A stretch of 64,000 nucleotides of DNA from Corynebacterium oculi (GTDB lineage: Bacteria > Actinomycetota > Actinomycetes > Mycobacteriales > Mycobacteriaceae): NCBI RefSeq assembly GCF_001412105.1, contig NZ_LKST01000003.1:62001-126000 (forward strand). Reading direction: 5' to 3'. This document shows, one piece after another, positions 1 through 64,000 of the stretch (its first letter is position 1; the number at the start of each line of letters is the position of its first letter). Both the position numbers and the translations under genes were made by a program. The notes under the pieces are model-generated. The model saw only the letters and a list, made by a program, of their open reading frames with translations. It had not been told where the DNA came from and searched no databases.

Positions 1-516
1 CGGGGGCAGGGTGCGGCGGCATAGATCAAGGCTCAAGATGACGGCGGTGAGGCGGTGGCCCAGGCCGTCGTGGAGGGAACGCGCCATGCGCTCGCGCTCG
101 CGGGAAAGAAGGAGATCGCGCTGCGCGGTGGCCTGCTGGCGCAGGCGCTGGTTCACCGCGATGCCGTGGCGCACCTGTGCGGCAAAGGCGTACCCGAAGC
201 CCAGCAGCACGGTCACGGCCAGGGCCTCGGGGAACACGCGCCCGGTGCCGAGGTACATGTGTGCGCTCGCCGTGAGTCCCACGACGATGCCGCAGAACAC
301 CAGGGCCGCCGGGGTACCCAGGCTGAGCAGCAGGGTCAAGACGGCCAGAATGAGCATGGCCACGCTGGATGCCCAGTTGGCGGCGAAGTAACCCGCGAGC
401 GCGGTGAGGGGAACCGCCAGCGCCAGCCCGGGAGAGGGCGGGAGAAAGGCCGATATATATAGGACAAGGGAGGAACCGAAGAGCATGTGGAGATGGCGGC
501 GGGACACGGCGGGCAT
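1..516 (-). CDS. Two-component sensor histidine kinase, N-terminal part (cut by window edge)
   Basis: Only the first 172 residues lie in the window; the gene continues to the left. The start is ATG at 516. Residues about 11-115 are hydrophobic, with several membrane segments, followed by a helical linker rich in Gln and Arg. The sequence MARSLHDGLGHRLTAV then holds the phospho-acceptor His149 in the HD-G-LGH context of HisKA_3 (NarL/DesK-type) kinases. The ATPase domain and the response regulator, which usually follows, are outside the window. Signal and target are unknown. It is divergent from the CPBP protease, with a strong inverted repeat between them. Identification as a HisKA_3 kinase is firm. 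Confidence 0.85.
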   Translation of the reverse strand, partial: MPAVSRRHLHMLFGSSLVLYISAFLPPSPGLALAVPLTALAGYFAANWASSVAMLILAVLTLLLSLGTPAALVFCGIVVGLTASAHMYLGTGRVFPEALAVTVLLGFGYAFAAQVRHGIAVNQRLRQQATAQRDLLLSRERERMARSLHDGLGHRLTAVILSLDLCRRTLPP

Positions 517-545
517 ATCCCCACGCTACCGGCGGTAACCCATGA

Positions 546-573
546 CCCCGGTCATGATTTTTCATGACCGGGG
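546..573. promoter_or_regulatory. Perfect 12-bp inverted repeat with 4-nt loop in a divergent promoter region
   Basis: The arms CCCCGGTCATGA and TCATGACCGGGG are exact reverse complements around TTTT. The repeat sits between the divergent sensor kinase and CPBP protease genes, 30 nt upstream of the kinase start. It could be an operator (for example for the response regulator partner of the kinase) or an RNA hairpin; no U-tract follows it. Confidence 0.6.
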
Positions 574-648
574 GCCCTTGCGGTGCGCGGTGGCGGGGGT
601 TTGACTTGAACCCATGATGTTTCCTCATACCCGTATTCCGGTGACCTG

Positions 649-1431
649 GTGGGGCCTGCTTCTGCGCGCGGCGGTGGCGGCGGCGATGATCCTGGGTGCG
701 AACGCCCTGGCGGTTTTGCGGCGGTGAGCTTTGCGACGAGCGAAGCGGGGCAGGTGGTGGCGCGGATCGGGCAGTTCTGCCTGGTGGCGCTGCTGGTGGT
801 GGGCCTGGTGGCCGGGTGGGTGCGCTGGGTGGAGCGCGGTACGCTGCGGCAACTTCTTCCCGGGGGCCGGGCCTTCTGGCTGGGCACCGCCATCATCGTG
901 CCGCTCATGTTGGTGGCGTACGCGCTGCGCGGTGGAATCGGGTACCTCAATGGGCAGTTCACCACGGAGTACTACGCCCAATACCCCACGGGGGCGGAAC
1001 TGGCGCTCAGCCTGGTGTACGTGGCGGCGGTGGCCTACGTATTGCAGGGCTTTCCCGAGGAATTGATCTATCGGGGTTGGCTGGCGGGAGTGACCCGGCA
1101 TCGCCCCCGGTTGACCCTGGCCTGGACCACGGCGGCCTTTACCGTGATCCATCTGGCCTCTTCCGGGGGTCAGGGTAACTGGGGTGATCGCCTGGTGTAT
1201 CTGGTCTTGCCGCTGGGCATGGGGCTGTTGGCGGGGGTGCTGCGGATCATCACCGGCTCCATGTGGGCGGCGGTGGCCACGCATGGGGGCATGCACGTGG
1301 TCAATAACCTCCTGCCGCCCCTGGCGCGGGTGGAGGGGTTTGACCTCGTGGGCGTGGTGCTCGGCGGAGTGGTGCAGGCGGTAGCGGCGGCGATCCTGTG
1401 GCGCTGGCATTTTAGAAAAACCCGCCCATGA
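649..1431 (+). CDS. CPBP-family intramembrane metalloprotease, 5' end apparently frameshifted
   Basis: The body is a multi-pass membrane protein with the CPBP (CAAX protease/bacteriocin-processing) motifs EELIYRGW, FTVIHL and, near the end, the segment around ATHGGMHVVNN. These supply the Glu-Glu, Arg and His residues of the family. Substrate unknown. The first about 25 codons of this open frame are glycine-rich and unlike a protein. In the next frame an ATG at 617 starts a normal first membrane helix (MFPHTRIPVTWWGLLLRAAV), which runs to a TGA at 725-727. Adding one base near 714-720 would join it to the body. Either this is a frameshift (mutation or sequencing error), or translation starts at the GTG at 724 and gives a 235-residue protein. 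Confidence 0.75.
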   Translation: MGPASARGGGGGDDPGCERPGGFAAVSFATSEAGQVVARIGQFCLVALLVVGLVAGWVRWVERGTLRQLLPGGRAFWLGTAIIVPLMLVAYALRGGIGYLNGQFTTEYYAQYPTGAELALSLVYVAAVAYVLQGFPEELIYRGWLAGVTRHRPRLTLAWTTAAFTVIHLASSGGQGNWGDRLVYLVLPLGMGLLAGVLRIITGSMWAAVATHGGMHVVNNLLPPLARVEGFDLVGVVLGGVVQAVAAAILWRWHFRKTRP

Positions 1432-1537
1432 GGTAGGGTGCTAGAGGATTTATACGAGCCAACCTGGGCACGATCTCTCTGCCGCCACCGAGGCGGGGGA
1501 GAACCGACCCAGTGTACAACCTTAGGAATCGAGAGAT

Positions 1538-1810
1538 ATGAAGAAGGATATCCACCCGGATTACCACCCGGTGGTGTTCCAGGACGCTGGCACCGGCCAG
1601 AAGTTCCTGACCCGTTCCACCGCCACCAGCAGCCGCACCGTGGAGTGGGAGGACGGCAACGAGTACCCGCTCATCGTGGTGGACGTGACCAGCGAGTCGC
1701 ACCCGTTCTGGACCGGCGCGCAGCGCGTCATGGACACCGCCGGCCGCGTGGAGAAGTTCCAGCGTCGCTTCGGCGGCATGGCCCGCCGCAAGAAGAAGAC
1801 CCAGGCTTAA
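1538..1810 (+). CDS. rpmE2: 50S ribosomal protein L31 type B (zinc-independent)
   Basis: 90 residues starting [16 protein letters not shown], with the type B features: a longer central part ([22 protein letters not shown]) and a basic tail ending RRKKKTQA. There is no cysteine, so this is the C-minus form that needs no zinc, unlike type A L31. It binds the large subunit near the central protuberance. It forms an operon with rpmF 20 nt downstream. C-minus ribosomal protein genes are often under Zur, but I see no convincing Zur palindrome in the 106 nt upstream. Confidence 0.97.
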
Positions 1811-1830
1811 GGTAAGGAGGGAAGAGGAAA

Positions 1831-2004
1831 ATGGCAGTACCTAAGTTCCGCAAGTCTCGCGCCAACACCCATGCGCGCCGCTCGCAGTGGAAGGCCAACA
1901 ACGTTGCCCTCCAGGAAGTGACCATTGACGGCCAGACCGTGCGCATCCCGCGCCGCCTGGTCAAGGCCGCTCAGCTCGGCCTGGTGGACGTGGAGCAGTT
2001 CTAA
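1831..2004 (+). CDS. rpmF: 50S ribosomal protein L32 (cysteine-free form)
   Basis: 57 residues, [20 protein letters not shown] at the N terminus and ending LGLVDVEQF, which is the actinobacterial L32. A good Shine-Dalgarno (GGAGGGAAGAGG) precedes the ATG. The paired cysteines of zinc-binding L32 are absent, so both ribosomal proteins of this operon are zinc-free. It is followed directly by a strong terminator, so the operon is rpmE2-rpmF alone. Confidence 0.96.
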
Positions 2005-2020
2005 GCTCCAATTCTTCTCC

Positions 2021-2058
2021 GTGCCCCCTGCGCAAAGCCGCAAGGGGCACTATTTTTT
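2021..2058 (+). terminator. Rho-independent terminator of rpmE2-rpmF
   Basis: Arms GTGCCCCCTGCG (2021-2032) and CGCAAGGGGCAC (2039-2050) pair with one mismatch around CAAAGC and are followed by TATTTTTT. It lies 16 nt after the rpmF stop. Confidence 0.93.
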
Positions 2059-2139
2059 ATGCAGTATTCATACAGGAAACGTGCAGAATCTCTCATGGAG
2101 CCAGGACTGATCTGGCAGCCAAGAAACAGCGTGGGGGTG

Positions 2140-2153
2140 CATAATCGGGTGCC
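2140..2153 (+). promoter_or_regulatory. -10 hexamer giving a leaderless htrA mRNA
   Basis: CATAAT (2140-2145) ends 8 nt before the ATG at 2154 and no Shine-Dalgarno is present, so transcription should begin at or next to the start codon. The same geometry recurs at ten other genes in the window. Confidence 0.55.
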
Positions 2154-3353
2154 ATGAACAACGATGACAGGCGCAACGCACACAATGGGCAGAACTGGGG
2201 TTGGGAGGATGACACCCTGGTGATAGAGCAGCCTTCCGGGGAAGAGGAGCCACGGGCCAAGAAAAAGATGGCCTTTGGCGTGCTACCCACCATAGCCCTG
2301 ATGACGGTTTCCGCCGTGGCGGCGGGCGCGGTCACCGGCGTGGTGGTCAGCCAGAAGCAGGAGGACACCCAGGTGGTGAACTCCTTGAATCAGCCGAATA
2401 TGCAGCAGACGGCCAACCGGGAGGCCCCCGCCGGTTCGGTGGAGCAGGTGGCGCAGTCGGTGTTGCCCTCCGTGGTCTCCATTCAGGTGGCCAGCATGAT
2501 GGGTGGGGAGGAGGGCTCCGGCGCGATCATCTCCTCCGACGGCCTGGTGCTCACCAACGCGCACGTGGCGGGGGACCGCAACTCCCAATTGCAGGCGACG
2601 CTGAATGACGGCAGCACTCACCCCGCCGACCTCGTGGGGGCCGACGCCGCCACGGACATCGCCGTGATCAAGATCCGCGACGTCAAGGATCTCCCCGCCA
2701 TATCCTTCGGGGACTCCGATCAGGTGCAGGTGGGGCAGTCCGTGATCGCCATCGGCTCCCCGCTGGGGCTCTCCTCCACCGTGACCACGGGCATCGTTTC
2801 CGCGCTGGACCGCCCGGTGCGGGCCTCCGCGGCGGGCGGGGAATCCTCGCTGATCGACGCCATTCAGACCGACGCCGCCATTAACCCCGGCAACTCGGGC
2901 GGCCCCCTGGTGGATATGAGCGGCAACCTCATTGGGATGAACTCCGTGATCGCCTCGCTGAGCAGCGGCACGGATCAGGCCGGTTCCATTGGCCTGGGCT
3001 TTGCCATTCCCTCCTCCTTTGCCAAGCGCGTGGCCGATCAATTGGTTCGCGAGGGCAAGGCCACCCAGCCCATGCTGGGGGTGAGCGTGCTGCGCGATGA
3101 CCTCGGCGTGGCGCCGCAGACCTCGGTGAAGGGCGCGGTGATTAGTGGGGTGAACCCGGGCGGGCCCGCGGAGCGGGCCGGGCTAAAGGAAGGCGATGTG
3201 GTGACCAAACTCAACGATCGCCTGATTGATTCCTCCGATTCCCTCATCGCCGCTGCACGGTCCCATGATTTTGGGGAGACCGTGACCTTGGAGGTGCTCT
3301 CGCAAGGGGATTCGGAGCCCCATTCGGTAGAGGTAACGCTCACGGACAGCTAA
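2154..3353 (+). CDS. HtrA/DegP-like membrane-anchored serine protease with PDZ domain
   Basis: 399 residues. A cytoplasmic N-terminal tail of about 40 residues precedes one membrane anchor (about 42-64: GVLPTIALMTVSAVAAGAVTGVVV). The trypsin-like domain has His in LTNAHVAG, Asp in TDIAVIKI and the nucleophile in NPGNSGGPLVD. A C-terminal PDZ domain follows (around VNPGGPAERAGLKEGDVV). It probably degrades or refolds damaged proteins outside the membrane. In C. glutamicum, as I recall, a two-component pair lies between rpmF and this gene; here it is absent. The mog gene follows 10 nt downstream and is probably co-transcribed. Confidence 0.94.
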   Translation: MNNDDRRNAHNGQNWGWEDDTLVIEQPSGEEEPRAKKKMAFGVLPTIALMTVSAVAAGAVTGVVVSQKQEDTQVVNSLNQPNMQQTANREAPAGSVEQVAQSVLPSVVSIQVASMMGGEEGSGAIISSDGLVLTNAHVAGDRNSQLQATLNDGSTHPADLVGADAATDIAVIKIRDVKDLPAISFGDSDQVQVGQSVIAIGSPLGLSSTVTTGIVSALDRPVRASAAGGESSLIDAIQTDAAINPGNSGGPLVDMSGNLIGMNSVIASLSSGTDQAGSIGLGFAIPSSFAKRVADQLVREGKATQPMLGVSVLRDDLGVAPQTSVKGAVISGVNPGGPAERAGLKEGDVVTKLNDRLIDSSDSLIAAARSHDFGETVTLEVLSQGDSEPHSVEVTLTDS

Positions 3354-3363
3354 GTTATTCGAT

Positions 3364-3912
3364 ATGGAACATCGCCTGGCTTCACTGTCCTCGTCCCTGC
3401 CCGACCTGGAACCGGACTTGGGCTACCTGCTGGCCGCGGATCGAGAAGACCAACCGAGAGCGCAACACAAGGCGCTGGTGGTGCTGGTCAGCGACGAAGA
3501 GGACGCCGATACCGGTGCGCTGGTGGCCGAGCTGCTGGCGGAGGCGGAGTTTAGCGTGGGCGGGATCGTGACGGTGAAGTCCAAGAAGTCCCGCATCCGC
3601 GAGGCCATCGAGACCGCCGTGGTGGGCGGGGTAGATCTGGTGCTCACCGTGGGCGGCACGGGGGTGGGGCCCAGGGATAAGACCCCGGAGGCCACCCGCG
3701 CGGTGCTGGATCAATTGGTGCCCGGCATCGCTCAGGCGCTGCGCTCCTCTGGGCTGGGGTGTGGCGCGGTGGACGCGGCGACCTCGCGGGGAATCTCCGG
3801 GGTTTCCGGTTCCACGGTGATCGTGAACCTCGCGGGATCGCGCCCGGCGATCCGCGACGGCATGGCCACCCTGGCCCCCCTGGTGCACCACGTCATTGAC
3901 GAGCTCCCCTAA
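3364..3912 (+). CDS. mog: MogA/MoaB-family molybdopterin adenylyltransferase
   Basis: 182 residues with the MoCF-binding fold signature TVGGTGVGPRDKTPEAT and a second conserved block around GISGVSGSTVIVNLAGSRPA. These proteins adenylylate molybdopterin before metal insertion by MoeA. An N-terminal extension of about 35 residues precedes the domain. A MoeA homologue lies 3 kb downstream, but the early cofactor genes (moaA, moaC, moaE) are not in the window. Start ATG at 3364. Confidence 0.9.
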   Translation: MEHRLASLSSSLPDLEPDLGYLLAADREDQPRAQHKALVVLVSDEEDADTGALVAELLAEAEFSVGGIVTVKSKKSRIREAIETAVVGGVDLVLTVGGTGVGPRDKTPEATRAVLDQLVPGIAQALRSSGLGCGAVDAATSRGISGVSGSTVIVNLAGSRPAIRDGMATLAPLVHHVIDELP

Positions 3913-3917
3913 GCCCC

Positions 3918-4061
3918 ATGAGGCCCAAGCGCAGAAAAGTGCGCCCCAGTACGGCGCGGGACATTGACCGCCAGGCGGATACCCCGCACCGCCTGTTCTT
4001 TGAACAACGCAGCGAGGAGGAGTACCGCCGCCAGCGGCCGCCGCATTACTCGGCGCGGTGA
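3918..4061 (+). CDS. Small basic hypothetical protein (47 aa)
   Basis: ATG 5 nt after the mog stop; MRPKRRKVRPSTARDID at the N terminus, ending PPHYSAR. It is rich in Arg and has no membrane segment. It overlaps the 3' end of mscL on the other strand by 16 nt. I recall a comparable small gene at this place in C. glutamicum, which supports it being real; function unknown. Confidence 0.5.
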   Translation: MRPKRRKVRPSTARDIDRQADTPHRLFFEQRSEEEYRRQRPPHYSAR

Positions 4062-4483
4062 GCGCCGCCCCCGGTGGCGGTGTCCTGCTCCTTGAGCAGA
4101 TCGCGGATCTCGGAGAGCAGGCCCGCCTCGATGGAGACCTTCTCCTCCTCGTCCTCCTCGACCCCGTGGCGCTTGGCCTGCATCTCGTTGAGCTTGTTCA
4201 TGGGGGCCACCAGGATGAAGTACACCACGGCGGCGATGATGAGGAAGTTCAGGCCTGCGGTGATCACGGCGCCGAAGTCGATGCGGGTGGCGGCGTCGCC
4301 CGCGCGCAGCTCGATGGCCAGGCCATCGACGTCCGGGCTGGTGCCCAGGGCGGCGATCAGGGGGTTGATGATGTTATCGGTAAAAGAGGTGACAATCGCG
4401 GTAAAAGCGGAGCCGATGACCACGGCCACGGCTAATTCGATGACATTACCGCGCAGAATAAAGTCTTTAAAACCCTTCAGCAT
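4046..4483 (-). CDS. mscL: Large-conductance mechanosensitive channel
   Basis: 145 residues starting MLKGFKDFILRGNVIELAVAVVIG, the amphipathic S1 helix plus first membrane helix of MscL. The second membrane helix is at about 69-92 (FLIIAAVVYFILVAPMN), followed by a charged cytoplasmic helix (EEDEEEKVSIEAGLLSEIRDLL). It acts as the emergency valve on hypo-osmotic shock. It is the last gene of a minus-strand run fthC - SAF protein - mscL. A clean AGGAGG-type site (TTAGGAGGCGCTCCC) precedes the ATG. Confidence 0.97.
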   Translation of the reverse strand: MLKGFKDFILRGNVIELAVAVVIGSAFTAIVTSFTDNIINPLIAALGTSPDVDGLAIELRAGDAATRIDFGAVITAGLNFLIIAAVVYFILVAPMNKLNEMQAKRHGVEEDEEEKVSIEAGLLSEIRDLLKEQDTATGGGAHRAE

Positions 4484-4505
4484 GGGAGCGCCTCCTAAAA
4501 AATCA

Positions 4506-5096
4506 TTAATTGACAGAACTGTATCCTACCCTGGTAAAGAATACCGTGAGCGGGGCAGATAGGGCTGCGGAGGCCACCAGGGCGGCCTCTTTCTCCGGCA
4601 GAGAAAGCAGCGCCGTGGGATTATCCGGGCCAGGTGGCAAGAGTACCGTGGCTTCCGCAGCAATGACGTCCGGGCGGGCTTCCTCACCCTGAGCCACCAC
4701 GGAAACCACGTCCCCGTGGTGCATTATTTCCGGCGCGGAAAGCGGCACCGGAACCGCCACCTTGCCGTCCAAATCGGCCGGGGTGAGCAGGTGCGAGGGG
4801 GTGACCGGCTCGCCGGGCACCGCCGGGGCGATGAGCACCTTGCCCAGGGCCTCCTCGGGGTGGCGCAGCGCGGTGGCGGGCAGCAACTCGGCCGGTACGC
4901 AGCGTATCTCCACGTGCTCGGCGGTGATCTCCCGGCCGGTATCCACCTCCGCGCGGAAAAAGAGGGCGGGGCTGCCCTGGGGCTTGAGCGCGAGAACAAG
5001 GGCGAGGATCAGGAGCACCGCCGCCGCGCTGCGCCGCAGCAGGGCTGCGCGCCGCCAGCCGGGGGTGCTCAGGATGAGGAGGAGCCGGGAGAACAT
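4506..5096 (-). CDS. SAF-domain protein, CpaB/FlgA-like, membrane anchored
   Basis: 196 residues from the ATG at 5096; a GTG at 5120 is an alternative. After a basic N terminus there is one membrane helix (about 22-40: SAAAVLLILALVLAL). An extracytoplasmic SAF domain follows, with the typical EVDTGREITAEHVEIRCVP and GKVLIAPAVPGEPVT. SAF proteins help pilus assembly or bind sugars, but here no pilus genes are nearby and the role is unknown. Its 5' end overlaps the fthC 3' end by 28 nt, so the two are translationally linked. Confidence 0.8.
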   Translation of the reverse strand: MFSRLLLILSTPGWRRAALLRRSAAAVLLILALVLALKPQGSPALFFRAEVDTGREITAEHVEIRCVPAELLPATALRHPEEALGKVLIAPAVPGEPVTPSHLLTPADLDGKVAVPVPLSAPEIMHHGDVVSVVAQGEEARPDVIAAEATVLLPPGPDNPTALLSLPEKEAALVASAALSAPLTVFFTRVGYSSVN

Positions 5097-5656
5097 ACCC
5101 CCTTGGACTGGGCATGCCACCCGCCCGGTTCCACGAGGTAATCCACGGGCTCGTCGTGGGCCGCCACGGGAATATCGGCGCGGATCTCCTCCGGGTAGGC
5201 CAGGGCCGCCACGGGCGGGCGCGGGGTGCCCAGGGCGGCCAGGGTGCGGTCATAGTAGCCGCCGCCCTTGCCTAGCCGGTGCCCCTGCGGGGTGAGGCCG
5301 AGGGTGGGCACCAGGATCAGCGCGCAGTCCCGGAGCGCGGAGACGCCGTAACGGGGCCCGGTGGGTTCGGAGATTCCCAGGGGACCGGGGGCGGTGGGGG
5401 CGTCGAAAGCCCAGTCCAGGGCCTTGTTGGGGCGGGTGATGGGGAGCAGGATTCGGCGCGTGGTGGCGCGCAGCAGGGGCAGCAGCGTGCGGTAGCCGGG
5501 TTCGCTGGGCAGTGGGTGGTAGGCCGCCACGGGGCCGGGGCCGCAGGATTCCAGCAGGAGCAGGCACTGGGCGGCCAGGGCGGCGTCGTCACGCTGCTTG
5601 TGCGGGCGGGTGCGTCGCGCGCGGAGCAGGGTGCGGCGGAGTTCTTCTTTGCTCAC
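5069..5656 (-). CDS. fthC: 5-formyltetrahydrofolate cyclo-ligase
   Basis: 195 residues from the GTG at 5656 (VSKEELRRTLLRARR), preceded by CTGGGG at a workable distance; the frame is open further upstream. ATP-dependent conversion of 5-formyl-THF to 5,10-methenyl-THF. The family loop GHRLGKGGGYYDRTLA (nucleotide/folate binding) and LILVPTLGLTPQGHRLG are clear. First gene of the fthC-SAF-mscL run and divergent from galU. Confidence 0.92.
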   Translation of the reverse strand: MSKEELRRTLLRARRTRPHKQRDDAALAAQCLLLLESCGPGPVAAYHPLPSEPGYRTLLPLLRATTRRILLPITRPNKALDWAFDAPTAPGPLGISEPTGPRYGVSALRDCALILVPTLGLTPQGHRLGKGGGYYDRTLAALGTPRPPVAALAYPEEIRADIPVAAHDEPVDYLVEPGGWHAQSKGVCSPGSSSS

Positions 5657-5718
5657 TTGCCCCAGGCTACCGTGGCGCTGCATGGTGGCGGGGCCACACA
5701 TGGGTAGGGTGTGAGGTT

Positions 5719-6630
5719 ATGAATGCACCCACTTCGGAACACCCGCACGCGGTCAAAACGGTTGTTGTTCCCGCCGCCGGGCTGGGCACCCGCTTTCTGC
5801 CCGCCACCAAGACGGTGCCCAAGGAACTGCTCCCGGTGGTGGACACCCCGGGCATCGAACTCATCGCGGACGAGGCCGCTGCCCTGGGGGCCTCGCGGCT
5901 AGCCGTTATCACCGCGCCCCAGAAGGAGGGGGTGTTGGCGCACTTTGCCCCCGCGCCCGAGCTGGAGGAAACGCTGCATGCTCGCGGTAAGGATGAGCAG
6001 TTGCGCAAGGTGCGCCACGCCAGCGGGATCATTGACGCGGTGCCCGTCACCCAGGAGCGCCCGCTGGGCCTGGGGCACGCCGTGGGCCTAGCCGAGGCCG
6101 TGCTCGACGCGGACGAGGACGTGGTGGCCGTCATGCTGCCCGATGACCTGGTGCTCCCGGTGGGGGTGATGGAGAAGATGGCGGCCGTGCGCGCCGAATA
6201 CGGTGGCTCGGTGCTGTGCGCCTTCGTGGTGCCGCACGAGGAGGTGTACAACTACGGCGTCTTTGACGTGCAGGACACGCAGCGCGGGGACGTCAAGCGC
6301 GTGGTGGGCATGGTGGAAAAGCCGGAGCCCGCGCAGGCCCCCTCGAACTTCGTGGCCACCGGCCGGTACCTGCTCGATCGCGCGATCTTTGACGCCCTGC
6401 GCCGCATCACCCCCGGCAAGGGCGGGGAGTTGCAGCTCACCGACGCCATCGAGCTGCTGATCACCGAGGGACACCCGGTGCACGTGGTGATCCACGAGGG
6501 CACCCGGCACGACCTGGGCAATCCCGGCGGTTATATCCCGGCCTGCGTGGACTTTGGGCTCAGCCACCCGGTGTATGGGCCGGGACTGAAGAAGGCCATC
6601 GCGGAGATCCTGGCCCGCCACGAGGACTAA
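5719..6630 (+). CDS. galU: UTP-glucose-1-phosphate uridylyltransferase
   Basis: 303 residues. It makes UDP-glucose for cell-envelope sugars and trehalose. The nucleotidyltransferase signature PAAGLGTRFLPATKTVPKELL is near the N terminus, VMLPDDLVL holds the metal aspartates, and the KGGELQLTDAIELL block follows. The true start is ATG 5719: TAGGGT (5705-5710) ends 8 nt upstream, pointing to a leaderless transcript. It opens the galU-moeA/glp-rimJ-glpr run. Confidence 0.96.
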   Translation: MNAPTSEHPHAVKTVVVPAAGLGTRFLPATKTVPKELLPVVDTPGIELIADEAAALGASRLAVITAPQKEGVLAHFAPAPELEETLHARGKDEQLRKVRHASGIIDAVPVTQERPLGLGHAVGLAEAVLDADEDVVAVMLPDDLVLPVGVMEKMAAVRAEYGGSVLCAFVVPHEEVYNYGVFDVQDTQRGDVKRVVGMVEKPEPAQAPSNFVATGRYLLDRAIFDALRRITPGKGGELQLTDAIELLITEGHPVHVVIHEGTRHDLGNPGGYIPACVDFGLSHPVYGPGLKKAIAEILARHED

Positions 6631-6675
6631 CACCCCGGCTAAGATAACGAGGGCACAAGGAGAAGGAGGCGGCGA

Positions 6676-7938
6676 GTGCGGTCCGTGGACGAGCAGTTAG
6701 CCCTGGTGGCGGACGCTGCGGTGACGCCGGAGCCGGTGCGCATTTCCATTGCGGACGCGCTCGGCCTCATGTGCGCCGAGGAGGTGCAGGCCACGAGCCC
6801 CCTGCCCGGCTTTCCCCAGGCGGCCATCGATGGCTACGCCGTGCGCGCCGTGGACGTGGGCGGCGAGCCGGGCTTGAGTTCCTCCGCCGGGCCGCTGGTG
6901 CCGGTGGAAAAGTCCCTCCCCGTGGTGGGGGAGGTGGCCGCGGGTTCCCAGCAGCCCCTGCGCCTGCAACCCAAGCAGGCCGTGCGCGTGCACACCGGTG
7001 CGCCCCTGCCCACGCTTGCCGACGCCGTCCTCCCCCTCGACTGGAGCGACCGCGGGCGCAAGCGCGTCTCCGCCCAGCGCCCCGTGCGCTCCGGGGACTT
7101 CGTGCGCCGCGCGGGCGACGACATTAACAAGGGAGACGTGGCCGTTTCCTCCGGCGCGGTGTTGGGACCCGCCCAGATCGGCCTGCTCGCGGCGGTGGGC
7201 CGCTCCAAGGTGCTGGTGTACCCGCGCCCCCGCGTCTCGCTGATCTCCGTGGGCGCGGAGCTGGTGGACATTCACCGCGACCCCGGCCTGGGGCAGGTCT
7301 ACGACGTCAACTCCTATTCCCTTTCCGCCGCCGCCAAGGAAGCGGGCGCAGATGTACACCGCGTGGGCATCGCGGAGGGGGAAAGCCGCCGCCTGCGCGA
7401 GATCATCGAGGGCCAGATGATGCGCAGCGAGATCCTGGTCATTTCCGGGGCGGTGGGCGGCACCGGCTCGCAGCGCGTGCGCGCCGTGCTGGATGAACTG
7501 GGCGATATTGATACCACCCGCGTGGCCATGCACCCCGGCTCCGTGCAGGGTTTTGGCCTGCTGGGCGATGATCGCGTGCCCGTGTTCCTGTTGCCCTCCA
7601 ATCCCGTCTCCGCGCTGGTGATCTTCGAGATGTTCGTGCGCCCCCTGGTGCGCTTGTGCCTGGGTAAGCGCAACGCCCAGCGCCGGGTGGTGCGCGCCCG
7701 GGCGCTCAACCACGTCGCCTCGATCCCGGGGCGCCGGGGATTCGTGCGCGCCCGCCTCATGCGCGACGCCGAGACCCACGATTACCTCGTGGAGGGGCTC
7801 GGCGGGGCCACCGGCGCGCCCGCGCACCTGCTGGCGGGGCTCTCCGCCGCCAACGCCATGATCCGTATTCCCGACGCCGCCGCGGAGATCCGCCCCGGCG
7901 ACATCGTGGAGGTTCTCTTCCTCTCCCAGGGCTCATGA
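6676..7938 (+). CDS. glp: MoeA-like molybdotransferase / gephyrin-like division protein Glp
   Basis: 420 residues from GTG 6676. MoeA architecture: N-terminal domain with FPQAAIDGYAVRA, a central MoCF-like domain (RVSLISVGAELVD ... SGAVGGTGSQRVRAVLDEL), then PVFLLPSNPVSALVIFE and a C-terminal domain. MoeA inserts molybdate into adenylylated molybdopterin. In C. glutamicum the homologue in this position (galU-moeA1-rimJ-membrane protein) has been described as Glp, which binds FtsZ and a membrane receptor GLPR. The same neighbours are here, so the division role is my preferred reading; catalytic competence cannot be judged from the motifs alone. Confidence 0.85.
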   Translation: MRSVDEQLALVADAAVTPEPVRISIADALGLMCAEEVQATSPLPGFPQAAIDGYAVRAVDVGGEPGLSSSAGPLVPVEKSLPVVGEVAAGSQQPLRLQPKQAVRVHTGAPLPTLADAVLPLDWSDRGRKRVSAQRPVRSGDFVRRAGDDINKGDVAVSSGAVLGPAQIGLLAAVGRSKVLVYPRPRVSLISVGAELVDIHRDPGLGQVYDVNSYSLSAAAKEAGADVHRVGIAEGESRRLREIIEGQMMRSEILVISGAVGGTGSQRVRAVLDELGDIDTTRVAMHPGSVQGFGLLGDDRVPVFLLPSNPVSALVIFEMFVRPLVRLCLGKRNAQRRVVRARALNHVASIPGRRGFVRARLMRDAETHDYLVEGLGGATGAPAHLLAGLSAANAMIRIPDAAAEIRPGDIVEVLFLSQGS

Positions 7939-8534
7939 GCGCGGTGCTGCTCGACGGCGCTACCGTGCGGCTGCGGCCGCTTCGGCTTAGCGACGGACCC
8001 CAGTGGTGTCGGCAGCGCATCGCCAACGAACCCTACCTGCGCCCCGTGGAACCCACCCTGCGCGGCGACTGGGCCGATCACCACACCCCGTGGCAGTGGT
8101 GGCGCTACTACCGGCAACTACGCCGCAGCGCCAGGGAAGGGGTGACCGCGCCGCTGGCGATCGAGGTGGACGGGGAGTTCAGCGGGCAACTCACCCTCGG
8201 CGGCATACAACGCGGCGCGGCCTGCGAATGCTGGGTGGGGTACTGGGTGGATAAGGGGCGCACGGGGAGGGGCGTGGCCACCGCCGCCTGCGCCCTGGGC
8301 ACCGATTACGCCTTCCAGGCCCTCGGGCTGCACCGCGTCACCGCCACCTACCTACCCAGCAACCCCGCCTCCGGCAAAGTCCTGCACCGCAACGGCTTCC
8401 GCGAGGAGGGATACTTGCGCGGCAACCTGCATATCGACGGCGCCTGGCGCGACCACCACTTTGTAGCCCAGGTGGCGGGGGAGTACTCGGGGGACTGCGT
8501 GAGCAGGCTGCGGCGCACGGGGTTTATCCGCTGA
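7935..8534 (+). CDS. rimJ: RimJ-like GNAT N-acetyltransferase
   Basis: 199 residues; ATG overlaps the glp stop by 4 nt (ATGA). GNAT fold of the RimJ/RimL type, with the acetyl-CoA loop GRTGRGVATAACALGTDYAF and the C-terminal block LHRVTATYLPSNPASGKVLHRNGF. The family acetylates protein N termini; the substrate here is unknown. It is conserved between glp and glpr in corynebacteria and mycobacteria. Confidence 0.88.
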   Translation: MSAVLLDGATVRLRPLRLSDGPQWCRQRIANEPYLRPVEPTLRGDWADHHTPWQWWRYYRQLRRSAREGVTAPLAIEVDGEFSGQLTLGGIQRGAACECWVGYWVDKGRTGRGVATAACALGTDYAFQALGLHRVTATYLPSNPASGKVLHRNGFREEGYLRGNLHIDGAWRDHHFVAQVAGEYSGDCVSRLRRTGFIR

Positions 8535-8612
8535 TCGGCGCGCCTCAGCGGCGCGACCCGCGCGGGAGGCTATCCTACAAGCGTTTTCCCCTACCCTGGA
8601 AGGTGCAATCTC

Positions 8613-9620
8613 GTGACCGGTGGCCTGCTGATCCTCCTCATCATCGTGCTCTGGCTCTTTGTGCTGATCCCACTCCTCCAGCGAAATAACAAGCCGATCC
8701 GCAAGACCGGAGAGGCCCTGGAAGAAACCCGCGTGGTCTACGAGGGTGGCAGCACCATCACCGGGGGCGCGCGCCGCAAACCCAAGATCAAGGCCGAGGA
8801 CATTCACTACACCGAGGAAAAGCCCGCCGAGGACTACGAGGTGGTGGCCTCCGAGGAGGTGCAGCCCGAGCGCGCTGATCGCGCCGAGGAGCACGAGGAG
8901 GTGCCCGAGGTGTACCTGGAGGGGGACGTGGTGCACGAGCTGGAGGCAGGAGCCGAGGAAACCGAGGCTGCCGCGGAGGAGTCCCCGGAGGTGGAGGACA
9001 CCGAGGAGGGCGATACCTACGAGGTGGACAAGACCCACACCACCCCGGAGGACCTGCTCTACCGCACGGGGGCAGAATCTGCTGACGATGCCCCCTCGGA
9101 GGAAACACCCGAGGCCGAGGAAGAGCCCGAAGAGGAACTCAGCGAGGAAGAACTAGAATTTGCCGCCAGCAGGCGCGGGCGCGGCGGCTGGGACCCGGAA
9201 ACCGACGCCGCCAACTCCGCCGACCGTTACCAACGCCGCCAGCGCACCCTCATGGGCCTGGGCGGAGTGACCGCCCTGGCCCTGATCCTGGCCGTGATCT
9301 TCGGCGGCTGGGTATGGGCCGCGCCGGGCGCCTTCGCCCTCCTGCTGCTCATCTACCTCCTCGCCCTACGCGCCCAGGTGCGCCAGGAGGAGGCCTTGCG
9401 ACGCCGCCGCATACGCCAACTGCGCCGCGCCCGCATGGGCGTGCAGCACCGCGACGACGAGGCGCTGAAGATCCCCCGTCAACTCCTGCGCCCCGGCGCC
9501 GTGGTGGTGGAGATGGACGACGAAAGCCCCGACTTCTACCACCTGGAGACGCGCTCCCTGAGCGCCGAGGAGCGGAGCGGCGTGGCCGAGCACGGCTACG
9601 AACACCGGGCCGCGGTGTAG
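8613..9620 (+). CDS. glpr: GLPR-like membrane receptor of Glp
   Basis: 335 residues from GTG 8613, with AAGGTG upstream. One N-terminal membrane helix (residues 3-22), then a very acidic low-complexity cytoplasmic stretch (about 60-195, mostly Glu with Pro and Thr), then two membrane helices (about 213-250) and an Arg-rich tail (RRRRIRQLRRARMG). It matches in layout and neighbourhood the membrane protein described as receptor of the gephyrin-like Glp at the C. glutamicum septum. The acidic segment is the likely partner-binding region; this is inference. Confidence 0.78.
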   Translation: MTGGLLILLIIVLWLFVLIPLLQRNNKPIRKTGEALEETRVVYEGGSTITGGARRKPKIKAEDIHYTEEKPAEDYEVVASEEVQPERADRAEEHEEVPEVYLEGDVVHELEAGAEETEAAAEESPEVEDTEEGDTYEVDKTHTTPEDLLYRTGAESADDAPSEETPEAEEEPEEELSEEELEFAASRRGRGGWDPETDAANSADRYQRRQRTLMGLGGVTALALILAVIFGGWVWAAPGAFALLLLIYLLALRAQVRQEEALRRRRIRQLRRARMGVQHRDDEALKIPRQLLRPGAVVVEMDDESPDFYHLETRSLSAEERSGVAEHGYEHRAAV

Positions 9621-9673
9621 ATGACCTGCGGGTTCGTGGAATCCGTGGATGGGGAGTAGAGTATTAGGGCATT

Positions 9674-9749
9674 GGGGCTATAGCTCAGTTGGTAGAGCGT
9701 TGCGTTCGCAATGCAAAGGTCAGGGGTTCGATTCCCCTTAGCTCCACCA
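9674..9749 (+). tRNA. tRNA-Ala(CGC), CCA encoded
   Basis: A 76-nt cloverleaf. Acceptor GGGGCTA pairs with TAGCTCC and includes the G3-U70 pair that marks alanine tRNAs. D arm GCTCAGTTGGTAGAGC, anticodon loop TTCGCAA (anticodon CGC, reading GCG), T arm AGGGGTTCGATTCCCCT, then ACCA. TAGAGT and GTATTA upstream are possible -10 elements. Confidence 0.97.
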
Positions 9750-9751
9750 CT

Positions 9752-9794
9752 AACACTACCTTCGTGATAAAAATGCACGAAGGTAGTGTTTTTT
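9752..9794 (+). terminator. Strong rho-independent terminator after tRNA-Ala
   Basis: A perfect 15-bp stem (AACACTACCTTCGTG at 9752-9766 with CACGAAGGTAGTGTT at 9776-9790), loop ATAAAAATG, followed by TTTT. Confidence 0.95.
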
Positions 9795-9887
9795 CGATCC
9801 CCCGGTAGGGGAGTTTCGGGGCTGTGAGAATCTGTATGTGGAAGTAAACATAAAGAGCGCTGGTCAGCGTTCGGGAGGATATAAGCA

Positions 9888-10330
9888 ATGATCGCCGAAT
9901 TTTGGCTGAGAGCAATAGGTGCCGTTCCCGAACTCCGCCACATGAACACGCCGGAGGCGTGGGCATTTGGGGACTCTTCACGGCTGGCGGATGATCTCTC
10001 CTCTTTAGTAGAGTAAGGTACTAAAATGGCTACGGCTAGCAGATACAGTGACTACCTTGCTGTAGGAGAGTCACTACCTGTGGAGGGCAGCTGAGCATTA
10101 TCTTAGATGGTGCTGGAAAGCCGGTTGCGCTTATTGAAAACACTGCGGTTGAGGTGGTTAAATTTTGTGAGGTTACCCCTGAACACGCATACCTTGAGGG
10201 GGAAGGGGATAGATCGTTCGAGTACTGGCGTGCTGGTCATAAACGTTTCTGGTCGGATTCTGGAGAAAATTTTGATGAATTGCTGGCTGTGGTTTGTGAA
10301 CGGTTTGGGCTCGTGTATCCGATTCTCTAG
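9888..10330 (+). pseudogene. ASCH-domain protein, inactivated by a stop and a frameshift
   Basis: ATG 9888 has a good ribosome site (GGGAGGAT). The first 42 codons read MIAEFWLRAIG ... EAWAFGDSSRLADDLSSLVE, the start of an ASCH (RNA-binding, YqfB-like) protein, then hit TAA at 10014. The same frame continues with GTKMATASRYSDYLAVGESLP, the family's GxKTATAS box, then TGA at 10092. Past it, the frame offset by one resumes the domain (IILDGAGKPVALIENT ... GEGDRSFEYWRAGH ... VVCERFGLVYP) to TAG at 10330. One nonsense change plus one indel near 10088-10096 destroy an otherwise complete gene. Confidence 0.82.
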
Positions 10331-10460
10331 TCTCCCTCTTTGGTTCAAGCCTCATGCTGTCATTTGGACTCCCCGTGAAGCGGCTAGTTGTTATCGAGTA
10401 GAATGGCTCGCTCCAGGTTGGCTTGCTGGTCTCCTCTCTGCGTTTCGTGGGTTTGTGTGC

Positions 10461-10473
10461 CATAATCGCGCCC
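10461..10473 (+). promoter_or_regulatory. -10 element for leaderless start at 10474
   Basis: CATAAT (10461-10466) lies 7 nt before the ATG at 10474, the same hexamer and nearly the same spacing as at htrA. Confidence 0.5.
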
Positions 10474-10857
10474 ATGAGTAACGCGGCATGGAGAAAATGT
10501 TTCTTTGTCCTCACGCTCGGCATGGCTTTGCTGGCCTCGGCGGTCCTTGCGGTGGGGGTCGTGCAGAATCATCTCATTGATTTTGCTATGATGCCCGCTG
10601 TTATAGTAATTACTTGTGTGATCGTGGGCATGGTCAAACGGCGTGCTCCCTTTAGCTCTGACGATTTAGAGCTTCCCACCCTTGTGATGTTTCTATTTTT
10701 CTCCGTGGCTCTATCGCTTTTTTCTTATTCTATGGTTTTTCTGGATACGGATTATTCAAGGTTAAGTCAATATGTTATAGCTATTTTTATCGGTGCTATA
10801 GTGCTTAGTTTGCAAGGAACATCTCGGAAAGGCAAGGCTGGACCTATGGGAAATTAA
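10474..10857 (+). CDS. Four-helix membrane protein of unknown function
   Basis: 127 residues from the ATG at 10474 (MSNAAWRKCFF), chosen because a -10 element sits directly before it. Four hydrophobic segments: about 10-30, 38-56, 72-95 and 102-120. No catalytic motif. Its GC content is well below that of its surroundings, in line with the accessory nature of 9.8-11.1 kb. I do not recognise the family. Confidence 0.6.
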   Translation: MSNAAWRKCFFVLTLGMALLASAVLAVGVVQNHLIDFAMMPAVIVITCVIVGMVKRRAPFSSDDLELPTLVMFLFFSVALSLFSYSMVFLDTDYSRLSQYVIAIFIGAIVLSLQGTSRKGKAGPMGN

Positions 10858-10872
10858 GCTCGGCCTTACTTC

Positions 10873-11085
10873 TTATGTCGTGTTGCGATGCCCCTTTTCC
10901 TCGGGTGATGGTTTCTCCGATTCTCCACGGTGCTTATTTTCTCGCCGCGCGGAGGAGTAGGTGTACGTCATGATTACCGCGCTAAAGGGGAACATGAGCG
11001 CGGTCACGCCATAAGTTTGAAAAATAATGCTCGCGATGGGATAGGTGACCATAAAGACGAGCAGTGCGCGAAAGTAGGGGGACAT
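10873..11085 (-). CDS. Small two-helix membrane protein downstream of the HTH regulator
   Basis: 70 residues from ATG 11085 (MSPYFRALLVFMVTYPIAS). Two membrane segments (about 6-25 and 27-45), then a hydrophilic charged tail. The ATG lies 4 nt after the stop of the HTH-DUF3887 gene, so the two are probably translationally coupled. The frame is open further upstream, but that part overlaps the regulator and is less likely. Function unknown; it may act with the regulator. Confidence 0.55.
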   Translation of the reverse strand: MSPYFRALLVFMVTYPIASIIFQTYGVTALMFPFSAVIMTYTYSSARRENKHRGESEKPSPEEKGHRNTT

Positions 11086-11089
11086 GGTG

Positions 11090-11656
11090 TTAAAAAACGC
11101 TTTCGGTGGCGTCGGTAGGGAGGACGAATATTCCGTCGATGCGGTCATCGGAATCAAAGGATATGCGCCCCAGGAACTCCCCGGCCTCGAACTGGAGGGT
11201 GGTCACGCCCACGGCGGAACCCACGATGTTCCCGGAAAGGGGTTCGGTGCCATTGGTGCGGCTGGCGGTGGTGACGAGGGTATTGCGGCACTCGATAAAG
11301 GAGCCGTAGTCTCCAATGCATTTTGCCCAGGCCTCCAGAATGACCGTGGGGGTGAGTTCCGAGCGAACATCGGGATGGAGGAGGCCGGTCACGCCCTCCC
11401 ATTCGCTGTTATTGATGAGGCGGAAGAGGCGTTCTGTGTTGGCGGTGATGGTCGTGGTGGGGCGGGTGGGCATGGGTTCTCCTGTTCTGGGGTCAATGGG
11501 TTTGCCAAAGCGCTTGAAGGCAGCCTGGCGGGATACTCCGAGTGCTGCGCCGATCTCTGTCCAGGAGGATCCCTGTGCGCGAGCGGCGTGGACGGCCTGG
11601 CGGAGTTGCTGTTGTGCGGCCTCAATGGCGCGTTGGGCCTCTCGTATGCTGTCCAT
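11090..11656 (-). CDS. HTH regulator with C-terminal DUF3887-like domain
   Basis: 188 residues. An N-terminal helix (MDSIREAQRAIEAAQQQLRQ) leads into a helix-turn-helix (SSWTEIGAALGVSRQAAFKRFG, about 30-52). From about 70, a globular domain with LFRLINNSEWEGVTGLLHPDVR resembles the DUF3887/NTF2-like fold, a likely ligand-binding part. Immediately upstream, in the intergenic region it shares with a divergent exported protein, are two overlapping palindromes that fit an autoregulatory operator. The ligand is unknown. Confidence 0.78.
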   Translation of the reverse strand: MDSIREAQRAIEAAQQQLRQAVHAARAQGSSWTEIGAALGVSRQAAFKRFGKPIDPRTGEPMPTRPTTTITANTERLFRLINNSEWEGVTGLLHPDVRSELTPTVILEAWAKCIGDYGSFIECRNTLVTTASRTNGTEPLSGNIVGSAVGVTTLQFEAGEFLGRISFDSDDRIDGIFVLPTDATESVF

Positions 11657-11676
11657 GAGGAGATGTTAACCTTGGG

Positions 11677-11704
11677 TTGACGCGAGCGTCAACTTAAAGT
11701 TGAC
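11677..11704. promoter_or_regulatory. Overlapping palindromic operators between divergent genes
   Basis: TTGACGC-GA-GCGTCAA (11677-11692) and GTCAACTT-A-AAGTTGAC (11688-11704) are both perfect inverted repeats and share GTCAA. This gives three TTGAC half-sites in a row, also read as possible -35 hexamers. They lie 21 nt upstream of the HTH-DUF3887 start and 12 nt upstream of the divergent secreted protein. Confidence 0.7.
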
Positions 11705-11715
11705 CTAACCCTTGT

Positions 11716-12066
11716 GTGACGGTCACCGATGAGAGAGATACGAAGAAGTCACAGCGTTATTGTGCGATGAGCGTGATGGCCGCAAGCCTCATGCTGGGAG
11801 CCACCTTGCCCGCCGGTGCTAAGCCGATCAAGGAACTCCCGCCCGTGGAAAACCCACTGATGGCCGCCCGGAGAGAAGCCACCACCAAGATCATCTCCCC
11901 CTATGATGGCCCCGTGATCTGCGAGGGGTACCGCTCCACCAGTATCTGCTGGCAGCAGCGCCCGGACGGACGCTGGCAGGCCATGGAATTGATCCCGGAA
12001 TGGAATAGGCCCGGCGGCGGCGACCCGTGGAAAATCTATCCCGTGTGGGAGAACCCGCCGCGCTGA
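11716..12066 (+). CDS. Small exported protein of unknown function
   Basis: 116 residues from GTG 11716; an ATG at 11767 is possible but would leave no basic n-region. Signal peptide: KKSQRY, hydrophobic core about 17-31, likely cleavage after PAGA. The mature part has two cysteines (VICEGYRSTSICWQQ), probably disulfide-linked, and is rich in Pro and Trp. No family recognised. Divergent from and probably controlled by the HTH-DUF3887 regulator through the palindromes between them. Confidence 0.6.
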   Translation: MTVTDERDTKKSQRYCAMSVMAASLMLGATLPAGAKPIKELPPVENPLMAARREATTKIISPYDGPVICEGYRSTSICWQQRPDGRWQAMELIPEWNRPGGGDPWKIYPVWENPPR

Positions 12067-12099
12067 GCAGCTAAAGGCAGCGCAACAGCCGCTCAACAC

Positions 12100-12699
12100 C
12101 TACCCCCACACCCCTGAACTCCCGCGCCGCCACGATCCCACCAGGTGCGTATCCACCACCCCCACGGCCTCCATGAGGGCGTACATGGTGGTGGGCCCCA
12201 CGAAGCGGAAGCCAGCCTTTTTCAATGCCGCCGCAAGCGCCTCGGATTCGGGGGAGCGGGTGGGCACCTCCGCCATTGTTCGCGGGGCCGGGGTGGTGGT
12301 GGGTTGGAATGACCACACCAGTTCCGCTAGCCCTCCCACGGGACGTAGGTTCAGTGTGGCCTGGGCATTATTAATGGCGGCCTCGATCTTGCGGCAGTTG
12401 CGCACGATGGAGGCGTCGTTAAGCAGCCTTGTTATCTCCGAGGAACCGTAACGCGCCACGGCCTCCGGGTCGAAGTGATCGAAGGCGCGGCGGAAGGCGG
12501 GGCGCTTGACCAGGATCGTGGCCCAGGAGAGGCCGGACTGGAAGGATTCCAGGGTGAGGCGTTCGTACATGCCCTGGTCGTCGCGGACGGGCATGCCCCA
12601 TTCGGTGTCGTAGTAGTCGCGCAGGAGGTCGGAGCCGGTGGCCCAGGGTGGGCGGCGCAGGCCGTCGGGGCAAAGCACGGTGCCGTCGGTGGTGGTCAT
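12100..12699 (-). CDS. tag: DNA-3-methyladenine glycosylase I
   Basis: 199 residues from ATG 12699. Removes 3-methyladenine from alkylated DNA. Family blocks: CPDGLRRPPWA near the start, YYDTEWGMPVRDDQGMYERLTLE, QSGLSWATILVKRPAFRRAF, GFRFVGPTTMYALMEAVGVVDTHL. Of the zinc-snap residues of E. coli Tag, the first Cys and the late His are kept, while the His of YHDxEWG is Tyr and the last Cys appears to be Ser (GSWRR). The zinc site may therefore be lost, as in other actinobacterial members. Confidence 0.9.
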   Translation of the reverse strand: MTTTDGTVLCPDGLRRPPWATGSDLLRDYYDTEWGMPVRDDQGMYERLTLESFQSGLSWATILVKRPAFRRAFDHFDPEAVARYGSSEITRLLNDASIVRNCRKIEAAINNAQATLNLRPVGGLAELVWSFQPTTTPAPRTMAEVPTRSPESEALAAALKKAGFRFVGPTTMYALMEAVGVVDTHLVGSWRRGSSGVWG

Positions 12700-12782
12700 G
12701 ATCGTATTGGACTCCTGAGTGAGACGCGGGGTTCCGGGAGGGTTAGAGTGCGGGGGTACCCAACAAAATACAGGGAGGTATC

Positions 12783-13976
12783 TTGACCGCACGTCGTGAA
12801 CAACACCGCTCCCTTATCCTGGCCTTGGCGGTGGGGCTGGCCGCCTTGAGCCTGCGCCCCGCGATCGTGGCGGTGGGCTCGGTGCTGGATCAGATCAGCG
12901 CCGCTTACCAGGCTCCCAGCAGCCTGTCCGGCCTGCTTACCTCCCTGCCGGGGATTTGCTTCGCGCTCTTTGGGGTGGCGGCGGTGCCGCTCTCGCGGCG
13001 GCTGGGACTCACGGGCACGCTGGTGTTGGCGATGGCACTGGAGGTGATCGGCCAGGCGCTGCGCCCGGTGATGGGGGACATGTGGGGGTTCATCGCCCTG
13101 ACCGGCCTGGTGGTCATCGGCATCGCCCTGGTGAACGTGCTGCTGCCCGCCTGGGTCAAAAGCGTGGGTGGGCGCCAGGCGGTGCGCCTGATGACGATCT
13201 ACACCACCGTGCTGAGCGTGGGCATGTTCTTAGGCCCACTCTCGCCCATGCTCACGGACTCCTGGCGCGGCGTGCTGTGGATCTGGGCGGGGGTGGCGGC
13301 CCTGCAATTGCCGGTGTGGCTGTGGCTGCTGCGCTCGGCACAGGCGGCTCCGAAGCCCTCCCGAGCCCCGGCCCCCATCGCGGGCTCCCTGTGGCGCTCC
13401 CCGCTGGCGGTATCCATCATGATGTTCTTTGGTCTGCAATCCATGAACGCCTATGTCCAGATGGGGTGGCTGCCCACCATTCTGGCGGACGCCGGGGCCA
13501 GCGCCGAGGTGGCCTCCGTGGGCCTGGCTCTGGTGGGCGGCCTGGGCATCATCGGCGGCGTGGTGGTGCCAAGGATCGTGGCGCGCAGCGCGCACGCGCA
13601 CTGGGTGATCGTGGGCTTCGCGGCCTGCACGGCCGTCGGCTACCTGGGCCTGATCTGCGCCCCGCTGGCCGCGCCGTATCTGTGGTCGGCGCTGCTGGGC
13701 GTGGGTGGCTTCTGCTTCCTCATGGCCCTGGCGCTCATGCCGGCGCGCACCGGCGCGCCGGAGGTCACCGCGCGGCTTTCGGCCTTTGTGCAATCCGTGG
13801 GCTATCTGCTGGCGGCGGCCGGCCCGCTGTTGGTGGGCGTGGTGCACGAGGCCGTGGGGCGCTGGGAGCCGATCCTGTGGGCGCTGCTGGCGAGCAGCCT
13901 GGCGATGGCCCTGGTGGGCTGGCGAGCGGGCCGCGAGGGGAGCGTGGACGCGCAATTGGCCCGGCAGGGAAGGTAG
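12783..13976 (+). CDS. MFS transporter, CynX/NimT family
   Basis: 397 residues from TTG 12783, preceded by GGGAGG at the right distance. About 12 membrane helices; SLRPAIVAVGSVLDQI at the first helix and GLLTSLPGICFALFGVAAVPLSRRLG at the second are typical of cyanate/2-nitroimidazole-type permeases. Substrate unknown. Divergent from tag. Confidence 0.88.
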   Translation: MTARREQHRSLILALAVGLAALSLRPAIVAVGSVLDQISAAYQAPSSLSGLLTSLPGICFALFGVAAVPLSRRLGLTGTLVLAMALEVIGQALRPVMGDMWGFIALTGLVVIGIALVNVLLPAWVKSVGGRQAVRLMTIYTTVLSVGMFLGPLSPMLTDSWRGVLWIWAGVAALQLPVWLWLLRSAQAAPKPSRAPAPIAGSLWRSPLAVSIMMFFGLQSMNAYVQMGWLPTILADAGASAEVASVGLALVGGLGIIGGVVVPRIVARSAHAHWVIVGFAACTAVGYLGLICAPLAAPYLWSALLGVGGFCFLMALALMPARTGAPEVTARLSAFVQSVGYLLAAAGPLLVGVVHEAVGRWEPILWALLASSLAMALVGWRAGREGSVDAQLARQGR

Positions 13977-13986
13977 CCTATAGGCC

Positions 13987-14379
13987 ATGGACAGGCCGGT
14001 GATGCGCGATGGCGCGCTGCTGATTTTTCGGGCGGTGCTGGGGCTGATCTTTGTGGCCCACGGGTGGAAGATCCTCATGGTCACCGGGATCACGGAGACC
14101 ACCGGGCAGTTTAGCGCCTGGGGGGTGCCCCAGCCCGCCCTTTCCGCCTGGATCGCGGGGATCGCGCAACTGGCCGGGGGCGCGCTGCTGGTGATCGGCC
14201 TGCTCACCACGGTGGTGGCCGGGGCCCTGGCGCTGCTGATGGTGGCGGCCATTTACTTTGTGCACCTCACCCCCAGCATCGAGGCCCTGGAATACCCGGT
14301 GGTCATGCTGGTTTCCCTGCTGATGATCGTGGTCTTTGGCTCCGGGCGGGCCAGCGTGGATGGGGTGCTCACCCGATGA
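13987..14379 (+). CDS. DoxX-family membrane protein
   Basis: 130 residues, four membrane helices, with the N-terminal DoxX pattern LLIFRAVLGLIFVAHGWKIL and the following W-G-VPQPALSAWIAGIAQLAGG. DoxX proteins act in redox and thiol homeostasis in actinobacteria. TAGCCT (13974-13979) ends 7 nt before the ATG, suggesting its own leaderless start, although the MFS gene ends only 10 nt upstream. Confidence 0.88.
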   Translation: MDRPVMRDGALLIFRAVLGLIFVAHGWKILMVTGITETTGQFSAWGVPQPALSAWIAGIAQLAGGALLVIGLLTTVVAGALALLMVAAIYFVHLTPSIEALEYPVVMLVSLLMIVVFGSGRASVDGVLTR

Positions 14380-15047
14380 TCGCGCACGAGGCCATCCAGG
14401 CGGAACTCTCCGCCCGGCTTGACGGGGAGGCGGGCCACCTGGATAACGATGTTGTGGAGGCCCACCTCGATCATTGCGAGCAGTGCCAGGCCTTTTACCG
14501 CCGCGCCGCCCGGCTCCAACCTGTACCCTCGCCCACCGACCAGGAGCCGGGGGAGGAACTCACCCGAGCGATCCTGGCAGAGGTGGAACCGGAGTGGCGT
14601 CGGCACGCGGGCGCGCGCCTGGCCTCCCTCGCGGTGGCGCGCCTGGCGCTGGTGCTCGTGGCGGTGCTGCACGTGGTGGCGGCGGTGCGGCTGCTGGCCG
14701 ATACCGGGGGGCTGCTGGAAACCACCGAGGGTGGCCAGGTGCTCAGCCCCGCCGCCGATCCCACCCTGGCGCACCTGCTCGCCCAGGCCGCCGCCGTGCG
14801 CTTGGCCCTGGCTGCCGCGCTGCTGCTGGGGGCGTGGCTGCCGCGCCTGCTGCTGGGGGTGCTGCCGCTTTTGGGGGCGTGGACGATGTTCAGCCTGGGC
14901 TTCGGCATGAGGGATTTTCTGCTGGGCACCACCACCAGGGAGCAGATACTGGGGGTGGTGGCCCTGGGGATCACCACGGCCACGGCGGCGTGGGCGTGGG
15001 TGAGCAGCGGAGGCTGGGAGCGCTGGCGCGCGGGGCTGCTGAGCTAA
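14376..15047 (+). CDS. Zinc-finger (anti-sigma-type) membrane protein
   Basis: 223 residues overlapping doxX by 4 nt (ATGA). The N terminus is a putative anti-sigma zinc finger, with AHLDHCEQCQAFYRR at about 28-42 (H-x3-C-x2-C). Four hydrophobic segments follow from about residue 80. No sigma-factor gene is adjacent, so an anti-sigma role is only suggested by the motif. Convergent with pmt, with 2 nt between stops. Confidence 0.75.
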   Translation: MIAHEAIQAELSARLDGEAGHLDNDVVEAHLDHCEQCQAFYRRAARLQPVPSPTDQEPGEELTRAILAEVEPEWRRHAGARLASLAVARLALVLVAVLHVVAAVRLLADTGGLLETTEGGQVLSPAADPTLAHLLAQAAAVRLALAAALLLGAWLPRLLLGVLPLLGAWTMFSLGFGMRDFLLGTTTREQILGVVALGITTATAAWAWVSSGGWERWRAGLLS

Positions 15048-15049
15048 AC

Positions 15050-16621
15050 CTACCGCCAGCTGGGCAGCCACATCATCGAGTCGAAGTAACTATCCGGTAT
15101 CACGTACCCGTAGAACAGCGGGGAGAAGTACAGGAACATGGCGATCACCGCCGCCACATATACGATCACGGCGAAGGTTCCCCGGTGCAGCGTGCCCCCG
15201 GCCAGGTCACGCAGGGAACCCCGGCCCACCTGCCCGCCGCGCCCAGTCAATTGGCCGAGTACCAGCGCGATCATGGCGATGCTAAACGGCACCAGGGGGG
15301 CGGCGTAGAAGAAATACATCTGCCGGTCGAAGGAGGCAAGCCAGGGCAAAAAGCCTGCGGCGAAGCCCACCAGGGGCACGAGGAAGCGGTGGTCGCGGCG
15401 GATCAGCAGGCACCACAGCGCCCAGAGCAGCACTGGAATGGTCAGCCACCAGATGGCCGGGGTGCCAAAGAGGTACACCATGCGGCGGCAGGTGCCGCCC
15501 CCGCATTCGATGCCGGTGGAGGAAAAATACAGGATGGGCCGCCCGGAGACGAGCCAGGCCCAGGGCTTGGAGTCCCAGGGGTGGTGGTGGCCGCCGGAGG
15601 AGGTGAGCTGGGCGTGAAAGTCCAGCACGGAGAGGTGGTAGTACAGCCAGCTGGCGGCGGTATCAGGCAGGGCGGTGAGCCAGGAGTGCTCGGAGGCGGC
15701 GATGGTGCCATCGGCGGCGGCGTGGCGGTACACGGAGGTCTCCGAGGCGAACCAGGCCCGCCACGTCCACAGGTAGAGCGCGGCGGGCAGCAGCACCAGG
15801 GAGGCCAGCGCGGGGAGGGTATCGCGCAGCAGCGCGCCGAGGACGGGGCGGGTGGCGCCGTAGCGGCGTCGTAAGGCAAGATCCCCGAACACGCTGAGCA
15901 GGCCGAAGAACGCGATGTAGTAGAGGCCGGACCACTTGACCCCCAGCGCGAGGCCCAGGGCGATGCCCGCGGCGAAGCGCCACCAGCGGTACCCCAGGCG
16001 CGGCCCGTAGGGGGAATCCCCGAGAGTGCTCGTGGCCCAGGCGGTATGCAGGCGCGCGTGCATCTGGCGGTGATCGAGCACCAGCGCCCAGGCGGCAAGC
16101 AGAATAAACAGCACCTGGAACACGTCGAGCATGCCGTATCGGGAGACCACCAGCAGCACGCCGTCGAAGGTGGCGAGCAGCCCGGCGAAGGCCGCGATCT
16201 GCCAGGAATTGCTCAGGCTGCGCACAAACCCCATGAGCGCCACCACGATGAGGCAGCCGAAGAGCGCGGCCATGACCCGCCACCCCAGGGGGGTGTAACC
16301 AAAGAGGAGCTCGCCCAGCGCGATGATCTGCTTGCCCAGGGGCGGGTGCACCACCAAACCAAAGGCCGGGTTGTTCTCGATGCCCCCGATGAGGGGGTTG
16401 ACGGTGCTGCGCACCATGTCCCAGGCCTGCGGCACGTAGTGCTTCTCATCAAAAACCGGCGTGCCCTTGACGGCGGTGGAGGAGAGGCCGAGGAAGCGGG
16501 TGAGGAGCGCCAGCGCGCCGATGAGGCCGAACGAATAGGCCTCGGGGCGGCCCCAGGGGCGGGTTACCGGCGCGGGGGGATCGGGGCGCTGGAAGCGGGG
16601 CAGGGGGGTCAGCGTGCTCAC
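15050..16621 (-). CDS. pmt: Protein O-mannosyltransferase (GT39)
   Basis: 523 residues from GTG 16621. Transfers mannose from polyprenyl phosphomannose to exported proteins. The first extracytoplasmic loop has the acidic motif FDEKHYVPQAWDMV, followed by HPPLGKQIIALGE; about 11 membrane helices. Likely targets in this window include Rpf2 and the secreted CAP and SGNH proteins (inference). TAGACT lies 7 nt upstream of the GTG, so the start is probably leaderless. Divergent from rsmI. Confidence 0.93.
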   Translation of the reverse strand: MSTLTPLPRFQRPDPPAPVTRPWGRPEAYSFGLIGALALLTRFLGLSSTAVKGTPVFDEKHYVPQAWDMVRSTVNPLIGGIENNPAFGLVVHPPLGKQIIALGELLFGYTPLGWRVMAALFGCLIVVALMGFVRSLSNSWQIAAFAGLLATFDGVLLVVSRYGMLDVFQVLFILLAAWALVLDHRQMHARLHTAWATSTLGDSPYGPRLGYRWWRFAAGIALGLALGVKWSGLYYIAFFGLLSVFGDLALRRRYGATRPVLGALLRDTLPALASLVLLPAALYLWTWRAWFASETSVYRHAAADGTIAASEHSWLTALPDTAASWLYYHLSVLDFHAQLTSSGGHHHPWDSKPWAWLVSGRPILYFSSTGIECGGGTCRRMVYLFGTPAIWWLTIPVLLWALWCLLIRRDHRFLVPLVGFAAGFLPWLASFDRQMYFFYAAPLVPFSIAMIALVLGQLTGRGGQVGRGSLRDLAGGTLHRGTFAVIVYVAAVIAMFLYFSPLFYGYVIPDSYFDSMMWLPSWR

Positions 16622-16668
16622 CCGTCAGAGTCTAAGGGGTGGGCAGGAGAATGTGCGATGCTGTACCC

Positions 16669-17544
16669 ATGACGTCCTCCCACACCCCCCTGCACTCCGC
16701 GTACCTCGATGCCTCGCTGCCCACCGGGGTGGTGCTGGCCGCCACGCCCCTGGGCAATATCGGCGACGCCACGCCCCGCCTGTGCCGCCTGCTGGAGCGC
16801 GCGGACGTGGTGGCGGCCGAGGATACCCGCCGCACCCGCGCCCTGGCCCAGGCCCTGGGCGTGGAGATCGGCGGGCGCGTGGTCTCAAACTTCGATCACA
16901 ACGAGGAGCAGCGCGTGGAGATGCTGCTGGCCGCCGCGCGCACCGGCACCGTGGCGGTGGTCACGGACGCGGGTATGCCGGTGGTTTCCGACCCCGGCCT
17001 GCGCCTGGTCTCCGCGGCCCTCGACGCCGGGGTGCCGGTCAGCTGCGTACCCGGCCCCTCGGCGGTGCCCACGGCCCTGGCGCTCTCCGGCCTGGACGTG
17101 GGGCGCTTCATCTTCGACGGCTTCGCCCCGCGCCGCGACGGCGCGCGCCGAACCTGGCTGGAATCCCTGCGCGGAGAGAAGCGCGCCGTGTGCTTCTTCG
17201 AGTCCCCGCACCGGGTGGCGGAGACGCTGGCCCTGGCGGCGGAGATCCTGGGGCCTGAGCGCCGGGTGGCGGTGTGCCGGGAGCTGACCAAGACCTACGA
17301 GGAGGTGCGCCGGGGCCCGCTGGGGGAGGTGGCGCGGTGGGCCGCCGAGTGGGTGCGCGGAGAGGTGACCGTGGTGCTCGACGCCGCGAGGGAGGCGGAG
17401 GTGGACGTGGAATCCCTGGTTCCGGAGGTGCTGGAGCGGGTGGGTGCGGGGGAGCGGCTCAAGGCGGTGTGCAAGGATCTGGCCGCCGCGCACGGGGTAC
17501 GCACCAGGGAGCTTTACGACGCCGCCCTGGCCGCTCGCGGCTAA
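16669..17544 (+). CDS. rsmI: 16S rRNA (cytidine-1402 2'-O) methyltransferase
   Basis: 291 residues from ATG 16669; an in-frame ATG at 16651 would add six residues. SAM-dependent tetrapyrrole-methylase fold: VVLAATPLGNIGDATPR, DTRRTRAL, SDAGMP-like TDAGMPVVSDPG and VPGPSAVPTALALSG. Methylates the ribose of C1402 in the decoding centre. Divergent from pmt. Confidence 0.94.
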   Translation: MTSSHTPLHSAYLDASLPTGVVLAATPLGNIGDATPRLCRLLERADVVAAEDTRRTRALAQALGVEIGGRVVSNFDHNEEQRVEMLLAAARTGTVAVVTDAGMPVVSDPGLRLVSAALDAGVPVSCVPGPSAVPTALALSGLDVGRFIFDGFAPRRDGARRTWLESLRGEKRAVCFFESPHRVAETLALAAEILGPERRVAVCRELTKTYEEVRRGPLGEVARWAAEWVRGEVTVVLDAAREAEVDVESLVPEVLERVGAGERLKAVCKDLAAAHGVRTRELYDAALAARG

Positions 17545-17576
17545 TCCAGCCGCGACACAGAAACTCTCAGGAAAAA

Positions 17577-17592
17577 GTTACTATCCTGTTAT
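17577..17592 (-). promoter_or_regulatory. Putative MtrA box upstream of betP
   Basis: On the minus strand it reads ATAACA-GGATA-GTAAC, a direct repeat of (A/G)TAAC with 11-bp period. The same arrangement (ATAACA-N5-GTAAC) occurs upstream of rpf2. Both genes are, to my knowledge, MtrA targets in C. glutamicum. Confidence 0.6.
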
Positions 17593-17734
17593 TTTTCTCC
17601 GGGCGATGACGGCCGTGCGCTGGGGATTATAGGGATCACAAAAGGATAACGATTCTGTCCGTGATGTTTATTCAGGCGCGCCTATTGTGGTTTTAGGTTT
17701 GATATATCGCTCATTCTGCTTAATGGTGGAGGGC

Positions 17735-19531
17735 ATGACTAATCCGCATGACAGTGAGGAAAGGGAGGCCGGGGCGAGTTCCGCCACCGAGCAATTAGCG
17801 GCCATGATCCAGGGCCACTCCGCTATTAGCGAGGGCCTCGATGACTACGCTGAAGCGGATATCACCCTCGAATCCGAGGGGGAAGATAAGGCGATTAACT
17901 GGCCCGTGGTGGGGGGAGCGGGCGCGGTGGCCTTGGCCATCGTGGTGTGGGGCCTGGTGGGCTCCGATTCCTTTGCCGCCTTTGCCCAAAGCGCGCTGGA
18001 CTTTGTGGTCACCAACTTCGGCTGGGCCTTTGTGCTCTTTGGCACCGTATTCGTGGCCTTTGTGGCGGTGATCGCGCTCAGCAAGTTCGGCACCATCAAG
18101 CTGGGGCGCATTGACGAGGAACCGGAGTTTAGCTCCGTGTCCTGGATCGCCATGATGTTCGCGGCCGGAATGGGCATCGGCCTGATGTTCTACGGGGCAT
18201 CGGAGCCGCTGACCTTCTACCGCCAGGGCGTGCCCGGGCACCCGGCCGAGGACGTTAACTCCGCGATGGCCTCCGCCATGTTCCACTGGACGCTGCACCC
18301 CTGGGCGATCTACGCCATCGTGGGCCTGGCCATCGCGTACTCCACGTTCCGCATCGGGCGCAGGCAGCTCATCTCCTCCGCCTTCATTCCCCTGATCGGG
18401 GAGCGCCGCGCCAAGGGCTGGCTGGGGCAGCTCATCGACGCCCTGGCGATCTTCGCCACCGTCTTTGGCACCGCCTGCTCCCTGGGCGTGGGCGCCATTC
18501 AGATCGGCGCGGGCCTGTCCGCCGCGGGCATCGTGGATTCCCCAGGGACGTGGACGATCATCGGCATCGTTTCCGTGCTTACCCTGGCGTTCCTGCTCTC
18601 CGCGATCTCCGGCGTGGGCAAGGGGATTCAGTACCTCTCCAACGCGAACATGATCCTCGCGGCGATCCTGGCCATCGTGGTATTCGTGCTGGGCCCCACC
18701 GTGGCCGTGCTCAACCTCATTCCGGGCTCCGTGGGCGGGTACCTCTCGGAGTTCTTCTCCATGGCCTCGCGCACCGCCACCAACTCCGACGGCGAGTGGC
18801 TTTCTAGCTGGACCATCTTCTACTGGGCCTGGTGGATCTCCTGGTCTCCCTTCGTGGGCATGTTCCTGGCGCGCATCTCCCGGGGGCGCTCCATCCGGGA
18901 GTTCTGCGTGGGCGTGCTGCTCATTCCCGCCGGCGTGTCCACCGTGTGGTTTGCCATCTTCGGCGGCACCGCCATCACCATGGAGCGCGAGGGCCAATCC
19001 GTGTGGGGCGATGGCTCCGCGGAGAACCAGCTGTTCAACCTCCTGCACAACCTTCCCGCCGGGCAGATCATGGGGGTGGTGGCGGTGATCCTGCTGGGCA
19101 CCTTCTTTATCACCTCGGCGGACTCCGCCTCCACCGTGATGGGCTCGATGTCCCAGTACGGGCGCACGGACGCGCACCCCCTGGTCTCCGCCTCCTGGGG
19201 CCTGCTCACGGCCCTGATTGGGCTGACGCTCCTGGTCTCCGGCGGCGATGACGTGCTGAGCAACCTGCAAAACGTCACCATCGTGGCGGCGGCGCCCTTC
19301 CTGGTGATCGTGATCGCCCTGATGTTCGCGCTGGTGAAGGACCTGCGCAACGACGTCATCTATTTGGACTACCGCGAGCAGCAGCGCTTTGCCCGCGCCC
19401 TGGCCCGCGAGCGCCGTATTCACCGCGAGTACGTGCAGCGCGAGCAGCTGCGGGCGCGTCGCCTAGCGCGGCGCACCAAGCGCCAGGAGCGCGCCGGGAG
19501 TGGGCGCGCGGGGGCAGATAAATTAGGCTAG
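17735..19531 (+). CDS. betP: Glycine betaine/Na+ symporter, BCCT family
   Basis: 598 residues from ATG 17735, with GGAGGG close upstream; an in-frame ATG at 17723 is possible. Twelve membrane helices. The glycine motif [12 protein letters not shown] binds betaine and sodium, [19 protein letters not shown] contributes aromatic-box residues, and [23 protein letters not shown] is the BCCT signature. The acidic N terminus and long basic C-terminal helix ([20 protein letters not shown] ... [12 protein letters not shown]) correspond to the osmosensing tail of C. glutamicum BetP, so this is likely the osmotically activated carrier. Intergenic MtrA-like box. Confidence 0.95.
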
Positions 19532-19536
19532 AGCGC

Positions 19537-21375
19537 ATGACCAAAACCGTGCTCGTTTCTGTTGCCTGGCCCTATGCCAACGGCCCGCGCCACATCGGCC
19601 ATGTGGCGGGCTTTGGAGTCCCCTCGGACGTGTTCGCCCGCTATCAGCGCATGCGGGGGGCCGAGGTGCTCATGGTCTCCGGCACGGACGAGCACGGCAC
19701 GCCGCTTTTGGTGCAGGCGGACAAGGAGGGGGTGTCCGTGAAGGAGCTGGCGGATCGCTATAACCGCCAGATCGTCCAGGACCTCGCGGGCCTGGGCCTT
19801 TCCTATGACCTCTTCACCCGCACCACCACCCGTAACCATTACGCCGTGGTGCAGGAACTGTTCCGGGGCCTGTATGAGAACGGCTACATGATTAAGCGGA
19901 CCACCATGGGCGCGGTCTCGCCCAAGACGGGGCGCACCCTGCCGGATCGCTACATCGAGGGCACCTGCCCCATCTGCGGTGCCGAAGGCGCGCGCGGCGA
20001 CCAGTGCGATAACTGCGGCAACCAGCTTGACCCGGTGGATTTGATTAAGCCGGTGTCCAAGATCGACGGAGAAACCCCGGAATTCATCGAGACCGAGCAC
20101 TTTCTGCTCGACCTCCCCGCGCTTGCCGACGCCCTAGAAAAGTGGCTGAGCACGCGCGAATCCTGGCGGCCCAACGTGCTCAAGTTCTCCCTTAACCTCC
20201 TGCGCGATCTCCATCCCCGCGCCATGACCCGCGATATTGATTGGGGAATCCCCGTCCCGGTGGAGGGCTGGCAGGACAACAACGCCAAGAAGCTCTACGT
20301 GTGGTTCGACGCGGTGATCGGCTACCTTTCCGCCTCGATCGAGTGGGCCTGGCGTTCCGGGGAGCCGGAGGCTTGGAAGAAGTTCTGGCAGGACCCCCAG
20401 GCCGAGGGCTATTACTTCATGGGCAAGGACAACATCACCTTCCACTCCCAGATCTGGCCCGCGGAACTCCTGGGCTACGCGGGCAAGGGCGCCAAGGGCG
20501 GTGCCCTGCACGCCTATGGGGAACTCAACCTGCCCACGGAGGTGGTCTCCTCGGAGTTCCTCACCATGTCCGGCTCCAAGTTCTCCTCCTCCAAGGGCGT
20601 GGTGATCTACGTCAAGGACTTCCTGGAGGAGTTCGGCCCGGACCCGCTGCGCTACTTCATTGCCGTGGCGGGCCCGGAGAACATGGACACGGACTTCACC
20701 TGGGACGAGTTCGTGCGCCGCATCAACAACGAGCTGGCTAACGGCTGGGGCAACCTGGTCAACCGCACCGTTTCTATGGCGCACAAGAACTTTGGGGAGG
20801 TGCCCGCCCCCGGTGCGCTCACGGAGGAGGACGAGGAGATCCTGCGCCTGGCCCAGGACTCCCTGGACACCGTGGGAGAGTGCCTGGAGCAATCCAAGTT
20901 CAAGGCCGGGATCACCGCCGCCATGCACGTGGTGGGCGAGGCCAATGCCTACATTGCGGCCCAGGAGCCCTGGAAACTGGCCAAGTATGAGGCGCAGCGC
21001 GAGCGCCTGGCCACCGTCTTGTGGACGGCCTTGCAGGTGGTCAGCGACTGCAACGTCATGCTCACCCCCTACCTGCCCGCCACCGCGCAGCGCGTACACG
21101 AGACCCTGGGCCGCGAGGGCATCTGGGCCGCGCAACCGCAGGTGAGCGAGGTGACCGACGATGCCCCCGTGGAGTTGGTGGGCACCGGACTGCCGGAAGA
21201 AGGGCAGAGTTATCCCATCATCTCCGGGGATTACGCCACCCAGCAGGCGCGCTGGGAGCGGGTGGAGGTGGTGCCAGGGACGGCGCTGGACAAGCCCAAG
21301 CCGCTGATCCAGAAGCTCGATCCCGAGCTGGCGGAAACCGGCCCCGCGTGGGCCCCGGTGCAGGCGGCTACGTAA
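19537..21375 (+). CDS. metG: Methionyl-tRNA synthetase
   Basis: 612 residues. Class I synthetase: HIGH at residues 19-22 ([11 protein letters not shown]), a zinc knuckle [18 protein letters not shown] at about 145-165, and the KMSKS-equivalent KFSSSKG near 350. The anticodon-binding helical domain follows; no C-terminal EMAP domain is present, as in other actinobacteria. TAGGCT ends 7 nt before the ATG, pointing to a leaderless start just after the betP stop. Confidence 0.97.
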
Positions 21376-21690
21376 TCGGGGGATTGAGGGGGAGGGGGTG
21401 CCTGCGGCACAGTGAATGGTCTTTTTATCTAGGAACCATGACTGTGCCGAAGGTTACGGAAAGATACTTTCGTATCCGCCTACCCCGTCTTTATGAGTGC
21501 GGGAGGAGACGTTCTGCGGGGTAAGGGTGGGGCGAGGGTAATGGGTGAGAGGTGGGGCGATAGGGTTGGGTTATCCTCATTTTTTTGGGAATTTATACCA
21601 TACTTTTTCCATCAGCAGGAGAGGGATTGTTGGGTTATTATGGCGCCTGAATAGAGATTGGGAATTATAAAGGGAAAGGAAGTATTTGCG
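21376..21690. other. 315-nt intergenic region between metG and a CAP-protein gene
   Basis: It holds an imperfect hairpin (listed separately) and AT-rich promoter-like sequence before the CAP gene, including TATTAT near 21635. A 28-codon ORF at 21438 is not convincing. I see no RNA gene or insertion sequence. Confidence 0.5.
21405..21449. repeat. Long imperfect inverted repeat downstream of metG
   Basis: CGGCACAGT (21405-21413) pairs with ACTGTGCCG (21441-21449) and ATGGT (21416-21420) with ACCAT (21435-21439), enclosing a T-rich loop. No U-tract follows on either side as a canonical terminator would have, so it may be a metG terminator variant, an RNA structure or a remnant of a mobile end. 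Confidence 0.6.
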
Positions 21691-22128
21691 GTGATTTCTA
21701 TTCGTCATTCTGCCAGTGCATTATTGATGGGTGCGGTGGCGGCTGCGGGGGTTATGGGATCTTCCTCCACCACCGCACATGCTTTCACTTGTTCTGATTA
21801 TGAGGTAGCCACTATCGTGCGCCTGACCAACGAGTACCGGGAAAGCCGGGGCCTTGGTTCCTTGCGCTGCGATCAACACATGGTGGAGGAATCCCAGGCG
21901 TGGGCGGATAAACTACGCGCGGAAGGGGATATAACGCACGCGGAGGGGAATTTTGCGGAAAACCTCGCGTGGTTCCACCGCGAGGTAGCCCCGGAAGAGG
22001 TCATGGATTCTTGGATCAACTCCCCGCTTCACCGGCTCAATATCCTCGATGAGGGCGCGAGCATGATGGGGGCGGGTTGGAGCTACGGGGAGGACGAGGG
22101 GACGTACGCCGTGCAGCGCCTTGGCTAG
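21691..22128 (+). CDS. Secreted CAP-domain (SCP/PR-1-like) protein
   Basis: 145 residues from GTG 21691, 9 nt after AAAGGAAG. Signal peptide ends near TTAHA. The mature CAP domain has TNEYRESRGL, His in ITHAEGNFAENLAWF and the SPLHRLNIL motif with its His, so the cavity His-Glu-His set is present. Two cysteines (TCSDYE and LRCDQ). Bacterial CAP proteins are secreted, often without a known activity. A paralogue lies at 54.4 kb. Confidence 0.85.
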   Translation: MISIRHSASALLMGAVAAAGVMGSSSTTAHAFTCSDYEVATIVRLTNEYRESRGLGSLRCDQHMVEESQAWADKLRAEGDITHAEGNFAENLAWFHREVAPEEVMDSWINSPLHRLNILDEGASMMGAGWSYGEDEGTYAVQRLG

Positions 22129-22175
22129 ACCGCATGAGGCGCTGAGAGCCGGGCCCTTCTGGTAAGACGGGGCGC

Positions 22176-23015
22176 ATGGCAAAAAAGAAGCCCCGTCCCG
22201 TTCCGCAGCCCGCTCCCTTTCTCCCGCGCCTGGTGGATGCGCACACCCACCTGGCCTCCTGCGGGGCCACCACTCCGGAGGAGGTGCGCGCCGTGGTGGA
22301 CCGGGCTGCCGAGGCCGGGGTGGAGCGGATCTGCACGGTGGGTGACGGCCTGGCGGAGGCTGAGCAGGCCCTGCTGGCCGCGCACTGGGACGAGCGCGTG
22401 TACGCCGCCTGCGCCATTCACCCCACCCGGGCTGGGGGGTTGGACGCGGCGGCGCGGCGTCGGTTAACGGAGATGGCGGGGGATCCTCGCTGCGTGGCTA
22501 TCGGGGAAACGGGGGTGGATACCTATTGGCTCCGGCACGATCCCGAGGGAACCGCGGCGTTGGACGTGCAGGAGGAGGCGCTGCGCTGGCACGTGGATCT
22601 GGCGGTGCGCAGCGGCAAGGCCCTGATGATCCATAATCGGGAGGGCGACGAGCACCTGCTGCGCATCTTGGATGATTCCCCGGCCCCGCCGGCGGTGATC
22701 CTGCACTGCTTCTCCTCCCCGCTGCCCACGGCGCGCGCGGCCATTGAGCGCGGCTGGGTGCTGAGCTTTGCGGGCAACGTCACCTTCAAGCGCAACGAGG
22801 AACTCCGTGCGGCCGCCGCCCTGGCCCCGCGCGGGCAGGTCCTGGTGGAAACGGACGCGCCGTACATGATCCCGGAGCCCTATCGGGGCGCGCGCAACGA
22901 GCCCGCCCTGGTGGGGCACACGGCCCGGTGCGTGGCGCAGGCGCGCGGCCAGGCCGCGGAGGAGTTGGCGGAGGAGGTTGCGGGGACTTTCAGCGCCGTG
23001 TATGGCCTGGAGTAG
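22176..23015 (+). CDS. tatD: TatD-family metal-dependent deoxyribonuclease/hydrolase
   Basis: 279 residues. TIM-barrel metallohydrolase with metal ligands in VDAHTHLA, GETGVDTYW, MIHNREGDEH, LHCFSS and ETDAPYM. Family members have 3'-5' exonuclease activity on damaged DNA and RNA. It precedes rpf2, ksgA and ispE, the common actinobacterial order metG-tatD-rpf-ksgA-ispE. Confidence 0.93.
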   Translation: MAKKKPRPVPQPAPFLPRLVDAHTHLASCGATTPEEVRAVVDRAAEAGVERICTVGDGLAEAEQALLAAHWDERVYAACAIHPTRAGGLDAAARRRLTEMAGDPRCVAIGETGVDTYWLRHDPEGTAALDVQEEALRWHVDLAVRSGKALMIHNREGDEHLLRILDDSPAPPAVILHCFSSPLPTARAAIERGWVLSFAGNVTFKRNEELRAAAALAPRGQVLVETDAPYMIPEPYRGARNEPALVGHTARCVAQARGQAAEELAEEVAGTFSAVYGLE

Positions 23016-23102
23016 GGGCTTGAGACGGGGGCGTCGGCACGCCTGGGGCTGTTGTGGTTTGTGTGGTGTATGTGCTCTGACCTGCGGCATCGTCTCGCGT
23101 GA

Positions 23103-24410
<1,308 letters not shown>

Positions 24411-24412
24411 GC

Positions 24413-25279
24413 ATGGGGGAGCGTGCCGCCCGTTTGCTCGGGCCCGTGGAAATCCGCCGCCTCGCGGAGGAACTGGGGGTGAGCCCCACCAAGAAGCTGG
24501 GGCAGAACTTTGTGCACGATCCGAATACGGTGCGCCGGATCGTCGCGGCGGCGGAACTGCAACCCGAGGATCGGGTGATCGAGGTGGGCCCGGGCCTGGG
24601 CTCCCTCACCCTGGCGCTGCTGGATACCGCCAGCCAGGTCACCGCCATCGAGATCGACGAGCGCCTGGCCCGGCGCCTGCCGGACACCGCCCGCGAGTTC
24701 GCCCCCGATCACGCCGCGAAACTCACGGTGGTGCACCGCGATGCCCTGCGGGTGCGCCCCGAGGACGTGCCGGAGCCCCCCACGGCGCTGGTGGCCAACC
24801 TGCCCTATAACGTCTCCGTGCCGGTGCTGCTGCACCTGCTGGCCACCTTCACCACGCTGCGCCGCGTGCTGGTGATGGTGCAGGCCGAGGTGGCCGACCG
24901 TCTGGCAGCAAGCCCCGGCTCCCGCGTGTACGGCGTGCCCTCCGTCAAGGCGAGCTTTTATGGGCAGGTGCGCCGCGCCGGGGCCATCGGCAAGAACGTC
25001 TTTTGGCCCGCCCCTCGCATTGACTCCGGCCTGGTGCGCATAGATTGCTTCGGCGCGGATTCTCCCTGGCCCCTCACCGAGGACACCCGCCGCGCCGTGT
25101 TTCCGCTTATCGACGCCGCCTTTGCTCAGCGCCGCAAGACCCTCCGCGCCGCGCTTTCCGGGGTGTACGGCTCCGGGGCGGCGGCCGAGGAGCGTCTGCT
25201 CGCCGCCGGGATCGACTCACAAGCGCGCGGGGAAAAACTGGATGTGGCGGACTTCATCCGCCTAGGAGCGCTTAAGTGA
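24413..25279 (+). CDS. rsmA: 16S rRNA adenine dimethyltransferase (A1518/A1519)
   Basis: 288 residues from ATG 24413, 2 nt after the rpf2 stop. KsgA motifs: [10 protein letters not shown], the SAM loop [13 protein letters not shown] and the catalytic NLPYNVSVP. Also known as ksgA. Followed with a 4-nt overlap (GTGA) by ispE. Confidence 0.96.
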
Positions 25280-26235
25280 GGCGGCGGGTGGTGCGCGCCC
25301 GCGCGCACGGCAAGGTGAACGTCTTTTTGGGGGTGGGGGAGGCCCGCGCGGATGGGTTCCATGAACTTTCCACGGTGTTCCAGGCGGTGAGCCTGCACGA
25401 TGACCTCGCCGTGGAGGCCGTGCCCGCCCGCCGGGTGGAAAGCGGCCCGCACGTGCGCGGGGTGCGGGTGACGGGCCTGGACGCGCAGAAGGTGCCCACG
25501 GACTCCACCAACCTCGCGGTGCGCGCGGCCGAGGCCGTGGTGGCGCGCTATCGGAAGCGCCACGGGCTTTCCTGGGCACCGGCCCTTTTCATGCACCTGC
25601 ACAAGGGGATTCCCACCGCCGGGGGCATGGCCGGGGGCTCGGCGGACGCGGCGGCCGCCCTGCGCGCCACCGCCGCGCTCTTTAGCCCGGAGTACCCGGC
25701 CCTTCCAGAGGAAGAACTCTATGAGATCGCCGCGGAACTCGGCTCGGACGTGCCTTTTACCCTCATGGGCGGCACCGCCTGGGGGCGCGGGCGAGGGGAG
25801 AACCTCACTCCCGTGCTGAGCAAGGGGCGCTACCACTGGGTGTTCGCTCTCTCTCGCGAGGGGCTATCCACCCCTGCGGTGTTCAAGAAGCTGGACGATC
25901 TGCGCTACGCCCGCCCGGAGGCCGCGCCCCACCTGGACGTCACCGCCGTGACCAAGGCCCTGGCCAGCGGCGATCCCCTGGCGGTGGCGGTGCACATGCA
26001 CAATGATCTGGAACCCGCCGCGCTGCAACTCATGCCCAGGCTGCGGGTGGCCCACGGCGCGGCGGTGGAGTTGGAGGCCCTGCGGTGCGTGGTTTCTGGT
26101 TCCGGGCCCACGTTGGCATTCCTGTGCCGGGACGAGGCCACGGCGGAAGCGGTGGCGGAGGGGCTGCTGGCCCAGAACCTGGCCAGCCGCGCGGTGGTAG
26201 CCCACGGGCCGGTGCCGGGGGCGCGGGTGCTCTAG
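25276..26235 (+). CDS. ispE: 4-diphosphocytidyl-2-C-methyl-D-erythritol kinase
   Basis: 319 residues from GTG 25276. GHMP kinase of the MEP isoprenoid pathway: [19 protein letters not shown] substrate motif, ATP loop [19 protein letters not shown] and the C-terminal [11 protein letters not shown]. It is the last gene of the tatD-rpf2-rsmA-ispE run; its stop overlaps the convergent ABC ATPase by 4 nt. Confidence 0.96.
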
Positions 26236-26843
26236 GCCAGGGAAATCTGCTGATCGCAGAGACCGGCCAGGGCCTCATCGTGCGTGGCTATGAGCACCAG
26301 GGCCCCGGCTTGGGCCCGCTCGCGGAGCAGCGAGGTGACCGTGGCGCGGTTGCGCGCGTCCAGGGAGGCGGTGGGTTCATCGGCGTAGATGACGGAGGAT
26401 TCCTTATAAATGGCCCGCGCGATGCCCAGGCGTTGTTTCTCTCCACCAGAGAGCGTGGCGGCGGTGGCCTTGGCCTTGTTTGCTAACCCGACGCTGGCCA
26501 ATGCGGCGTCGGCCACCGCACCATACCCTCGGCGCAGGGTGACGTTATAGCGCGCGCTTTCCTCCTCGATGATGCCGTAATCCTGGTAGATGAAGGCCGC
26601 GTGCTCTCCCCAGAAGCGGGTACGCTCGCGGTCTTTCCAGGAGGTGGTATCCACCCCATCGACGAGTACCTTTCCCGTGGTGGGGCGCTGAATGAGCCCC
26701 AGGCAGGCCAGGAGGGTGCTCTTTCCACAGCCCGAGGGGCCCGTGAGGGCCACCATGCGGCCCGGTTCCAGGTGGAGATCGAGGTGGCTGAGGATGGTGC
26801 TGCCCGCGAGGGTGATGCCGAGGTCACGGGTGTCAATGTTCAT
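26232..26843 (-). CDS. ABC transporter ATPase, lactococcin-972 bacteriocin-export group
   Basis: 203 residues. Walker A GPSGCGKST, Q-loop FIYQDYGIIEEES, signature LSGGEKQR, Walker B VIYADEPTASLD and H-loop IATHD. The Q-loop context followed by NVTLRRGYG is typical of the small LolD-like ATPases that accompany bacteriocin-associated membrane proteins. AGGAGA precedes the ATG. It follows the 664-residue permease by 9 nt and surely works with it. Confidence 0.82.
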   Translation of the reverse strand: MNIDTRDLGITLAGSTILSHLDLHLEPGRMVALTGPSGCGKSTLLACLGLIQRPTTGKVLVDGVDTTSWKDRERTRFWGEHAAFIYQDYGIIEEESARYNVTLRRGYGAVADAALASVGLANKAKATAATLSGGEKQRLGIARAIYKESSVIYADEPTASLDARNRATVTSLLRERAQAGALVLIATHDEALAGLCDQQISLA

Positions 26844-26852
26844 GGGAGTCTC

Positions 26853-28847
26853 CTAGGGGTGACGGGCGACGGTGCGGCGGAAGGCCTGGGCGGCACAGGC
26901 GCGGTAGAACAGGGCGCTGGCGGCGAGACTCAACACGAGCACCGCCGCCCCGGAGGCCAACAGAATCAGGGGATCGGGGTGACGCAGCACAAAGGTGAGG
27001 GCGCCCGCGAGCGCCACGATGAGGGAGGCGCGGAGGGCGTCGATACGCAGCGGGGCGCCGATCATGGCGAGGTAGGGGTGCCCCGCGAGGTGGCGCGTGG
27101 TGATTCTCCGGGCGTTGCGGGTTGCCCAGAGGGCGGCGTTCTGTGTCCCGCTGAGGAAGATCGCGGCCAGGATAAGCACGACGGTGAGGAAGTACATGCG
27201 GGATTCCTCCTGGAACTTCCGCGCCTGATCCAGGGAGAGCTGCGCGATGGAGTCCACGGAGTAGACGTAGGGATCAAGATGGTGGCGGGCCAAGGCTTCC
27301 CGGAGGGCCCCTTCCTCGGCGGAGACGATGTTTCCCGAGGACAGGGTGGGAAGGAGAAACCCCTCGACGCTGAAGGAGGCGAGTGGGGCATCGGTGACCA
27401 CGAGGAGGGAATCCGTGGCCTGAGTGGTGTTGCCCCCGAGCACCACCCCGGCCTCCATCGCGGGAACGGGGGTGGCGCCATTGAGGTAGTAGCGCAGCCC
27501 GGCGTTATCGGTGCCATCGCGGGAGAGGAGGGAAAGTTGCTGATCTTTGCCCAACCAGCCCTGCGCAAAGGTGGGGGCGGCCTGGGGAAGCGAGACCTCC
27601 GTGAGGTCATCGGGGGAGATGCCGAAGGCATGCAGCCAGGCCTCATCGGTGATGATGACGTGCCGGAAGCCGTCCATCTCCTCGCGCGAGTAGGAGATGG
27701 AGGAATCAAGGGTGAGGGAGATTCTGAGGTTGTCGGAGTCGCTGAGTTCTTGCAGCGCCGCCGCCACGTTGCGGGGTCCCTCCGGGGTGTCAAGGAGGCT
27801 GGTGGAATCAGAGAACGATACCCGCACCGTGCCCTTCATGGCCTCCCACAGGGCGTGATCCTGGGCCAGGCGATGCGAATGGAGCGCGAGGGTGGCGGTG
27901 CTGGGCACTACGAGGAGGGCTACCACCAGGGTCGCGCCGTGCAAGACCAAACCCATGCGCCGGAACCCGTGCGGTATGTGGCGGTGGGCCAGAGCGTCAA
28001 CGCTGGGCCGCCCCACCGCGCTGAGCAGTACGAAGGACGCTAGGGCCAGAGCAAAGGCCGCTCCCTGCACGAGGAGAACGCGAGACCAGACCAGGGGAAG
28101 TTGCTCCGACCCGTGGGCGGACACCACCCAGAATAGGCAGGCGAGGCTGCCTACCAAGAACCCGGGGGCCAGCAGTGCTGTGATGGAGAGGGAGTCCTCG
28201 CGGTGAATACGCTGGCGGGGTACGCCACCGAGGAGGCGGAGGCTGCGTCCGCGTTCCCTGCCCAACAACCACGCGGAGAGCGCGGCGGTGAGCGTGAGGA
28301 ATGTGGCCAGGGCGGCGTTGCCCGCCCCGTTGTGAATGAGGTACGCATACACCAGGCGGATGGGGGAGGTGGGGTTCTCCCACTCGATGCTCGCCTGGTG
28401 CTCCCGGGCCCATGCGTCCAGGGCGGCACGGGTCTCGGGGGAGGAAGAGAGCACATAGCGCCCGGAGAGGGGAGTGGTGCCCAGCGCCGTGTACGGCAGG
28501 AGGGAGCCGTGACTGTGCCGGGAGAACCACTGGATAGAGTCCCCGTCCAGGGATACCGCCGTGGCCGGAGGGCGAGCGCCAAAGAAGAAAATATCGTGGG
28601 CGGTGTCACCCTCGGGGGCCTCCTTGCTCGTCTCCCGGAGCAGGGAAACGCCGTGCTCCTCGACCACGCGGTGCAGGCTGGTGGCCACCTCCTCCTTGGG
28701 CAGGGTGCTCTCGTTGATGCGCAGGCTCAGCGCCGTGGTGGTGCCAAAGGGTTGGTGTTCCTGCTGAAAGGCGAAGCTTTGGAGCGCTAATACCCCACAC
28801 ACCAGGGAGAGAACCAGGGCAGCGGCGCGGATAATCCACCGGATCAT
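26853..28847 (-). CDS. Bacteriocin-associated integral membrane protein (ABC permease)
   Basis: 664 residues from ATG 28847, with GAGAGGAAG upstream. FtsX/MacB-like layout in duplicate: an N-terminal helix, a large external domain (about 30-170), four helices (about 175-330), a second external domain (about 350-530) and three helices near the end (MYFLTVVLILAAIFLSG; LRASLIVALAGALTF; LASGAAVLVLSLAAS). This matches the membrane partner of lactococcin-972-type systems. No bacteriocin gene is adjacent in the window. The role may be export of, or protection from, a peptide. Confidence 0.75.
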   Translation of the reverse strand: MIRWIIRAAALVLSLVCGVLALQSFAFQQEHQPFGTTTALSLRINESTLPKEEVATSLHRVVEEHGVSLLRETSKEAPEGDTAHDIFFFGARPPATAVSLDGDSIQWFSRHSHGSLLPYTALGTTPLSGRYVLSSSPETRAALDAWAREHQASIEWENPTSPIRLVYAYLIHNGAGNAALATFLTLTAALSAWLLGRERGRSLRLLGGVPRQRIHREDSLSITALLAPGFLVGSLACLFWVVSAHGSEQLPLVWSRVLLVQGAAFALALASFVLLSAVGRPSVDALAHRHIPHGFRRMGLVLHGATLVVALLVVPSTATLALHSHRLAQDHALWEAMKGTVRVSFSDSTSLLDTPEGPRNVAAALQELSDSDNLRISLTLDSSISYSREEMDGFRHVIITDEAWLHAFGISPDDLTEVSLPQAAPTFAQGWLGKDQQLSLLSRDGTDNAGLRYYLNGATPVPAMEAGVVLGGNTTQATDSLLVVTDAPLASFSVEGFLLPTLSSGNIVSAEEGALREALARHHLDPYVYSVDSIAQLSLDQARKFQEESRMYFLTVVLILAAIFLSGTQNAALWATRNARRITTRHLAGHPYLAMIGAPLRIDALRASLIVALAGALTFVLRHPDPLILLASGAAVLVLSLAASALFYRACAAQAFRRTVARHP

Positions 28848-28985
28848 GGCGCTTCCTCTCAAAAAGATAAATGAGGTGGAATGAGCGCGTCCTTGGCTCC
28901 GGGGTATCGGAGATCGGTGGGCAGCAGGTGAGGGGTATTTTTAAGGAGGCCGTGCAACCCCGTCTACAGGACGATTGGTGGTCTG

Positions 28986-29000
28986 ATGATATGCGCCACT
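28986..29000 (-). promoter_or_regulatory. Promoter of the bacteriocin-type ABC operon, with -10 region shared with the 57-kb peptide gene
   Basis: On the minus strand TTGACG is followed after 18 nt by TATCAT. The 15 nt ending in that -10, AGTGGCGCATATCAT, recur exactly at 57053-57067 upstream of the secreted peptide gene. Confidence 0.55.
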
Positions 29001-29051
29001 ATAGGTGACCGTCAATACTTTCTACGGAGATTTGCCGCCCCTCACTCCATC

Positions 29052-30257
29052 TCATACCCCCGTCACCTCCATCTCCACCGGGGTGTGTTCCAACTCGTGC
29101 CGGGCTATCACCTCCCCGGAGGTCAGATCCACTAGGACGAGGCCCCCGGTGGCGTCGCTGACGTAGGCGGTGGAGTCAGTTACCTTGAGGATCGGGCCGG
29201 GTTCCTGCCAGTCCTCCTTTTCCTCCCAGGGCTCGATCACCGGAATATCGTGCAGCACCTCGCCGTGCTCCATGTCGATGATCTTCAGCGCGCCGTCGGT
29301 GGTGAGCACCACGCCGTTGCCCTCCTTGTCGCGCCCCAGGGAGCGGAACCAGTAGGAGGCCCCCAGGTCTACGGTGCGCAGGGAGGCGTCGCGGGTGTCG
29401 ATGATCGCCACGGCGGTGGGGTGCTCGTGCGTGGCGGCGGCGTCGGTCTTGTAATCGGCCAGCACGTAGGGGGATTCGGGGTGGCCCGCAAGGTTCCCGG
29501 AGCGCTGGTATTCGTGCTCGGCGGGCACCTTGTGGAATGCGGTGCCATCGAAGATCACCGGCGCGTTCTCGCAGCCGAACACCACGTGCTCCTCGGCGGC
29601 CACGGCCTCCCCGTGTACGCCGGGGCAGTCGGAGGTTTCCGCCTCGGTGGTGCCCGAGGCGTCGATAAGCCGAACGATGGAGCGGGATTCCTCGGTGCCG
29701 GTGGTGGTGAGGAGGTTCTCGCCTAGGGGGACGGCCACGCCGTGATGGGCGGTCCCGGTGGAAACGAGGGTGGGTTCGGCGGGGGAGGCCTGGGTGAAGG
29801 AGTCCGTGGGGAGGACGGAGATGGTGCCCTCGCCGTCGGAGAAGAGGGCGGTGCGCCCGCCGTGGGCCACCACGTGCCCGGCGTGGGGTGCCTCGAAGGT
29901 GGTGGAGGTGAGCGCGGGATCGCCGGAATAGAAGTGGGAGTGGTCGCCGTGGTCCACGCGTTGGGCGGCGGTGTCGTAGAGAAGGTATTCGTCGCCCGCG
30001 CTCACGAGCAGGGTGCGGCCGTCGCCGCTGGGGTTGAGGCGCAGGAATCCCTCGCGCGGGGTGGCGGCGAGGGTTTCGCCGGTGATGGCGTCCAGGGTGG
30101 TCAGGCCGCCGTCGTGGGTGTAGGTGAGGCGGGGGTGGAGGGAGGAGACCTCGCTCACCTCGGCGGGGCCGTCGTGGGTAGGGGTGGTGGAGCCGACGCA
30201 GGCGGTGAGGAGGGCTCCGGTGCTGAGGGTGGCGGCGAGCGCCGCGATGCGTTTCAT
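29052..30257 (-). CDS. AztD-like zinc-binding lipoprotein (beta-propeller)
   Basis: 401 residues. Lipoprotein signal ending LLTACVG, so Cys20 is lipidated. The rest has WD-like beta-propeller repeats and many His residues (DHGDHSHFYSG, FEAPHAGHVVAHGG, STGTAHHGVAV), plus CPGVHGEAV ... VVFGCE. These match AztD, the periplasmic zinc chaperone that loads the AztC solute-binding protein. The aztABC transporter genes are not in this window. A Zur-like box overlaps the expected -35, and TAGGCT lies 8 nt before the ATG, indicating a zinc-repressed leaderless transcript. Confidence 0.78.
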   Translation of the reverse strand: MKRIAALAATLSTGALLTACVGSTTPTHDGPAEVSEVSSLHPRLTYTHDGGLTTLDAITGETLAATPREGFLRLNPSGDGRTLLVSAGDEYLLYDTAAQRVDHGDHSHFYSGDPALTSTTFEAPHAGHVVAHGGRTALFSDGEGTISVLPTDSFTQASPAEPTLVSTGTAHHGVAVPLGENLLTTTGTEESRSIVRLIDASGTTEAETSDCPGVHGEAVAAEEHVVFGCENAPVIFDGTAFHKVPAEHEYQRSGNLAGHPESPYVLADYKTDAAATHEHPTAVAIIDTRDASLRTVDLGASYWFRSLGRDKEGNGVVLTTDGALKIIDMEHGEVLHDIPVIEPWEEKEDWQEPGPILKVTDSTAYVSDATGGLVLVDLTSGEVIARHELEHTPVEMEVTGV

Positions 30258-30279
30258 GGGTGAGTAGCCTAGTTAATAA

Positions 30280-30294
30280 TGACAATCACTATCA
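30280..30294. promoter_or_regulatory. Zur-like box between aztD-like gene and ABC-F gene
   Basis: TGACAATCACTATCA, within an AT-rich imperfect palindrome from about 30274 to 30300. Its complement TGATAGTGATTGTCA agrees at 12 of 15 positions with the actinobacterial Zur pattern TGAAAATGATTTTCA. It overlaps the -35 region of the minus-strand zinc lipoprotein gene. Confidence 0.6.
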
Positions 30295-30336
30295 ATAATG
30301 CGGGGGTGGCAGGGGTGCCCTAAGATAAGAACCCTT

Positions 30337-32160
30337 ATGGCGAACCTCATCAATATGGAGAATGTCTCCCTCTCGTACGGCCTAAAAACCCTGCTTGACG
30401 GCGTGTCCCTCGGCGTGCAAAGCGGGGAACGCATCGGCGTGGTGGGGCTCAACGGCGGCGGCAAAACCAGCCTGCTGGAGGTGCTCACGGGGCTGGAAGA
30501 ACCGGACTCCGGGCGCGTTTCCCACGTGAGCGATCTGCGCATGGCGGTGGTCACCCAGCGCGCCGAGCTGGACCCCGACGCCACCGTGGCGCAGGTGGTG
30601 CTCGCGCCTTTGGGCCTGGAAACCTTCGAGTGGGCCTCCAACGCCAAGGTGCGTGCGGTGCTCGGCGGGCTGGGCGTGGCAAACCTGGGCCTGGATACCC
30701 CGGTGGGCTCGCTCTCCGGCGGGGAACGCCGCCGCGTGAACCTCGCCGCCGCGCTGGTGCGCGACCTCGACCTGGTGGTGCTCGACGAGCCCACCAACCA
30801 CCTCGACGTGGAGGGCGTGCAGTGGCTGGCCTCCCACTTGCTCTCCCGCAAGGTGGCGCTGGTGGTGGTCACCCACGACCGCTGGTTCCTCGACACCGTG
30901 GCCACCCGCACCTGGGAGGTACACGACGGCCAGGTGGACGTGTACGAGGGCGGCTACAATGATTGGATCTTTGCCCGCGCCGAGCGCGCCCGCCAGGCCG
31001 ACGCCGCCGAGGCCCGCCGCCGCAACCTCGCCCGCAAGGAACTCGCCTGGCTGCGGCGCGGAGCGCCGGCGCGCACCTCTAAGCCGCGCTACCGCATCGA
31101 GGCCGCCGAGGCCCTGATCGCGGACGTGCCCGCCCCCCGCGACAGCGTGGAACTCATGGCCTTTTCCAAGCGCCGCCTGGGTAACCGGGTGATTGACCTG
31201 GAGGACGCGCGCGTGGAAACCCCCGACGGCCGCGTGCTCGTGGATGGCCTGACCTGGCGTCTGGCTCCCGGCGAGCGCATCGGCCTGGTGGGGGTGAACG
31301 GCTCGGGCAAGACCACCCTGCTGCGCACCCTGGCCGGGGAGCACCCGCTGGCCGGAGGCCAGCGCAAGCAGGGAACCACCGTGCGCCTGGGGTGGCTGCG
31401 CCAGGAACTCGATGACCTCGATCCCCAGCGTCGGCTCATCGACGCCGTGGAGGACGTGGCCACCTACGTTCACCTGGGGGATAAGGAACTCTCCGCCTCC
31501 CAACTGGCCGAGCGCTTAGGCTTTTCCGCCAAGCGTCAGCGCACCCCCGTGGGTGACCTCTCGGGCGGGGAGCGGCGTCGCCTGCAACTCACCCGCGTGC
31601 TCATGGCGGAGCCAAACGTGCTGCTCCTCGACGAGCCCACCAACGACCTCGACATTGATACCTTGCAGGAGCTGGAATCGCTGCTGGACGGTTGGCCGGG
31701 AACCCTGGTGGTGATCTCGCACGATCGCTACCTCATCGAGCGCATCGCGGACAGCACCTGGGCACTGTTTGGGGACGGGAAACTGACCAACCTCCCCGGA
31801 GGGATCGAACAATACCTACAGCGGCGCGCTCAGGAGGCCGCCGCCGAGGGGGCGGGCCCGCTCGACCTGGGGGAGAAGCACCCGGCGGCCGCGCCTCCCG
31901 CCGCGTCCTTTGCACCAGGGCGGCTCAGCAGCCAGGAACACCGTCAGTTGACCAAGAAGATGAACAAACTAGAGCGCGAGATGTCCACCCTGGCGCAGAA
32001 GATCGCCCGGGGCGAGGAAGAGATGGCCGAGGTAGCCGCCGCCGCGAGCCCGGACACGGCACGGCTTTCGGAGCTGGACTCCCAGGTGCGCGCGCTGCGC
32101 GAGCAGCATGAGGAGGCCGAGGCCGCCTGGCTGGAAGCGGCGGAGGAACTAGAGGGCTGA
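30337..32160 (+). CDS. ABC-F family ATPase (Uup-like)
   Basis: 607 residues from ATG 30337. Two ABC domains: Walker A GLNGGGKTS and GVNGSGKTT, signatures LSGGERRR (twice), Walker B LVVLDEPTNHLD and VLLLDEPTNDLD, with the inter-domain linker around YNDWIFARAERARQ. A C-terminal coiled coil rich in Glu and Lys (about 535-607) is Uup-like. ABC-F proteins act on ribosomes, and Uup also affects transposon excision and DNA. TAAGAT ends 10 nt upstream. Confidence 0.9.
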   Translation: MANLINMENVSLSYGLKTLLDGVSLGVQSGERIGVVGLNGGGKTSLLEVLTGLEEPDSGRVSHVSDLRMAVVTQRAELDPDATVAQVVLAPLGLETFEWASNAKVRAVLGGLGVANLGLDTPVGSLSGGERRRVNLAAALVRDLDLVVLDEPTNHLDVEGVQWLASHLLSRKVALVVVTHDRWFLDTVATRTWEVHDGQVDVYEGGYNDWIFARAERARQADAAEARRRNLARKELAWLRRGAPARTSKPRYRIEAAEALIADVPAPRDSVELMAFSKRRLGNRVIDLEDARVETPDGRVLVDGLTWRLAPGERIGLVGVNGSGKTTLLRTLAGEHPLAGGQRKQGTTVRLGWLRQELDDLDPQRRLIDAVEDVATYVHLGDKELSASQLAERLGFSAKRQRTPVGDLSGGERRRLQLTRVLMAEPNVLLLDEPTNDLDIDTLQELESLLDGWPGTLVVISHDRYLIERIADSTWALFGDGKLTNLPGGIEQYLQRRAQEAAAEGAGPLDLGEKHPAAAPPAASFAPGRLSSQEHRQLTKKMNKLEREMSTLAQKIARGEEEMAEVAAAASPDTARLSELDSQVRALREQHEEAEAAWLEAAEELEG

Positions 32161-33848
32161 TGATACGGAGAATCCGGCTGCACCCCTGGGGCATGGTGGG
32201 GGCGGCGATCATGTTTATCCTGGGGCTCACGCCCTCGCTGCTGCCCCGCGACTTCTTCTATCAGGGCCTGGTGTGTGGCTTGGGCGCGGGGATCGGCTAC
32301 GCCCTGGGTGAGGGCGCCTACCGGATTTGGCACCGCTGGTTCTCCCCGCGCTACGCCCCCCGCCTGCGCGCGCGGCTCGACGCTATTCCTACCCGCGTGC
32401 GCCGGGTGCTGCGCGTGGTGGTTCCCGTGGTGGCCTGGGTGGGCGTGATCGGAGCGGTGGTGTTCTCCCTGGGCTGGCAGCGCGGGGTGGCTCACCTCAC
32501 CGGAGCCCAGGCGTACTCGCTCTGGGAATTCTTGCTGGTGCTCCCGGTGGGCTTCGCGGTCTTCGGCCTCACCCTGGCGGTGGGGGCGGCGGTGCGGGGC
32601 CTGGCCCGGTTGCTCACGCGCGCCGCCCCCTCGCGGCTGCGCGCCCCGGTGCGCAGCACCCTGGGGTGGGGCGCGGCGATCTTCGTGTGCCTGCTGATGA
32701 TTAACCAGGTCATCCCCGGCGTGATCGTGGGTGCGGGGGAGCGGGTGTTCTCCGTGAGCAACAAGGACCCCGAGGAGGGCGTGGAACAACCCCAGGAGCC
32801 GGAGCGCTCCGGCTCCCCGGAATCCACCGTGGCCTTCGACGGCCTGGGAAGTTACGGCATGAGATTCGTCGATGGTGGCCTGCGGGCCAAGGAACTTTCC
32901 GAGGTCACCGGCGAGCCCGCCCGCGAGCCCGTGCGCATTTACGCGGGCCTGCGCAACGAGCCGGAGGTGCGCGAGCGCGCCCAGATGCTTATCGACGAAT
33001 TGGAGCGCACCGGAGCCCGCGAGCGCGAGGCCCTGCTGCTGGTACTGCCCACCGGCACCGGCTGGGTCAACCTGCGCGCGGCCCAGGCCTTCGAGCTGCT
33101 CTACGGCGGGAACACCGCCGTGGCCTCCGCGCAGTACTCCTACCTCCCCTCGGCGTTTCACTTCTTCACCGGCGGCGACGCCGTGCAGGAGGCCGGCAAG
33201 GCCCTTATTACCCCCGTGGTGGACTGGTGGAACTCCCTGCCCGCCGACGATCGCCCCAAGCTCTACCTCTACGGGGAATCCCTGGGTTCCACGGCGGTGG
33301 AATCCGCCTTCTCCGGTATGCGCGACATTTCCTCCTCGGTAGATGGAATCCTGCTCACCGGCCCGCCGGACTTCAACCCCCTGTGGTCGAGCTTCATCGA
33401 GCGCCGCGATCCCGGCACCACCCAGGTCAGCCCCGAATACTCCGGCGGCCTGGTGGTGCGCTTTGCCCAGAACGCCGAGCAGGTGTGCTCCTTTAGCGGC
33501 GAGAACGAGCAGTGGGGGCCTACCCGCGTGCTCTATATCCAGCACCCCTCCGATCCGATCGTGTGGTGGTCGCCCTCCCTCATGCTGAGGGAACCGGACT
33601 GGCTGCGCGAACCCGCGGGGTTTGATCGCCTCCCGGGAATGAGATGGATTCCGTTTATCACCTTTCTCCAGGTGGCGGCGGATCTTCCCGTGAGCCAGAA
33701 CGTGCCACAGAGCCACGGGCACAACTACGGCGACGAGTTATTAGATGGCTTTGCCGCCGTGGCGGGGGTGGAGCAGCGCCGCGCGCAGGAACTAGCACCG
33801 GCGTTGGAAGAAGCCCTGCGGCGCAGCGGGGACGAGAGATTCGAGTGA
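32160..33848 (+). CDS. Membrane-anchored alpha/beta-hydrolase (Abhydrolase_9 type)
   Basis: 562 residues; ATG overlaps the ABC-F stop (TGATG). The N-terminal third has about five membrane helices, beginning MVGAAIMFILGLTPSLLPRDFF, the N-terminal domain seen in this family. The C-terminal half is an alpha/beta hydrolase with the nucleophile elbow LYGESLGSTAVE and a late QSHGHNYGDEL that likely carries the catalytic His. Substrate unknown; probably acts on envelope lipids. Confidence 0.83.
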   Translation: MIRRIRLHPWGMVGAAIMFILGLTPSLLPRDFFYQGLVCGLGAGIGYALGEGAYRIWHRWFSPRYAPRLRARLDAIPTRVRRVLRVVVPVVAWVGVIGAVVFSLGWQRGVAHLTGAQAYSLWEFLLVLPVGFAVFGLTLAVGAAVRGLARLLTRAAPSRLRAPVRSTLGWGAAIFVCLLMINQVIPGVIVGAGERVFSVSNKDPEEGVEQPQEPERSGSPESTVAFDGLGSYGMRFVDGGLRAKELSEVTGEPAREPVRIYAGLRNEPEVRERAQMLIDELERTGAREREALLLVLPTGTGWVNLRAAQAFELLYGGNTAVASAQYSYLPSAFHFFTGGDAVQEAGKALITPVVDWWNSLPADDRPKLYLYGESLGSTAVESAFSGMRDISSSVDGILLTGPPDFNPLWSSFIERRDPGTTQVSPEYSGGLVVRFAQNAEQVCSFSGENEQWGPTRVLYIQHPSDPIVWWSPSLMLREPDWLREPAGFDRLPGMRWIPFITFLQVAADLPVSQNVPQSHGHNYGDELLDGFAAVAGVEQRRAQELAPALEEALRRSGDERFE

Positions 33849-34008
33849 TTGGCACACGGGTATGATTTTTAGCGGACAAAGGTCTATCATGTGAGTCTAG
33901 GGGCGGCGGTGAACAACACCGGATACCAGGGGGTTTGGTTGTGCATTTTCTGCCTGCGCGTTAGCGATGTTGTGTGGTAAATGCGTGGAGAAAACGGAGG
34001 GGAACGCG

Positions 34009-34470
34009 ATGGCTGGTACAGGGCTTAGCGCAATGGATATTGCGCAGTGGTTTGTCGCGTGGGCGGAGGAATCGGAGGACGCTGATCTCACTCCGCTTAA
34101 GTTGCAGAAGTTGCTTTATTATGCGAAGGGCGTTTTTATGAACAATAGCGGTGACGTCTCTTTGTTCCCTGAGCCGATGCAGGCGTGGGCTCACGGCCCC
34201 GTGGTTCCAGACGTGTACCATGAGCTGAAAAGTTTTGGGAAGAACCCCATTGATCCAGATAAATTTGTCTCCGATAACTTTAATTGGGATAGGTTTGCGG
34301 TGGTGGAGGATTCCCTCGTTGAGACGTGGCAGAAGTATGCCGTCTACTCGGCCTGGGCGTTACGGAATAAGACGCATCGGGAGCTGCCGTGGATAAGGGG
34401 TTTCACTGGCGGTGATCGTAACAGTGAGATCACCGACGCAGATTTAAAAGAGTTTTTCTGCCAGCAATGA
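34009..34470 (+). CDS. Panacea-domain (DUF4065, SocA-like) antitoxin
   Basis: 153 residues from ATG 34009, after a strong GGAGGGG site. Typical Panacea start: SAMDIAQWFVAWA ... LTPLKLQKLLYYAKGVF, followed by QAWAHGPVVPDVYHELKSFG. These domains neutralise many unrelated toxins and are widespread in phages and genomic islands. Its stop overlaps the start of the next gene (ATGA), a standard toxin-antitoxin arrangement. Lower GC than neighbours. Confidence 0.87.
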   Translation: MAGTGLSAMDIAQWFVAWAEESEDADLTPLKLQKLLYYAKGVFMNNSGDVSLFPEPMQAWAHGPVVPDVYHELKSFGKNPIDPDKFVSDNFNWDRFAVVEDSLVETWQKYAVYSAWALRNKTHRELPWIRGFTGGDRNSEITDADLKEFFCQQ

Positions 34471-34889
34471 GCGGAAAGAAAAGGAGGGGGACTCCTCCGT
34501 GTAGGGATGGCGGTCGGGATCCGGGGCAACTTGAGCCAGATAAGCATGATCCTCGCGGGGAGTATCCTGTCTTATCGTTTCGTTTTCTTCAGAAGGATTG
34601 GGGATTCCAGGAGCTTACCCCCAAACAATGCAAGGATTTTACCTGCAAGTGGCATGAGCGATCGAAGATGACGTGGATGGAGTTGTCGCAACACCCCAGA
34701 CACGGTCTCGGTAGCGAGTCGATTCCAAAGAAGAGCATTCGCCCAGCCGTGCCCGAGAAGTTTAGCGATCAGGATAAGTTCAGGGTTTACCGACATTTAG
34801 GTAATTTGCCGATGGCTGGGGTGAAGATGAAGAATGTCTATTACGTGCTCTGGATCGAGAAGGAATATGGTGAACTATATGAGCACTGA
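34467..34889 (+). CDS. Putative toxin partner of the Panacea antitoxin
   Basis: 140 residues. A basic N terminus is followed by a compact domain with VLSFRFLQKDWGFQELT, a WMELSQHPRHGLGSE block, a KSIRPAVPEKF block and YYVLWIEKEYGELYEH at the end. I recognise this as the sort of protein that follows Panacea antitoxins, but cannot name a biochemical target. Gene order antitoxin-toxin with a 4-nt overlap. Confidence 0.7.
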   Translation: MSGKKRRGTPPCRDGGRDPGQLEPDKHDPRGEYPVLSFRFLQKDWGFQELTPKQCKDFTCKWHERSKMTWMELSQHPRHGLGSESIPKKSIRPAVPEKFSDQDKFRVYRHLGNLPMAGVKMKNVYYVLWIEKEYGELYEH

Positions 34890-35028
34890 CGCTTTATCTT
34901 GTGTTTCATGTGTGTTAATTTGGTTGAAGGTGTGATCCTTTTAGAAGTTATGTCTTGACGATGCCGGGTGTGGCGATCCGGATTTAATGAGCATGCGTAG
35001 CCGAGGCGCGTCGCGTACCCTGGGCCCC

Positions 35029-35352
35029 ATGATTTTGATTAACGTTGTGTACCGCCCCAAGCCCGAATACCTGGAGAACTTCCGGGACAAGGTCGCGGAG
35101 TTCACCGAGGCCACCCGCGCCGAGGAGGGCAACATCTTCTTCGACTGGTATCGCAGCACCGATGACCCCGGCGTGTACGTGCTCCTGGAGGCCTTCCAGG
35201 ACGACGCAGCCGAGGCTCACGTGAACTCCCAGCACTTCAAGGACGCCTGCGAGCTCTTCCCGGAGTTGCTGCTGGAGACGCCCAAGATCATCAACACCAC
35301 GATTCCGGGCAAGACCGAGTGGGATCGCATGGCCGAGTTTGCCGTGGACTAG
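35029..35352 (+). CDS. ABM-domain (antibiotic biosynthesis monooxygenase-like) protein
   Basis: 107 residues from ATG 35029; TACCCT (35016-35021) ends 7 nt upstream, so a leaderless start. Dimeric ferredoxin-like fold: MILINVVYRPKPEYLENF, GNIFFDWYRSTDDPGVYVLLEAFQDDAAEAHVNSQHF. Such proteins include YgiN-like quinol monooxygenases and LsrG; the substrate is not predictable. The next gene follows after 21 nt but has its own promoter. Confidence 0.85.
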   Translation: MILINVVYRPKPEYLENFRDKVAEFTEATRAEEGNIFFDWYRSTDDPGVYVLLEAFQDDAAEAHVNSQHFKDACELFPELLLETPKIINTTIPGKTEWDRMAEFAVD

Positions 35353-35373
35353 CCCCCGCTAAACTGGTTCCTT

Positions 35374-36228
35374 ATGAGCCATGAGGAACCGCACAGCACC
35401 AGCCCGCCCAAGTTGAATAAGAAGGCCTATGAGAAGGAACTCAAGCGCCTTCAGGCGGAGTTGGTGGACATGCAGCAATGGGTGGTGGAGACCGGCGCGC
35501 GGCTGGTGATCGTGATGGAGGGGCGCGACGCCGCGGGCAAGGGCTCCGCCATCAAGAGGATCACCCAATACCTCAATCCACGCACCTGCCGGATTGAGGC
35601 CCTGCCCGCGCCCACCTCTCGGGAGAAGGGCCAGTGGTATTTTCAGCGCTACGTGGAAAAGTTGCCCACGGCCGGGGAGATCGTGATCTTTGATCGCTCC
35701 TGGTATAACCGCGCCGGGGTGGAGCGGGTGATGGGCTTTTGTACCTCGGACGAGTACCGTCGATTTTTGCACCAGGCCCCGATCTTTGAGCGGCTGCTGG
35801 TGGAGGACGGGATTATGCTGCGCAAGTACTGGTTCTCCGTGTCCGATGAGGAGCAGATCGCGCGTTTTGAGTCCCGGCGTGATGATCCGCTGCGCCGCTG
35901 GAAGCTTTCCCCGATGGATTTGCAGTCCATCACCCGGTGGGAGGAGTATTCCCGCGCCAAGGATGAGATGTTTGTGCACACCGATATTCCGGCCGCGCCT
36001 TGGTACACGGTGGAGTCGGAGGATAAGAAGCGCTCGCGGATCAACGTGATCTCGCACCTGCTTTCCACCGTGCCCTATGAGAAGATCGAGCGCGAGTTGC
36101 CGGAGATTCCGCAGCGCCCCACGTCCGACCGCGATTATCAGCGGCCCCCGCGCGAGGATTTCCGTTATGTGCCGGACGTGGCCGCCAAGCTGGAGGCGGG
36201 CAAGAGCAAGAAGACTAAGAAGAAGTAG
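35374..36228 (+). CDS. ppk2: Polyphosphate kinase 2
   Basis: 284 residues. Walker A EGRDAAGKGSAIKR, the lid region YWFSVSDEEQ and Walker B FDRSWYNRAGVERVMGF are those of single-domain (class I) PPK2, which uses polyphosphate to phosphorylate nucleoside diphosphates, or the reverse. Lys-rich C terminus. TAAACT ends 8 nt before the ATG. It overlaps the convergent nagE-like gene by 14 nt. Confidence 0.93.
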   Translation: MSHEEPHSTSPPKLNKKAYEKELKRLQAELVDMQQWVVETGARLVIVMEGRDAAGKGSAIKRITQYLNPRTCRIEALPAPTSREKGQWYFQRYVEKLPTAGEIVIFDRSWYNRAGVERVMGFCTSDEYRRFLHQAPIFERLLVEDGIMLRKYWFSVSDEEQIARFESRRDDPLRRWKLSPMDLQSITRWEEYSRAKDEMFVHTDIPAAPWYTVESEDKKRSRINVISHLLSTVPYEKIERELPEIPQRPTSDRDYQRPPREDFRYVPDVAAKLEAGKSKKTKKK

Positions 36229-37498
36229 CCTCCGGGCCGGTTCCTCGCTCGCCGTCCTGGCTGGGGGCGTCGGGAGTAGGAGCAGGATCCGGGTCCTCCT
36301 CCGGGTTGCGCCCCGGCGTCATCAGGTCGAACTTGGTGATGAGGAAGCGGAAGAGCGCGTAGTAGAGCACCCCGTAGCCCAGGCCCACCACCAGGATCAG
36401 CCAGGGGTGGGTGCCGATGCCCCAGTTGAGGAGCAGGTCGGTGGCGCCTGCGGAAAACCCGAAGCCCATCTTGGCGCCCAGGAAGTTCATCAGCGCCAGG
36501 GAGGTGCCGGTGAGCGCCGCGTGCAGGATGTATAGAGGCATGGCGGCGAACATGAAGGAGAACTCGATGGGCTCTGTGATGCCGGTGAGGAAGGCCGTGA
36601 GCGCCAGGGAGAACATCGCCCCGCCCACGATCTTCTTCTGGGCTGGCCGAGCCGTGTGATAAAAGGCCAGGCAGGCGGCGGGCAGGGCGAACATCATGAT
36701 GGGGAAGAAGCCGGTCATGAAGCTGCCCGCCGTGGGGTCGCCGGCGAGGAAGCGGGCGATATCGCCGTGCACGATGTTGCCGGAGGGGTTGGGATAGGAA
36801 CCCAGGATGAACCAGGGCACGAAGTTGAGCAGGTGGTGCAGGCCCAGCGGAATGAGCGAGCGGTTGGCCAGGCCGTAGAGGAAGCCCCCGAGGACGTCGT
36901 TATTCTGTGCCGCCTCTCCGGCCCAGGTCAGCGCGGCGTCGAAGTAGGGGTAGATGAGCAGCATGGGGATCGCCACGAGTACGGCGCTAAGCCCCACGAT
37001 CATGGGCACCAGGCGCTTGCCGCTGAAAAATCCCAGCCAGTCCGGCAGCTTGGTGCGGTGGAAGCGCTGCCATTCCAGGGCCGCGATGAGCCCGATGACC
37101 ACGCCGCCAAAGACGTTGTAGTTCACCACGGCCTGTTCCCCGTTGGCGTCCGTTACACCTTCGAGCACCAGCGGGGACATGGCCTCAAAGGTGCCGGTGA
37201 GCATGAGGTATCCCACCACGGCGGCCAGGGCGGTGGAGCCATCGGCCTTTTTAACGAAGCCGATGGCGATGCCCACCGCGAAGAGGATGGGCAGGTTGCT
37301 CATGATCGCGTTACCCGCCCCGCCGAGCAGGTGGGCGAGCCAGTTGAGCACGGTGATCTCCGGCCAGCGGCCGAGCAGGTCGGGTTGGCCCGCGCGCGCC
37401 ATGAGCGCGGCCACCGGCAGGGTGGCGATCGGCAGCATGAGGGAGCGGCCTAGCCGCTGGAGCACCTGCATGCTCTTTCCCTTTTTCTTGGTAGACAT
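36215..37498 (-). CDS. PTS system N-acetylglucosamine-type EIIC component
   Basis: 427 residues, about ten membrane segments. RLGRSLMLPIATLPVAALMARAGQ at the N terminus and GLANRSLIPLGLHHLLNFVPWF and GITEPIEFSFMFAAMPLYILH are typical of the glucose/GlcNAc superfamily, and the NRSLIPLGLHH form favours GlcNAc (NagE). IIB and IIA are separate genes on the opposite strand across the promoter region, so the usual NagE CBA fusion is split in three. No nagA or nagB is in the window. Confidence 0.85.
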   Translation of the reverse strand: MSTKKKGKSMQVLQRLGRSLMLPIATLPVAALMARAGQPDLLGRWPEITVLNWLAHLLGGAGNAIMSNLPILFAVGIAIGFVKKADGSTALAAVVGYLMLTGTFEAMSPLVLEGVTDANGEQAVVNYNVFGGVVIGLIAALEWQRFHRTKLPDWLGFFSGKRLVPMIVGLSAVLVAIPMLLIYPYFDAALTWAGEAAQNNDVLGGFLYGLANRSLIPLGLHHLLNFVPWFILGSYPNPSGNIVHGDIARFLAGDPTAGSFMTGFFPIMMFALPAACLAFYHTARPAQKKIVGGAMFSLALTAFLTGITEPIEFSFMFAAMPLYILHAALTGTSLALMNFLGAKMGFGFSAGATDLLLNWGIGTHPWLILVVGLGYGVLYYALFRFLITKFDLMTPGRNPEEDPDPAPTPDAPSQDGERGTGPEATSS

Positions 37499-37542
37499 GG
37501 CTACTCCTTGGGGAGCTTCAACGATGAGGAACAGGCTCAGTG

Positions 37543-37565
37543 TATATGCTGGTACCTGCTATATA
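37543..37565. promoter_or_regulatory. Palindromic element in the PTS divergent promoter
   Basis: GGTACC at the centre, flanked by GC and AT-rich arms (TATATGCT ... TGCTATATA). It lies 26 nt upstream of the EIIB start and may be a GntR-type operator for sugar control; the symmetry outside the core is weak. Confidence 0.35.
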
Positions 37566-37590
37566 TGAGGCGCACGCAGAGGAGTTTTCT

Positions 37591-37827
37591 ATGGCGCAGA
37601 TCAACACCGAGGGCATCATCGCGGGCCTGGGTGGCACGGACAATATCGAAGAGATCGAGGGCTGCATTACCCGCCTGCGCACGGTGGTGGGAGATGCCTC
37701 CGCGGTGGACGAGGCCGCCCTGCGCGCCGCCGGAGCCATCGGGGTGGTTGCCGCCGGTTCCGTGGTGCAAGTGGTGGTGGGGCCGCAGGCGGAAATGATC
37801 GCAGAGGATATTGAGGAGCAGCTATGA
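37591..37827 (+). CDS. PTS EIIB component (glucose/GlcNAc family)
   Basis: 78 residues from ATG 37591, after GAGGAG. Compact IIB domain with the phosphocysteine Cys25 in IEEIEGCITRLRTVV, and ending GPQAEMIAEDIEEQL. Overlaps the EIIA gene by 4 nt (ATGA). Confidence 0.92.
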   Translation: MAQINTEGIIAGLGGTDNIEEIEGCITRLRTVVGDASAVDEAALRAAGAIGVVAAGSVVQVVVGPQAEMIAEDIEEQL

Positions 37828-38267
37828 GCGAGGTTATCGCGCCCCTGGCGGGCACCGTCATCGCGTTGAGCGAGGTCAAGGACGAGGTCTTTGCCTCCGG
37901 CATGGTGGGCAAGGGCGTGGCCGTGGTGCCGCCCGCCGAGGGCACCATCGAGGTCGCTGCTCCCCTGGGCGGAACCCTGAAGCAGGTTCTTCCGCACGCC
38001 TTCATCGTGATGGACGAGGCCGGTGCCGGAATCCTGGTGCACGTGGGCATTGACACCGTGGAACTAGAGGGCAAGGGCTTTGAGGTGCACAAGGCCAAGG
38101 GGGATCAGGTGCGCGCCGGGGAGCCGGTGGTAACTATCGACGCCCCCGCCATCGCCGCCGCGGGCTACGATCTCACCTGTCCCGTGGTGGTCATGGCCGG
38201 GGAGTTTGGCGATGTGCTCGCCTCCGGCGAGGTGGAGCGGGGAACCCCGCTTTACCGGGTGGGCTAA
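37824..38267 (+). CDS. PTS EIIA component (glucose/Crr family)
   Basis: 147 residues. IIA-Glc fold: VIAPLAGTVIALSEVKDEVFASGMVGKG, His58 (LPHAF) and the phosphorylated His73 in ILVHVGIDTVELEGKGF. It receives phosphate from HPr and passes it to EIIB. Convergent 4-nt overlap with the HAD phosphatase. Confidence 0.94.
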   Translation: MSEVIAPLAGTVIALSEVKDEVFASGMVGKGVAVVPPAEGTIEVAAPLGGTLKQVLPHAFIVMDEAGAGILVHVGIDTVELEGKGFEVHKAKGDQVRAGEPVVTIDAPAIAAAGYDLTCPVVVMAGEFGDVLASGEVERGTPLYRVG

Positions 38268-39049
38268 TCCACGAGGCCTTCGAGCACCGTGAGCACCCCG
38301 GCCTCCGTGTTGGGCGGGGCGATGTGATCGGCGGCCTCCTTGATCCGGGGGTGGGCGTTGCTCATGGCGTAGGCGGTGCCCGCGGTGCGGAGCATTTCCA
38401 GATCGTTGAGGTAATCGCCAAAGGCGATCGTGCGGTTCAGCGGAATCCCCAGGGCCTCGCTTAGCTGCTCAAGGGCGCGGCCCTTGTTGGCCTCGGGGCT
38501 CATCACGTCGATCCAGTGCTTGCCGGATACCGCCGGCTGCTCCTCCGGGGCGGCGGCGTGCAGCATGGGCAGCGCCACGGTTTCCGCGTCCGCCTCGGTG
38601 TAAAAGGCCATTTTGATGACGGAATCGTCCACGGCCTCGTGCAGATCCTTCACGGCGCTCACGCGGTGGTAATACTTGGCCACCTCGTCCACGATGTCCG
38701 GGCGATCCACATAGGCCATCGTGGGGGTGCACACCACCGTCTCCATGCGGGTGGGGGAGGCGTAGGCGGCGTCGATGAGCGCGCGGGCGGAGTGCGCCCG
38801 CATGGGGGTGGTGGAGATGATCTTTCCCTCGGCGTAGACCACGGTGCCGTTTTCCGCGATGAAGTGGAGATCCTTCCCTAGGGGGCCAAAGAGATCCTGG
38901 AGGGTGGCTAGTTGGCGGCCGGAGGCGGGAACCAGGGTGATCCCTGCCCGCACGAGCCGGGGATAAAGATCCCAGAAGGCCTCGGGGATTTTTCCCTGCC
39001 CGTCAAGGAAGGTGCCGTCCATGTCTACCGCCACGAGCCGGTGTTCCAT
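38264..39049 (-). CDS. Cof-type HAD-superfamily phosphatase
   Basis: 261 residues. HAD motif I VDMDGTFLDG, motif II VPASGR, motif III Lys in NKGRALEQL and motif IV FGDYLNDLEML, with a C2B cap. Sugar-phosphate phosphatase of the YbjI/SupH type; substrate unknown. GGAGAG precedes the ATG. Confidence 0.9.
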   Translation of the reverse strand: MEHRLVAVDMDGTFLDGQGKIPEAFWDLYPRLVRAGITLVPASGRQLATLQDLFGPLGKDLHFIAENGTVVYAEGKIISTTPMRAHSARALIDAAYASPTRMETVVCTPTMAYVDRPDIVDEVAKYYHRVSAVKDLHEAVDDSVIKMAFYTEADAETVALPMLHAAAPEEQPAVSGKHWIDVMSPEANKGRALEQLSEALGIPLNRTIAFGDYLNDLEMLRTAGTAYAMSNAHPRIKEAADHIAPPNTEAGVLTVLEGLVD

Positions 39050-39097
39050 TAATTACTCTCCGTGTCCTGCGTTGGGTGATGTGGAACACTGGGAGGC

Positions 39098-40123
39098 ATG
39101 ACCGATACGACGCCTCCCGTTCTCACGCTTGTGGAACAGACTACCGGAATCATTCGCCTCAATCGCCCCAAGGCGCTCAACAGCCTCAACCCGGAGATGG
39201 TGCGGGCCATCGCGCGGGCCCTGGAACGCTGGCGGGACGATCCGGCGATCACCCAGGTGCTCATAGAATCCGCCGCGCCCAAGGGATTCTGCGCGGGCGG
39301 TGACGTGCGCTACGCCCGCGAGCAGATCATGGCGGGCAACGTGCGGCACATCGACGAGTTCTTTGCCGAGGAATACGCCATGAACAAGGCCCTGGCGGCT
39401 TACCCCAAGCCCTATGTGGCGCTGATCGACGGCGTGGTCATGGGCGGCGGGCTGGGGATCAGCGCCCACGGCTCGCACCGCGTGATCACGGAGAAGGCCT
39501 TTGCTTCCATGCCGGAGATGCTGATCGGATACATCACCGACGTGGGCATGAGCTGGGTGCTGCAGCACCTCCCCGGCAGCAGCCAGGCCCTGGGGGCCTT
39601 CCTGGGGATCACCTCCTGGCGGCTCAATCCCACGGAAATGCTCTGGACGGGGCTGGCCACCCACTTTGTGCCCGCGGCGGAGCTGGACGAGGTGCGCCAG
39701 GAGATTCTGGAACGGGGCGTGGCGGTGGCCTTGGCGGGCAGGGAGCGGCCGCCGGAGGGGGAGAACCGCCTGCTGGCCCTGCTTCCCGGCATCGAGGAGG
39801 CCTTTGGCCACTCCTCGTGGCGGGAGGCGGAGGCCGCCGCGCGCCGATACCCCGAGTTGTGGGAGGTGGTGGAGGAATCCCTGCGGGAGGCCAACCCCGC
39901 CTCCGTGGTGGCCGCCACCGCGCTGTTTGCCGCCAACAGCGAGGTGGACGTGAACCAGGGCATCGATAACGAGGCCCGCCTGGCCGCCGTGCTGCGCCGG
40001 GAGGAGAACTTTGCCGAGGGCGTGCGCGCGATTCTGGTGGATAAGGATCACCGCGCCGCCTTCCACCCCGCAACCTTTGCGGACGTGGACGAGGAGGCCT
40101 ACGCCCGTCTACTTCACTTTTAG
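39098..40123 (+). CDS. 3-hydroxyisobutyryl-CoA hydrolase-like crotonase
   Basis: 341 residues. Crotonase fold with IRLNRPKALNSLNPEMVRA, the oxyanion loop GFCAGGDVRYARE and VMGGGLGISAHGSHRV, followed by FASMPEMLIGYITDVGMSWVLQHLPG. The length and the extended C terminus fit HIBCH (valine breakdown) rather than enoyl-CoA hydratase. Overlaps the convergent winged-helix gene by 4 nt. Confidence 0.85.
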   Translation: MTDTTPPVLTLVEQTTGIIRLNRPKALNSLNPEMVRAIARALERWRDDPAITQVLIESAAPKGFCAGGDVRYAREQIMAGNVRHIDEFFAEEYAMNKALAAYPKPYVALIDGVVMGGGLGISAHGSHRVITEKAFASMPEMLIGYITDVGMSWVLQHLPGSSQALGAFLGITSWRLNPTEMLWTGLATHFVPAAELDEVRQEILERGVAVALAGRERPPEGENRLLALLPGIEEAFGHSSWREAEAAARRYPELWEVVEESLREANPASVVAATALFAANSEVDVNQGIDNEARLAAVLRREENFAEGVRAILVDKDHRAAFHPATFADVDEEAYARLLHF

Positions 40124-41103
40124 GCGGTGCGCAGGCTGGCCACGGCCACCCCGCCCTCCATCACCCACGGCCAACTCAGGCCGTTGCGGGTGAGCACGTT
40201 ATCGCGCAGGTGTTCCGGCAGCACCATCTGTTTATTGGCGTAACCCAGCAGGTATTCATCGAAGGCGGGCAGCTCCAGGCGCAGGCTCAGCGCCGCCTCC
40301 ACCTCGGCCGTGGTGACGCGCTCCTGCCAGGCGGCCATCCAGTAGTCCACGCCCTCGCAGCGCACCCGCGTGGTGCCCCCGGGCCTGGGCAAGGGCCGCC
40401 GTGGCCTGGGTCTTGGAGAGCCGGGACCAGGCCATGAGATCCGCCACCGCCACCGGCCCGTGCCCGGTAGCGTAGCGCGAGCCCAGTTCCACCAGAGCCT
40501 CCTCACCGGAGTACGCCAGAGCGACGCCCGGCAGGTGATCCACGTGCAGGAACGTCTCCGCGGTGCCCAGGCGGGGGCCTGCACCACGTCGCCCTCGCCG
40601 CTGAAGATGCGCAGGAGGTGGGAACCACGGCCTTGATCGGGATCGATGCCCGCCTCACAAAACACCGCGTAGGCCTCCGCGCGGGGCAGGGGCGTGCGGT
40701 CGCGCGCCATCAGGGCTGAGTGAAGGGCGTCGCGCGCCCGGTTCACGTCGGCGTCGCTGAGCCCCAGCCGCACGCGGTGCCCGCGCTGGCTCCCCGCCAC
40801 CCTGGGGTAGAGCAGGCGGCTGAGCCAGCGCGCGTCCTCGGCCGCGAGGAAGTGCAGGGTGCCGCGCTGCGGCCAGGAGCGCACCACCCTAAGGGCGGCC
40901 ACCTCGTCGAGCACGTCGGCGTCGCTAAGCCCGCTGCGCAGCGCGAGCGCGCGGATCCCCGCCTGGTAGGTCTGCCCCTGGAGCGCCAGCACGCGGCGGG
41001 CGACGTCGAGGGCATTGGCGTAGCCGGGGCGCGCGGCGGAACCCGCTAGGCCCTGCGCGATGAGGCGGCGGGCGAGGAGTTCGCTGCGGGGAATCTCCTC
41101 CAT
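40120..41103 (-). CDS. Winged-helix DNA-binding-domain protein (HTH_42 type) with an internal out-of-frame segment
   Basis: The open frame has 327 residues and the usual start of this family (LLARRLIAQGLAG ... VARRVLALQGQTY ... RSWPQRGTLHFLAAEDARW) and end (FDEYLLGYANKQMVLPEH). Between 40381 and 40572, however, the encoded residues are Arg/Trp/Pro-rich nonsense. The correct domain sequence (RLGTAETFLHVDHLPGVAL ... VADLMAWSRLSKTQATAALAQAR) is in the neighbouring frame. A one-base loss in the G run 40573-40577 and a one-base gain in the C run 40376-40380 explain it. Possible sequencing error or a damaged protein. Members include AlkZ-like glycosylases. Confidence 0.75.
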   Translation of the reverse strand: MEEIPRSELLARRLIAQGLAGSAARPGYANALDVARRVLALQGQTYQAGIRALALRSGLSDADVLDEVAALRVVRSWPQRGTLHFLAAEDARWLSRLLYPRVAGSQRGHRVRLGLSDADVNRARDALHSALMARDRTPLPRAEAYAVFCEAGIDPDQGRGSHLLRIFSGEGDVVQAPAWAPRRRSCTWITCRASLWRTPVRRLWWNWARATLPGTGRWRWRISWPGPGSPRPRPRRPLPRPGGTTRVRCEGVDYWMAAWQERVTTAEVEAALSLRLELPAFDEYLLGYANKQMVLPEHLRDNVLTRNGLSWPWVMEGGVAVASLRTA

Positions 41104-42147
41104 CTAGAGCGCACCCCGGGCGGTGGTGTAGGAGCGAAGGGCGCGCTGGGGGTCGGCAAAGGTGGGCAACGGCGTGGCGGTGACCTCCCGGGCCACCTCC
41201 GGGCGCAGCGGCGGCAGGTGAAGATGCGGGGCCTCCAGCAACAGCAGGGCGGTCACCCCGGGGACCAGGCCCGCCACGGCGTGCGTCCACGCCCCCAGGA
41301 TTGGCTTGGCGATCACCGCGAGATCCCAGCGGGTGGCCTGAGCCAGCGGAATCCGGGGGCTGACCAGGGGGAGAATGCCGTGCTGCTGGCCGAAGGCCAG
41401 GAGCGCGCGGCTGGGGGCCTGGGCCTGATCCGGGAGGCGGGGATCGGCCCACCCCCAGGTAAAGGAATCCTCGCGGAAGGTGCCGAGCACCTGCGCCCTC
41501 ATGCCCTCGGCGGTGCCGGCGGAAAGATCAAGGCGTACCTGCTGGGCGGGGTGTTGAGCGTGAAAGAAGAACTGGTGCTCGATGGAGAGGTACGCGGCGT
41601 CGGAATACACCTGGGCCAGGGTGGGGGAGCCGGCGTCGGGCACCTGGAGGGCGGCCGCGCCGTCGAAGAAGATGGGCTGCCCGTCCAGGATCAGGGCGTG
41701 CTCCTCCTCCACCAGGGGGAGGCCGCGCAGCAGGGCAAAGCCCCGAATCTCCTCGCGCCCCCGGGCGGGGTGGGCGGCCAGCCCCTCGATGAGCGCCGGG
41801 CGCAGGGGAGCCCCGGTGGCATCGAGGTGGAGGGCTACCACCATGCTCGATCCGGGGGTGGTGGTGCGCGGGGCGATCACGGCCGGGGCGGCGTCGAAAA
41901 GCAGCCCCGCCTGATCGAGCAGTTCCTGGCGTGCGGGCTCGGTGCCGCTGCGGGTGGCCGTGTGCCAGCGCCAGGCATCCCCGGAGACCTCCGCCACCCG
42001 CGTGCCGCGCACGGCGCGCCTGCCGATGCTGACGGACACCGGGGCGTCGGGGGTATCGTCTGCGGCGGACGGGCCAGTGAATTCCAGGGGGCCGCCCATC
42101 CGGCGCAGCGCGGCGTTCCCCTGGGCGCGGGCGATGAGGTTGCTCAT
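41104..42147 (-). CDS. Conserved hypothetical protein (DUF6882-like)
   Basis: 347 residues, no signal or membrane segment apart from a weak hydrophobic stretch near 305. The block SFTWGWADPRLPDQAQAPSR followed by LLAFGQQHGI resembles DUF6882 proteins, whose function is unknown. Its stop is next to the winged-helix gene start (1 nt between), so the two are co-transcribed. Confidence 0.65.
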   Translation of the reverse strand: MSNLIARAQGNAALRRMGGPLEFTGPSAADDTPDAPVSVSIGRRAVRGTRVAEVSGDAWRWHTATRSGTEPARQELLDQAGLLFDAAPAVIAPRTTTPGSSMVVALHLDATGAPLRPALIEGLAAHPARGREEIRGFALLRGLPLVEEEHALILDGQPIFFDGAAALQVPDAGSPTLAQVYSDAAYLSIEHQFFFHAQHPAQQVRLDLSAGTAEGMRAQVLGTFREDSFTWGWADPRLPDQAQAPSRALLAFGQQHGILPLVSPRIPLAQATRWDLAVIAKPILGAWTHAVAGLVPGVTALLLLEAPHLHLPPLRPEVAREVTATPLPTFADPQRALRSYTTARGAL

Positions 42148-42179
42148 GCCCGCGATGATACGTGGGGGCCGGGGAGGGG

Positions 42180-42764
42180 CTAGCCCAGGCCGCGCAGAAC
42201 CTCGAAGGCCTGATGGATCAGGCGCTCGCCCTCGTGAAGATCCTGCGTGGGCTGCTGGTAGAACTTCAGCAGGGCGATGGCCACGGCGTGCGAGGTGGCG
42301 CCGAGGGTGACCTTGGCCTCAAACTCGCTCAAGCCGGGGAAGTGGGCAAGAAACTTCTCGATGAGGCAATCAAACTCCTGCTCCAGGGAGTTCTTCATTT
42401 CCCCCTTGCCCAGGATCTCCCCCACCTCGCCCAGGCGAGTGAGTGAGGATAGGGAGGCAAAGTGCGAGGGATCGCGGTGCAGCCCGCGAATGGCTACCTC
42501 TTCCATCGCGTTGAGGAAGGTGAGGCCGGGGGGTAGGTCATCGAGGTCCTCCATGAACGCCTCCACGCGGCGCGCGATGGCGTGAAACAGAGCCTCCTCC
42601 CGGGAGGAGAAGTAATTGTGGAAGGTGCGTGGGGAAACACCCGCCTCCTCGGCGATGGCGGCCACCGTGAGCCCCTCCGCGCCCTGGGACAGGGCGATGT
42701 GGGCGGCGGATTCCGCGAGTGCTGCGCGGGTGGCGGCTTTCTTTGTTTCCCTCAGGCTCGTCAT
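42180..42764 (-). CDS. TetR-family regulator of the MMPL exporter
   Basis: 194 residues. HTH at about 28-52 (LTVAAIAEEAGVSPRTFHNYFSSREE), then a ligand-binding helical domain. Located 9 nt after the MMPL gene in the same operon. A perfect 9-bp palindrome at the MMPL promoter is its likely operator, giving autorepression and drug or lipid sensing. Confidence 0.88.
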   Translation of the reverse strand: MTSLRETKKAATRAALAESAAHIALSQGAEGLTVAAIAEEAGVSPRTFHNYFSSREEALFHAIARRVEAFMEDLDDLPPGLTFLNAMEEVAIRGLHRDPSHFASLSSLTRLGEVGEILGKGEMKNSLEQEFDCLIEKFLAHFPGLSEFEAKVTLGATSHAVAIALLKFYQQPTQDLHEGERLIHQAFEVLRGLG

Positions 42765-42773
42765 GATGATGCC

Positions 42774-45167
42774 TTACTGTTGATTCTTCTCGGGCTGGGT
42801 GGATTGCGCGGTGGGTTCGGCCTGGTCCCGGATGGAGGCCAGGGCCGCGCCCTCCACATCCACATTAGGCAGGATGCGATCCAACCAGCCGGGGATCTTC
42901 CAGGCGCGGTCGCCCAGGAGATACATGGTGGCCGGGATAATCATCATGCGAACCACGAAGGCGTCGAAGAACACCGCGGTGGCCAGCGCGAAGCCCATCG
43001 TCTTGATGAAGGCGGTGTCCTGCAAGGTGAAGGCCGCGAACACGCTCATCATGATGAGGGCGGCGGCGGTGACCACGCGCGCCCCGTGGCGGAAGCCGCT
43101 CTCCGTGGCCTCGGCCGCGCTCATGCCGTGGTGATAATCCTCGCGCATGCGGGTGACCAGGAACACCTGGTAGTCCATCGCCAGGCCAAAGACCAGGCCG
43201 ATGAGCATGATGGGCAGGAAGCTCAGCAGCGGCTGCGGGTCATTGACGATGCCCAGCCAGCCCTCCTGGAAGAGCGCCACCGTCACGCCAAAGGTGGCGG
43301 CCACGGAGAGGCCGAAGCCCAGGGCGGCGATCAGCGGCACCCACACCGAGCGGAACACGATCATAAGCACCAGGAAGGCCAGGGTGAGCACGATGGCGAT
43401 GTAGGGCAGCAGCACGCTGGAGAGGCGGTCAGACATGTCGTCGAAGATGGGCGTGGAGCCCGTGATGCCGTAGCTCGCGCCGGTCTCCGCGCGGTAATCG
43501 GCCTCCGCCTTGCGCAACTGCGTGAGGGTATTGGAGGTGGACTCGTCCGTGGCGCCCCCGGCCGGGGTGATGAGGATCTGGGCGGCGGTGCCGTCCTCGC
43601 TCAGGCCGGCGACCTGGGCGTTGACCACGCCCTCGGTGGCGTTAAATTGCTCCATGGCCTGCGCAAAGGCGGGCATGCGATCTTGTTCGGGGAGATCACC
43701 GGCCTCCACCAGGGCGACCATGGGGGCGTTGCGGCCGGGGCCGAAGGCCTCGGACATCGTCTCGTACGCCTCGCGCTGCGGGGTGCCGGGGGCGGAGGAG
43801 CCGTCGGTGGGCATGGCCAGGCGCATGTTCATCATGGGGATCGCCAGCAGGCCGAGCAGCACCACGCCGCTGACCAGGGAGAGCCAGGGACGCTTGCCGA
43901 TGTGCTGCGCCCAGCGGCGGCCCATCGTGGGTTTGGCGTTATCGGGGTCCGGCACCGAGGGGCCGGGGATGCGCCCGGAGAACACGCGGGTGCCCAGCAG
44001 GCTGAGCAGCGCGGGGAGGAAGGACAGGGAGATCATCACCGCGATGGCCACGGTCAGCGAGGCGGCCAGGGCCATCCAGGTAAGGAAGGGAATGTTGATG
44101 ATGGAGAGCGCGGCGAGGGCGATGAGCACGGTCAGGCCCGCAAAGACCACCGAGGAACCCGCGGTGCCGGTAGCCATGCCCATGGCGTGCGCGCGCTCGG
44201 CGGCGGAGAGCTGGCGAATGTGCTGGGAGAATTCCTTGGGGCTGAGGTCGTTGAGGTCGGTGTTCTTGCGCTTGATGAGCGCGATCATATCGTTGCGGAA
44301 GCGCGAGGCGATGAACAGGGCGTAGTCGATGCCCACGGCCAGGCCGATCATGGAGGCCAGGGTGGGGGTCATGTCATTGATGTCATCGCTGATGAGGGTG
44401 GCCAGTTGCACGCCCAGGATGCCGATGCCCACGCCGATGATGGCGGAGACGATGGGCATGCCGGCGGCCACGATGGAGCCGAAGGTGATGAGCAGCACCA
44501 CGGCGGCCACGGCTAGGCCAATGAGCTCGGAGGTCATGTCCAGCTCGCCGGCGCCGCTGAAGGCGGTGCCGCTGTAGGTGACCTCAAGGTCATCGCTGTT
44601 GGCGTTGTTCAGGGCGTTTTCCACGGCCTCCAGGTCATCGGATTCCACGTCCTGGGTGGTGGCGGCGTCGAACGTGATGCTGGCGGTGCCGGTGGTGCCG
44701 TCCTCGCTTAAGGGGCTGATCGCGGCGATGTTCTTGGCGATCTGCTCGGCGGGCAGCCCCTGCGCCTCAAGCTGAGGGGTCATCTGGGCGGTGAGGCCCT
44801 GGGCCGCCAGGGCGGGGTTGACCAGGGAGTCCGTATCGGTGAGCGCCCCGGTGTCCTTGAGTTCCTGGAACAGTTCATCGATCTGGGCTGCCACCTGGGG
44901 ATCGTCCAGGGTGGCGCCGTCTTTGGTGTGCAGCACCACGGTGCCGCTGGGGGTGGTCAGGGCGTCGCCAGAATCGGGGAAGAGTTCCTGCATGCGCTCC
45001 TGGGTTTCCACGGCCTGAAGGCCGGGAATGGAAAAGGAGCTGGCGGGGGACTTGGCAAAGGCTCCGGCGAGGCCGCCCAGGGCGACGAGGATCACCAGCC
45101 AGAAGGCGAGGAAGGGCCATTTTTTCCGGTAGGCGAGGTTGCCCAGCCGGTAGAGGAAGCGTGACAT
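42774..45167 (-). CDS. MMPL-family RND transporter
   Basis: 797 residues from ATG 45167; the frame is open to 45203, but those codons overlap the operator. Two halves each with a periplasmic domain and five to six helices. Proton-relay motifs GLAVGIDYALFIASRFR in the first half and GLVFGLAMDYQVFLVTRMRE in the second. Corynebacterial CmpL homologues export trehalose corynomycolates, but the adjacent TetR gene and operator suggest an inducible drug or lipid exporter. Confidence 0.9.
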   Translation of the reverse strand: MSRFLYRLGNLAYRKKWPFLAFWLVILVALGGLAGAFAKSPASSFSIPGLQAVETQERMQELFPDSGDALTTPSGTVVLHTKDGATLDDPQVAAQIDELFQELKDTGALTDTDSLVNPALAAQGLTAQMTPQLEAQGLPAEQIAKNIAAISPLSEDGTTGTASITFDAATTQDVESDDLEAVENALNNANSDDLEVTYSGTAFSGAGELDMTSELIGLAVAAVVLLITFGSIVAAGMPIVSAIIGVGIGILGVQLATLISDDINDMTPTLASMIGLAVGIDYALFIASRFRNDMIALIKRKNTDLNDLSPKEFSQHIRQLSAAERAHAMGMATGTAGSSVVFAGLTVLIALAALSIINIPFLTWMALAASLTVAIAVMISLSFLPALLSLLGTRVFSGRIPGPSVPDPDNAKPTMGRRWAQHIGKRPWLSLVSGVVLLGLLAIPMMNMRLAMPTDGSSAPGTPQREAYETMSEAFGPGRNAPMVALVEAGDLPEQDRMPAFAQAMEQFNATEGVVNAQVAGLSEDGTAAQILITPAGGATDESTSNTLTQLRKAEADYRAETGASYGITGSTPIFDDMSDRLSSVLLPYIAIVLTLAFLVLMIVFRSVWVPLIAALGFGLSVAATFGVTVALFQEGWLGIVNDPQPLLSFLPIMLIGLVFGLAMDYQVFLVTRMREDYHHGMSAAEATESGFRHGARVVTAAALIMMSVFAAFTLQDTAFIKTMGFALATAVFFDAFVVRMMIIPATMYLLGDRAWKIPGWLDRILPNVDVEGAALASIRDQAEPTAQSTQPEKNQQ

Positions 45168-45195
45168 GAGGGTCTTTCTGCAACGGGAACAAGAA

Positions 45196-45216
45196 CTTTG
45201 CATAGTTTATGCAAAG
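45196..45216. promoter_or_regulatory. TetR operator candidate at the MMPL promoter
   Basis: CTTTGCATA and TATGCAAAG are perfect inverted 9-bp arms around GTT. The site lies 29 nt upstream of the MMPL start, where it would block RNA polymerase. Confidence 0.7.
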
Positions 45217-45386
45217 ATTCTGATATGCCGCAACTTTTCCCGCTATGTGCATTTTTGCGTTCGTGGGACGCCTGCGCTGACCTGCGGCGGGACATGAGGG
45301 GCGGGTGGCTTAGAGTAGTGGCAGCGGCAGCGCCCGCCCCGCCTGAATATGTCCGAATCCGCCTGAACTTGCCCGCAAGGAGATCC

Positions 45387-46076
45387 GTGATCCTGCAAGC
45401 CGCCTCCATGGCCTTTGCCGACTCCGTCAACGTCCTGCTCATCGGCGTCCTGGTGGCGCTCGGCGTGCTCCTGCCGCGCGGCGGACGCTTCGACGCGGTG
45501 GCCACGCTGCTGGTGCTGGGGGACTGGCTGGGGGTATTCCTCTACTCCCTGCTCATACTTTTGCTTTTCGACGGCCTGGGCGACGTGATCCGGCACGCCC
45601 TGGAATCCCCGGTGTATGCGCTCGTCCTCGTGGGCTTCGGCCTGTTCTCCCTGATCGCCACCGCGCGCAGCTCGGGGGAGGGTACGGTGGGGCTGGTGCG
45701 CCGCGTGTTGGGGCCGCTGCGCGGGCCCGCGGCCATGACGCCGGTGGTGGGCTTTGTGCTCGGGGTGGTGCAATCGGCCACCTCCGTGCCCTTCTATCTG
45801 GGCATCGGGGTGGTCTCCGCCGGAGACCTCGGCGTGGCCCAGCGCTACCTGGGCATGGTGGTCTACGCCACCATCGCGTTGAGCCTGCCCATTCTCAGCG
45901 CCTTCGCGGTGGCCTGGGTGCGCCGTTACCCCTACTCCCCGGTGGGGCGGCTCTTTGAATGGGCGCGCATGAACCCGCTGACCTCGATCCGTCTGGCGGG
46001 CTACGCGGTGGGGGTGTTCCTGGTGGGGCTGGGGGCTGTGACGCTATACGACGTCACGGTGGGTTCCTCGGGGTAG
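45387..46076 (+). CDS. Six-helix membrane protein of unknown function (GAP/LysE-like)
   Basis: 229 residues from GTG 45387, with AAGGAG at the correct distance. Six hydrophobic segments with a cytoplasmic loop (ATARSSGEGTVGLVRRV) in the middle, and MAFADSVNVLLIGVLVALGVLLPRGGR at the start. The layout resembles small exporters of the LysE/GAP kind, but I see no diagnostic motif. Its last 76 nt overlap the convergent tetR gene. Confidence 0.65.
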   Translation: MILQAASMAFADSVNVLLIGVLVALGVLLPRGGRFDAVATLLVLGDWLGVFLYSLLILLLFDGLGDVIRHALESPVYALVLVGFGLFSLIATARSSGEGTVGLVRRVLGPLRGPAAMTPVVGFVLGVVQSATSVPFYLGIGVVSAGDLGVAQRYLGMVVYATIALSLPILSAFAVAWVRRYPYSPVGRLFEWARMNPLTSIRLAGYAVGVFLVGLGAVTLYDVTVGSSG

Positions 46077-46621
46077 GTCAGTGCGAGGAGGTCGCGTTCC
46101 AGGTGCTTCAGATCCTCAGTCGTGAGGATCGCTCCCCATAGCGGGCCGGAACTGCTGCCGTCGGTGGCGGCGATGATGAGCCGCACGGTGTGTTCGGGGA
46201 GGCCGTCGGCGTGCAACTGCTCGCGCCACCGCGCGGCGTCGCGCTGGGTGACCTCGCGTAGTTCCGGCTCGGAGAGCAGATGCGCGGCCAGGGCGAGCTC
46301 GTCGTGGAGCGCGCCGGGATCGTGGACGCCCGCGAAGATGGCGCGGATATAGGCGCGGGTGAGGTGCCCCGGGGAGGCGTCCCCGGATCGCTCGTCCTCC
46401 CGTTCCACCTGGGTGCGGAAGCGCTGCACAAACTCCGTGACCAGCCCATGAAGCAGGTCATCTTTGGTGGGGAAGTGGTAGAGCAGCCCACCCTTGGACA
46501 CCTGGGCCTCCTTGGCTATGGCTGCCAGGGAGACGGTGGGGCCCTGTTGGCGGATCAGACGGGCTGCGGCCTGAAGGATGAGCGCCCTGGTTTCCTCCGG
46601 TGTACGGGTGGTGCGAGCCAT
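46001..46621 (-). CDS. TetR-family regulator of the adjacent MFS exporter
   Basis: 206 residues. HTH around VSLAAIAKEAQVSKGGLLYHFPTKDDLL, and a C-terminal domain with EPELREVTQRDAARWREQLHADGL, like CgmR/QacR-type regulators. It follows the MFS gene in the same operon, 27 nt apart. The 3' end overlaps the convergent membrane-protein gene by 76 nt, an unusually long overlap. Confidence 0.87.
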   Translation of the reverse strand: MARTTRTPEETRALILQAAARLIRQQGPTVSLAAIAKEAQVSKGGLLYHFPTKDDLLHGLVTEFVQRFRTQVEREDERSGDASPGHLTRAYIRAIFAGVHDPGALHDELALAAHLLSEPELREVTQRDAARWREQLHADGLPEHTVRLIIAATDGSSSGPLWGAILTTEDLKHLERDLLALTYPEEPTVTSYSVTAPSPTRNTPTA

Positions 46622-46648
46622 GTGATGTGTCCTTTCGCCGGAATGGAA

Positions 46649-48139
46649 TTAGTGCTCCGCCGCTACGGCGTTCTTATCGTTGGGGATCAAGAAGTAGGCT
46701 ACGGCGGCAGCGCCCAACATAATGGCCGCCGCGACGAGGGTGGTGGACTGCATGGCGGAAACAAAGGCCTCCCGGGCCGCGTGCAGGGCCTCGCTTCCGG
46801 CATCGAAGAGGTGCGCGGCGGTGGCCAGCGAGTCCTCCGCCTGGCGGGCCAGGGCGGGGTCGGTCTCGGCGGGCAGGGTGAGGTGGACGCGGTACAGCAC
46901 GGCGATGAGGGAGCCGAGAATGGCGATACCGAGAGCCACGCCGAGTTCGTAGGCGGTCTCCGCGATGGAGGAGGCCGCCCCGGCCTTGTTCGGGGGCACG
47001 GCGGAGACCACCGCGTCCACGCTGAGCGTTTCCGCGATCCCCACGCCCAAGCCCAGGGGAACCACGGCCAGCAGCAGCCAGGTCAGGTTCTCCGCGCCCT
47101 CGGTGATGGCCACCAGGGCCAAGCCCACGGCGCCAATGAGCAGGGCTACCGCGATGGCGCGGCCCCGCCCCAGGCGGGTCAGGAGGGATCCCACGAAGAC
47201 CGCGGCCAGCATGGCGGCGATGGCCACCGGCAATTCCGCCAGCCCGGCCTGGAAGGGGCTGAGTTCGCGCACCAGTTGGAGATACTGGGAGTAGAAGAAC
47301 AGCGCGCCGCTGAGGGCGAACACGGAGATGAGGTTCACCAGCACAGCCCCGCTAAAGGCTGGGTTTTTAAAGAGGTCTACCTCGATCATGGGAGAGTCCA
47401 CGCGGCGTTGGCGGCGGATAAAAAGGTAACCGCTCAGCAGCCCCACGGCGAGGATCGCGGCCGGTACCGGGCCGAAGGAGCCTCCGCCGAGCTGCTTGAC
47501 GGTGTACACCAGCGGAATGATCGCCAGCATGGACAGGGCGCTGGAGATGAGGTCGAAGGGGCCGGGGGAGGGGTTGCGGGATTCCGGCAGCAGCCAGGCC
47601 CCCAGGATCACCACGGCGAGGATGACCGGGATATTGATGAGGAATACCGATCCCCACCAGAAGTGCTCAAGCAGCGCACCCCCGATGAGCGGGCCGAGCG
47701 CGATGCCGCTGGCGGAGGCCGCGGACCATATGGCGATGGCGCGGGTGCGCTCGGTGGGGTCGGTGAAGATGGTGCGGATCAGCGAGAGCGTGGAGGGCAT
47801 GATGGTGGCCCCGGCCATGCCCAGCAGGAGGCGGGCGGCGATGAGGACCTCGGGGGTGGGGGCGAAGGCCGCCATGAGGGAGGCCGCGCCAAAGGCCACG
47901 CTGCCGATGAGGAGCAGGCGTTTGCGGCCGATGCGATCCGCGAGGTTGCCCATGGTGACCAGCAGGCCCGCGAGTACGAGGGAGTAAATATCGCCGATCC
48001 ATAGCACCTGGGTGGCGGTGGGGGCGAGGTCTCGGGTAAGCGAGGGAACCGCGAGGTATAGCACGGTGGAATCGATGACGAGCAGAAGCACGGCGCTGAC
48101 CAGCACCGCCAGGCTGCTCCATCGCTGTATGGGGCTCAT
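46649..48139 (-). CDS. MFS multidrug exporter, DHA2 (QacA/SmvA-like)
   Basis: 496 residues, 14 membrane helices. Motif D1 LVIDSTVLYLAVPSLTRDL, motif A GNLADRIGRKRLL, motif C ASGIALGPLIGG. GGAGC precedes the ATG. Likely exports cationic antiseptics or dyes and is repressed by the downstream TetR through the palindrome 19 nt upstream; similar to the C. glutamicum cgmA-cgmR pair. Confidence 0.9.
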   Translation of the reverse strand: MSPIQRWSSLAVLVSAVLLLVIDSTVLYLAVPSLTRDLAPTATQVLWIGDIYSLVLAGLLVTMGNLADRIGRKRLLLIGSVAFGAASLMAAFAPTPEVLIAARLLLGMAGATIMPSTLSLIRTIFTDPTERTRAIAIWSAASASGIALGPLIGGALLEHFWWGSVFLINIPVILAVVILGAWLLPESRNPSPGPFDLISSALSMLAIIPLVYTVKQLGGGSFGPVPAAILAVGLLSGYLFIRRQRRVDSPMIEVDLFKNPAFSGAVLVNLISVFALSGALFFYSQYLQLVRELSPFQAGLAELPVAIAAMLAAVFVGSLLTRLGRGRAIAVALLIGAVGLALVAITEGAENLTWLLLAVVPLGLGVGIAETLSVDAVVSAVPPNKAGAASSIAETAYELGVALGIAILGSLIAVLYRVHLTLPAETDPALARQAEDSLATAAHLFDAGSEALHAAREAFVSAMQSTTLVAAAIMLGAAAVAYFLIPNDKNAVAAEH

Positions 48140-48157
48140 GAATGCTCCTAAAACTGT

Positions 48158-48171
48158 ACCGTCTGGACGGT
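48158..48171. promoter_or_regulatory. TetR operator candidate upstream of the MFS exporter
   Basis: ACCGTC-TG-GACGGT, a perfect 6-bp inverted repeat within a longer imperfect one (CTGTACCGTC ... GACGGTTTA), 19 nt upstream of the MFS start. Confidence 0.6.
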
Positions 48172-48222
48172 TTATTTTTACCAGGCGGGGGTAGCGAGTG
48201 CAACATTCGGGCCGTGTTGTGT

Positions 48223-48240
48223 AGATTGTTCAACAACAAT
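48223..48240. promoter_or_regulatory. Operator of the 5-oxoprolinase regulon, copy 1
   Basis: AGATTGTTCAACAA, extended here to GATTGTT-CAAC-AACAATC, 36 nt upstream of the NRAMP-like gene. The 14-nt core recurs exactly at 54243-54256 before pxpA. Probable target of the GntR regulator encoded in this cluster. Confidence 0.65.
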
Positions 48241-48275
48241 CTCGTGCCACACGCCACACAAAGAGAGGGAGTGCT

Positions 48276-49508
48276 ATGAGCCAAACACCGGAGAAGAGCC
48301 ATGCCCGCGCCGCGTCCCGTGCGCGCAACAGCGCCGGGCGCACCGCCATTCTCGGAGCCATGTTCCTCATGGCCACCAGCGCCATCGGCCCCGGATTTCT
48401 CACGCAGACCAGCGTGTTCACTGTGCAGATGGGCGCGGCCTTTGCCTTTGCCATCCTCGTGTCCATCCTGGTGGACGTGGCCATTCAGATGAACGTGTGG
48501 CGCGTCCTGGGAATCACCGGCCTGCGCGCCAACGAGCTGGGCAATACCGTGCTGCCCGGCCTCGGCTGGATCATGGCGGCCTGCGTCTTTGCCGGCGGCC
48601 TGGTGTTCAACATCGGCAACATTGCTGGGGCCGGGCTGGGGACCAATGCCATGCTGGGGGTAGATCCCAAGATCGGCGGAGCGGTCTCCGCGCTGGTGGC
48701 CGTGCTGGTATTCCTCTCCAAGCGCGCGGGCATGGCGCTGGATCGGATCGTGGCGGGCCTGGGCGCGCTGATGATCCTGCTCATGCTCTATGTGGCCATC
48801 GCCTCCGCCCCGCCCGTGGGCGAGGCCCTGAAGAACACCGTGGCTCCCGAGGAGGTGGATTTCCTGGTGATTACCACGCTGGTGGGCGGCACCGTGGGCG
48901 GATACATCACCTTCGCCGGGGCCCACCGCATGATTGATAGCGGCTTCACCGGCCCGGAGAATCTTTCCCAGATCACCCGGGGTTCCGTGCTGGGGATCAT
49001 CGTCACCGGCGTGATGCGCGTGCTGCTCTTCCTGGCCGTGCTGGGCGTGGTGGCCACGGGTGTGACCCTGGCCAGTGATAACACGGCGGCCGATGCCTTC
49101 TACCACGCCGCCGGGGAGATCGGCCTGCGCCTCTTTGGCGTGGTGCTCTGGGCTGCGGGCCTGACCTCGGTGATCGGGGCCTCCTATACCTCAATCAGCT
49201 TCGTGACCACCCAGAACACCCCCGCCAAGGTGCGCTCGTTGGCCACCGTGGCGTTCATCGTGGTGTGCGCCGTGGCGTACTTCCTCCTGAACTCCGCCCC
49301 ACAGACCCTGCTCATCTTCGCCGGCGCCTTCAACGGGCTGATCCTCCCGGTGGGCTTCGCCGTGGTGCTGTGGGTGACCTGGCGGCGCAGCGACCTGCTG
49401 CGTGGGTACTCCTACCCGATGTGGCTCAAGATCCTGGGCACGGTGGTGTGGGTGCTCACCATCTACCTGGGGTGGAACTCGCTATCCGGCCTCGCGGCGC
49501 TGTGGTGA
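48276..49508 (+). CDS. NRAMP-related (YcsG-like) transporter
   Basis: 410 residues, about 11 membrane helices. The first helix has AIGPGFLTQTSVF in place of the metal-binding DPGN of true NRAMP transporters, and the sixth-helix region differs too, as in the YcsG branch. ycsG in B. subtilis stands beside the pxpA and kipIA genes, and the same association is seen here. Transport of 5-oxoproline or another organic substrate is more likely than manganese. GGGAG precedes the ATG. Confidence 0.82.
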   Translation: MSQTPEKSHARAASRARNSAGRTAILGAMFLMATSAIGPGFLTQTSVFTVQMGAAFAFAILVSILVDVAIQMNVWRVLGITGLRANELGNTVLPGLGWIMAACVFAGGLVFNIGNIAGAGLGTNAMLGVDPKIGGAVSALVAVLVFLSKRAGMALDRIVAGLGALMILLMLYVAIASAPPVGEALKNTVAPEEVDFLVITTLVGGTVGGYITFAGAHRMIDSGFTGPENLSQITRGSVLGIIVTGVMRVLLFLAVLGVVATGVTLASDNTAADAFYHAAGEIGLRLFGVVLWAAGLTSVIGASYTSISFVTTQNTPAKVRSLATVAFIVVCAVAYFLLNSAPQTLLIFAGAFNGLILPVGFAVVLWVTWRRSDLLRGYSYPMWLKILGTVVWVLTIYLGWNSLSGLAALW

Positions 49509-49519
49509 TAAAGCGGGGG

Positions 49520-50146
49520 TTAGGCCGGGGCCTCCATCAATCCCAGCACCACCTCGCAGGTGCGTTCCAAGGAGGCTCGCAGCAATTCCGCAGCCTGCGC
49601 GGAATCCCCCTCGCGCAGGGAGGAGACCACCGCCCGGTTATCCGCGATGAACCGGGCGTGAAAGTCCGGCTCCAGGCGCTCGGCGGCAAGAAATACCAGC
49701 CGCATCTGGGCCAGGATCTGCTGCATCGTCTCCGTTAGCAGGCAAGCCCCGGAACCGACCACGATCTCCTGGTGAAAGCGCTGGTTAGCCTGCGCCACCA
49801 GCGGCAGATCGCGGCGTCGATAAGCGTTCTCCGCCTCGGCCACGGTGGCGTCGAGGGTTTCCACCGATACCCGATCGCCCCAGCGCAGCGCGGCGGGCTC
49901 GATAATCATGCGCGCGGCATAGAGAGCGTGGACGTCGGCGGCGGTGGGGGAGGCGATGAACACCCCGCGATTCGGCTCGCGCACCACCAGCCCCTCGGCG
50001 GCGAGCATGCTAAACGCCTCCCGCAGCGTGTTGCGGGAAATACCCAGCCGCCGGGTCATCTCTATCTCGCGGAGTTGATCGCCGGGGCGGTATTCCCCGG
50101 CGGAAATCGCGCGACGCAGCCCGGCGGCCGCCTGCGCTGCTCTCAT
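49520..50146 (-). CDS. GntR-family (FadR/FCD) regulator
   Basis: 208 residues from ATG 50146. Winged helix LREIEMTRRLGISRNTLREA and LAAEGLVVREPNRGVFIAS, then an FCD helical domain with metal-type His residues (NQRFHQEIV). Last gene of the pxpA operon, so probably the local regulator acting on the TTGTTCAACAA palindromes found at both ends of the cluster. Confidence 0.88.
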   Translation of the reverse strand: MRAAQAAAGLRRAISAGEYRPGDQLREIEMTRRLGISRNTLREAFSMLAAEGLVVREPNRGVFIASPTAADVHALYAARMIIEPAALRWGDRVSVETLDATVAEAENAYRRRDLPLVAQANQRFHQEIVVGSGACLLTETMQQILAQMRLVFLAAERLEPDFHARFIADNRAVVSSLREGDSAQAAELLRASLERTCEVVLGLMEAPA

Positions 50147-50154
50147 GGGTTCCT

Positions 50155-51909
50155 CTATTCGATCCGAGCCAGGGCGGTGCCGCGTTCCACGGCATCGCCA
50201 GGGGAGGTCAGAAGATGAATGGTACCGGAGCGCGGGGCGGTCACGTTGGATTCCATCTTCATCGCCTCCACCGTGGCCACGGCCTGGCCCTCGGTGACCT
50301 CCTCGCCGTCCTCCACCTTCCACGCCACCAGCGTGCCGGTGTAGGGGCAGACCACCTCATCGCCGCTCCTGCCGCTTTCCGACGCCCCCGTGGCCGCCGC
50401 CCCCTTGCTCGCCGTCGCGGGCGCGGCTGCCGCGCTGGTGAACAGGTGCGCAGGCAGCCCCACGGAGTGCAGGCGGCCGTCGATCTCGATGGTCACGGTG
50501 GTGCGCTCGGTGTAGGCCTCCTCGATGGCCTCGGCGGAATCCCCAAAGGTGGGGGTGTATTCCTTGTCCACCCAGTTCGTGTAGATGTCCAGGCTGTCCC
50601 CGATCAACGCCGGGTGCTCCACGATGTCGCGCTGGAAGGGCAGCACCGTGCGCACGCCCTCGATGCGGAACTCGCGCAGGGCGCGGCGGGCGCGCACCAG
50701 GGCGACCTCGCGGGTGGGGCCCCACACGATCAGCTTGGCCAGCAGGGAATCGTACACGCCCGGAATGCTAAAGCCCGCGCGCACGCCCGTGTCCACGCGG
50801 ATACCGGGGCCCAGCGGCGGCTCGAAGGCGGTGATGGTGCCGGGGCAGGGCACGAAGCCGTGGGCGACGTCCTCCGCATTGATGCGGAACTCAAAGGCGT
50901 GCCCGTTGGAGGTGGGATCGCCCTCGAAGGAAAGGGGGTGGCCTGCGGCAATGCGGAACTGCTCCGCGATGATGTCCAGGCCGGTCACGGCCTCGGTGAC
51001 GGGGTGCTCCACCTGGACGCGGGTGTTGACCTCCAGGAAGGAGACGGTGCCGTCCTCGGAGACGATGAACTCCACCGTGCCCGCCCCCAGATACCCGGCC
51101 GCGCGGCACACCTCGCGCGCGCCCTCGATGATCGCGGTGCGCTGCTTATCGGTGAGGAAGGGCGCGGGAGCCTCCTCCACGAGCTTCTGGAAGCGCCGCT
51201 GCGTGGAGCAATCCCGGGTGCCCAGCACGGCCACGTTCCCGTGGCTATCCGCCAACACCTGGGCCTCCACGTGGCGGGGCTTGGTGAGGAACTTCTCCAC
51301 AAAGCACTCCCCGCGCCCAAAGGCCTCCGTGGCCTCGCGCCCAGCGGAGAGGAAGGCGTCCTCGATCTCGCTGGCCTCGGAGACCACCTTCAGGCCGCGC
51401 CCGCCGCCGCCGAAGGCCGCTTTGATGGCGATGGGCAGGCCGTGCTCCTCGGCGAAGTCGCGGGCCTGCTCCCAGGAATCCACCGGGTCGGAGGTGCCGG
51501 GAGCCAGCGGCGCGCCCACGGACTCCGCGATGCGGCGGGCCGAGACCTTATCGCCCAGGGAGTCGATCGTTTCCGGGCGCGGGCCGATCCAGGTCATGCC
51601 CGCCGCGATGACGTCGCGGGCAAAGGAGGAGTTCTCCGAGAGGAAGCCGTAGCCGGGGTGAATGCAGTTCGCGCCCGCGCGCACGGCGATGTCGATGATG
51701 GCCGGGGCGTTGAGGTACGTCTCCGCCGGGGAGGTTCCGGGGAGGCGGTAGGCCTCGTCGGCCGCCAGCGCGTGCGGGGCCTCGGCGTCGGCATCGGAGT
51801 ACACGGCGATGGACCTCATGCCGAGGTCGGCAGCCACGCGGGCGATGCGCACGGCGATCTCGCCGCGATTGGCGATGAGAACGGTGGACAGGGGGGTGAT
51901 CTCGCTCAT
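50155..51909 (-). CDS. Biotin carboxylase with C-terminal BCCP domain
   Basis: 584 residues from ATG 51909. Biotin carboxylase domain (LIANRGEIAVRIARVAADLG, ATP-grasp loop AAFGGGGRGLKVV, EVNTRVQVEHPVTE) to about 450, an Ala/Ser-rich linker, then a biotinyl domain with VEAMKMESNV, the Lys being biotinylated. No carboxyltransferase subunit is present. In this cluster it probably serves 5-oxoproline metabolism, as in other pxpBCA-accC operons, rather than fatty acid synthesis. Confidence 0.87.
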   Translation of the reverse strand: MSEITPLSTVLIANRGEIAVRIARVAADLGMRSIAVYSDADAEAPHALAADEAYRLPGTSPAETYLNAPAIIDIAVRAGANCIHPGYGFLSENSSFARDVIAAGMTWIGPRPETIDSLGDKVSARRIAESVGAPLAPGTSDPVDSWEQARDFAEEHGLPIAIKAAFGGGGRGLKVVSEASEIEDAFLSAGREATEAFGRGECFVEKFLTKPRHVEAQVLADSHGNVAVLGTRDCSTQRRFQKLVEEAPAPFLTDKQRTAIIEGAREVCRAAGYLGAGTVEFIVSEDGTVSFLEVNTRVQVEHPVTEAVTGLDIIAEQFRIAAGHPLSFEGDPTSNGHAFEFRINAEDVAHGFVPCPGTITAFEPPLGPGIRVDTGVRAGFSIPGVYDSLLAKLIVWGPTREVALVRARRALREFRIEGVRTVLPFQRDIVEHPALIGDSLDIYTNWVDKEYTPTFGDSAEAIEEAYTERTTVTIEIDGRLHSVGLPAHLFTSAAAAPATASKGAAATGASESGRSGDEVVCPYTGTLVAWKVEDGEEVTEGQAVATVEAMKMESNVTAPRSGTIHLLTSPGDAVERGTALARIE

Positions 51910-51911
51910 GG

Positions 51912-53456
51912 TTAGGCTCCTTGATCCGGCTGATAGTGCGTAAAGCGCACGGTGGCGCCCGCGGGTAATTGGGCGGCGAGGTCTAAATCCTCGGGAATAA
52001 CGGTGGCGATAATGGGATAGCCGCCGGTGACGGGGTGATCGCGCAGGAACACCACCGGCGTGCCCTGGGGAGGCACCTGAATGCACCCGGCCACCACGCC
52101 CTCGCTGGCCAGCTCGCCCTCGTGGGCGCGGCGCAGCGGGGTGCCGTCCAGGCGCAGGCCCACGCGGTTGGAGTAGGGCGTGACGGTCCATTCCTGCTCT
52201 GTGAGCGCGGAGAACCCGCCCTCGAACCAGGAATCACGCGGCCCGGCCACGCACCGCAGCACGGCCGCCTCCCCGGGCCGCACGCGCAGCGGATTGACAG
52301 TGGGGCGCGCGGCGCCGCCCCGGCGGTGGGGGTGTACCCGCAGGATCTGCCCGGCCTCCAGGGGGGCGGGCCCCAGCCCGGAGAGCACGTCCGCAGAGCG
52401 CGATCCCAGCACCTGCGGGGCAGCCAATCCGCCGCGCACCGCGAGGTAGGAGCGCTGGCCCGCGCTGGCCGCGCCGATGGTCAGCGTAGCCCCGGCCGGA
52501 AGCACACGCGGGGCGCCCAGAGGGACGGCACGGCCGTTGATGGTGACCTCGGCCTGTGCACCGGTCACGGCCACCGTGGCATCGACCAGCGCGCTCAGCC
52601 GCAGCCCGCCGATGTTCTCTATCACCGCGCTGCCAGCGGGATTGCCCACCGCGCTATTGGCGGCATAGGCGCTGGCCCGATCCGCCGCCCCAGACTCGGT
52701 TACGCCGAGGTCACCGTGCCCGCCGCGCCCCTGATCCTGGACGAGGCTCAACAGGCCCGGATCATCCAGCGTGAGCGCGGGCAGGTGGATCCCGCTTATC
52801 GACGCCGCAGCGGCGGGCTCGGCCACCTCGATGGATTCCCGCACCGCGCGATAACGCACCGTATCTCCGGGGCGGATCGCCGCCGGTGGGGTGGCGGCGG
52901 AGTCCCACATGGGGGTGGGGGAGTGCCCCAGCAGCCGCCACCCGCCCGGGGAGGTGCGGGGATAGACGGCGGAGAAGGAATCCGCCAGCCCCACCGCGCC
53001 GTGGGGAACCTGGGTGCGCGGGCTTTCCAACCGGGGCACCCGCCGGGCCTGGGTGGGATCGAGGGGCACGCAGTAGGTAAAGCCGGGGGCGAAGCCGCCA
53101 AAGGCAGCCCGCCACGGCGTTTCCGTATGCCAGGCGATGAGTTCCTCGGTGGAGGTACCCAGCAACTCGGCCGTGTGGGCGAGGTCGGGGCCATCGTAGA
53201 CCACCTCTACCTCCACCTCACGCGGGGTTTGGGCGGTGGTTTCTTGGGGTTCTAAGGCAGCGAGCAGGTTCGCGGCCTGGCGGGCGTGGCGCGGGGACTC
53301 GGTAACCACCAGCACGGTGGTGGCGGCGGCGATGAGTTCCACCTGCCCCGGCACCGGGTGCGCGGTGAGGTGGGAGTGCCAGCGCAGGGCGAGGTCAAGC
53401 TCCCCAACTTCCACGAGGAGGGCGCGGGTGCCCACGCGGTGAATTGCAGTACTCAT
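51912..53456 (-). CDS. pxpBC: 5-oxoprolinase subunits B and C fused (KipI-KipA type)
   Basis: 514 residues. The N-terminal half is PxpB/KipI (FGGFAPGFTYCVPLD, SPRTQVPHGAVGLAD, TSPGGWRLLGHSP). From about 225 the PxpC/KipA part follows (SLVQDQGRGGHGDLGVTESG, ending RDHPVTGGYP). The two are separate genes in many bacteria. With PxpA it hydrolyses 5-oxoproline to glutamate using ATP. Its stop lies 2 nt before the biotin carboxylase ATG. Confidence 0.93.
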   Translation of the reverse strand: MSTAIHRVGTRALLVEVGELDLALRWHSHLTAHPVPGQVELIAAATTVLVVTESPRHARQAANLLAALEPQETTAQTPREVEVEVVYDGPDLAHTAELLGTSTEELIAWHTETPWRAAFGGFAPGFTYCVPLDPTQARRVPRLESPRTQVPHGAVGLADSFSAVYPRTSPGGWRLLGHSPTPMWDSAATPPAAIRPGDTVRYRAVRESIEVAEPAAAASISGIHLPALTLDDPGLLSLVQDQGRGGHGDLGVTESGAADRASAYAANSAVGNPAGSAVIENIGGLRLSALVDATVAVTGAQAEVTINGRAVPLGAPRVLPAGATLTIGAASAGQRSYLAVRGGLAAPQVLGSRSADVLSGLGPAPLEAGQILRVHPHRRGGAARPTVNPLRVRPGEAAVLRCVAGPRDSWFEGGFSALTEQEWTVTPYSNRVGLRLDGTPLRRAHEGELASEGVVAGCIQVPPQGTPVVFLRDHPVTGGYPIIATVIPEDLDLAAQLPAGATVRFTHYQPDQGA

Positions 53457-53459
53457 GCG

Positions 53460-54221
53460 CTACCCCTCGATAAAGCTGCGGATGCTCACGCCGTCTGCCC
53501 GCAGGCCCGCCACGATGGCTCGTGTCATCTCCACCGCGCCGGGGGAATCCCCGTGCACGCACACCGACTGCGCGTCCACGGGCACCTCCGTGCCATCGAC
53601 GGCCGTGACGCTCCCGCTGGCGGCCACCTGGCGCACGCGCGCCAGCACCTCCTCGGCGCTGCCCAGCACCGCGCCGGGCTCGCGGCGGCTCAGCAGCGTG
53701 CCATCGGGGTTGTAGCCGCGATCGGCAAAGGCCTCGCGGATCACGGTCATGCCCCGGCCCTCCGCCAGGTTCACGGCCACCCCGCCGGGCAGCAGCATGA
53801 GGGGGAGATCCCCGAAGGCCCGCACGCCGTCGATCACGGCCTGGGCCTGCTCTTTGTGGTGCACAATGGCGTTATAGAGCGCCCCGTGCGGCTTGACGTA
53901 GGAGACCTTGGTGCCGTGGGCGGCGGCCAGGGCGGAGAGCGCGCCGATCTGATAAAGCACCTCATCGGCCAGTTCCATAGGCGCGTAGTCGATGAAGCGG
54001 CGGCCGAAGCCGGGGGCGTCCTGGTATCCTACGTGCGCGCCGACGTTCACGCCGTGCTCGGCGGCGCGGCGCACGGTGGAGGCGATGGAGTGGGGGTCAC
54101 CGGCGTGAAAACCGCAGGCGACGTTGGCGCTGGAGACCAGAGAGATCATGGCGGCGTCATCGGCCACGGGGTTGCCAGCGGTGGTTTCTCCGAGGTCGGC
54201 GTTGAGGTCAATGTGGGACAC
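53460..54221 (-). CDS. pxpA: 5-oxoprolinase subunit A (LamB/YcsF family)
   Basis: 253 residues from GTG 54221, 9 nt after GGAGGG. Family blocks HIDLNADLGETTAGN, SSANVACGFHAGDP, GYQDAPGFGRRF and YVKPHGALYN. First gene of the operon pxpA-pxpBC-accBC-gntR; the TTGTTCAACAA operator lies 22 nt upstream. Confidence 0.94.
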   Translation of the reverse strand: MSHIDLNADLGETTAGNPVADDAAMISLVSSANVACGFHAGDPHSIASTVRRAAEHGVNVGAHVGYQDAPGFGRRFIDYAPMELADEVLYQIGALSALAAAHGTKVSYVKPHGALYNAIVHHKEQAQAVIDGVRAFGDLPLMLLPGGVAVNLAEGRGMTVIREAFADRGYNPDGTLLSRREPGAVLGSAEEVLARVRQVAASGSVTAVDGTEVPVDAQSVCVHGDSPGAVEMTRAIVAGLRADGVSIRSFIEG

Positions 54222-54242
54222 GGGGAGCAGCCCTCCTCTTGA

Positions 54243-54256
54243 AGATTGTTCAACAA
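54243..54256. promoter_or_regulatory. Operator of the 5-oxoprolinase regulon, copy 2
   Basis: AGATTGTTCAACAA, with the perfect palindrome ATTGTT-C-AACAAT, upstream of pxpA; identical over 14 nt to the copy before the NRAMP-like gene. Confidence 0.65.
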
Positions 54257-54431
54257 TGATTCCGTGGCCTCCGAGTGTAGCGGCCCGGGGCATATTGTGA
54301 AATCCGTCATAGGTGGAATTGGTATGTGGCATGACTTTCGTTGAGGAGGTGGGTAGGATGGGGGAGTCAGTACGCGAAAGATGGCGAGCACTGGCCGATC
54401 CCTATAGAGTAGAGTAGGGTGGGGGAGTCCA

Positions 54432-54917
54432 ATGAAAGGGGTTGTCACCATGACCAAGAGCTACGTGGCAAAAGGTCTGGCCAGCGCGATTGCGCTGGCT
54501 GCCGCGTTGAGCGGCACCGCCGTAGCCGGAGCCGAGGAAAGCTCGGCGTATGATTCTTACCAGTCCACCGGGCAGTCCGCTCTGGCGAGCCTGGCTCAAG
54601 AAATCTTCGATCTTACTAACCAGCACCGCGCGGAGTACGATGTCTCGCCCCTGCGTTACGATTCCTTCCTCGGCTGGAACGCCCAGCAGTGGGCCGAGGA
54701 ACTGCGCGATAACCACACGGTGAGCCACTCCGAGGACGCCGAGGTGGAGAACATCGCCTGGTTTAACAGCGCCCCCACCGCCGAAGAGGTGCTGGACTTC
54801 TGGTTGCAGAACCCCGGTGCACGCGAGAACCTGCTTGACCCCGAGCTGAACAAGATCGGCATCGGCATCGCCCAGGCAGAGGACGGCTCCTACGTGGTGC
54901 AGCGCTTCGAGGAGTAG
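54432..54917 (+). CDS. Secreted CAP-domain protein, second copy
   Basis: 161 residues from ATG 54432, with GGGGGAG upstream; ATG 54450 is an alternative. Signal peptide to about AVAGA. The CAP domain has LTNQHRAEYDVSPL, SHSEDAEVENIAWF and VVQRFEE, and is clearly related to the protein at 21.7 kb. The conserved second His of the CAP cavity (SPxHRxNIL) is replaced by Ala (NPGARENLLD), so the metal or ligand site is incomplete. Confidence 0.85.
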   Translation: MKGVVTMTKSYVAKGLASAIALAAALSGTAVAGAEESSAYDSYQSTGQSALASLAQEIFDLTNQHRAEYDVSPLRYDSFLGWNAQQWAEELRDNHTVSHSEDAEVENIAWFNSAPTAEEVLDFWLQNPGARENLLDPELNKIGIGIAQAEDGSYVVQRFEE

Positions 54918-54943
54918 GAAGCGTACGCTATTTGATAGTGTTG

Positions 54944-54981
54944 AGTGCTCTCCGGGTACGCGTACCGGGGAGCACTTTTTG
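54944..54981 (+). terminator. Terminator after the CAP gene
   Basis: AGTGCTCTCCGGGTAC pairs imperfectly with GTACCGGGGAGCACT and is followed by TTTTT. It stands between convergent genes and may serve both. Confidence 0.85.
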
Positions 54982-54994
54982 TATTCTCGGGGGT

Positions 54995-55357
54995 TTATTC
55001 CGCCACCACCCCCACGTTCGTCCCCGGCACCTCCCACGCGCCGGGTTGATCCGTGGTGAGGGCGCTCAGAAACTCTCGTGATTCCGCAGGCAGGGGGATC
55101 AGCCACCCCTCGTCCGGGTCAAGTGATGGATTGCCCTCGCCGGGCATGAGCGTGACGTCCCGGGAATCCGGGCAGGCCAGGCGCGCCGCCGCGCCTGCTT
55201 CGAGGGCTTTCCTCGCCTCCCGCAGCGCTGCCGGGGAGGTGGTGAGTACCACCAGGGACTCCGCCGTGTGCACGTGCAGGTGCGCGGCTAGAATCTTCAC
55301 GGCCTCGCGCGGAGCGCGGGGCAGGGGAGGGGTGGTGCGCCGCCGAAACCACCGCAT
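54995..55357 (-). CDS. Small conserved hypothetical protein after prfC
   Basis: 120 residues from ATG 55357 (MRWFRRRTTPPLPR). A basic N terminus, then a soluble alpha/beta domain with VKILAAHLHVHTAESLVVLTT and a C-terminal WEVPGTNVGVVAE. No family recognised. Two nt after the prfC stop, so co-transcribed and perhaps functionally linked to translation. Confidence 0.6.
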   Translation of the reverse strand: MRWFRRRTTPPLPRAPREAVKILAAHLHVHTAESLVVLTTSPAALREARKALEAGAAARLACPDSRDVTLMPGEGNPSLDPDEGWLIPLPAESREFLSALTTDQPGAWEVPGTNVGVVAE

Positions 55358-55359
55358 GA

Positions 55360-56994
55360 TTAATCGTCCGCCACCATCGGTTCCAGGGTGAATTCGGGGT
55401 GTTCGCGCTGCACAAAGGCCAGTTTCCACTTATCGCCAAAGAGCGCCACCAGTTCCCCGTCCGTGCGGGTGAAGATCTCCACGCCGCGCTGGCGGCCCAG
55501 GCCGGGGGCGGATTCGGCGTCGGTGCGCCGGGCCACCTTGTAGGGCACCGGGTCGGCCTGCGTCTCTACTCCGTATTCGTTGAGCATGCGGGCCTGCATG
55601 ACCTCGAACTGCATGGGGCCCACCGCCGCCATCACCGGGGCGGCGTCGCCGCGGGCGTCGTTACGCAGGATCTGCACCACGCCCTCGGCGGTGAGTTGAT
55701 CGAGGGCCTTGCGGAACTGTTTGTACTTGCCCAGGGACTTCGCGCGCAGGGTGCGGAAGTGTTCGGGGGCGAACTGCGGCATGGGCGGGTACTGCACCTT
55801 GCGCCCGGAAAAGATTGTGTCTCCGGGGGCTAGTGCGCCGGCGTTGACCAGGCCCACGATGTCACCGGGAAAGGCCGTTTCCACCGTCTCGCGGGTGCGG
55901 CCAAACACCGTGAGCGCGTACTTGGTGGAAAAGGCGCGCCCGGATTGCGCGTGGGTGACCTGCATTCCGCGCTCGAACTCCCCGGACACCACGCGCATGA
56001 AGGCCAGCGTATCGCGGTGATTGCGATCCATGCCCGCCTGCACCTTGAACACCACCCCGGAGAACGGATCGGTCACCTCGCGGTGGGTATCCATCGCGCT
56101 TGTTGACGCCGCCACGGCCTTCTCATCGGCATTCCGTGCGCGGGGGGCGGGGGCCAGGGCGCAGAGGGTATCGAGGATCTGGTGCACGCCGAAGTTCAGC
56201 ATGGCGGAGGCGAAGATGAGGGGGGAGGTCTCGCAGTTTTCAAAGAGCTCCTGATCGTGCAGGGCGCCGTCCGCCGCCAGCAGCTCGGCCTCCTCCTGGG
56301 CGGTATCCCACACGTCTCCCTCGCGCGCGGCGGCAGCCTGGGGATCGTAGTGTTCCTCCGGGGCGATGCTGGCCCCGCCTGCGGTGCGGGTGAAGTGAAT
56401 GTATTGGCTCACCTCGCCGGAGTCCTCCACCCGGGCTAGCCCCCGGAAGTCTCCGGCCTCGCCCACGGGCCAAAACAGCGGCGTGGGTTGCAGCCCGATC
56501 TCGGAGACGATCTCGTCCACCAGCTCCAGGGGGGAGCGGCCCACGCGATCCCACTTATTAATCACGGTGATGATGGGCAGGCCGCGCGCCTTGCACACCC
56601 GGAAGAGCTGAAGGGTCTGGGGTTCGAGGCCCTTGGCGGCGTCGATAAGCATGACCGCCGCGTCCACCGCCATGAGCACGCGGTACGTGTCCTCGGAGAA
56701 GTCCGCGTGGCCGGGGGTGTCCACCAGGTTAATCATGTACGGCTCGCCCTCGTGGCCGTCCGGGGAGTACTCGAATTGCAGGGCCGAGGAGGCAATGGAG
56801 ATACCGCGATCCTTCTCCATTTCCATCCAGTCCGAGACGGTGGACTTGCGCCCGGCCTTGCCGTGTACCGCGCCGGCCTCCGCGATCATGTGCGCGTGCA
56901 GCGCTAATGCCTCGGTGAGGGTGGACTTGCCGGCGTCCGGGTGGGCGATCACGGCGAAGGTGCGGCGGCGGAAGGCTTCTGCGGCGGTGCTCAT
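55360..56994 (-). CDS. prfC: Peptide chain release factor 3
   Basis: 544 residues. Translational GTPase that recycles RF1 and RF2: G1 AHPDAGKSTLTEALALH, G3 DTPGHADFSEDTYRVL, G4 INKWDRVGRSP, with RF3-specific domains after about 290. TACCCT lies 8 nt before the ATG, pointing to a leaderless transcript. Divergent from the secreted peptide gene. Confidence 0.96.
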   Translation of the reverse strand: MSTAAEAFRRRTFAVIAHPDAGKSTLTEALALHAHMIAEAGAVHGKAGRKSTVSDWMEMEKDRGISIASSALQFEYSPDGHEGEPYMINLVDTPGHADFSEDTYRVLMAVDAAVMLIDAAKGLEPQTLQLFRVCKARGLPIITVINKWDRVGRSPLELVDEIVSEIGLQPTPLFWPVGEAGDFRGLARVEDSGEVSQYIHFTRTAGGASIAPEEHYDPQAAAAREGDVWDTAQEEAELLAADGALHDQELFENCETSPLIFASAMLNFGVHQILDTLCALAPAPRARNADEKAVAASTSAMDTHREVTDPFSGVVFKVQAGMDRNHRDTLAFMRVVSGEFERGMQVTHAQSGRAFSTKYALTVFGRTRETVETAFPGDIVGLVNAGALAPGDTIFSGRKVQYPPMPQFAPEHFRTLRAKSLGKYKQFRKALDQLTAEGVVQILRNDARGDAAPVMAAVGPMQFEVMQARMLNEYGVETQADPVPYKVARRTDAESAPGLGRQRGVEIFTRTDGELVALFGDKWKLAFVQREHPEFTLEPMVADD

Positions 56995-57052
56995 AGGGTA
57001 TTAGGGTACCCAGCGGGGGTGGTGCGGGGGCGGTGGGGTGGCATCGAATGTC

Positions 57053-57067
57053 AGTGGCGCATATCAT
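57053..57067 (+). promoter_or_regulatory. Promoter -10 region of the peptide gene, shared with the 29-kb ABC operon
   Basis: AGTGGCGCATATCAT, identical to the segment at 28986-29000 (minus strand) and in both cases ending with the putative -10 TATCAT. It lies 73 nt before the peptide ATG. Confidence 0.5.
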
Positions 57068-57140
57068 TTTTTATGGACTGATGGGGGGTAGGCCTCTAGC
57101 TTTAGGGAAGTAATTTCCTCATACTTTGGAGGTATTTGCG

Positions 57141-57514
57141 ATGCTAATCAGCAAAAAATACAAGCCAATCGCATCGGCCGCTGCCGCGGTGATGGCTGTG
57201 GCTGGGGGGATGTTCGTGGCCGGGGTGGAGTCAGCCCATGCCGCCGGAGGGTGCCACATTCGTACTGATGTTCCCGATGCCGCTAACGATGCCACGGTGG
57301 GCCGGGCGGGTTGCGGTAACGCCCTGTGGGGTACCGGTCGGATCAAGGAAGATCGCAGTAACTTCCCCGATGACATAGTGGGCTCTAAGGGATTCATGGC
57401 AGGGTGAGCATGATCTATGGCTCTTGCGGTAATGGCAAGGGGAAGTACTACTCGGAGTTCAGTTCCAGCAGCGGGGCATTTGGGCAGTCAGCGCGTACCA
57501 CCACGTGCCTCTAG
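57141..57514 (+). pseudogene. Secreted cysteine-containing peptide, reading frame split (bacteriocin-like, cassette B)
   Basis: ATG 57141 follows TTTGGAGG. A signal peptide (SKKYKPIASAAAAVMAVAGG ... SAHA) leads to AGGCHIRTDVPDAAND and RAGCGNALWG; the frame stops at TGA 57405-57407 after 88 residues. From about 57404 the frame shifted by one continues VSMIYGSCGNGKGKYYSEF and ends RTTTCL at TAG 57512-57514, 2 nt before the ATPase ribosome site. Read through, the product would have about 124 residues and four cysteines. The last two are 26 residues apart, as in the partial peptide at the right edge. No slippery heptamer is visible, so a mutation or sequencing error is likelier than programmed frameshifting. 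Confidence 0.65.
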
Positions 57515-57528
57515 ATAAGGAGACTCTT

Positions 57529-58251
57529 TTGGCCTGTGTGAGCATCAAGGGGCTCTCCTTCCGCTATCGGAAGGCGGAGGTTCTCTGCGGGCTGGACTGG
57601 GAGGTGAGCAGCGGCGTCACCGTGCTGCTGGGTCCCAATGGTTCCGGCAAGAGCACCCTTATCAAATGCCTGGCGGGTATCCTCCCGGTGCAGGAAGGCG
57701 CTATTACCTTTGCGGAGGGCGGTTCCGGCATAGGGTACGTTCCACAAAACCCCAGTCTGCCGGGTCTCGCACGGGTGCGGGATCTTCTCAGCTACCCCGC
57801 CTGGCTGAGTGGGGTGCCGCGTGGGGAGATCCCGCGCCGGGTGGATACGGCGGTGGAGCGCCTGGATTTGGGCGCACTTCAACGACACAGGGTACGTACC
57901 CTCAGCGGAGGGGAGCTGCAGCAGGTGGCTATTGGCGCGGGGGTCATCAACGATCCCTCGCTATTGCTTCTCGACGAACCCACGGTGGGCTTAGATCCTT
58001 CTCAGCGCATGAGGACGCGCCGGATGATCGCGGGGCTGGGCACCTCCGTGGTGATGTCAACCCACCTCACGGAGGATATTCAGGCTATGGAGGCCCAGGT
58101 GGCGATTCTTTCGGAAGGGAAGATTCAGGCCTCCGGCAGCAGCCGGGATCTCTTGGCGCAGCAAACCAGCGAGGGGTACGGTTCCTCCTTCGAGGCCTTT
58201 TATGAACGCATTGTCCTGGGGAGAGGGGAAGATCATGGTTTCCCCGCCTAA
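57529..58251 (+). CDS. ABC transporter ATPase (peptide cassette B)
   Basis: 240 residues from TTG 57529, six nt after AAGGAG. Walker A GPNGSGKST, signature LSGGELQQ, Walker B LLLLDEPTVGLD and H-loop STHL. Resembles ABC-2-type exporters of peptides and antibiotics. The next gene's ATG lies inside its 3' end. Partner membrane proteins are the two downstream genes. Confidence 0.88.
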   Translation: MACVSIKGLSFRYRKAEVLCGLDWEVSSGVTVLLGPNGSGKSTLIKCLAGILPVQEGAITFAEGGSGIGYVPQNPSLPGLARVRDLLSYPAWLSGVPRGEIPRRVDTAVERLDLGALQRHRVRTLSGGELQQVAIGAGVINDPSLLLLDEPTVGLDPSQRMRTRRMIAGLGTSVVMSTHLTEDIQAMEAQVAILSEGKIQASGSSRDLLAQQTSEGYGSSFEAFYERIVLGRGEDHGFPA

Positions 58252-59308
58252 GACGCACGTCCTCGCGCCTTTCCTCCTCATGGCGGTGGGAGGTTTTCTG
58301 GCCACGATGGATCTCTTGCACACAAGTTTCCCGGTATGGCAGCACCTCTCCGTGGCCCTCCATGAAAGACTGTGGCTTCCGGGTACCGCGCTGGTCGGTC
58401 TCAGTGCTTTCCTGGCGGTGCTGACCCACCCACGAGGTTCGATGCTGCACACCCCGGTGCATCCCCGTGCAGGGGCGTGGGATTTTCTCACGCAGGCGGG
58501 CGCGGTGACGGCTTTCTCTCTCATCGGGTACGCGGTGGGGCTGCTTCCCGTATTTATTCGGGGTGCGCGTTACGCCTCTTGGGGCCACATACACCTTACC
58601 GACGTCATGATCGCGGTCGCGGGTATAGCTCTGCTCGCGTGCTGTGGGTATGCCGTGGGAATGCTCGTGGGCCGCATGATGGTGGTACCCCTGGTGGTTA
58701 TCGTGACTTTCCTGCTTCTGGGGATCACGGTGGAACCATTGTGGCGGCCCTGGGGATTGGTGGTTCCCGTGCGTGGGGTTGAGGCGGATACCCGCTTTGT
58801 CACCAGCCCTTTTACGGCGATCTTTGCGGTGCTAGCCACGGTGGTGGCGGTGCTTTTTCTGGGCTACCTGGTGCAATCCAGGTTGCGTGGGGGCATAGGC
58901 CACCTCACCTGGGGCCTGGCGCTGTGTGCCGTGGTGGCTACCGCCTTTGTGTGGCGCCCGGAGATCTATGTGGTAGATCCCGGGCTAGAGCAGCGATGCC
59001 ATGAGAATCAGGGGGTGCAGGTGTGCCTGCACGCCGCGCACCTTCCGGCTCAGGCGGACGTGGATGCGGTGGTGACTCGCCTGCGGCAGGCGGGGCTGGG
59101 TGAGAGCCTCCGCGAGGTCAATGATCGCGCTGTGGTGGACCGCGATGATTCTCGCGCAGGGGAGGGTTTTGTGGACATCTTCACCGGCCCCTTTTCGGTA
59201 AACACCATTCCAGCCTCCACGGAGGAAGGGGTGGCCTACAGCGCAGTTAATTCCCTTATTGCTCACGGCTGTGTGTGGTCGAAGGAGGGCGGAATCGCGA
59301 TGCCGTGA
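58235..59308 (+). CDS. ABC permease-like membrane protein with extracytoplasmic Cys domain (cassette B)
   Basis: 357 residues from ATG 58235, with GAGAGGGGAAG upstream. About seven hydrophobic segments to residue about 250, then a soluble domain with QRCHENQGVQVCLHAAH (C-x8-C), a helix DVDAVVTRLRQAGL and a late Cys in SLIAHGCVWSKE. The same features in the same order occur in the 426-residue protein of cassette C (C-x8-C and a late Cys), so I take them as homologues. Function inferred as the transport or peptide-recognition subunit. Confidence 0.72.
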   Translation: MVSPPKTHVLAPFLLMAVGGFLATMDLLHTSFPVWQHLSVALHERLWLPGTALVGLSAFLAVLTHPRGSMLHTPVHPRAGAWDFLTQAGAVTAFSLIGYAVGLLPVFIRGARYASWGHIHLTDVMIAVAGIALLACCGYAVGMLVGRMMVVPLVVIVTFLLLGITVEPLWRPWGLVVPVRGVEADTRFVTSPFTAIFAVLATVVAVLFLGYLVQSRLRGGIGHLTWGLALCAVVATAFVWRPEIYVVDPGLEQRCHENQGVQVCLHAAHLPAQADVDAVVTRLRQAGLGESLREVNDRAVVDRDDSRAGEGFVDIFTGPFSVNTIPASTEEGVAYSAVNSLIAHGCVWSKEGGIAMP

Positions 59309-59466
59309 TGAACCTCAGAAATAATGTTTTGTATCTGGCTGAGTACGAGGCCCTGCTCGATGACTCCTGGAGCGCCGGGGTGAGGTTCTCGGCCCAAGAG
59401 GTGGAGTCCATCATGGCCCGCCACGAGGAGGATATTTACGCCTGCCGTTGGGATGGCACCCCATGA
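59308..59466 (+). CDS. 52-residue protein coupled to cassette B
   Basis: ATG overlaps the previous stop (TGATG) and the stop overlaps the next ATG (ATGA), so the ORF is fitted exactly between its neighbours. MNLRNNVLYLAEYEALLDD at the N terminus, acidic, no signal or membrane segment, one Cys (YACRWDGTP). No family recognised; its counterpart is not seen in cassette C. It could be an immunity or adaptor protein. Confidence 0.55.
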   Translation: MNLRNNVLYLAEYEALLDDSWSAGVRFSAQEVESIMARHEEDIYACRWDGTP

Positions 59467-60083
59467 GCGGGGTCGTGCGGGGCTTTATGCATGTGCGTGG
59501 TATTCCTGCGACGCTTGTGCTCGTGCTGGTAGCCATGACTGCCTCGGTGGCGTTGGCAACGGTCTCGGTGGGGGTAAGCGTGGAGCCGGGTCAACCCACG
59601 CGGGCAGTGGGAGCCCCGGAAATCTTTCCCGCCTTTCTCGCCATGTGCCTGCCGCTGGTGTGCGTCCCGCGTTTCTCCGGCCGGGAGGCGGTGGGTTCCT
59701 TATGTTCACGGGTGGTACACACTATTTTCTCCTTAGGGGTGGGCTTTCTTCCCAGCCTTGCTGCGGTGGCGTGGCACCTTTACGTTGATGCCCGCTATAC
59801 AGGTATTCCTCCTCTTCTGCCCTTGCTGGGGACTCCTGTGGTGTTAGGTTTGCTGGGGGTGGTGGCGCTCTATGCCGCCGGAGCGGTGTGGTCTGTCCTC
59901 GCCCCCGGAGCGCTCATGGTCACCATTGTGCTGGCCCAGCATCTCGCCCCGGAGGCGGCATTCTCCCAGTACTTCTCCACCGCTAAGGAGTGGGTGATTC
60001 CGTGGGAACTCTGCCTGGTGCTTTTGGCGTTAGCCACCGGGTTGGCATGGCGTAGGCATTCTCTTCCCCCGGGCGCGATTTAG
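59463..60083 (+). CDS. Six-helix membrane protein (cassette B, second permease)
   Basis: 206 residues from ATG 59463. About six hydrophobic segments; no motif. Equivalent in size and position to the 204-residue protein ending cassette C. Probably forms the ABC complex with the ATPase and the Cys-domain permease. Confidence 0.68.
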   Translation: MSGVVRGFMHVRGIPATLVLVLVAMTASVALATVSVGVSVEPGQPTRAVGAPEIFPAFLAMCLPLVCVPRFSGREAVGSLCSRVVHTIFSLGVGFLPSLAAVAWHLYVDARYTGIPPLLPLLGTPVVLGLLGVVALYAAGAVWSVLAPGALMVTIVLAQHLAPEAAFSQYFSTAKEWVIPWELCLVLLALATGLAWRRHSLPPGAI

Positions 60084-60098
60084 CGGGTGATTGCCTGT

Positions 60099-60117
60099 TC
60101 TATATGGTCTCTATATG
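60099..60117 (+). repeat. Direct repeat TCTATATG x2, 11-bp period
   Basis: Copies at 60099-60106 and 60110-60117, on one face of the helix, about 130 nt upstream of the SGNH hydrolase start. May be a response-regulator site. The rest of 60084-60249 shows only the promoter. Confidence 0.35.
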
Positions 60118-60243
60118 CTCGGAGGCTTGATGATGTGTGTTCAGGGTTAATGCCTCGTGAGGGTGGGTCTCCCAGCGTCCAAGCCGGCGATCACGGCGAA
60201 GGCGCTCCGTGAGGTTTACCAAAACCCAATGGTCTTATACTAT

Positions 60244-60273
60244 ACGTTCATGAAGAAAACGTTCATGAAGAAA
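60244..60273 (+). repeat. Tandem 15-bp repeat duplicating the start codon of the SGNH hydrolase
   Basis: ACGTTCATGAAGAAA occurs twice without gap, giving MKKTF-MKKNL. TATACT (60236-60241) ends 8 nt before the first ATG. Confidence 0.85.
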
Positions 60274-61161
60274 AACCTTTTCGTGCGGAAAGCGGCCGCC
60301 GTTGCCCTCGGCATCGTCATGGCGAGCGCTCCTCTCGCCACCGCTCAGCCCGCGATGTCCCTCGGCTCAGCCGTGCCCGCCGTCTGGGGCACCCCGCCGG
60401 AGGGTGCGCAGCAGATTGTTACCTTTGGTGATTCCTTCACCGCCATCGGCCCCATCGCTCCCGGTAACGGTGAGCACACGGAAAACGGCTACCAGCTCAA
60501 ACCCACCTGCAAGAAGGACACCCGCAACTGGCCACACTCCGCGGCACAGGCCACGAATAAAAGCCTGGCGGACTGGTCTTGCAACGGAACGGGCGGCATG
60601 ATGCCCCTGGTGGAACTTCCCGCCGTGGTGGAGGAGGCGATCCTCGCCGGGAACATCGGCCCCGGCACCGAGCGCGTGGTGATTATGTACGGAGGCCTCG
60701 ACACCTTCCAGTGGGTGGACGTGGCCGCCTCCATCGCCAACGCGCAGAACCTGGCCCCCAGCATGATGCAGGGCGTGTACGCCACGATCAAGAATCGAGT
60801 GGCCCAGGCCGCCCCCGACGCCGAAGTGGTCATCGCGGGATACCCGGAAATGGCCGCCGACGATCGCCTGTGCCTCATCAATCCCGTGCCCGATCAGCCT
60901 GCGGCGCTGCCCGCCCCTGGGGCCGACCTCATTCAGGATCACCTGCGCAACGCCGCGCGGCACGCCGCCGAGGCCAACGGCCTGCGCTTCATCGACACCC
61001 TGGAACTCACCCGGAGGCACGGCACCTGCGCCCCCAAACCCGAGGACAGGTGGGTGGTAGGTATGTATGACCCGGCGGTACCTACCAACCTCACCAACCA
61101 CCCCTCGATCAACGGCAGCATGGAGATCGGCAAGATCATCGGGCAGGAGTTGTACAGGTAG
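60250..61161 (+). CDS. Secreted SGNH/GDSL hydrolase
   Basis: 303 residues from ATG 60250; the -10 TATACT suggests a leaderless start, although the frame is open to 60157. Signal peptide KKNLFVRKAAAVALGIVMASAPLATA. Catalytic Ser in VTFGDSFTAIGP, Gly in the GTGG block, a VIMYGGLDTFQW segment where block III Asn is replaced, and His in TNHPSINGSMEIG. Several cysteines suggest disulfides. Probable esterase or lipase acting outside the cell. It lies between the two peptide-ABC cassettes; no evidence ties it to them. Confidence 0.82.
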   Translation: MKKTFMKKNLFVRKAAAVALGIVMASAPLATAQPAMSLGSAVPAVWGTPPEGAQQIVTFGDSFTAIGPIAPGNGEHTENGYQLKPTCKKDTRNWPHSAAQATNKSLADWSCNGTGGMMPLVELPAVVEEAILAGNIGPGTERVVIMYGGLDTFQWVDVAASIANAQNLAPSMMQGVYATIKNRVAQAAPDAEVVIAGYPEMAADDRLCLINPVPDQPAALPAPGADLIQDHLRNAARHAAEANGLRFIDTLELTRRHGTCAPKPEDRWVVGMYDPAVPTNLTNHPSINGSMEIGKIIGQELYR

Positions 61162-61169
61162 GTTTTTGC

Positions 61170-61784
61170 TTAGCGACGGGCGTCCAGCCTGGCGGTGTCC
61201 ACCGTTCCTAGGGCGAGCAGGCCGCCAAGCAGGAAGAACCCTCCGAGCGTCACGGTGAACGGATTGATCGTGAGCAATATGTTCCACTCCACCGGGTGAT
61301 CGATGTCCCGCCAGGGGTATAAAAGCAGGAAGAGCAGCACGGTTAGGGGCGGGGCCCAGGCCACCATGCGGGAGGAGAAAGCCGCGCTCAGGCAGCATAG
61401 CCCCTGCCAGAAGGCGGTGGCGGAAAGATACATGGCTACATCGCGGGCGGTGAGGCCGACGCCCGCGATGGCCTGTATGGTCGCCATGCTGATAATAAGC
61501 AGTAGAAACTGAGTGAGCATGATCCCGCCGAGGCTGAGTACACGTATCCGCAGCAGGCGAGTAGGAGCGGTGGCCTCCATCGCGGGGGCCACCGGGTGTA
61601 CCGTGCTAGCCGCGAGCGCGCCCAATACCACTGGGAGTAGACGGGTAAGCGGGGTATCGCGGATACCGTTGGCACCATAAATGCCATACGAGGTGGGAAA
61701 GAGCAGGAGTAGTAGCACGCAGGCCACGGCGCTAAGCGCCAGGGCGGTATAAACCCGCCGGGAAGAGAGGAAACTGCGGTACAT
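61170..61784 (-). CDS. Six-helix membrane protein (cassette C, second permease)
   Basis: 204 residues, MYRSFLSSRRVYTALALSAV at the N terminus, six hydrophobic segments, no motif. It follows the ATPase by 3 nt. Equivalent to the 206-residue protein of cassette B. Confidence 0.7.
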   Translation of the reverse strand: MYRSFLSSRRVYTALALSAVACVLLLLLFPTSYGIYGANGIRDTPLTRLLPVVLGALAASTVHPVAPAMEATAPTRLLRIRVLSLGGIMLTQFLLLIISMATIQAIAGVGLTARDVAMYLSATAFWQGLCCLSAAFSSRMVAWAPPLTVLLFLLLYPWRDIDHPVEWNILLTINPFTVTLGGFFLLGGLLALGTVDTARLDARR

Positions 61785-61787
61785 GGC

Positions 61788-62564
61788 TTAGGCTTCCGGC
61801 GTCGTGGTGTTCTTCATCCCGCTGAGCAGCCTGCGATAGGCGCTTTCCAGGGCGTCGATGGAGCGGTCCCCTGAGTCGGTGAGTGCTCGTGCCGGGCCGC
61901 TGTGCCGAATGGTGCCCTCGCCTAGTACCAGAATGTGATCCGCGCAGGAGGCTACGTCCTCCACTAGGTGTGTGCTGAGCAGAATCGTGGGGGGATCGTC
62001 TTGATCGCGCAGGCGGGAGAGTAACTGGCGGAACTCGTAGCGCTGCTCCGGGTCTAGGCCAGCCGTGGGTTCGTCCAGAATAATGAACTTGGGGGAACCG
62101 GCGATGCTCGCCGCGATGCCTGCCCGCTGGCGCATACCCCCGGAGAGTTCCTTGATCCGCGTGTCACTGCTGTTCTCTAGGCCCACGGCGGCGATGGCGC
62201 TCTCGGCGGCCTCCGCGCGCCGCGCGGCGGGGTATTCCCGCATCCATAGGCAGTAGCGCACGAACTCCTGCACGCTCATGCGCTCGTCCACGGAGAAGTT
62301 CTGCGGCAAGAACCCCAGGTTACGGCGAATATCGTTGCGCTCTGAGCGCAGGGCGGGATTAAGGCCGCCCATGCGGATCTCACCGGCACTCGGGGAGGCG
62401 ATGTTGGCCAGAATCCGTAGCAGGGTGCTCTTGCCAGCACCGTTGGGGCTGAGCAGGCCCGTGATGGAGTGGGCGGGAATATCAAAACTAAGGCCGTGGA
62501 GCACTTCCTTGCGGCGATAACCGGCGACGATCCCGGTGCAGGAGAAGGCGGGGTGATTATCCAT
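61788..62564 (-). CDS. ABC transporter ATPase (peptide cassette C)
   Basis: 258 residues from ATG 62564, whose start overlaps the permease stop. Walker A SPNGAGKST (first Gly is Ser), Q-loop LPQNFSVDERM, signature LSGGMRQR, Walker B FIILDEPTAGLD and H-loop STHL. Same subfamily as the ATPase of cassette B by general motif pattern. Confidence 0.9.
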   Translation of the reverse strand: MDNHPAFSCTGIVAGYRRKEVLHGLSFDIPAHSITGLLSPNGAGKSTLLRILANIASPSAGEIRMGGLNPALRSERNDIRRNLGFLPQNFSVDERMSVQEFVRYCLWMREYPAARRAEAAESAIAAVGLENSSDTRIKELSGGMRQRAGIAASIAGSPKFIILDEPTAGLDPEQRYEFRQLLSRLRDQDDPPTILLSTHLVEDVASCADHILVLGEGTIRHSGPARALTDSGDRSIDALESAYRRLLSGMKNTTTPEA

Positions 62565-63837
62565 GAGCACGAAACTCCTCGGGGTCATAGGAACAGGTGG
62601 CGGTAAAGGAAGAGAGCGCGGAGGCTAGGCGGGTGAGTTGTTCTTCCTCGCTGAGCTGGGCGAGTTCCCGGGAATAATCCAGGCGGGTGCCATCGCGCTC
62701 GGGATCGGAGGTGCTAAAGCCGGTGTAGGCGATGTCCCCGTAGAGGAAATTGGTCAGCAGGTCATAGAGCAGATCGGACTGCTCCGGTGCTTCGAGGGAG
62801 CAGGCGTCCGGCCATTGGCGGAGAAAATCGGCAAAACTCTGGGCGGCGGGCCAGCTGGGAGTATTCCCGCCGAGGGCAAAGATATAGGTGAGGAGGTATT
62901 CCTTCTTTTCCACCTCCTCCGGGGTTTTGGCGCGATCCTGGGGGATACCCGGCTCAATGGCAAGAATGGGCGTGGCGGGTAATCCCGCTGCCGCGCGCAG
63001 ATCGCGGGTGCGCTGAAGATAAGCGCGAATATCGTCCCACTTAAAGGAGTCCTCCCGCCAAATGCACAGGGTGTCCTCGCCCGAATCCTCGCAGAGGATA
63101 TTCTCATAGTCCGTGCGGACGTAGCCGCTGGTCTGCACGCCACCCATGCTGAAAATCGCGGCGACGGTGAGGGCGACGCCCACGATGGCGGTGGTACGGG
63201 AGGCCCGCGCGGTGATGGTGCGGCGAGCCGTGGTAAGCGGTACCGCGATGAACAGAATGAATGCGCAAATTACAATGACTTCCCACGAGGAAGGACGGAA
63301 AACATCCCAGGTGTCCACTTCTGCCGTGGTGAGTGCGATGTACATGCCGGCGTAGAGGCCAAGAAATAGGGCGATGATCGCGCTGCGCAGGGGGCCGAAG
63401 CGCAGGTGGGCGGTGAGCGCACCTAATAAATACAGTATGAAGCTAAAGGCCAGGGCATAGGCTCCGTAGCGAAGATCGAGGTACCCTGGAAGGGAGAGGA
63501 TAGCCCCGATGAGGAGCATGGCTCCCTGGGAAAGCAGGGTGGGGAGCAGAACGGAGAGGAGGTAGCCTCCGAGGATTTCCCGGAGGCGCACCACGAACCA
63601 GGAGCGCGGTGTGCTCAGCCAGATCGCCGTGCTGTGATGGGCAAGGCGGCTGGCCTCCTGCCAGGCGGCGATGGCACAGATGATTCCACCGGTAAAGACC
63701 AGGGGAGTCCATAGGGACATGGTGAGACCGTTATAAGAGGTAAACCAGACGTCCCTCATGATGAGGCAGAAGATGAGCCATATCGCGGGGATGGGTAATC
63801 CCGCGATGAGATGAGTGATGAGGCGTGAGCGCACCAT
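62557..63837 (-). CDS. ABC permease-like membrane protein with extracytoplasmic Cys domain (cassette C)
   Basis: 426 residues; AAGGAGG is 2 nt from the ATG and 5 nt from a following GTG, so either may start. About seven hydrophobic segments to residue about 235, then an external domain with ENILCEDSGEDTLCIWRED (C-x8-C), a charged helix DDIRAYLQRTRDLRAAAG, Cys in PDACSLE and a late Cys in SSFTATCSYDPEE. The C-x8-C and late Cys are shared with the cassette B permease. Confidence 0.75.
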   Translation of the reverse strand: MVRSRLITHLIAGLPIPAIWLIFCLIMRDVWFTSYNGLTMSLWTPLVFTGGIICAIAAWQEASRLAHHSTAIWLSTPRSWFVVRLREILGGYLLSVLLPTLLSQGAMLLIGAILSLPGYLDLRYGAYALAFSFILYLLGALTAHLRFGPLRSAIIALFLGLYAGMYIALTTAEVDTWDVFRPSSWEVIVICAFILFIAVPLTTARRTITARASRTTAIVGVALTVAAIFSMGGVQTSGYVRTDYENILCEDSGEDTLCIWREDSFKWDDIRAYLQRTRDLRAAAGLPATPILAIEPGIPQDRAKTPEEVEKKEYLLTYIFALGGNTPSWPAAQSFADFLRQWPDACSLEAPEQSDLLYDLLTNFLYGDIAYTGFSTSDPERDGTRLDYSRELAQLSEEEQLTRLASALSSFTATCSYDPEEFRAHG

Positions 63838-63855
63838 GTCCTCCTTAATTAGCCG

Positions 63856-64000
63856 TTACTGCCAGAGGGTTTGGCCGCTGTGGACGTTGGAGGCGCAGCC
63901 TACGGTGGCGATGCGAGTAACATTCGATCCGACGCCCACGTAGGACCAATTGCTGAGCCGAGTGGGCTGTGCCGTGCACCAGACCTTGGTGGACACCTGG
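63856..64000 (-). CDS. C-terminal part of a cysteine-containing peptide upstream of cassette C (cut by window edge)
   Basis: The last 48 residues are in the window: QVSTKVWCTAQPTRLSNWSY, then VGVGSNVTRIATVGCASN and SGQTLWQ before TAA at 63856. The two cysteines are 26 residues apart, exactly as in the split peptide of cassette B, and the stop lies 18 nt before the permease start. It is probably the exported peptide of this cassette. Its signal peptide and start are outside the window. Confidence 0.65.
   Translation of the reverse strand, partial: QVSTKVWCTAQPTRLSNWSYVGVGSNVTRIATVGCASNVHSGQTLWQ

What the first reader, a model, noticed from the sequence alone, without database searches (positions are those of the whole stretch)
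57141..64000. Two facing cassettes of peptide + ABC ATPase + Cys-domain permease + second membrane protein
Cassette B (57141-60083, plus) and cassette C (61170 to beyond 64000, minus) contain the same four parts, with gene order permuted. Seen in sequence: both large permeases end in a soluble domain with C-x8-C and a late Cys; both small membrane proteins have 204-206 residues; both cassettes begin with a small cysteine-containing peptide. I know no described system with this exact set. Inference: a bacteriocin-like or signalling peptide export and self-protection system, duplicated and diverged, perhaps as competing peptide/immunity pairs.
Basis: partly seen in the sequence, partly recalled or inferred. 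Interest (0 to 1): 0.85.

Follow-up and report, generated by a model that had tools for sequence, protein, structure and literature searches.

The report
Secreted-peptide and pump cassettes, facing pair
A Corynebacterium genome carries two facing gene sets, each coding for a small cysteine-containing peptide that is predicted to be secreted and for an ATPase and two membrane proteins that likely form a pump; the intact set is likely a peptide weapon against rival bacteria with its own protection pump, and the other, with its peptide gene and one pump gene broken, is likely a decaying relative.

Summary
The two facing four-part cassettes are real, but not equal. Cassette C is intact: a 105-aa peptide with a Sec-type signal (read by eye) and four Cys, a permease ending in a C-x8-C domain, an ATPase and a 204-aa membrane protein. 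The same four parts in the same order occur at 5 of the 7 peptide-family loci whose surroundings I could read, including an Actinomycetaceae MAG. Cassette B is decaying: here peptide and permease are each split over two frames; G063 has a deleted peptide B but an intact pump; G128 has a disrupted ATPase B; G033 has a B-type pump without a peptide.

ATPases B and C are each other's best match in this genome, and the permease profiles match above controls, so the pumps probably share an ancestor. The peptides do not match in sequence.

Most likely: a Sec-secreted bacteriocin with an ABC-2-like immunity pump, laid out like a lactococcin 972 operon. No activity is shown. New variant of a known kind.

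The parts
57141..57407 (+). Peptide B, first frame: Sec-type signal and first half of the mature peptide (2 of 4 Cys)
   Evidence: 91% identity to G128 over residues 21-88; this frame ends at 57407
57404..57514 (+). Peptide B, second half in another frame (other 2 Cys)
   Evidence: 92% identical to L031, where both halves lie in one frame
57505..58251 (+). ATPase B, ABC ATP-binding subunit (248 aa)
   Evidence: PF00005 85.9 bits; best other match in its genome is ATPase C
58202..59308 (+). Permease B, first frame (likely start at 58235): membrane part and C-x8-C domain
   Evidence: 84% identical to an intact 413-aa protein in G063
59275..59466 (+). Permease B, C-terminal remainder in another frame
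   Evidence: 88% identical to the end of the intact G063 permease
59448..60083 (+). TM2 B, small membrane protein (206 aa from the ATG at 59463)
   Evidence: 89% identical in G063
61170..61784 (-). TM2 C, small membrane protein (204 aa)
   Evidence: 84% G063, 76% G128, 45% G235, 26% Actinomycetaceae MAG
61788..62588 (-). ATPase C, ABC ATP-binding subunit (266 aa; likely start at 62564)
   Evidence: PF00005 108.2 bits; best NCBIfam model drrA 152.4 bits, below its cut-off
62557..63837 (-). Permease C (426 aa): about 7 transmembrane segments, then soluble domain with C-x8-C and two later Cys
   Evidence: membrane part resembles Mla, NosFY and ABCG permeases
63856..64000 (-). Peptide C, 3' part; the gene continues to 64173 in window numbering (105 aa: Sec-type signal, 4 Cys)
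   Evidence: L001:8857-9174 minus; family of 14 proteins, own one included; model mean pLDDT 83.7, beta strands only after the signal

Best explanation
Cassette C is likely a bacteriocin unit: its four-cysteine peptide has a predicted signal sequence by which it would leave the cell through Sec, and its predicted ABC pump of one ATPase and two membrane proteins would protect the producer. In detail: (1) the peptide starts with a Sec-type signal and has four conserved Cys [read from sequence]; (2) the mature part is predicted to fold as a small beta sandwich whose top structural matches are lactococcin-972-family bacteriocins [predicted]; [quoted passage not shown] (4) the ATPase and two membrane proteins would form an ABC-2-like transporter [predicted], whose C-terminal permease domain, likely outside and disulfide-stabilised, would bind the peptide or the peptide-target complex and pull it off [inferred]. 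Cassette B is a likely relative with a broken peptide: where its pump is still whole (G063), it could serve as leftover protection against a peptide no longer made [inferred].
Confidence: 0.6

Rival explanations
1. The peptide is a signal or cell-envelope protein, not a toxin, and the pump senses, imports or handles it as part of envelope homeostasis.
For: The genes compared are under purifying selection, the peptide included; the permease has a large extra domain that could be a receptor; no antimicrobial model matches.
Against: I saw no regulator among the near neighbours (read by eye; seven scanned); patchy distribution, 6 of 242 genomes in the genus, and separate lesions in cassette B argue against a housekeeping role.
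Confidence: 0.17
2. The pump exports the peptide, as in ABC-secreted bacteriocins.
For: Peptide and pump genes adjacent at 5 of 7 loci read; bacteriocin-linked ABC pumps are often exporters.
Against: Sec-type signal with A-x-A in both peptides; no peptidase domain in the pump proteins scanned; in G082 the peptide has no pump near it. The mediterrocin authors argue the same way for their Sec-type peptide (PMC12345188, passages).
Confidence: 0.1
3. The pump is a general drug or lipid exporter and the peptide an unrelated secreted passenger that happens to sit beside it.
For: ATPase C scores best against a drug-resistance model (drrA, 152.4 bits, below cut-off); the membrane part resembles lipid and drug pumps.
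Against: Peptide, permease, ATPase and TM2 stay together in the same order down to 27% permease identity in another family.
Confidence: 0.1

Closest known systems
Lactococcin 972 family systems (peptide + 7-TM DUF1430 protein + ABC ATPase), e.g. streptococcin B, mediterrocin
   Same: Sec-type peptide of similar length; predicted small beta-sandwich fold; order peptide, membrane protein, ATPase as in the two clusters of this genome; peptide lost with the pump genes kept in some genomes (streptococcin B)
   Different: No profile match of the mature peptide; four conserved Cys; pump looks ABC-2-like and has a second small membrane protein; permeases show no profile similarity to the membrane proteins of the two local lactococcin 972 clusters
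LanFEG lantibiotic immunity transporters (TIGR03740 ATPase; subunit make-up recalled)
   Same: One ATPase and two membrane subunits beside a peptide; ATPase C scores 127.1 bits to TIGR03740
   Different: Below the 309.75-bit cut-off; the first permease has an extra Cys-containing domain; the peptide has a Sec-type signal, and no modification enzyme was seen among the neighbours read or scanned
BceAB-type peptide resistance pumps
   Same: Works-like only: ABC pumps proposed to free lipid II cycle targets from peptides (PMC7038271, passages)
   Different: Kinship was not tested; the large outer domain of BceB is recalled
Actifensins (Actinomyces)
   Same: Cys-rich actinobacterial bacteriocin with two ABC permeases and an ATPase encoded upstream (PMC6989792, passages)
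   Different: 37-aa six-Cys defensin with a GA-type leader; peptide C is about 78 aa when mature, four Cys, predicted all-beta

Membership tests
Lactococcin 972 family bacteriocin | Match to PF09683 / TIGR01653 | tested here: not met
   No match up to E 1 or 10; mature-only hhalign score below the shuffle mean
Lactococcin 972 family bacteriocin | Small beta-sandwich fold | tested here: inconclusive
Lactococcin 972 family bacteriocin | Sec-type signal, no modification genes nearby | tested here: met
   Signal read by eye, no predictor; neighbours scanned are CAP protein, prfC, GDSL esterase, FMN reductase, Pth, NMO and one without a match
Lactococcin 972 system | Neighbouring DUF1430 / TIGR01654 membrane protein | tested here: inconclusive
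   No match for permeases B and C, but the local lactococcin 972 clusters also stay under the TIGR01654 cut-off (one 35.4 bits, one none)
Lactococcin 972 system | ATPase over the TIGR03608 cut-off | tested here: inconclusive
   ATPase C 110.2 bits, cut-off 254.85, drrA scores higher; but the two local lactococcin 972 ATPases also fall short (113.2 and 169.6 bits), although TIGR03608 is their best model
LanFEG immunity transporter | ATPase over the TIGR03740 cut-off | tested here: not met
   127.1 against 309.75 bits
LanFEG immunity transporter | One ATPase plus two membrane subunits (recalled) | tested here: met
   Gene content; that the three form one complex is not shown
ABC-2-type (type V) transporter | Permease fold like NosFY/ABCG | tested here: inconclusive
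Bacteriocin | Kills or inhibits other bacteria | not testable with these tools
   No assay

The most novel reading that the evidence does not exclude
A new class of four-cysteine, Sec-secreted beta-sandwich bacteriocins of actinobacteria, structural sisters of lactococcin 972, in which the usual immunity pair has been replaced by an ABC-2 pump that recognises its peptide through a disulfide-stabilised outer domain; cassette B records how such a unit decays into an orphan immunity pump and then a relic.
Probability: 0.4. Interest if true: 0.65.

Novelty: new variant of a known kind. Interest (0 to 1): 0.5.

Why it matters
No Pfam or NCBIfam model matched the peptides, the large permeases or the small membrane proteins over its cut-off. 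If right, this adds a class of unmodified, secreted peptide antimicrobials in corynebacteria and actinomycetes that these models miss, and an immunity pump with a separate domain on which specificity could be tested directly. In lactococcin 972 loci themselves the roles of the membrane protein and ATPase were still called experimentally unverified in 2024 (PMC11796350, passages).

Tried and rejected
Peptide C as a high-potential iron-sulfur protein: PF01355 at 20.5 bits, below its 22-bit cut-off; set aside. Peptide C as lactococcin 972 by sequence: the apparent 87% hhalign match vanished when signals were cut. Defensin-like (actifensin) reading: predicted fold and length differ. Plasmid or virus copies: no tblastn match of peptide C in 72,556 plasmid records, no match of two patterns in viral contigs. 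Wider spread of permease C: 1 of 394 genomes drawn from the class, the own one; at most 4 candidates per genome were scored. Weak peptide B hits in G083, G071 and G019 (E 0.005-0.008) lie in or beside other long frames and were set aside by eye. TM2 B against TM2 C: no similarity (17.8, reversed 18.4). Peptide B (G128) against the peptide C and lactococcin 972 profiles: none. C-terminal domains of permeases B and C alone: 13.7, 18 of 60 shuffles as high. No PADLOC match for the five proteins scanned.

Row choices. Context was read for 7 peptide loci; the other database members of the peptide family could not be placed. The lactococcin 972 profile A7 holds 14 of the 30 loci fetched (55 places listed); long pro-region and near-identical ones were left out. 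Permease B set: 5 sequences, without the 232-aa fragment P0025 and the window's broken copy; two of the five (P0024, G033) are near-identical. Permease C set: 7, without P0004 and the G063 fragment. Six of the eight control sets are single sequences, a weaker test than profiles. In one search two TM2 rows were translated from a wrong position, so its TM2 line is not used; one search repeats it.

Literature: searches (listings only) showed no paper on this gene set in the held library, from which most subscription papers are missing. Passages were seen of PMC11796350, PMC12345188, PMC12328743, PMC7038271, PMC6989792 and PMC12188740; no paper was read whole.

Full report
1. Where it is. The window is contig C3:62001-126000 of a 2.41-Mb, four-contig genome. 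Its kin are Corynebacterium: a 71,220-base contig of the same-genus genome G128 has the length and content of one of Corynebacterium sp. zg-331. Cassettes B and C face each other with a GDSL-type esterase between them (PF13472); prfC (release factor 3) lies outside B, and an FMN reductase and a peptidyl-tRNA hydrolase lie outside C. I fetched the sequence beyond the window edge to see the whole of peptide C.

2. The parts. C: 105-aa peptide, 426-aa permease, 266-aa ATPase, 204-aa membrane protein (TM2), on the minus strand and closely packed. B: peptide, 248-aa ATPase, permease, 206-aa TM2 on the plus strand. Both peptides begin with a basic start, a hydrophobic stretch and an A-x-A site; that is a Sec-type signal read by eye, as no signal predictor was available. 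Peptide B and permease B are each split over two frames in this genome.

3. Peptide C family. A search of 5.8 billion proteins gave 14 members, the own one included. In 16 aligned rows three Cys are invariant and the fourth is kept in 15. In the genus, 6 of 242 genomes have it, and a scan of genome contigs added an Actinomycetaceae MAG (its other locus is zg-331 again). Of these 7 loci, 5 (own, G063, G128, G235, MAG) hold all four parts in the same order; at G141 the peptide has only a partial permease (residues 31-170), and at G082 it stands alone. The surroundings of the remaining database members were not seen. Identities in the MAG are 51% (peptide), 27% (permease), 54% (ATPase) and 26% (TM2; E 1.5e-7). 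Some copies are damaged: permease C in G063 matches in two frames, and in G235 the signal part and mature part of the peptide do not read in one frame. In G235 cassette C lies beside prfC with no esterase between, and no B permease was found in that genome.

4. Cassette B elsewhere. Permease B was found in 3 of 242 genus genomes (own, G063, G033), and database proteins include one labelled C. mastitidis. In G063 ATPase, permease (413 aa) and TM2 are open frames, but peptide B has lost its middle: signal start and last residues remain. In G128 the mature part of peptide B reads in one frame but its signal lies in another, and ATPase B breaks off before a transposase-like frame (named by eye) at the contig end; part of TM2 B lies on the other contig. 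In G033 a B-type ATPase, permease and a 193-aa membrane protein stand without a visible peptide upstream, and neither peptide search found one in that genome. Between own and G063, dN/dS is 0.04 for prfC and 0.12-0.22 for the eight other genes compared, including ATPase, permease and TM2 of B. This pairwise value fits purifying selection on the B pump over at least much of the time since the split; it cannot date the lesions. Sequencing error cannot be excluded for single frame breaks, but the lesions differ between genomes.

5. Are B and C related? In the own genome ATPase B is the best other match of ATPase C (110.9 bits, next 106.1; 74 other places listed) and ATPase C the best of B (110.5, next 91.6; 76 others). 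BLASTP finds nothing between the permeases, nor did a profile comparison with 3 and 6 sequences. With 5 and 7 sequences hhalign gives score 41.0, probability 54%, E 1.3e-4 over 245 columns, with C-x8-C aligned in register. None of 60 column shuffles reaches it, and eight control sets of other membrane proteins, forward and reversed, and the reversed permeases reach at most 26.3 (six controls are single sequences, and the names I gave them, apart from the lactococcin ones, are by eye). The C-terminal domains alone give nothing. I take common descent of the pumps as likely, not proven. TM2 proteins and peptides show no similarity.

7. Comparison inside the genome. Two lactococcin 972 peptides lie elsewhere (C2:189626 and C3:221616), followed by a 567- or 642-aa membrane protein and an ATPase for which the lactococcin model TIGR03608 scores best, though under its cut-off. 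Cassette C has the same plan with another pump. Lactococcin 972 peptides occur in 43 of 242 genus genomes, so such peptides are common in the genus.

8. Reading. A peptide with its own secretion signal beside a pump it would not need for export, the layout of lactococcin 972 loci, a nearest fold among bacteriocins, patchy distribution, and loss of the peptide with the pump kept in G063 and absent in G033 all point to bacteriocin plus immunity. Pump genes without the peptide are published for streptococcin B (157 of 571 genomes with scbBC only; PMC11796350, passages), but there those strains are inhibited by producers and do not express scbBC on their own, so retention alone does not show protection. 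How the pump protects is inferred by analogy with BceAB target protection (PMC7038271, passages). Killing, binding and protection are untested.

9. Novelty. The peptides, large permeases and small membrane proteins match no Pfam or NCBIfam family over its cut-off. The kind of system is known; the combination was not found in the held literature (searches, listings).

Noticed in passing
window 61788-62588: The first glycine of the Walker A motif of ATPase C is Ser here (SPNGAGKS) but Gly in G063, G128, G235 and the MAG; it could weaken ATP use.
   Followed up: no
window 26232-28862: A 203-aa ABC ATPase and a 669-aa membrane protein resembling a lactococcin-972-type pump pair by size and order; no NCBIfam match for the 669-aa protein. 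A peptide was not looked for.
   Followed up: partly
L066:5522-8452 and L067:6281-9489: Two lactococcin 972 family clusters in the same genome; the first one's ATPase looks broken (matches in two frames).
   Followed up: partly
window 50155-54332: Cluster with biotin carboxylase-like, 5-oxoprolinase-like and LamB/YcsF-like frames (names by eye).
   Followed up: no
window 54432-54917: Small CAP-domain protein with a signal-like start (PF00188).
   Followed up: no
L001:9979-10608 and 14403-14978: Two peptidyl-tRNA hydrolase-like genes about 4 kb apart (the second by eye).
   Followed up: no
L024:7168-7488: Orphan member of the peptide C family in G082 without a pump in the 15 kb read.
   Followed up: no
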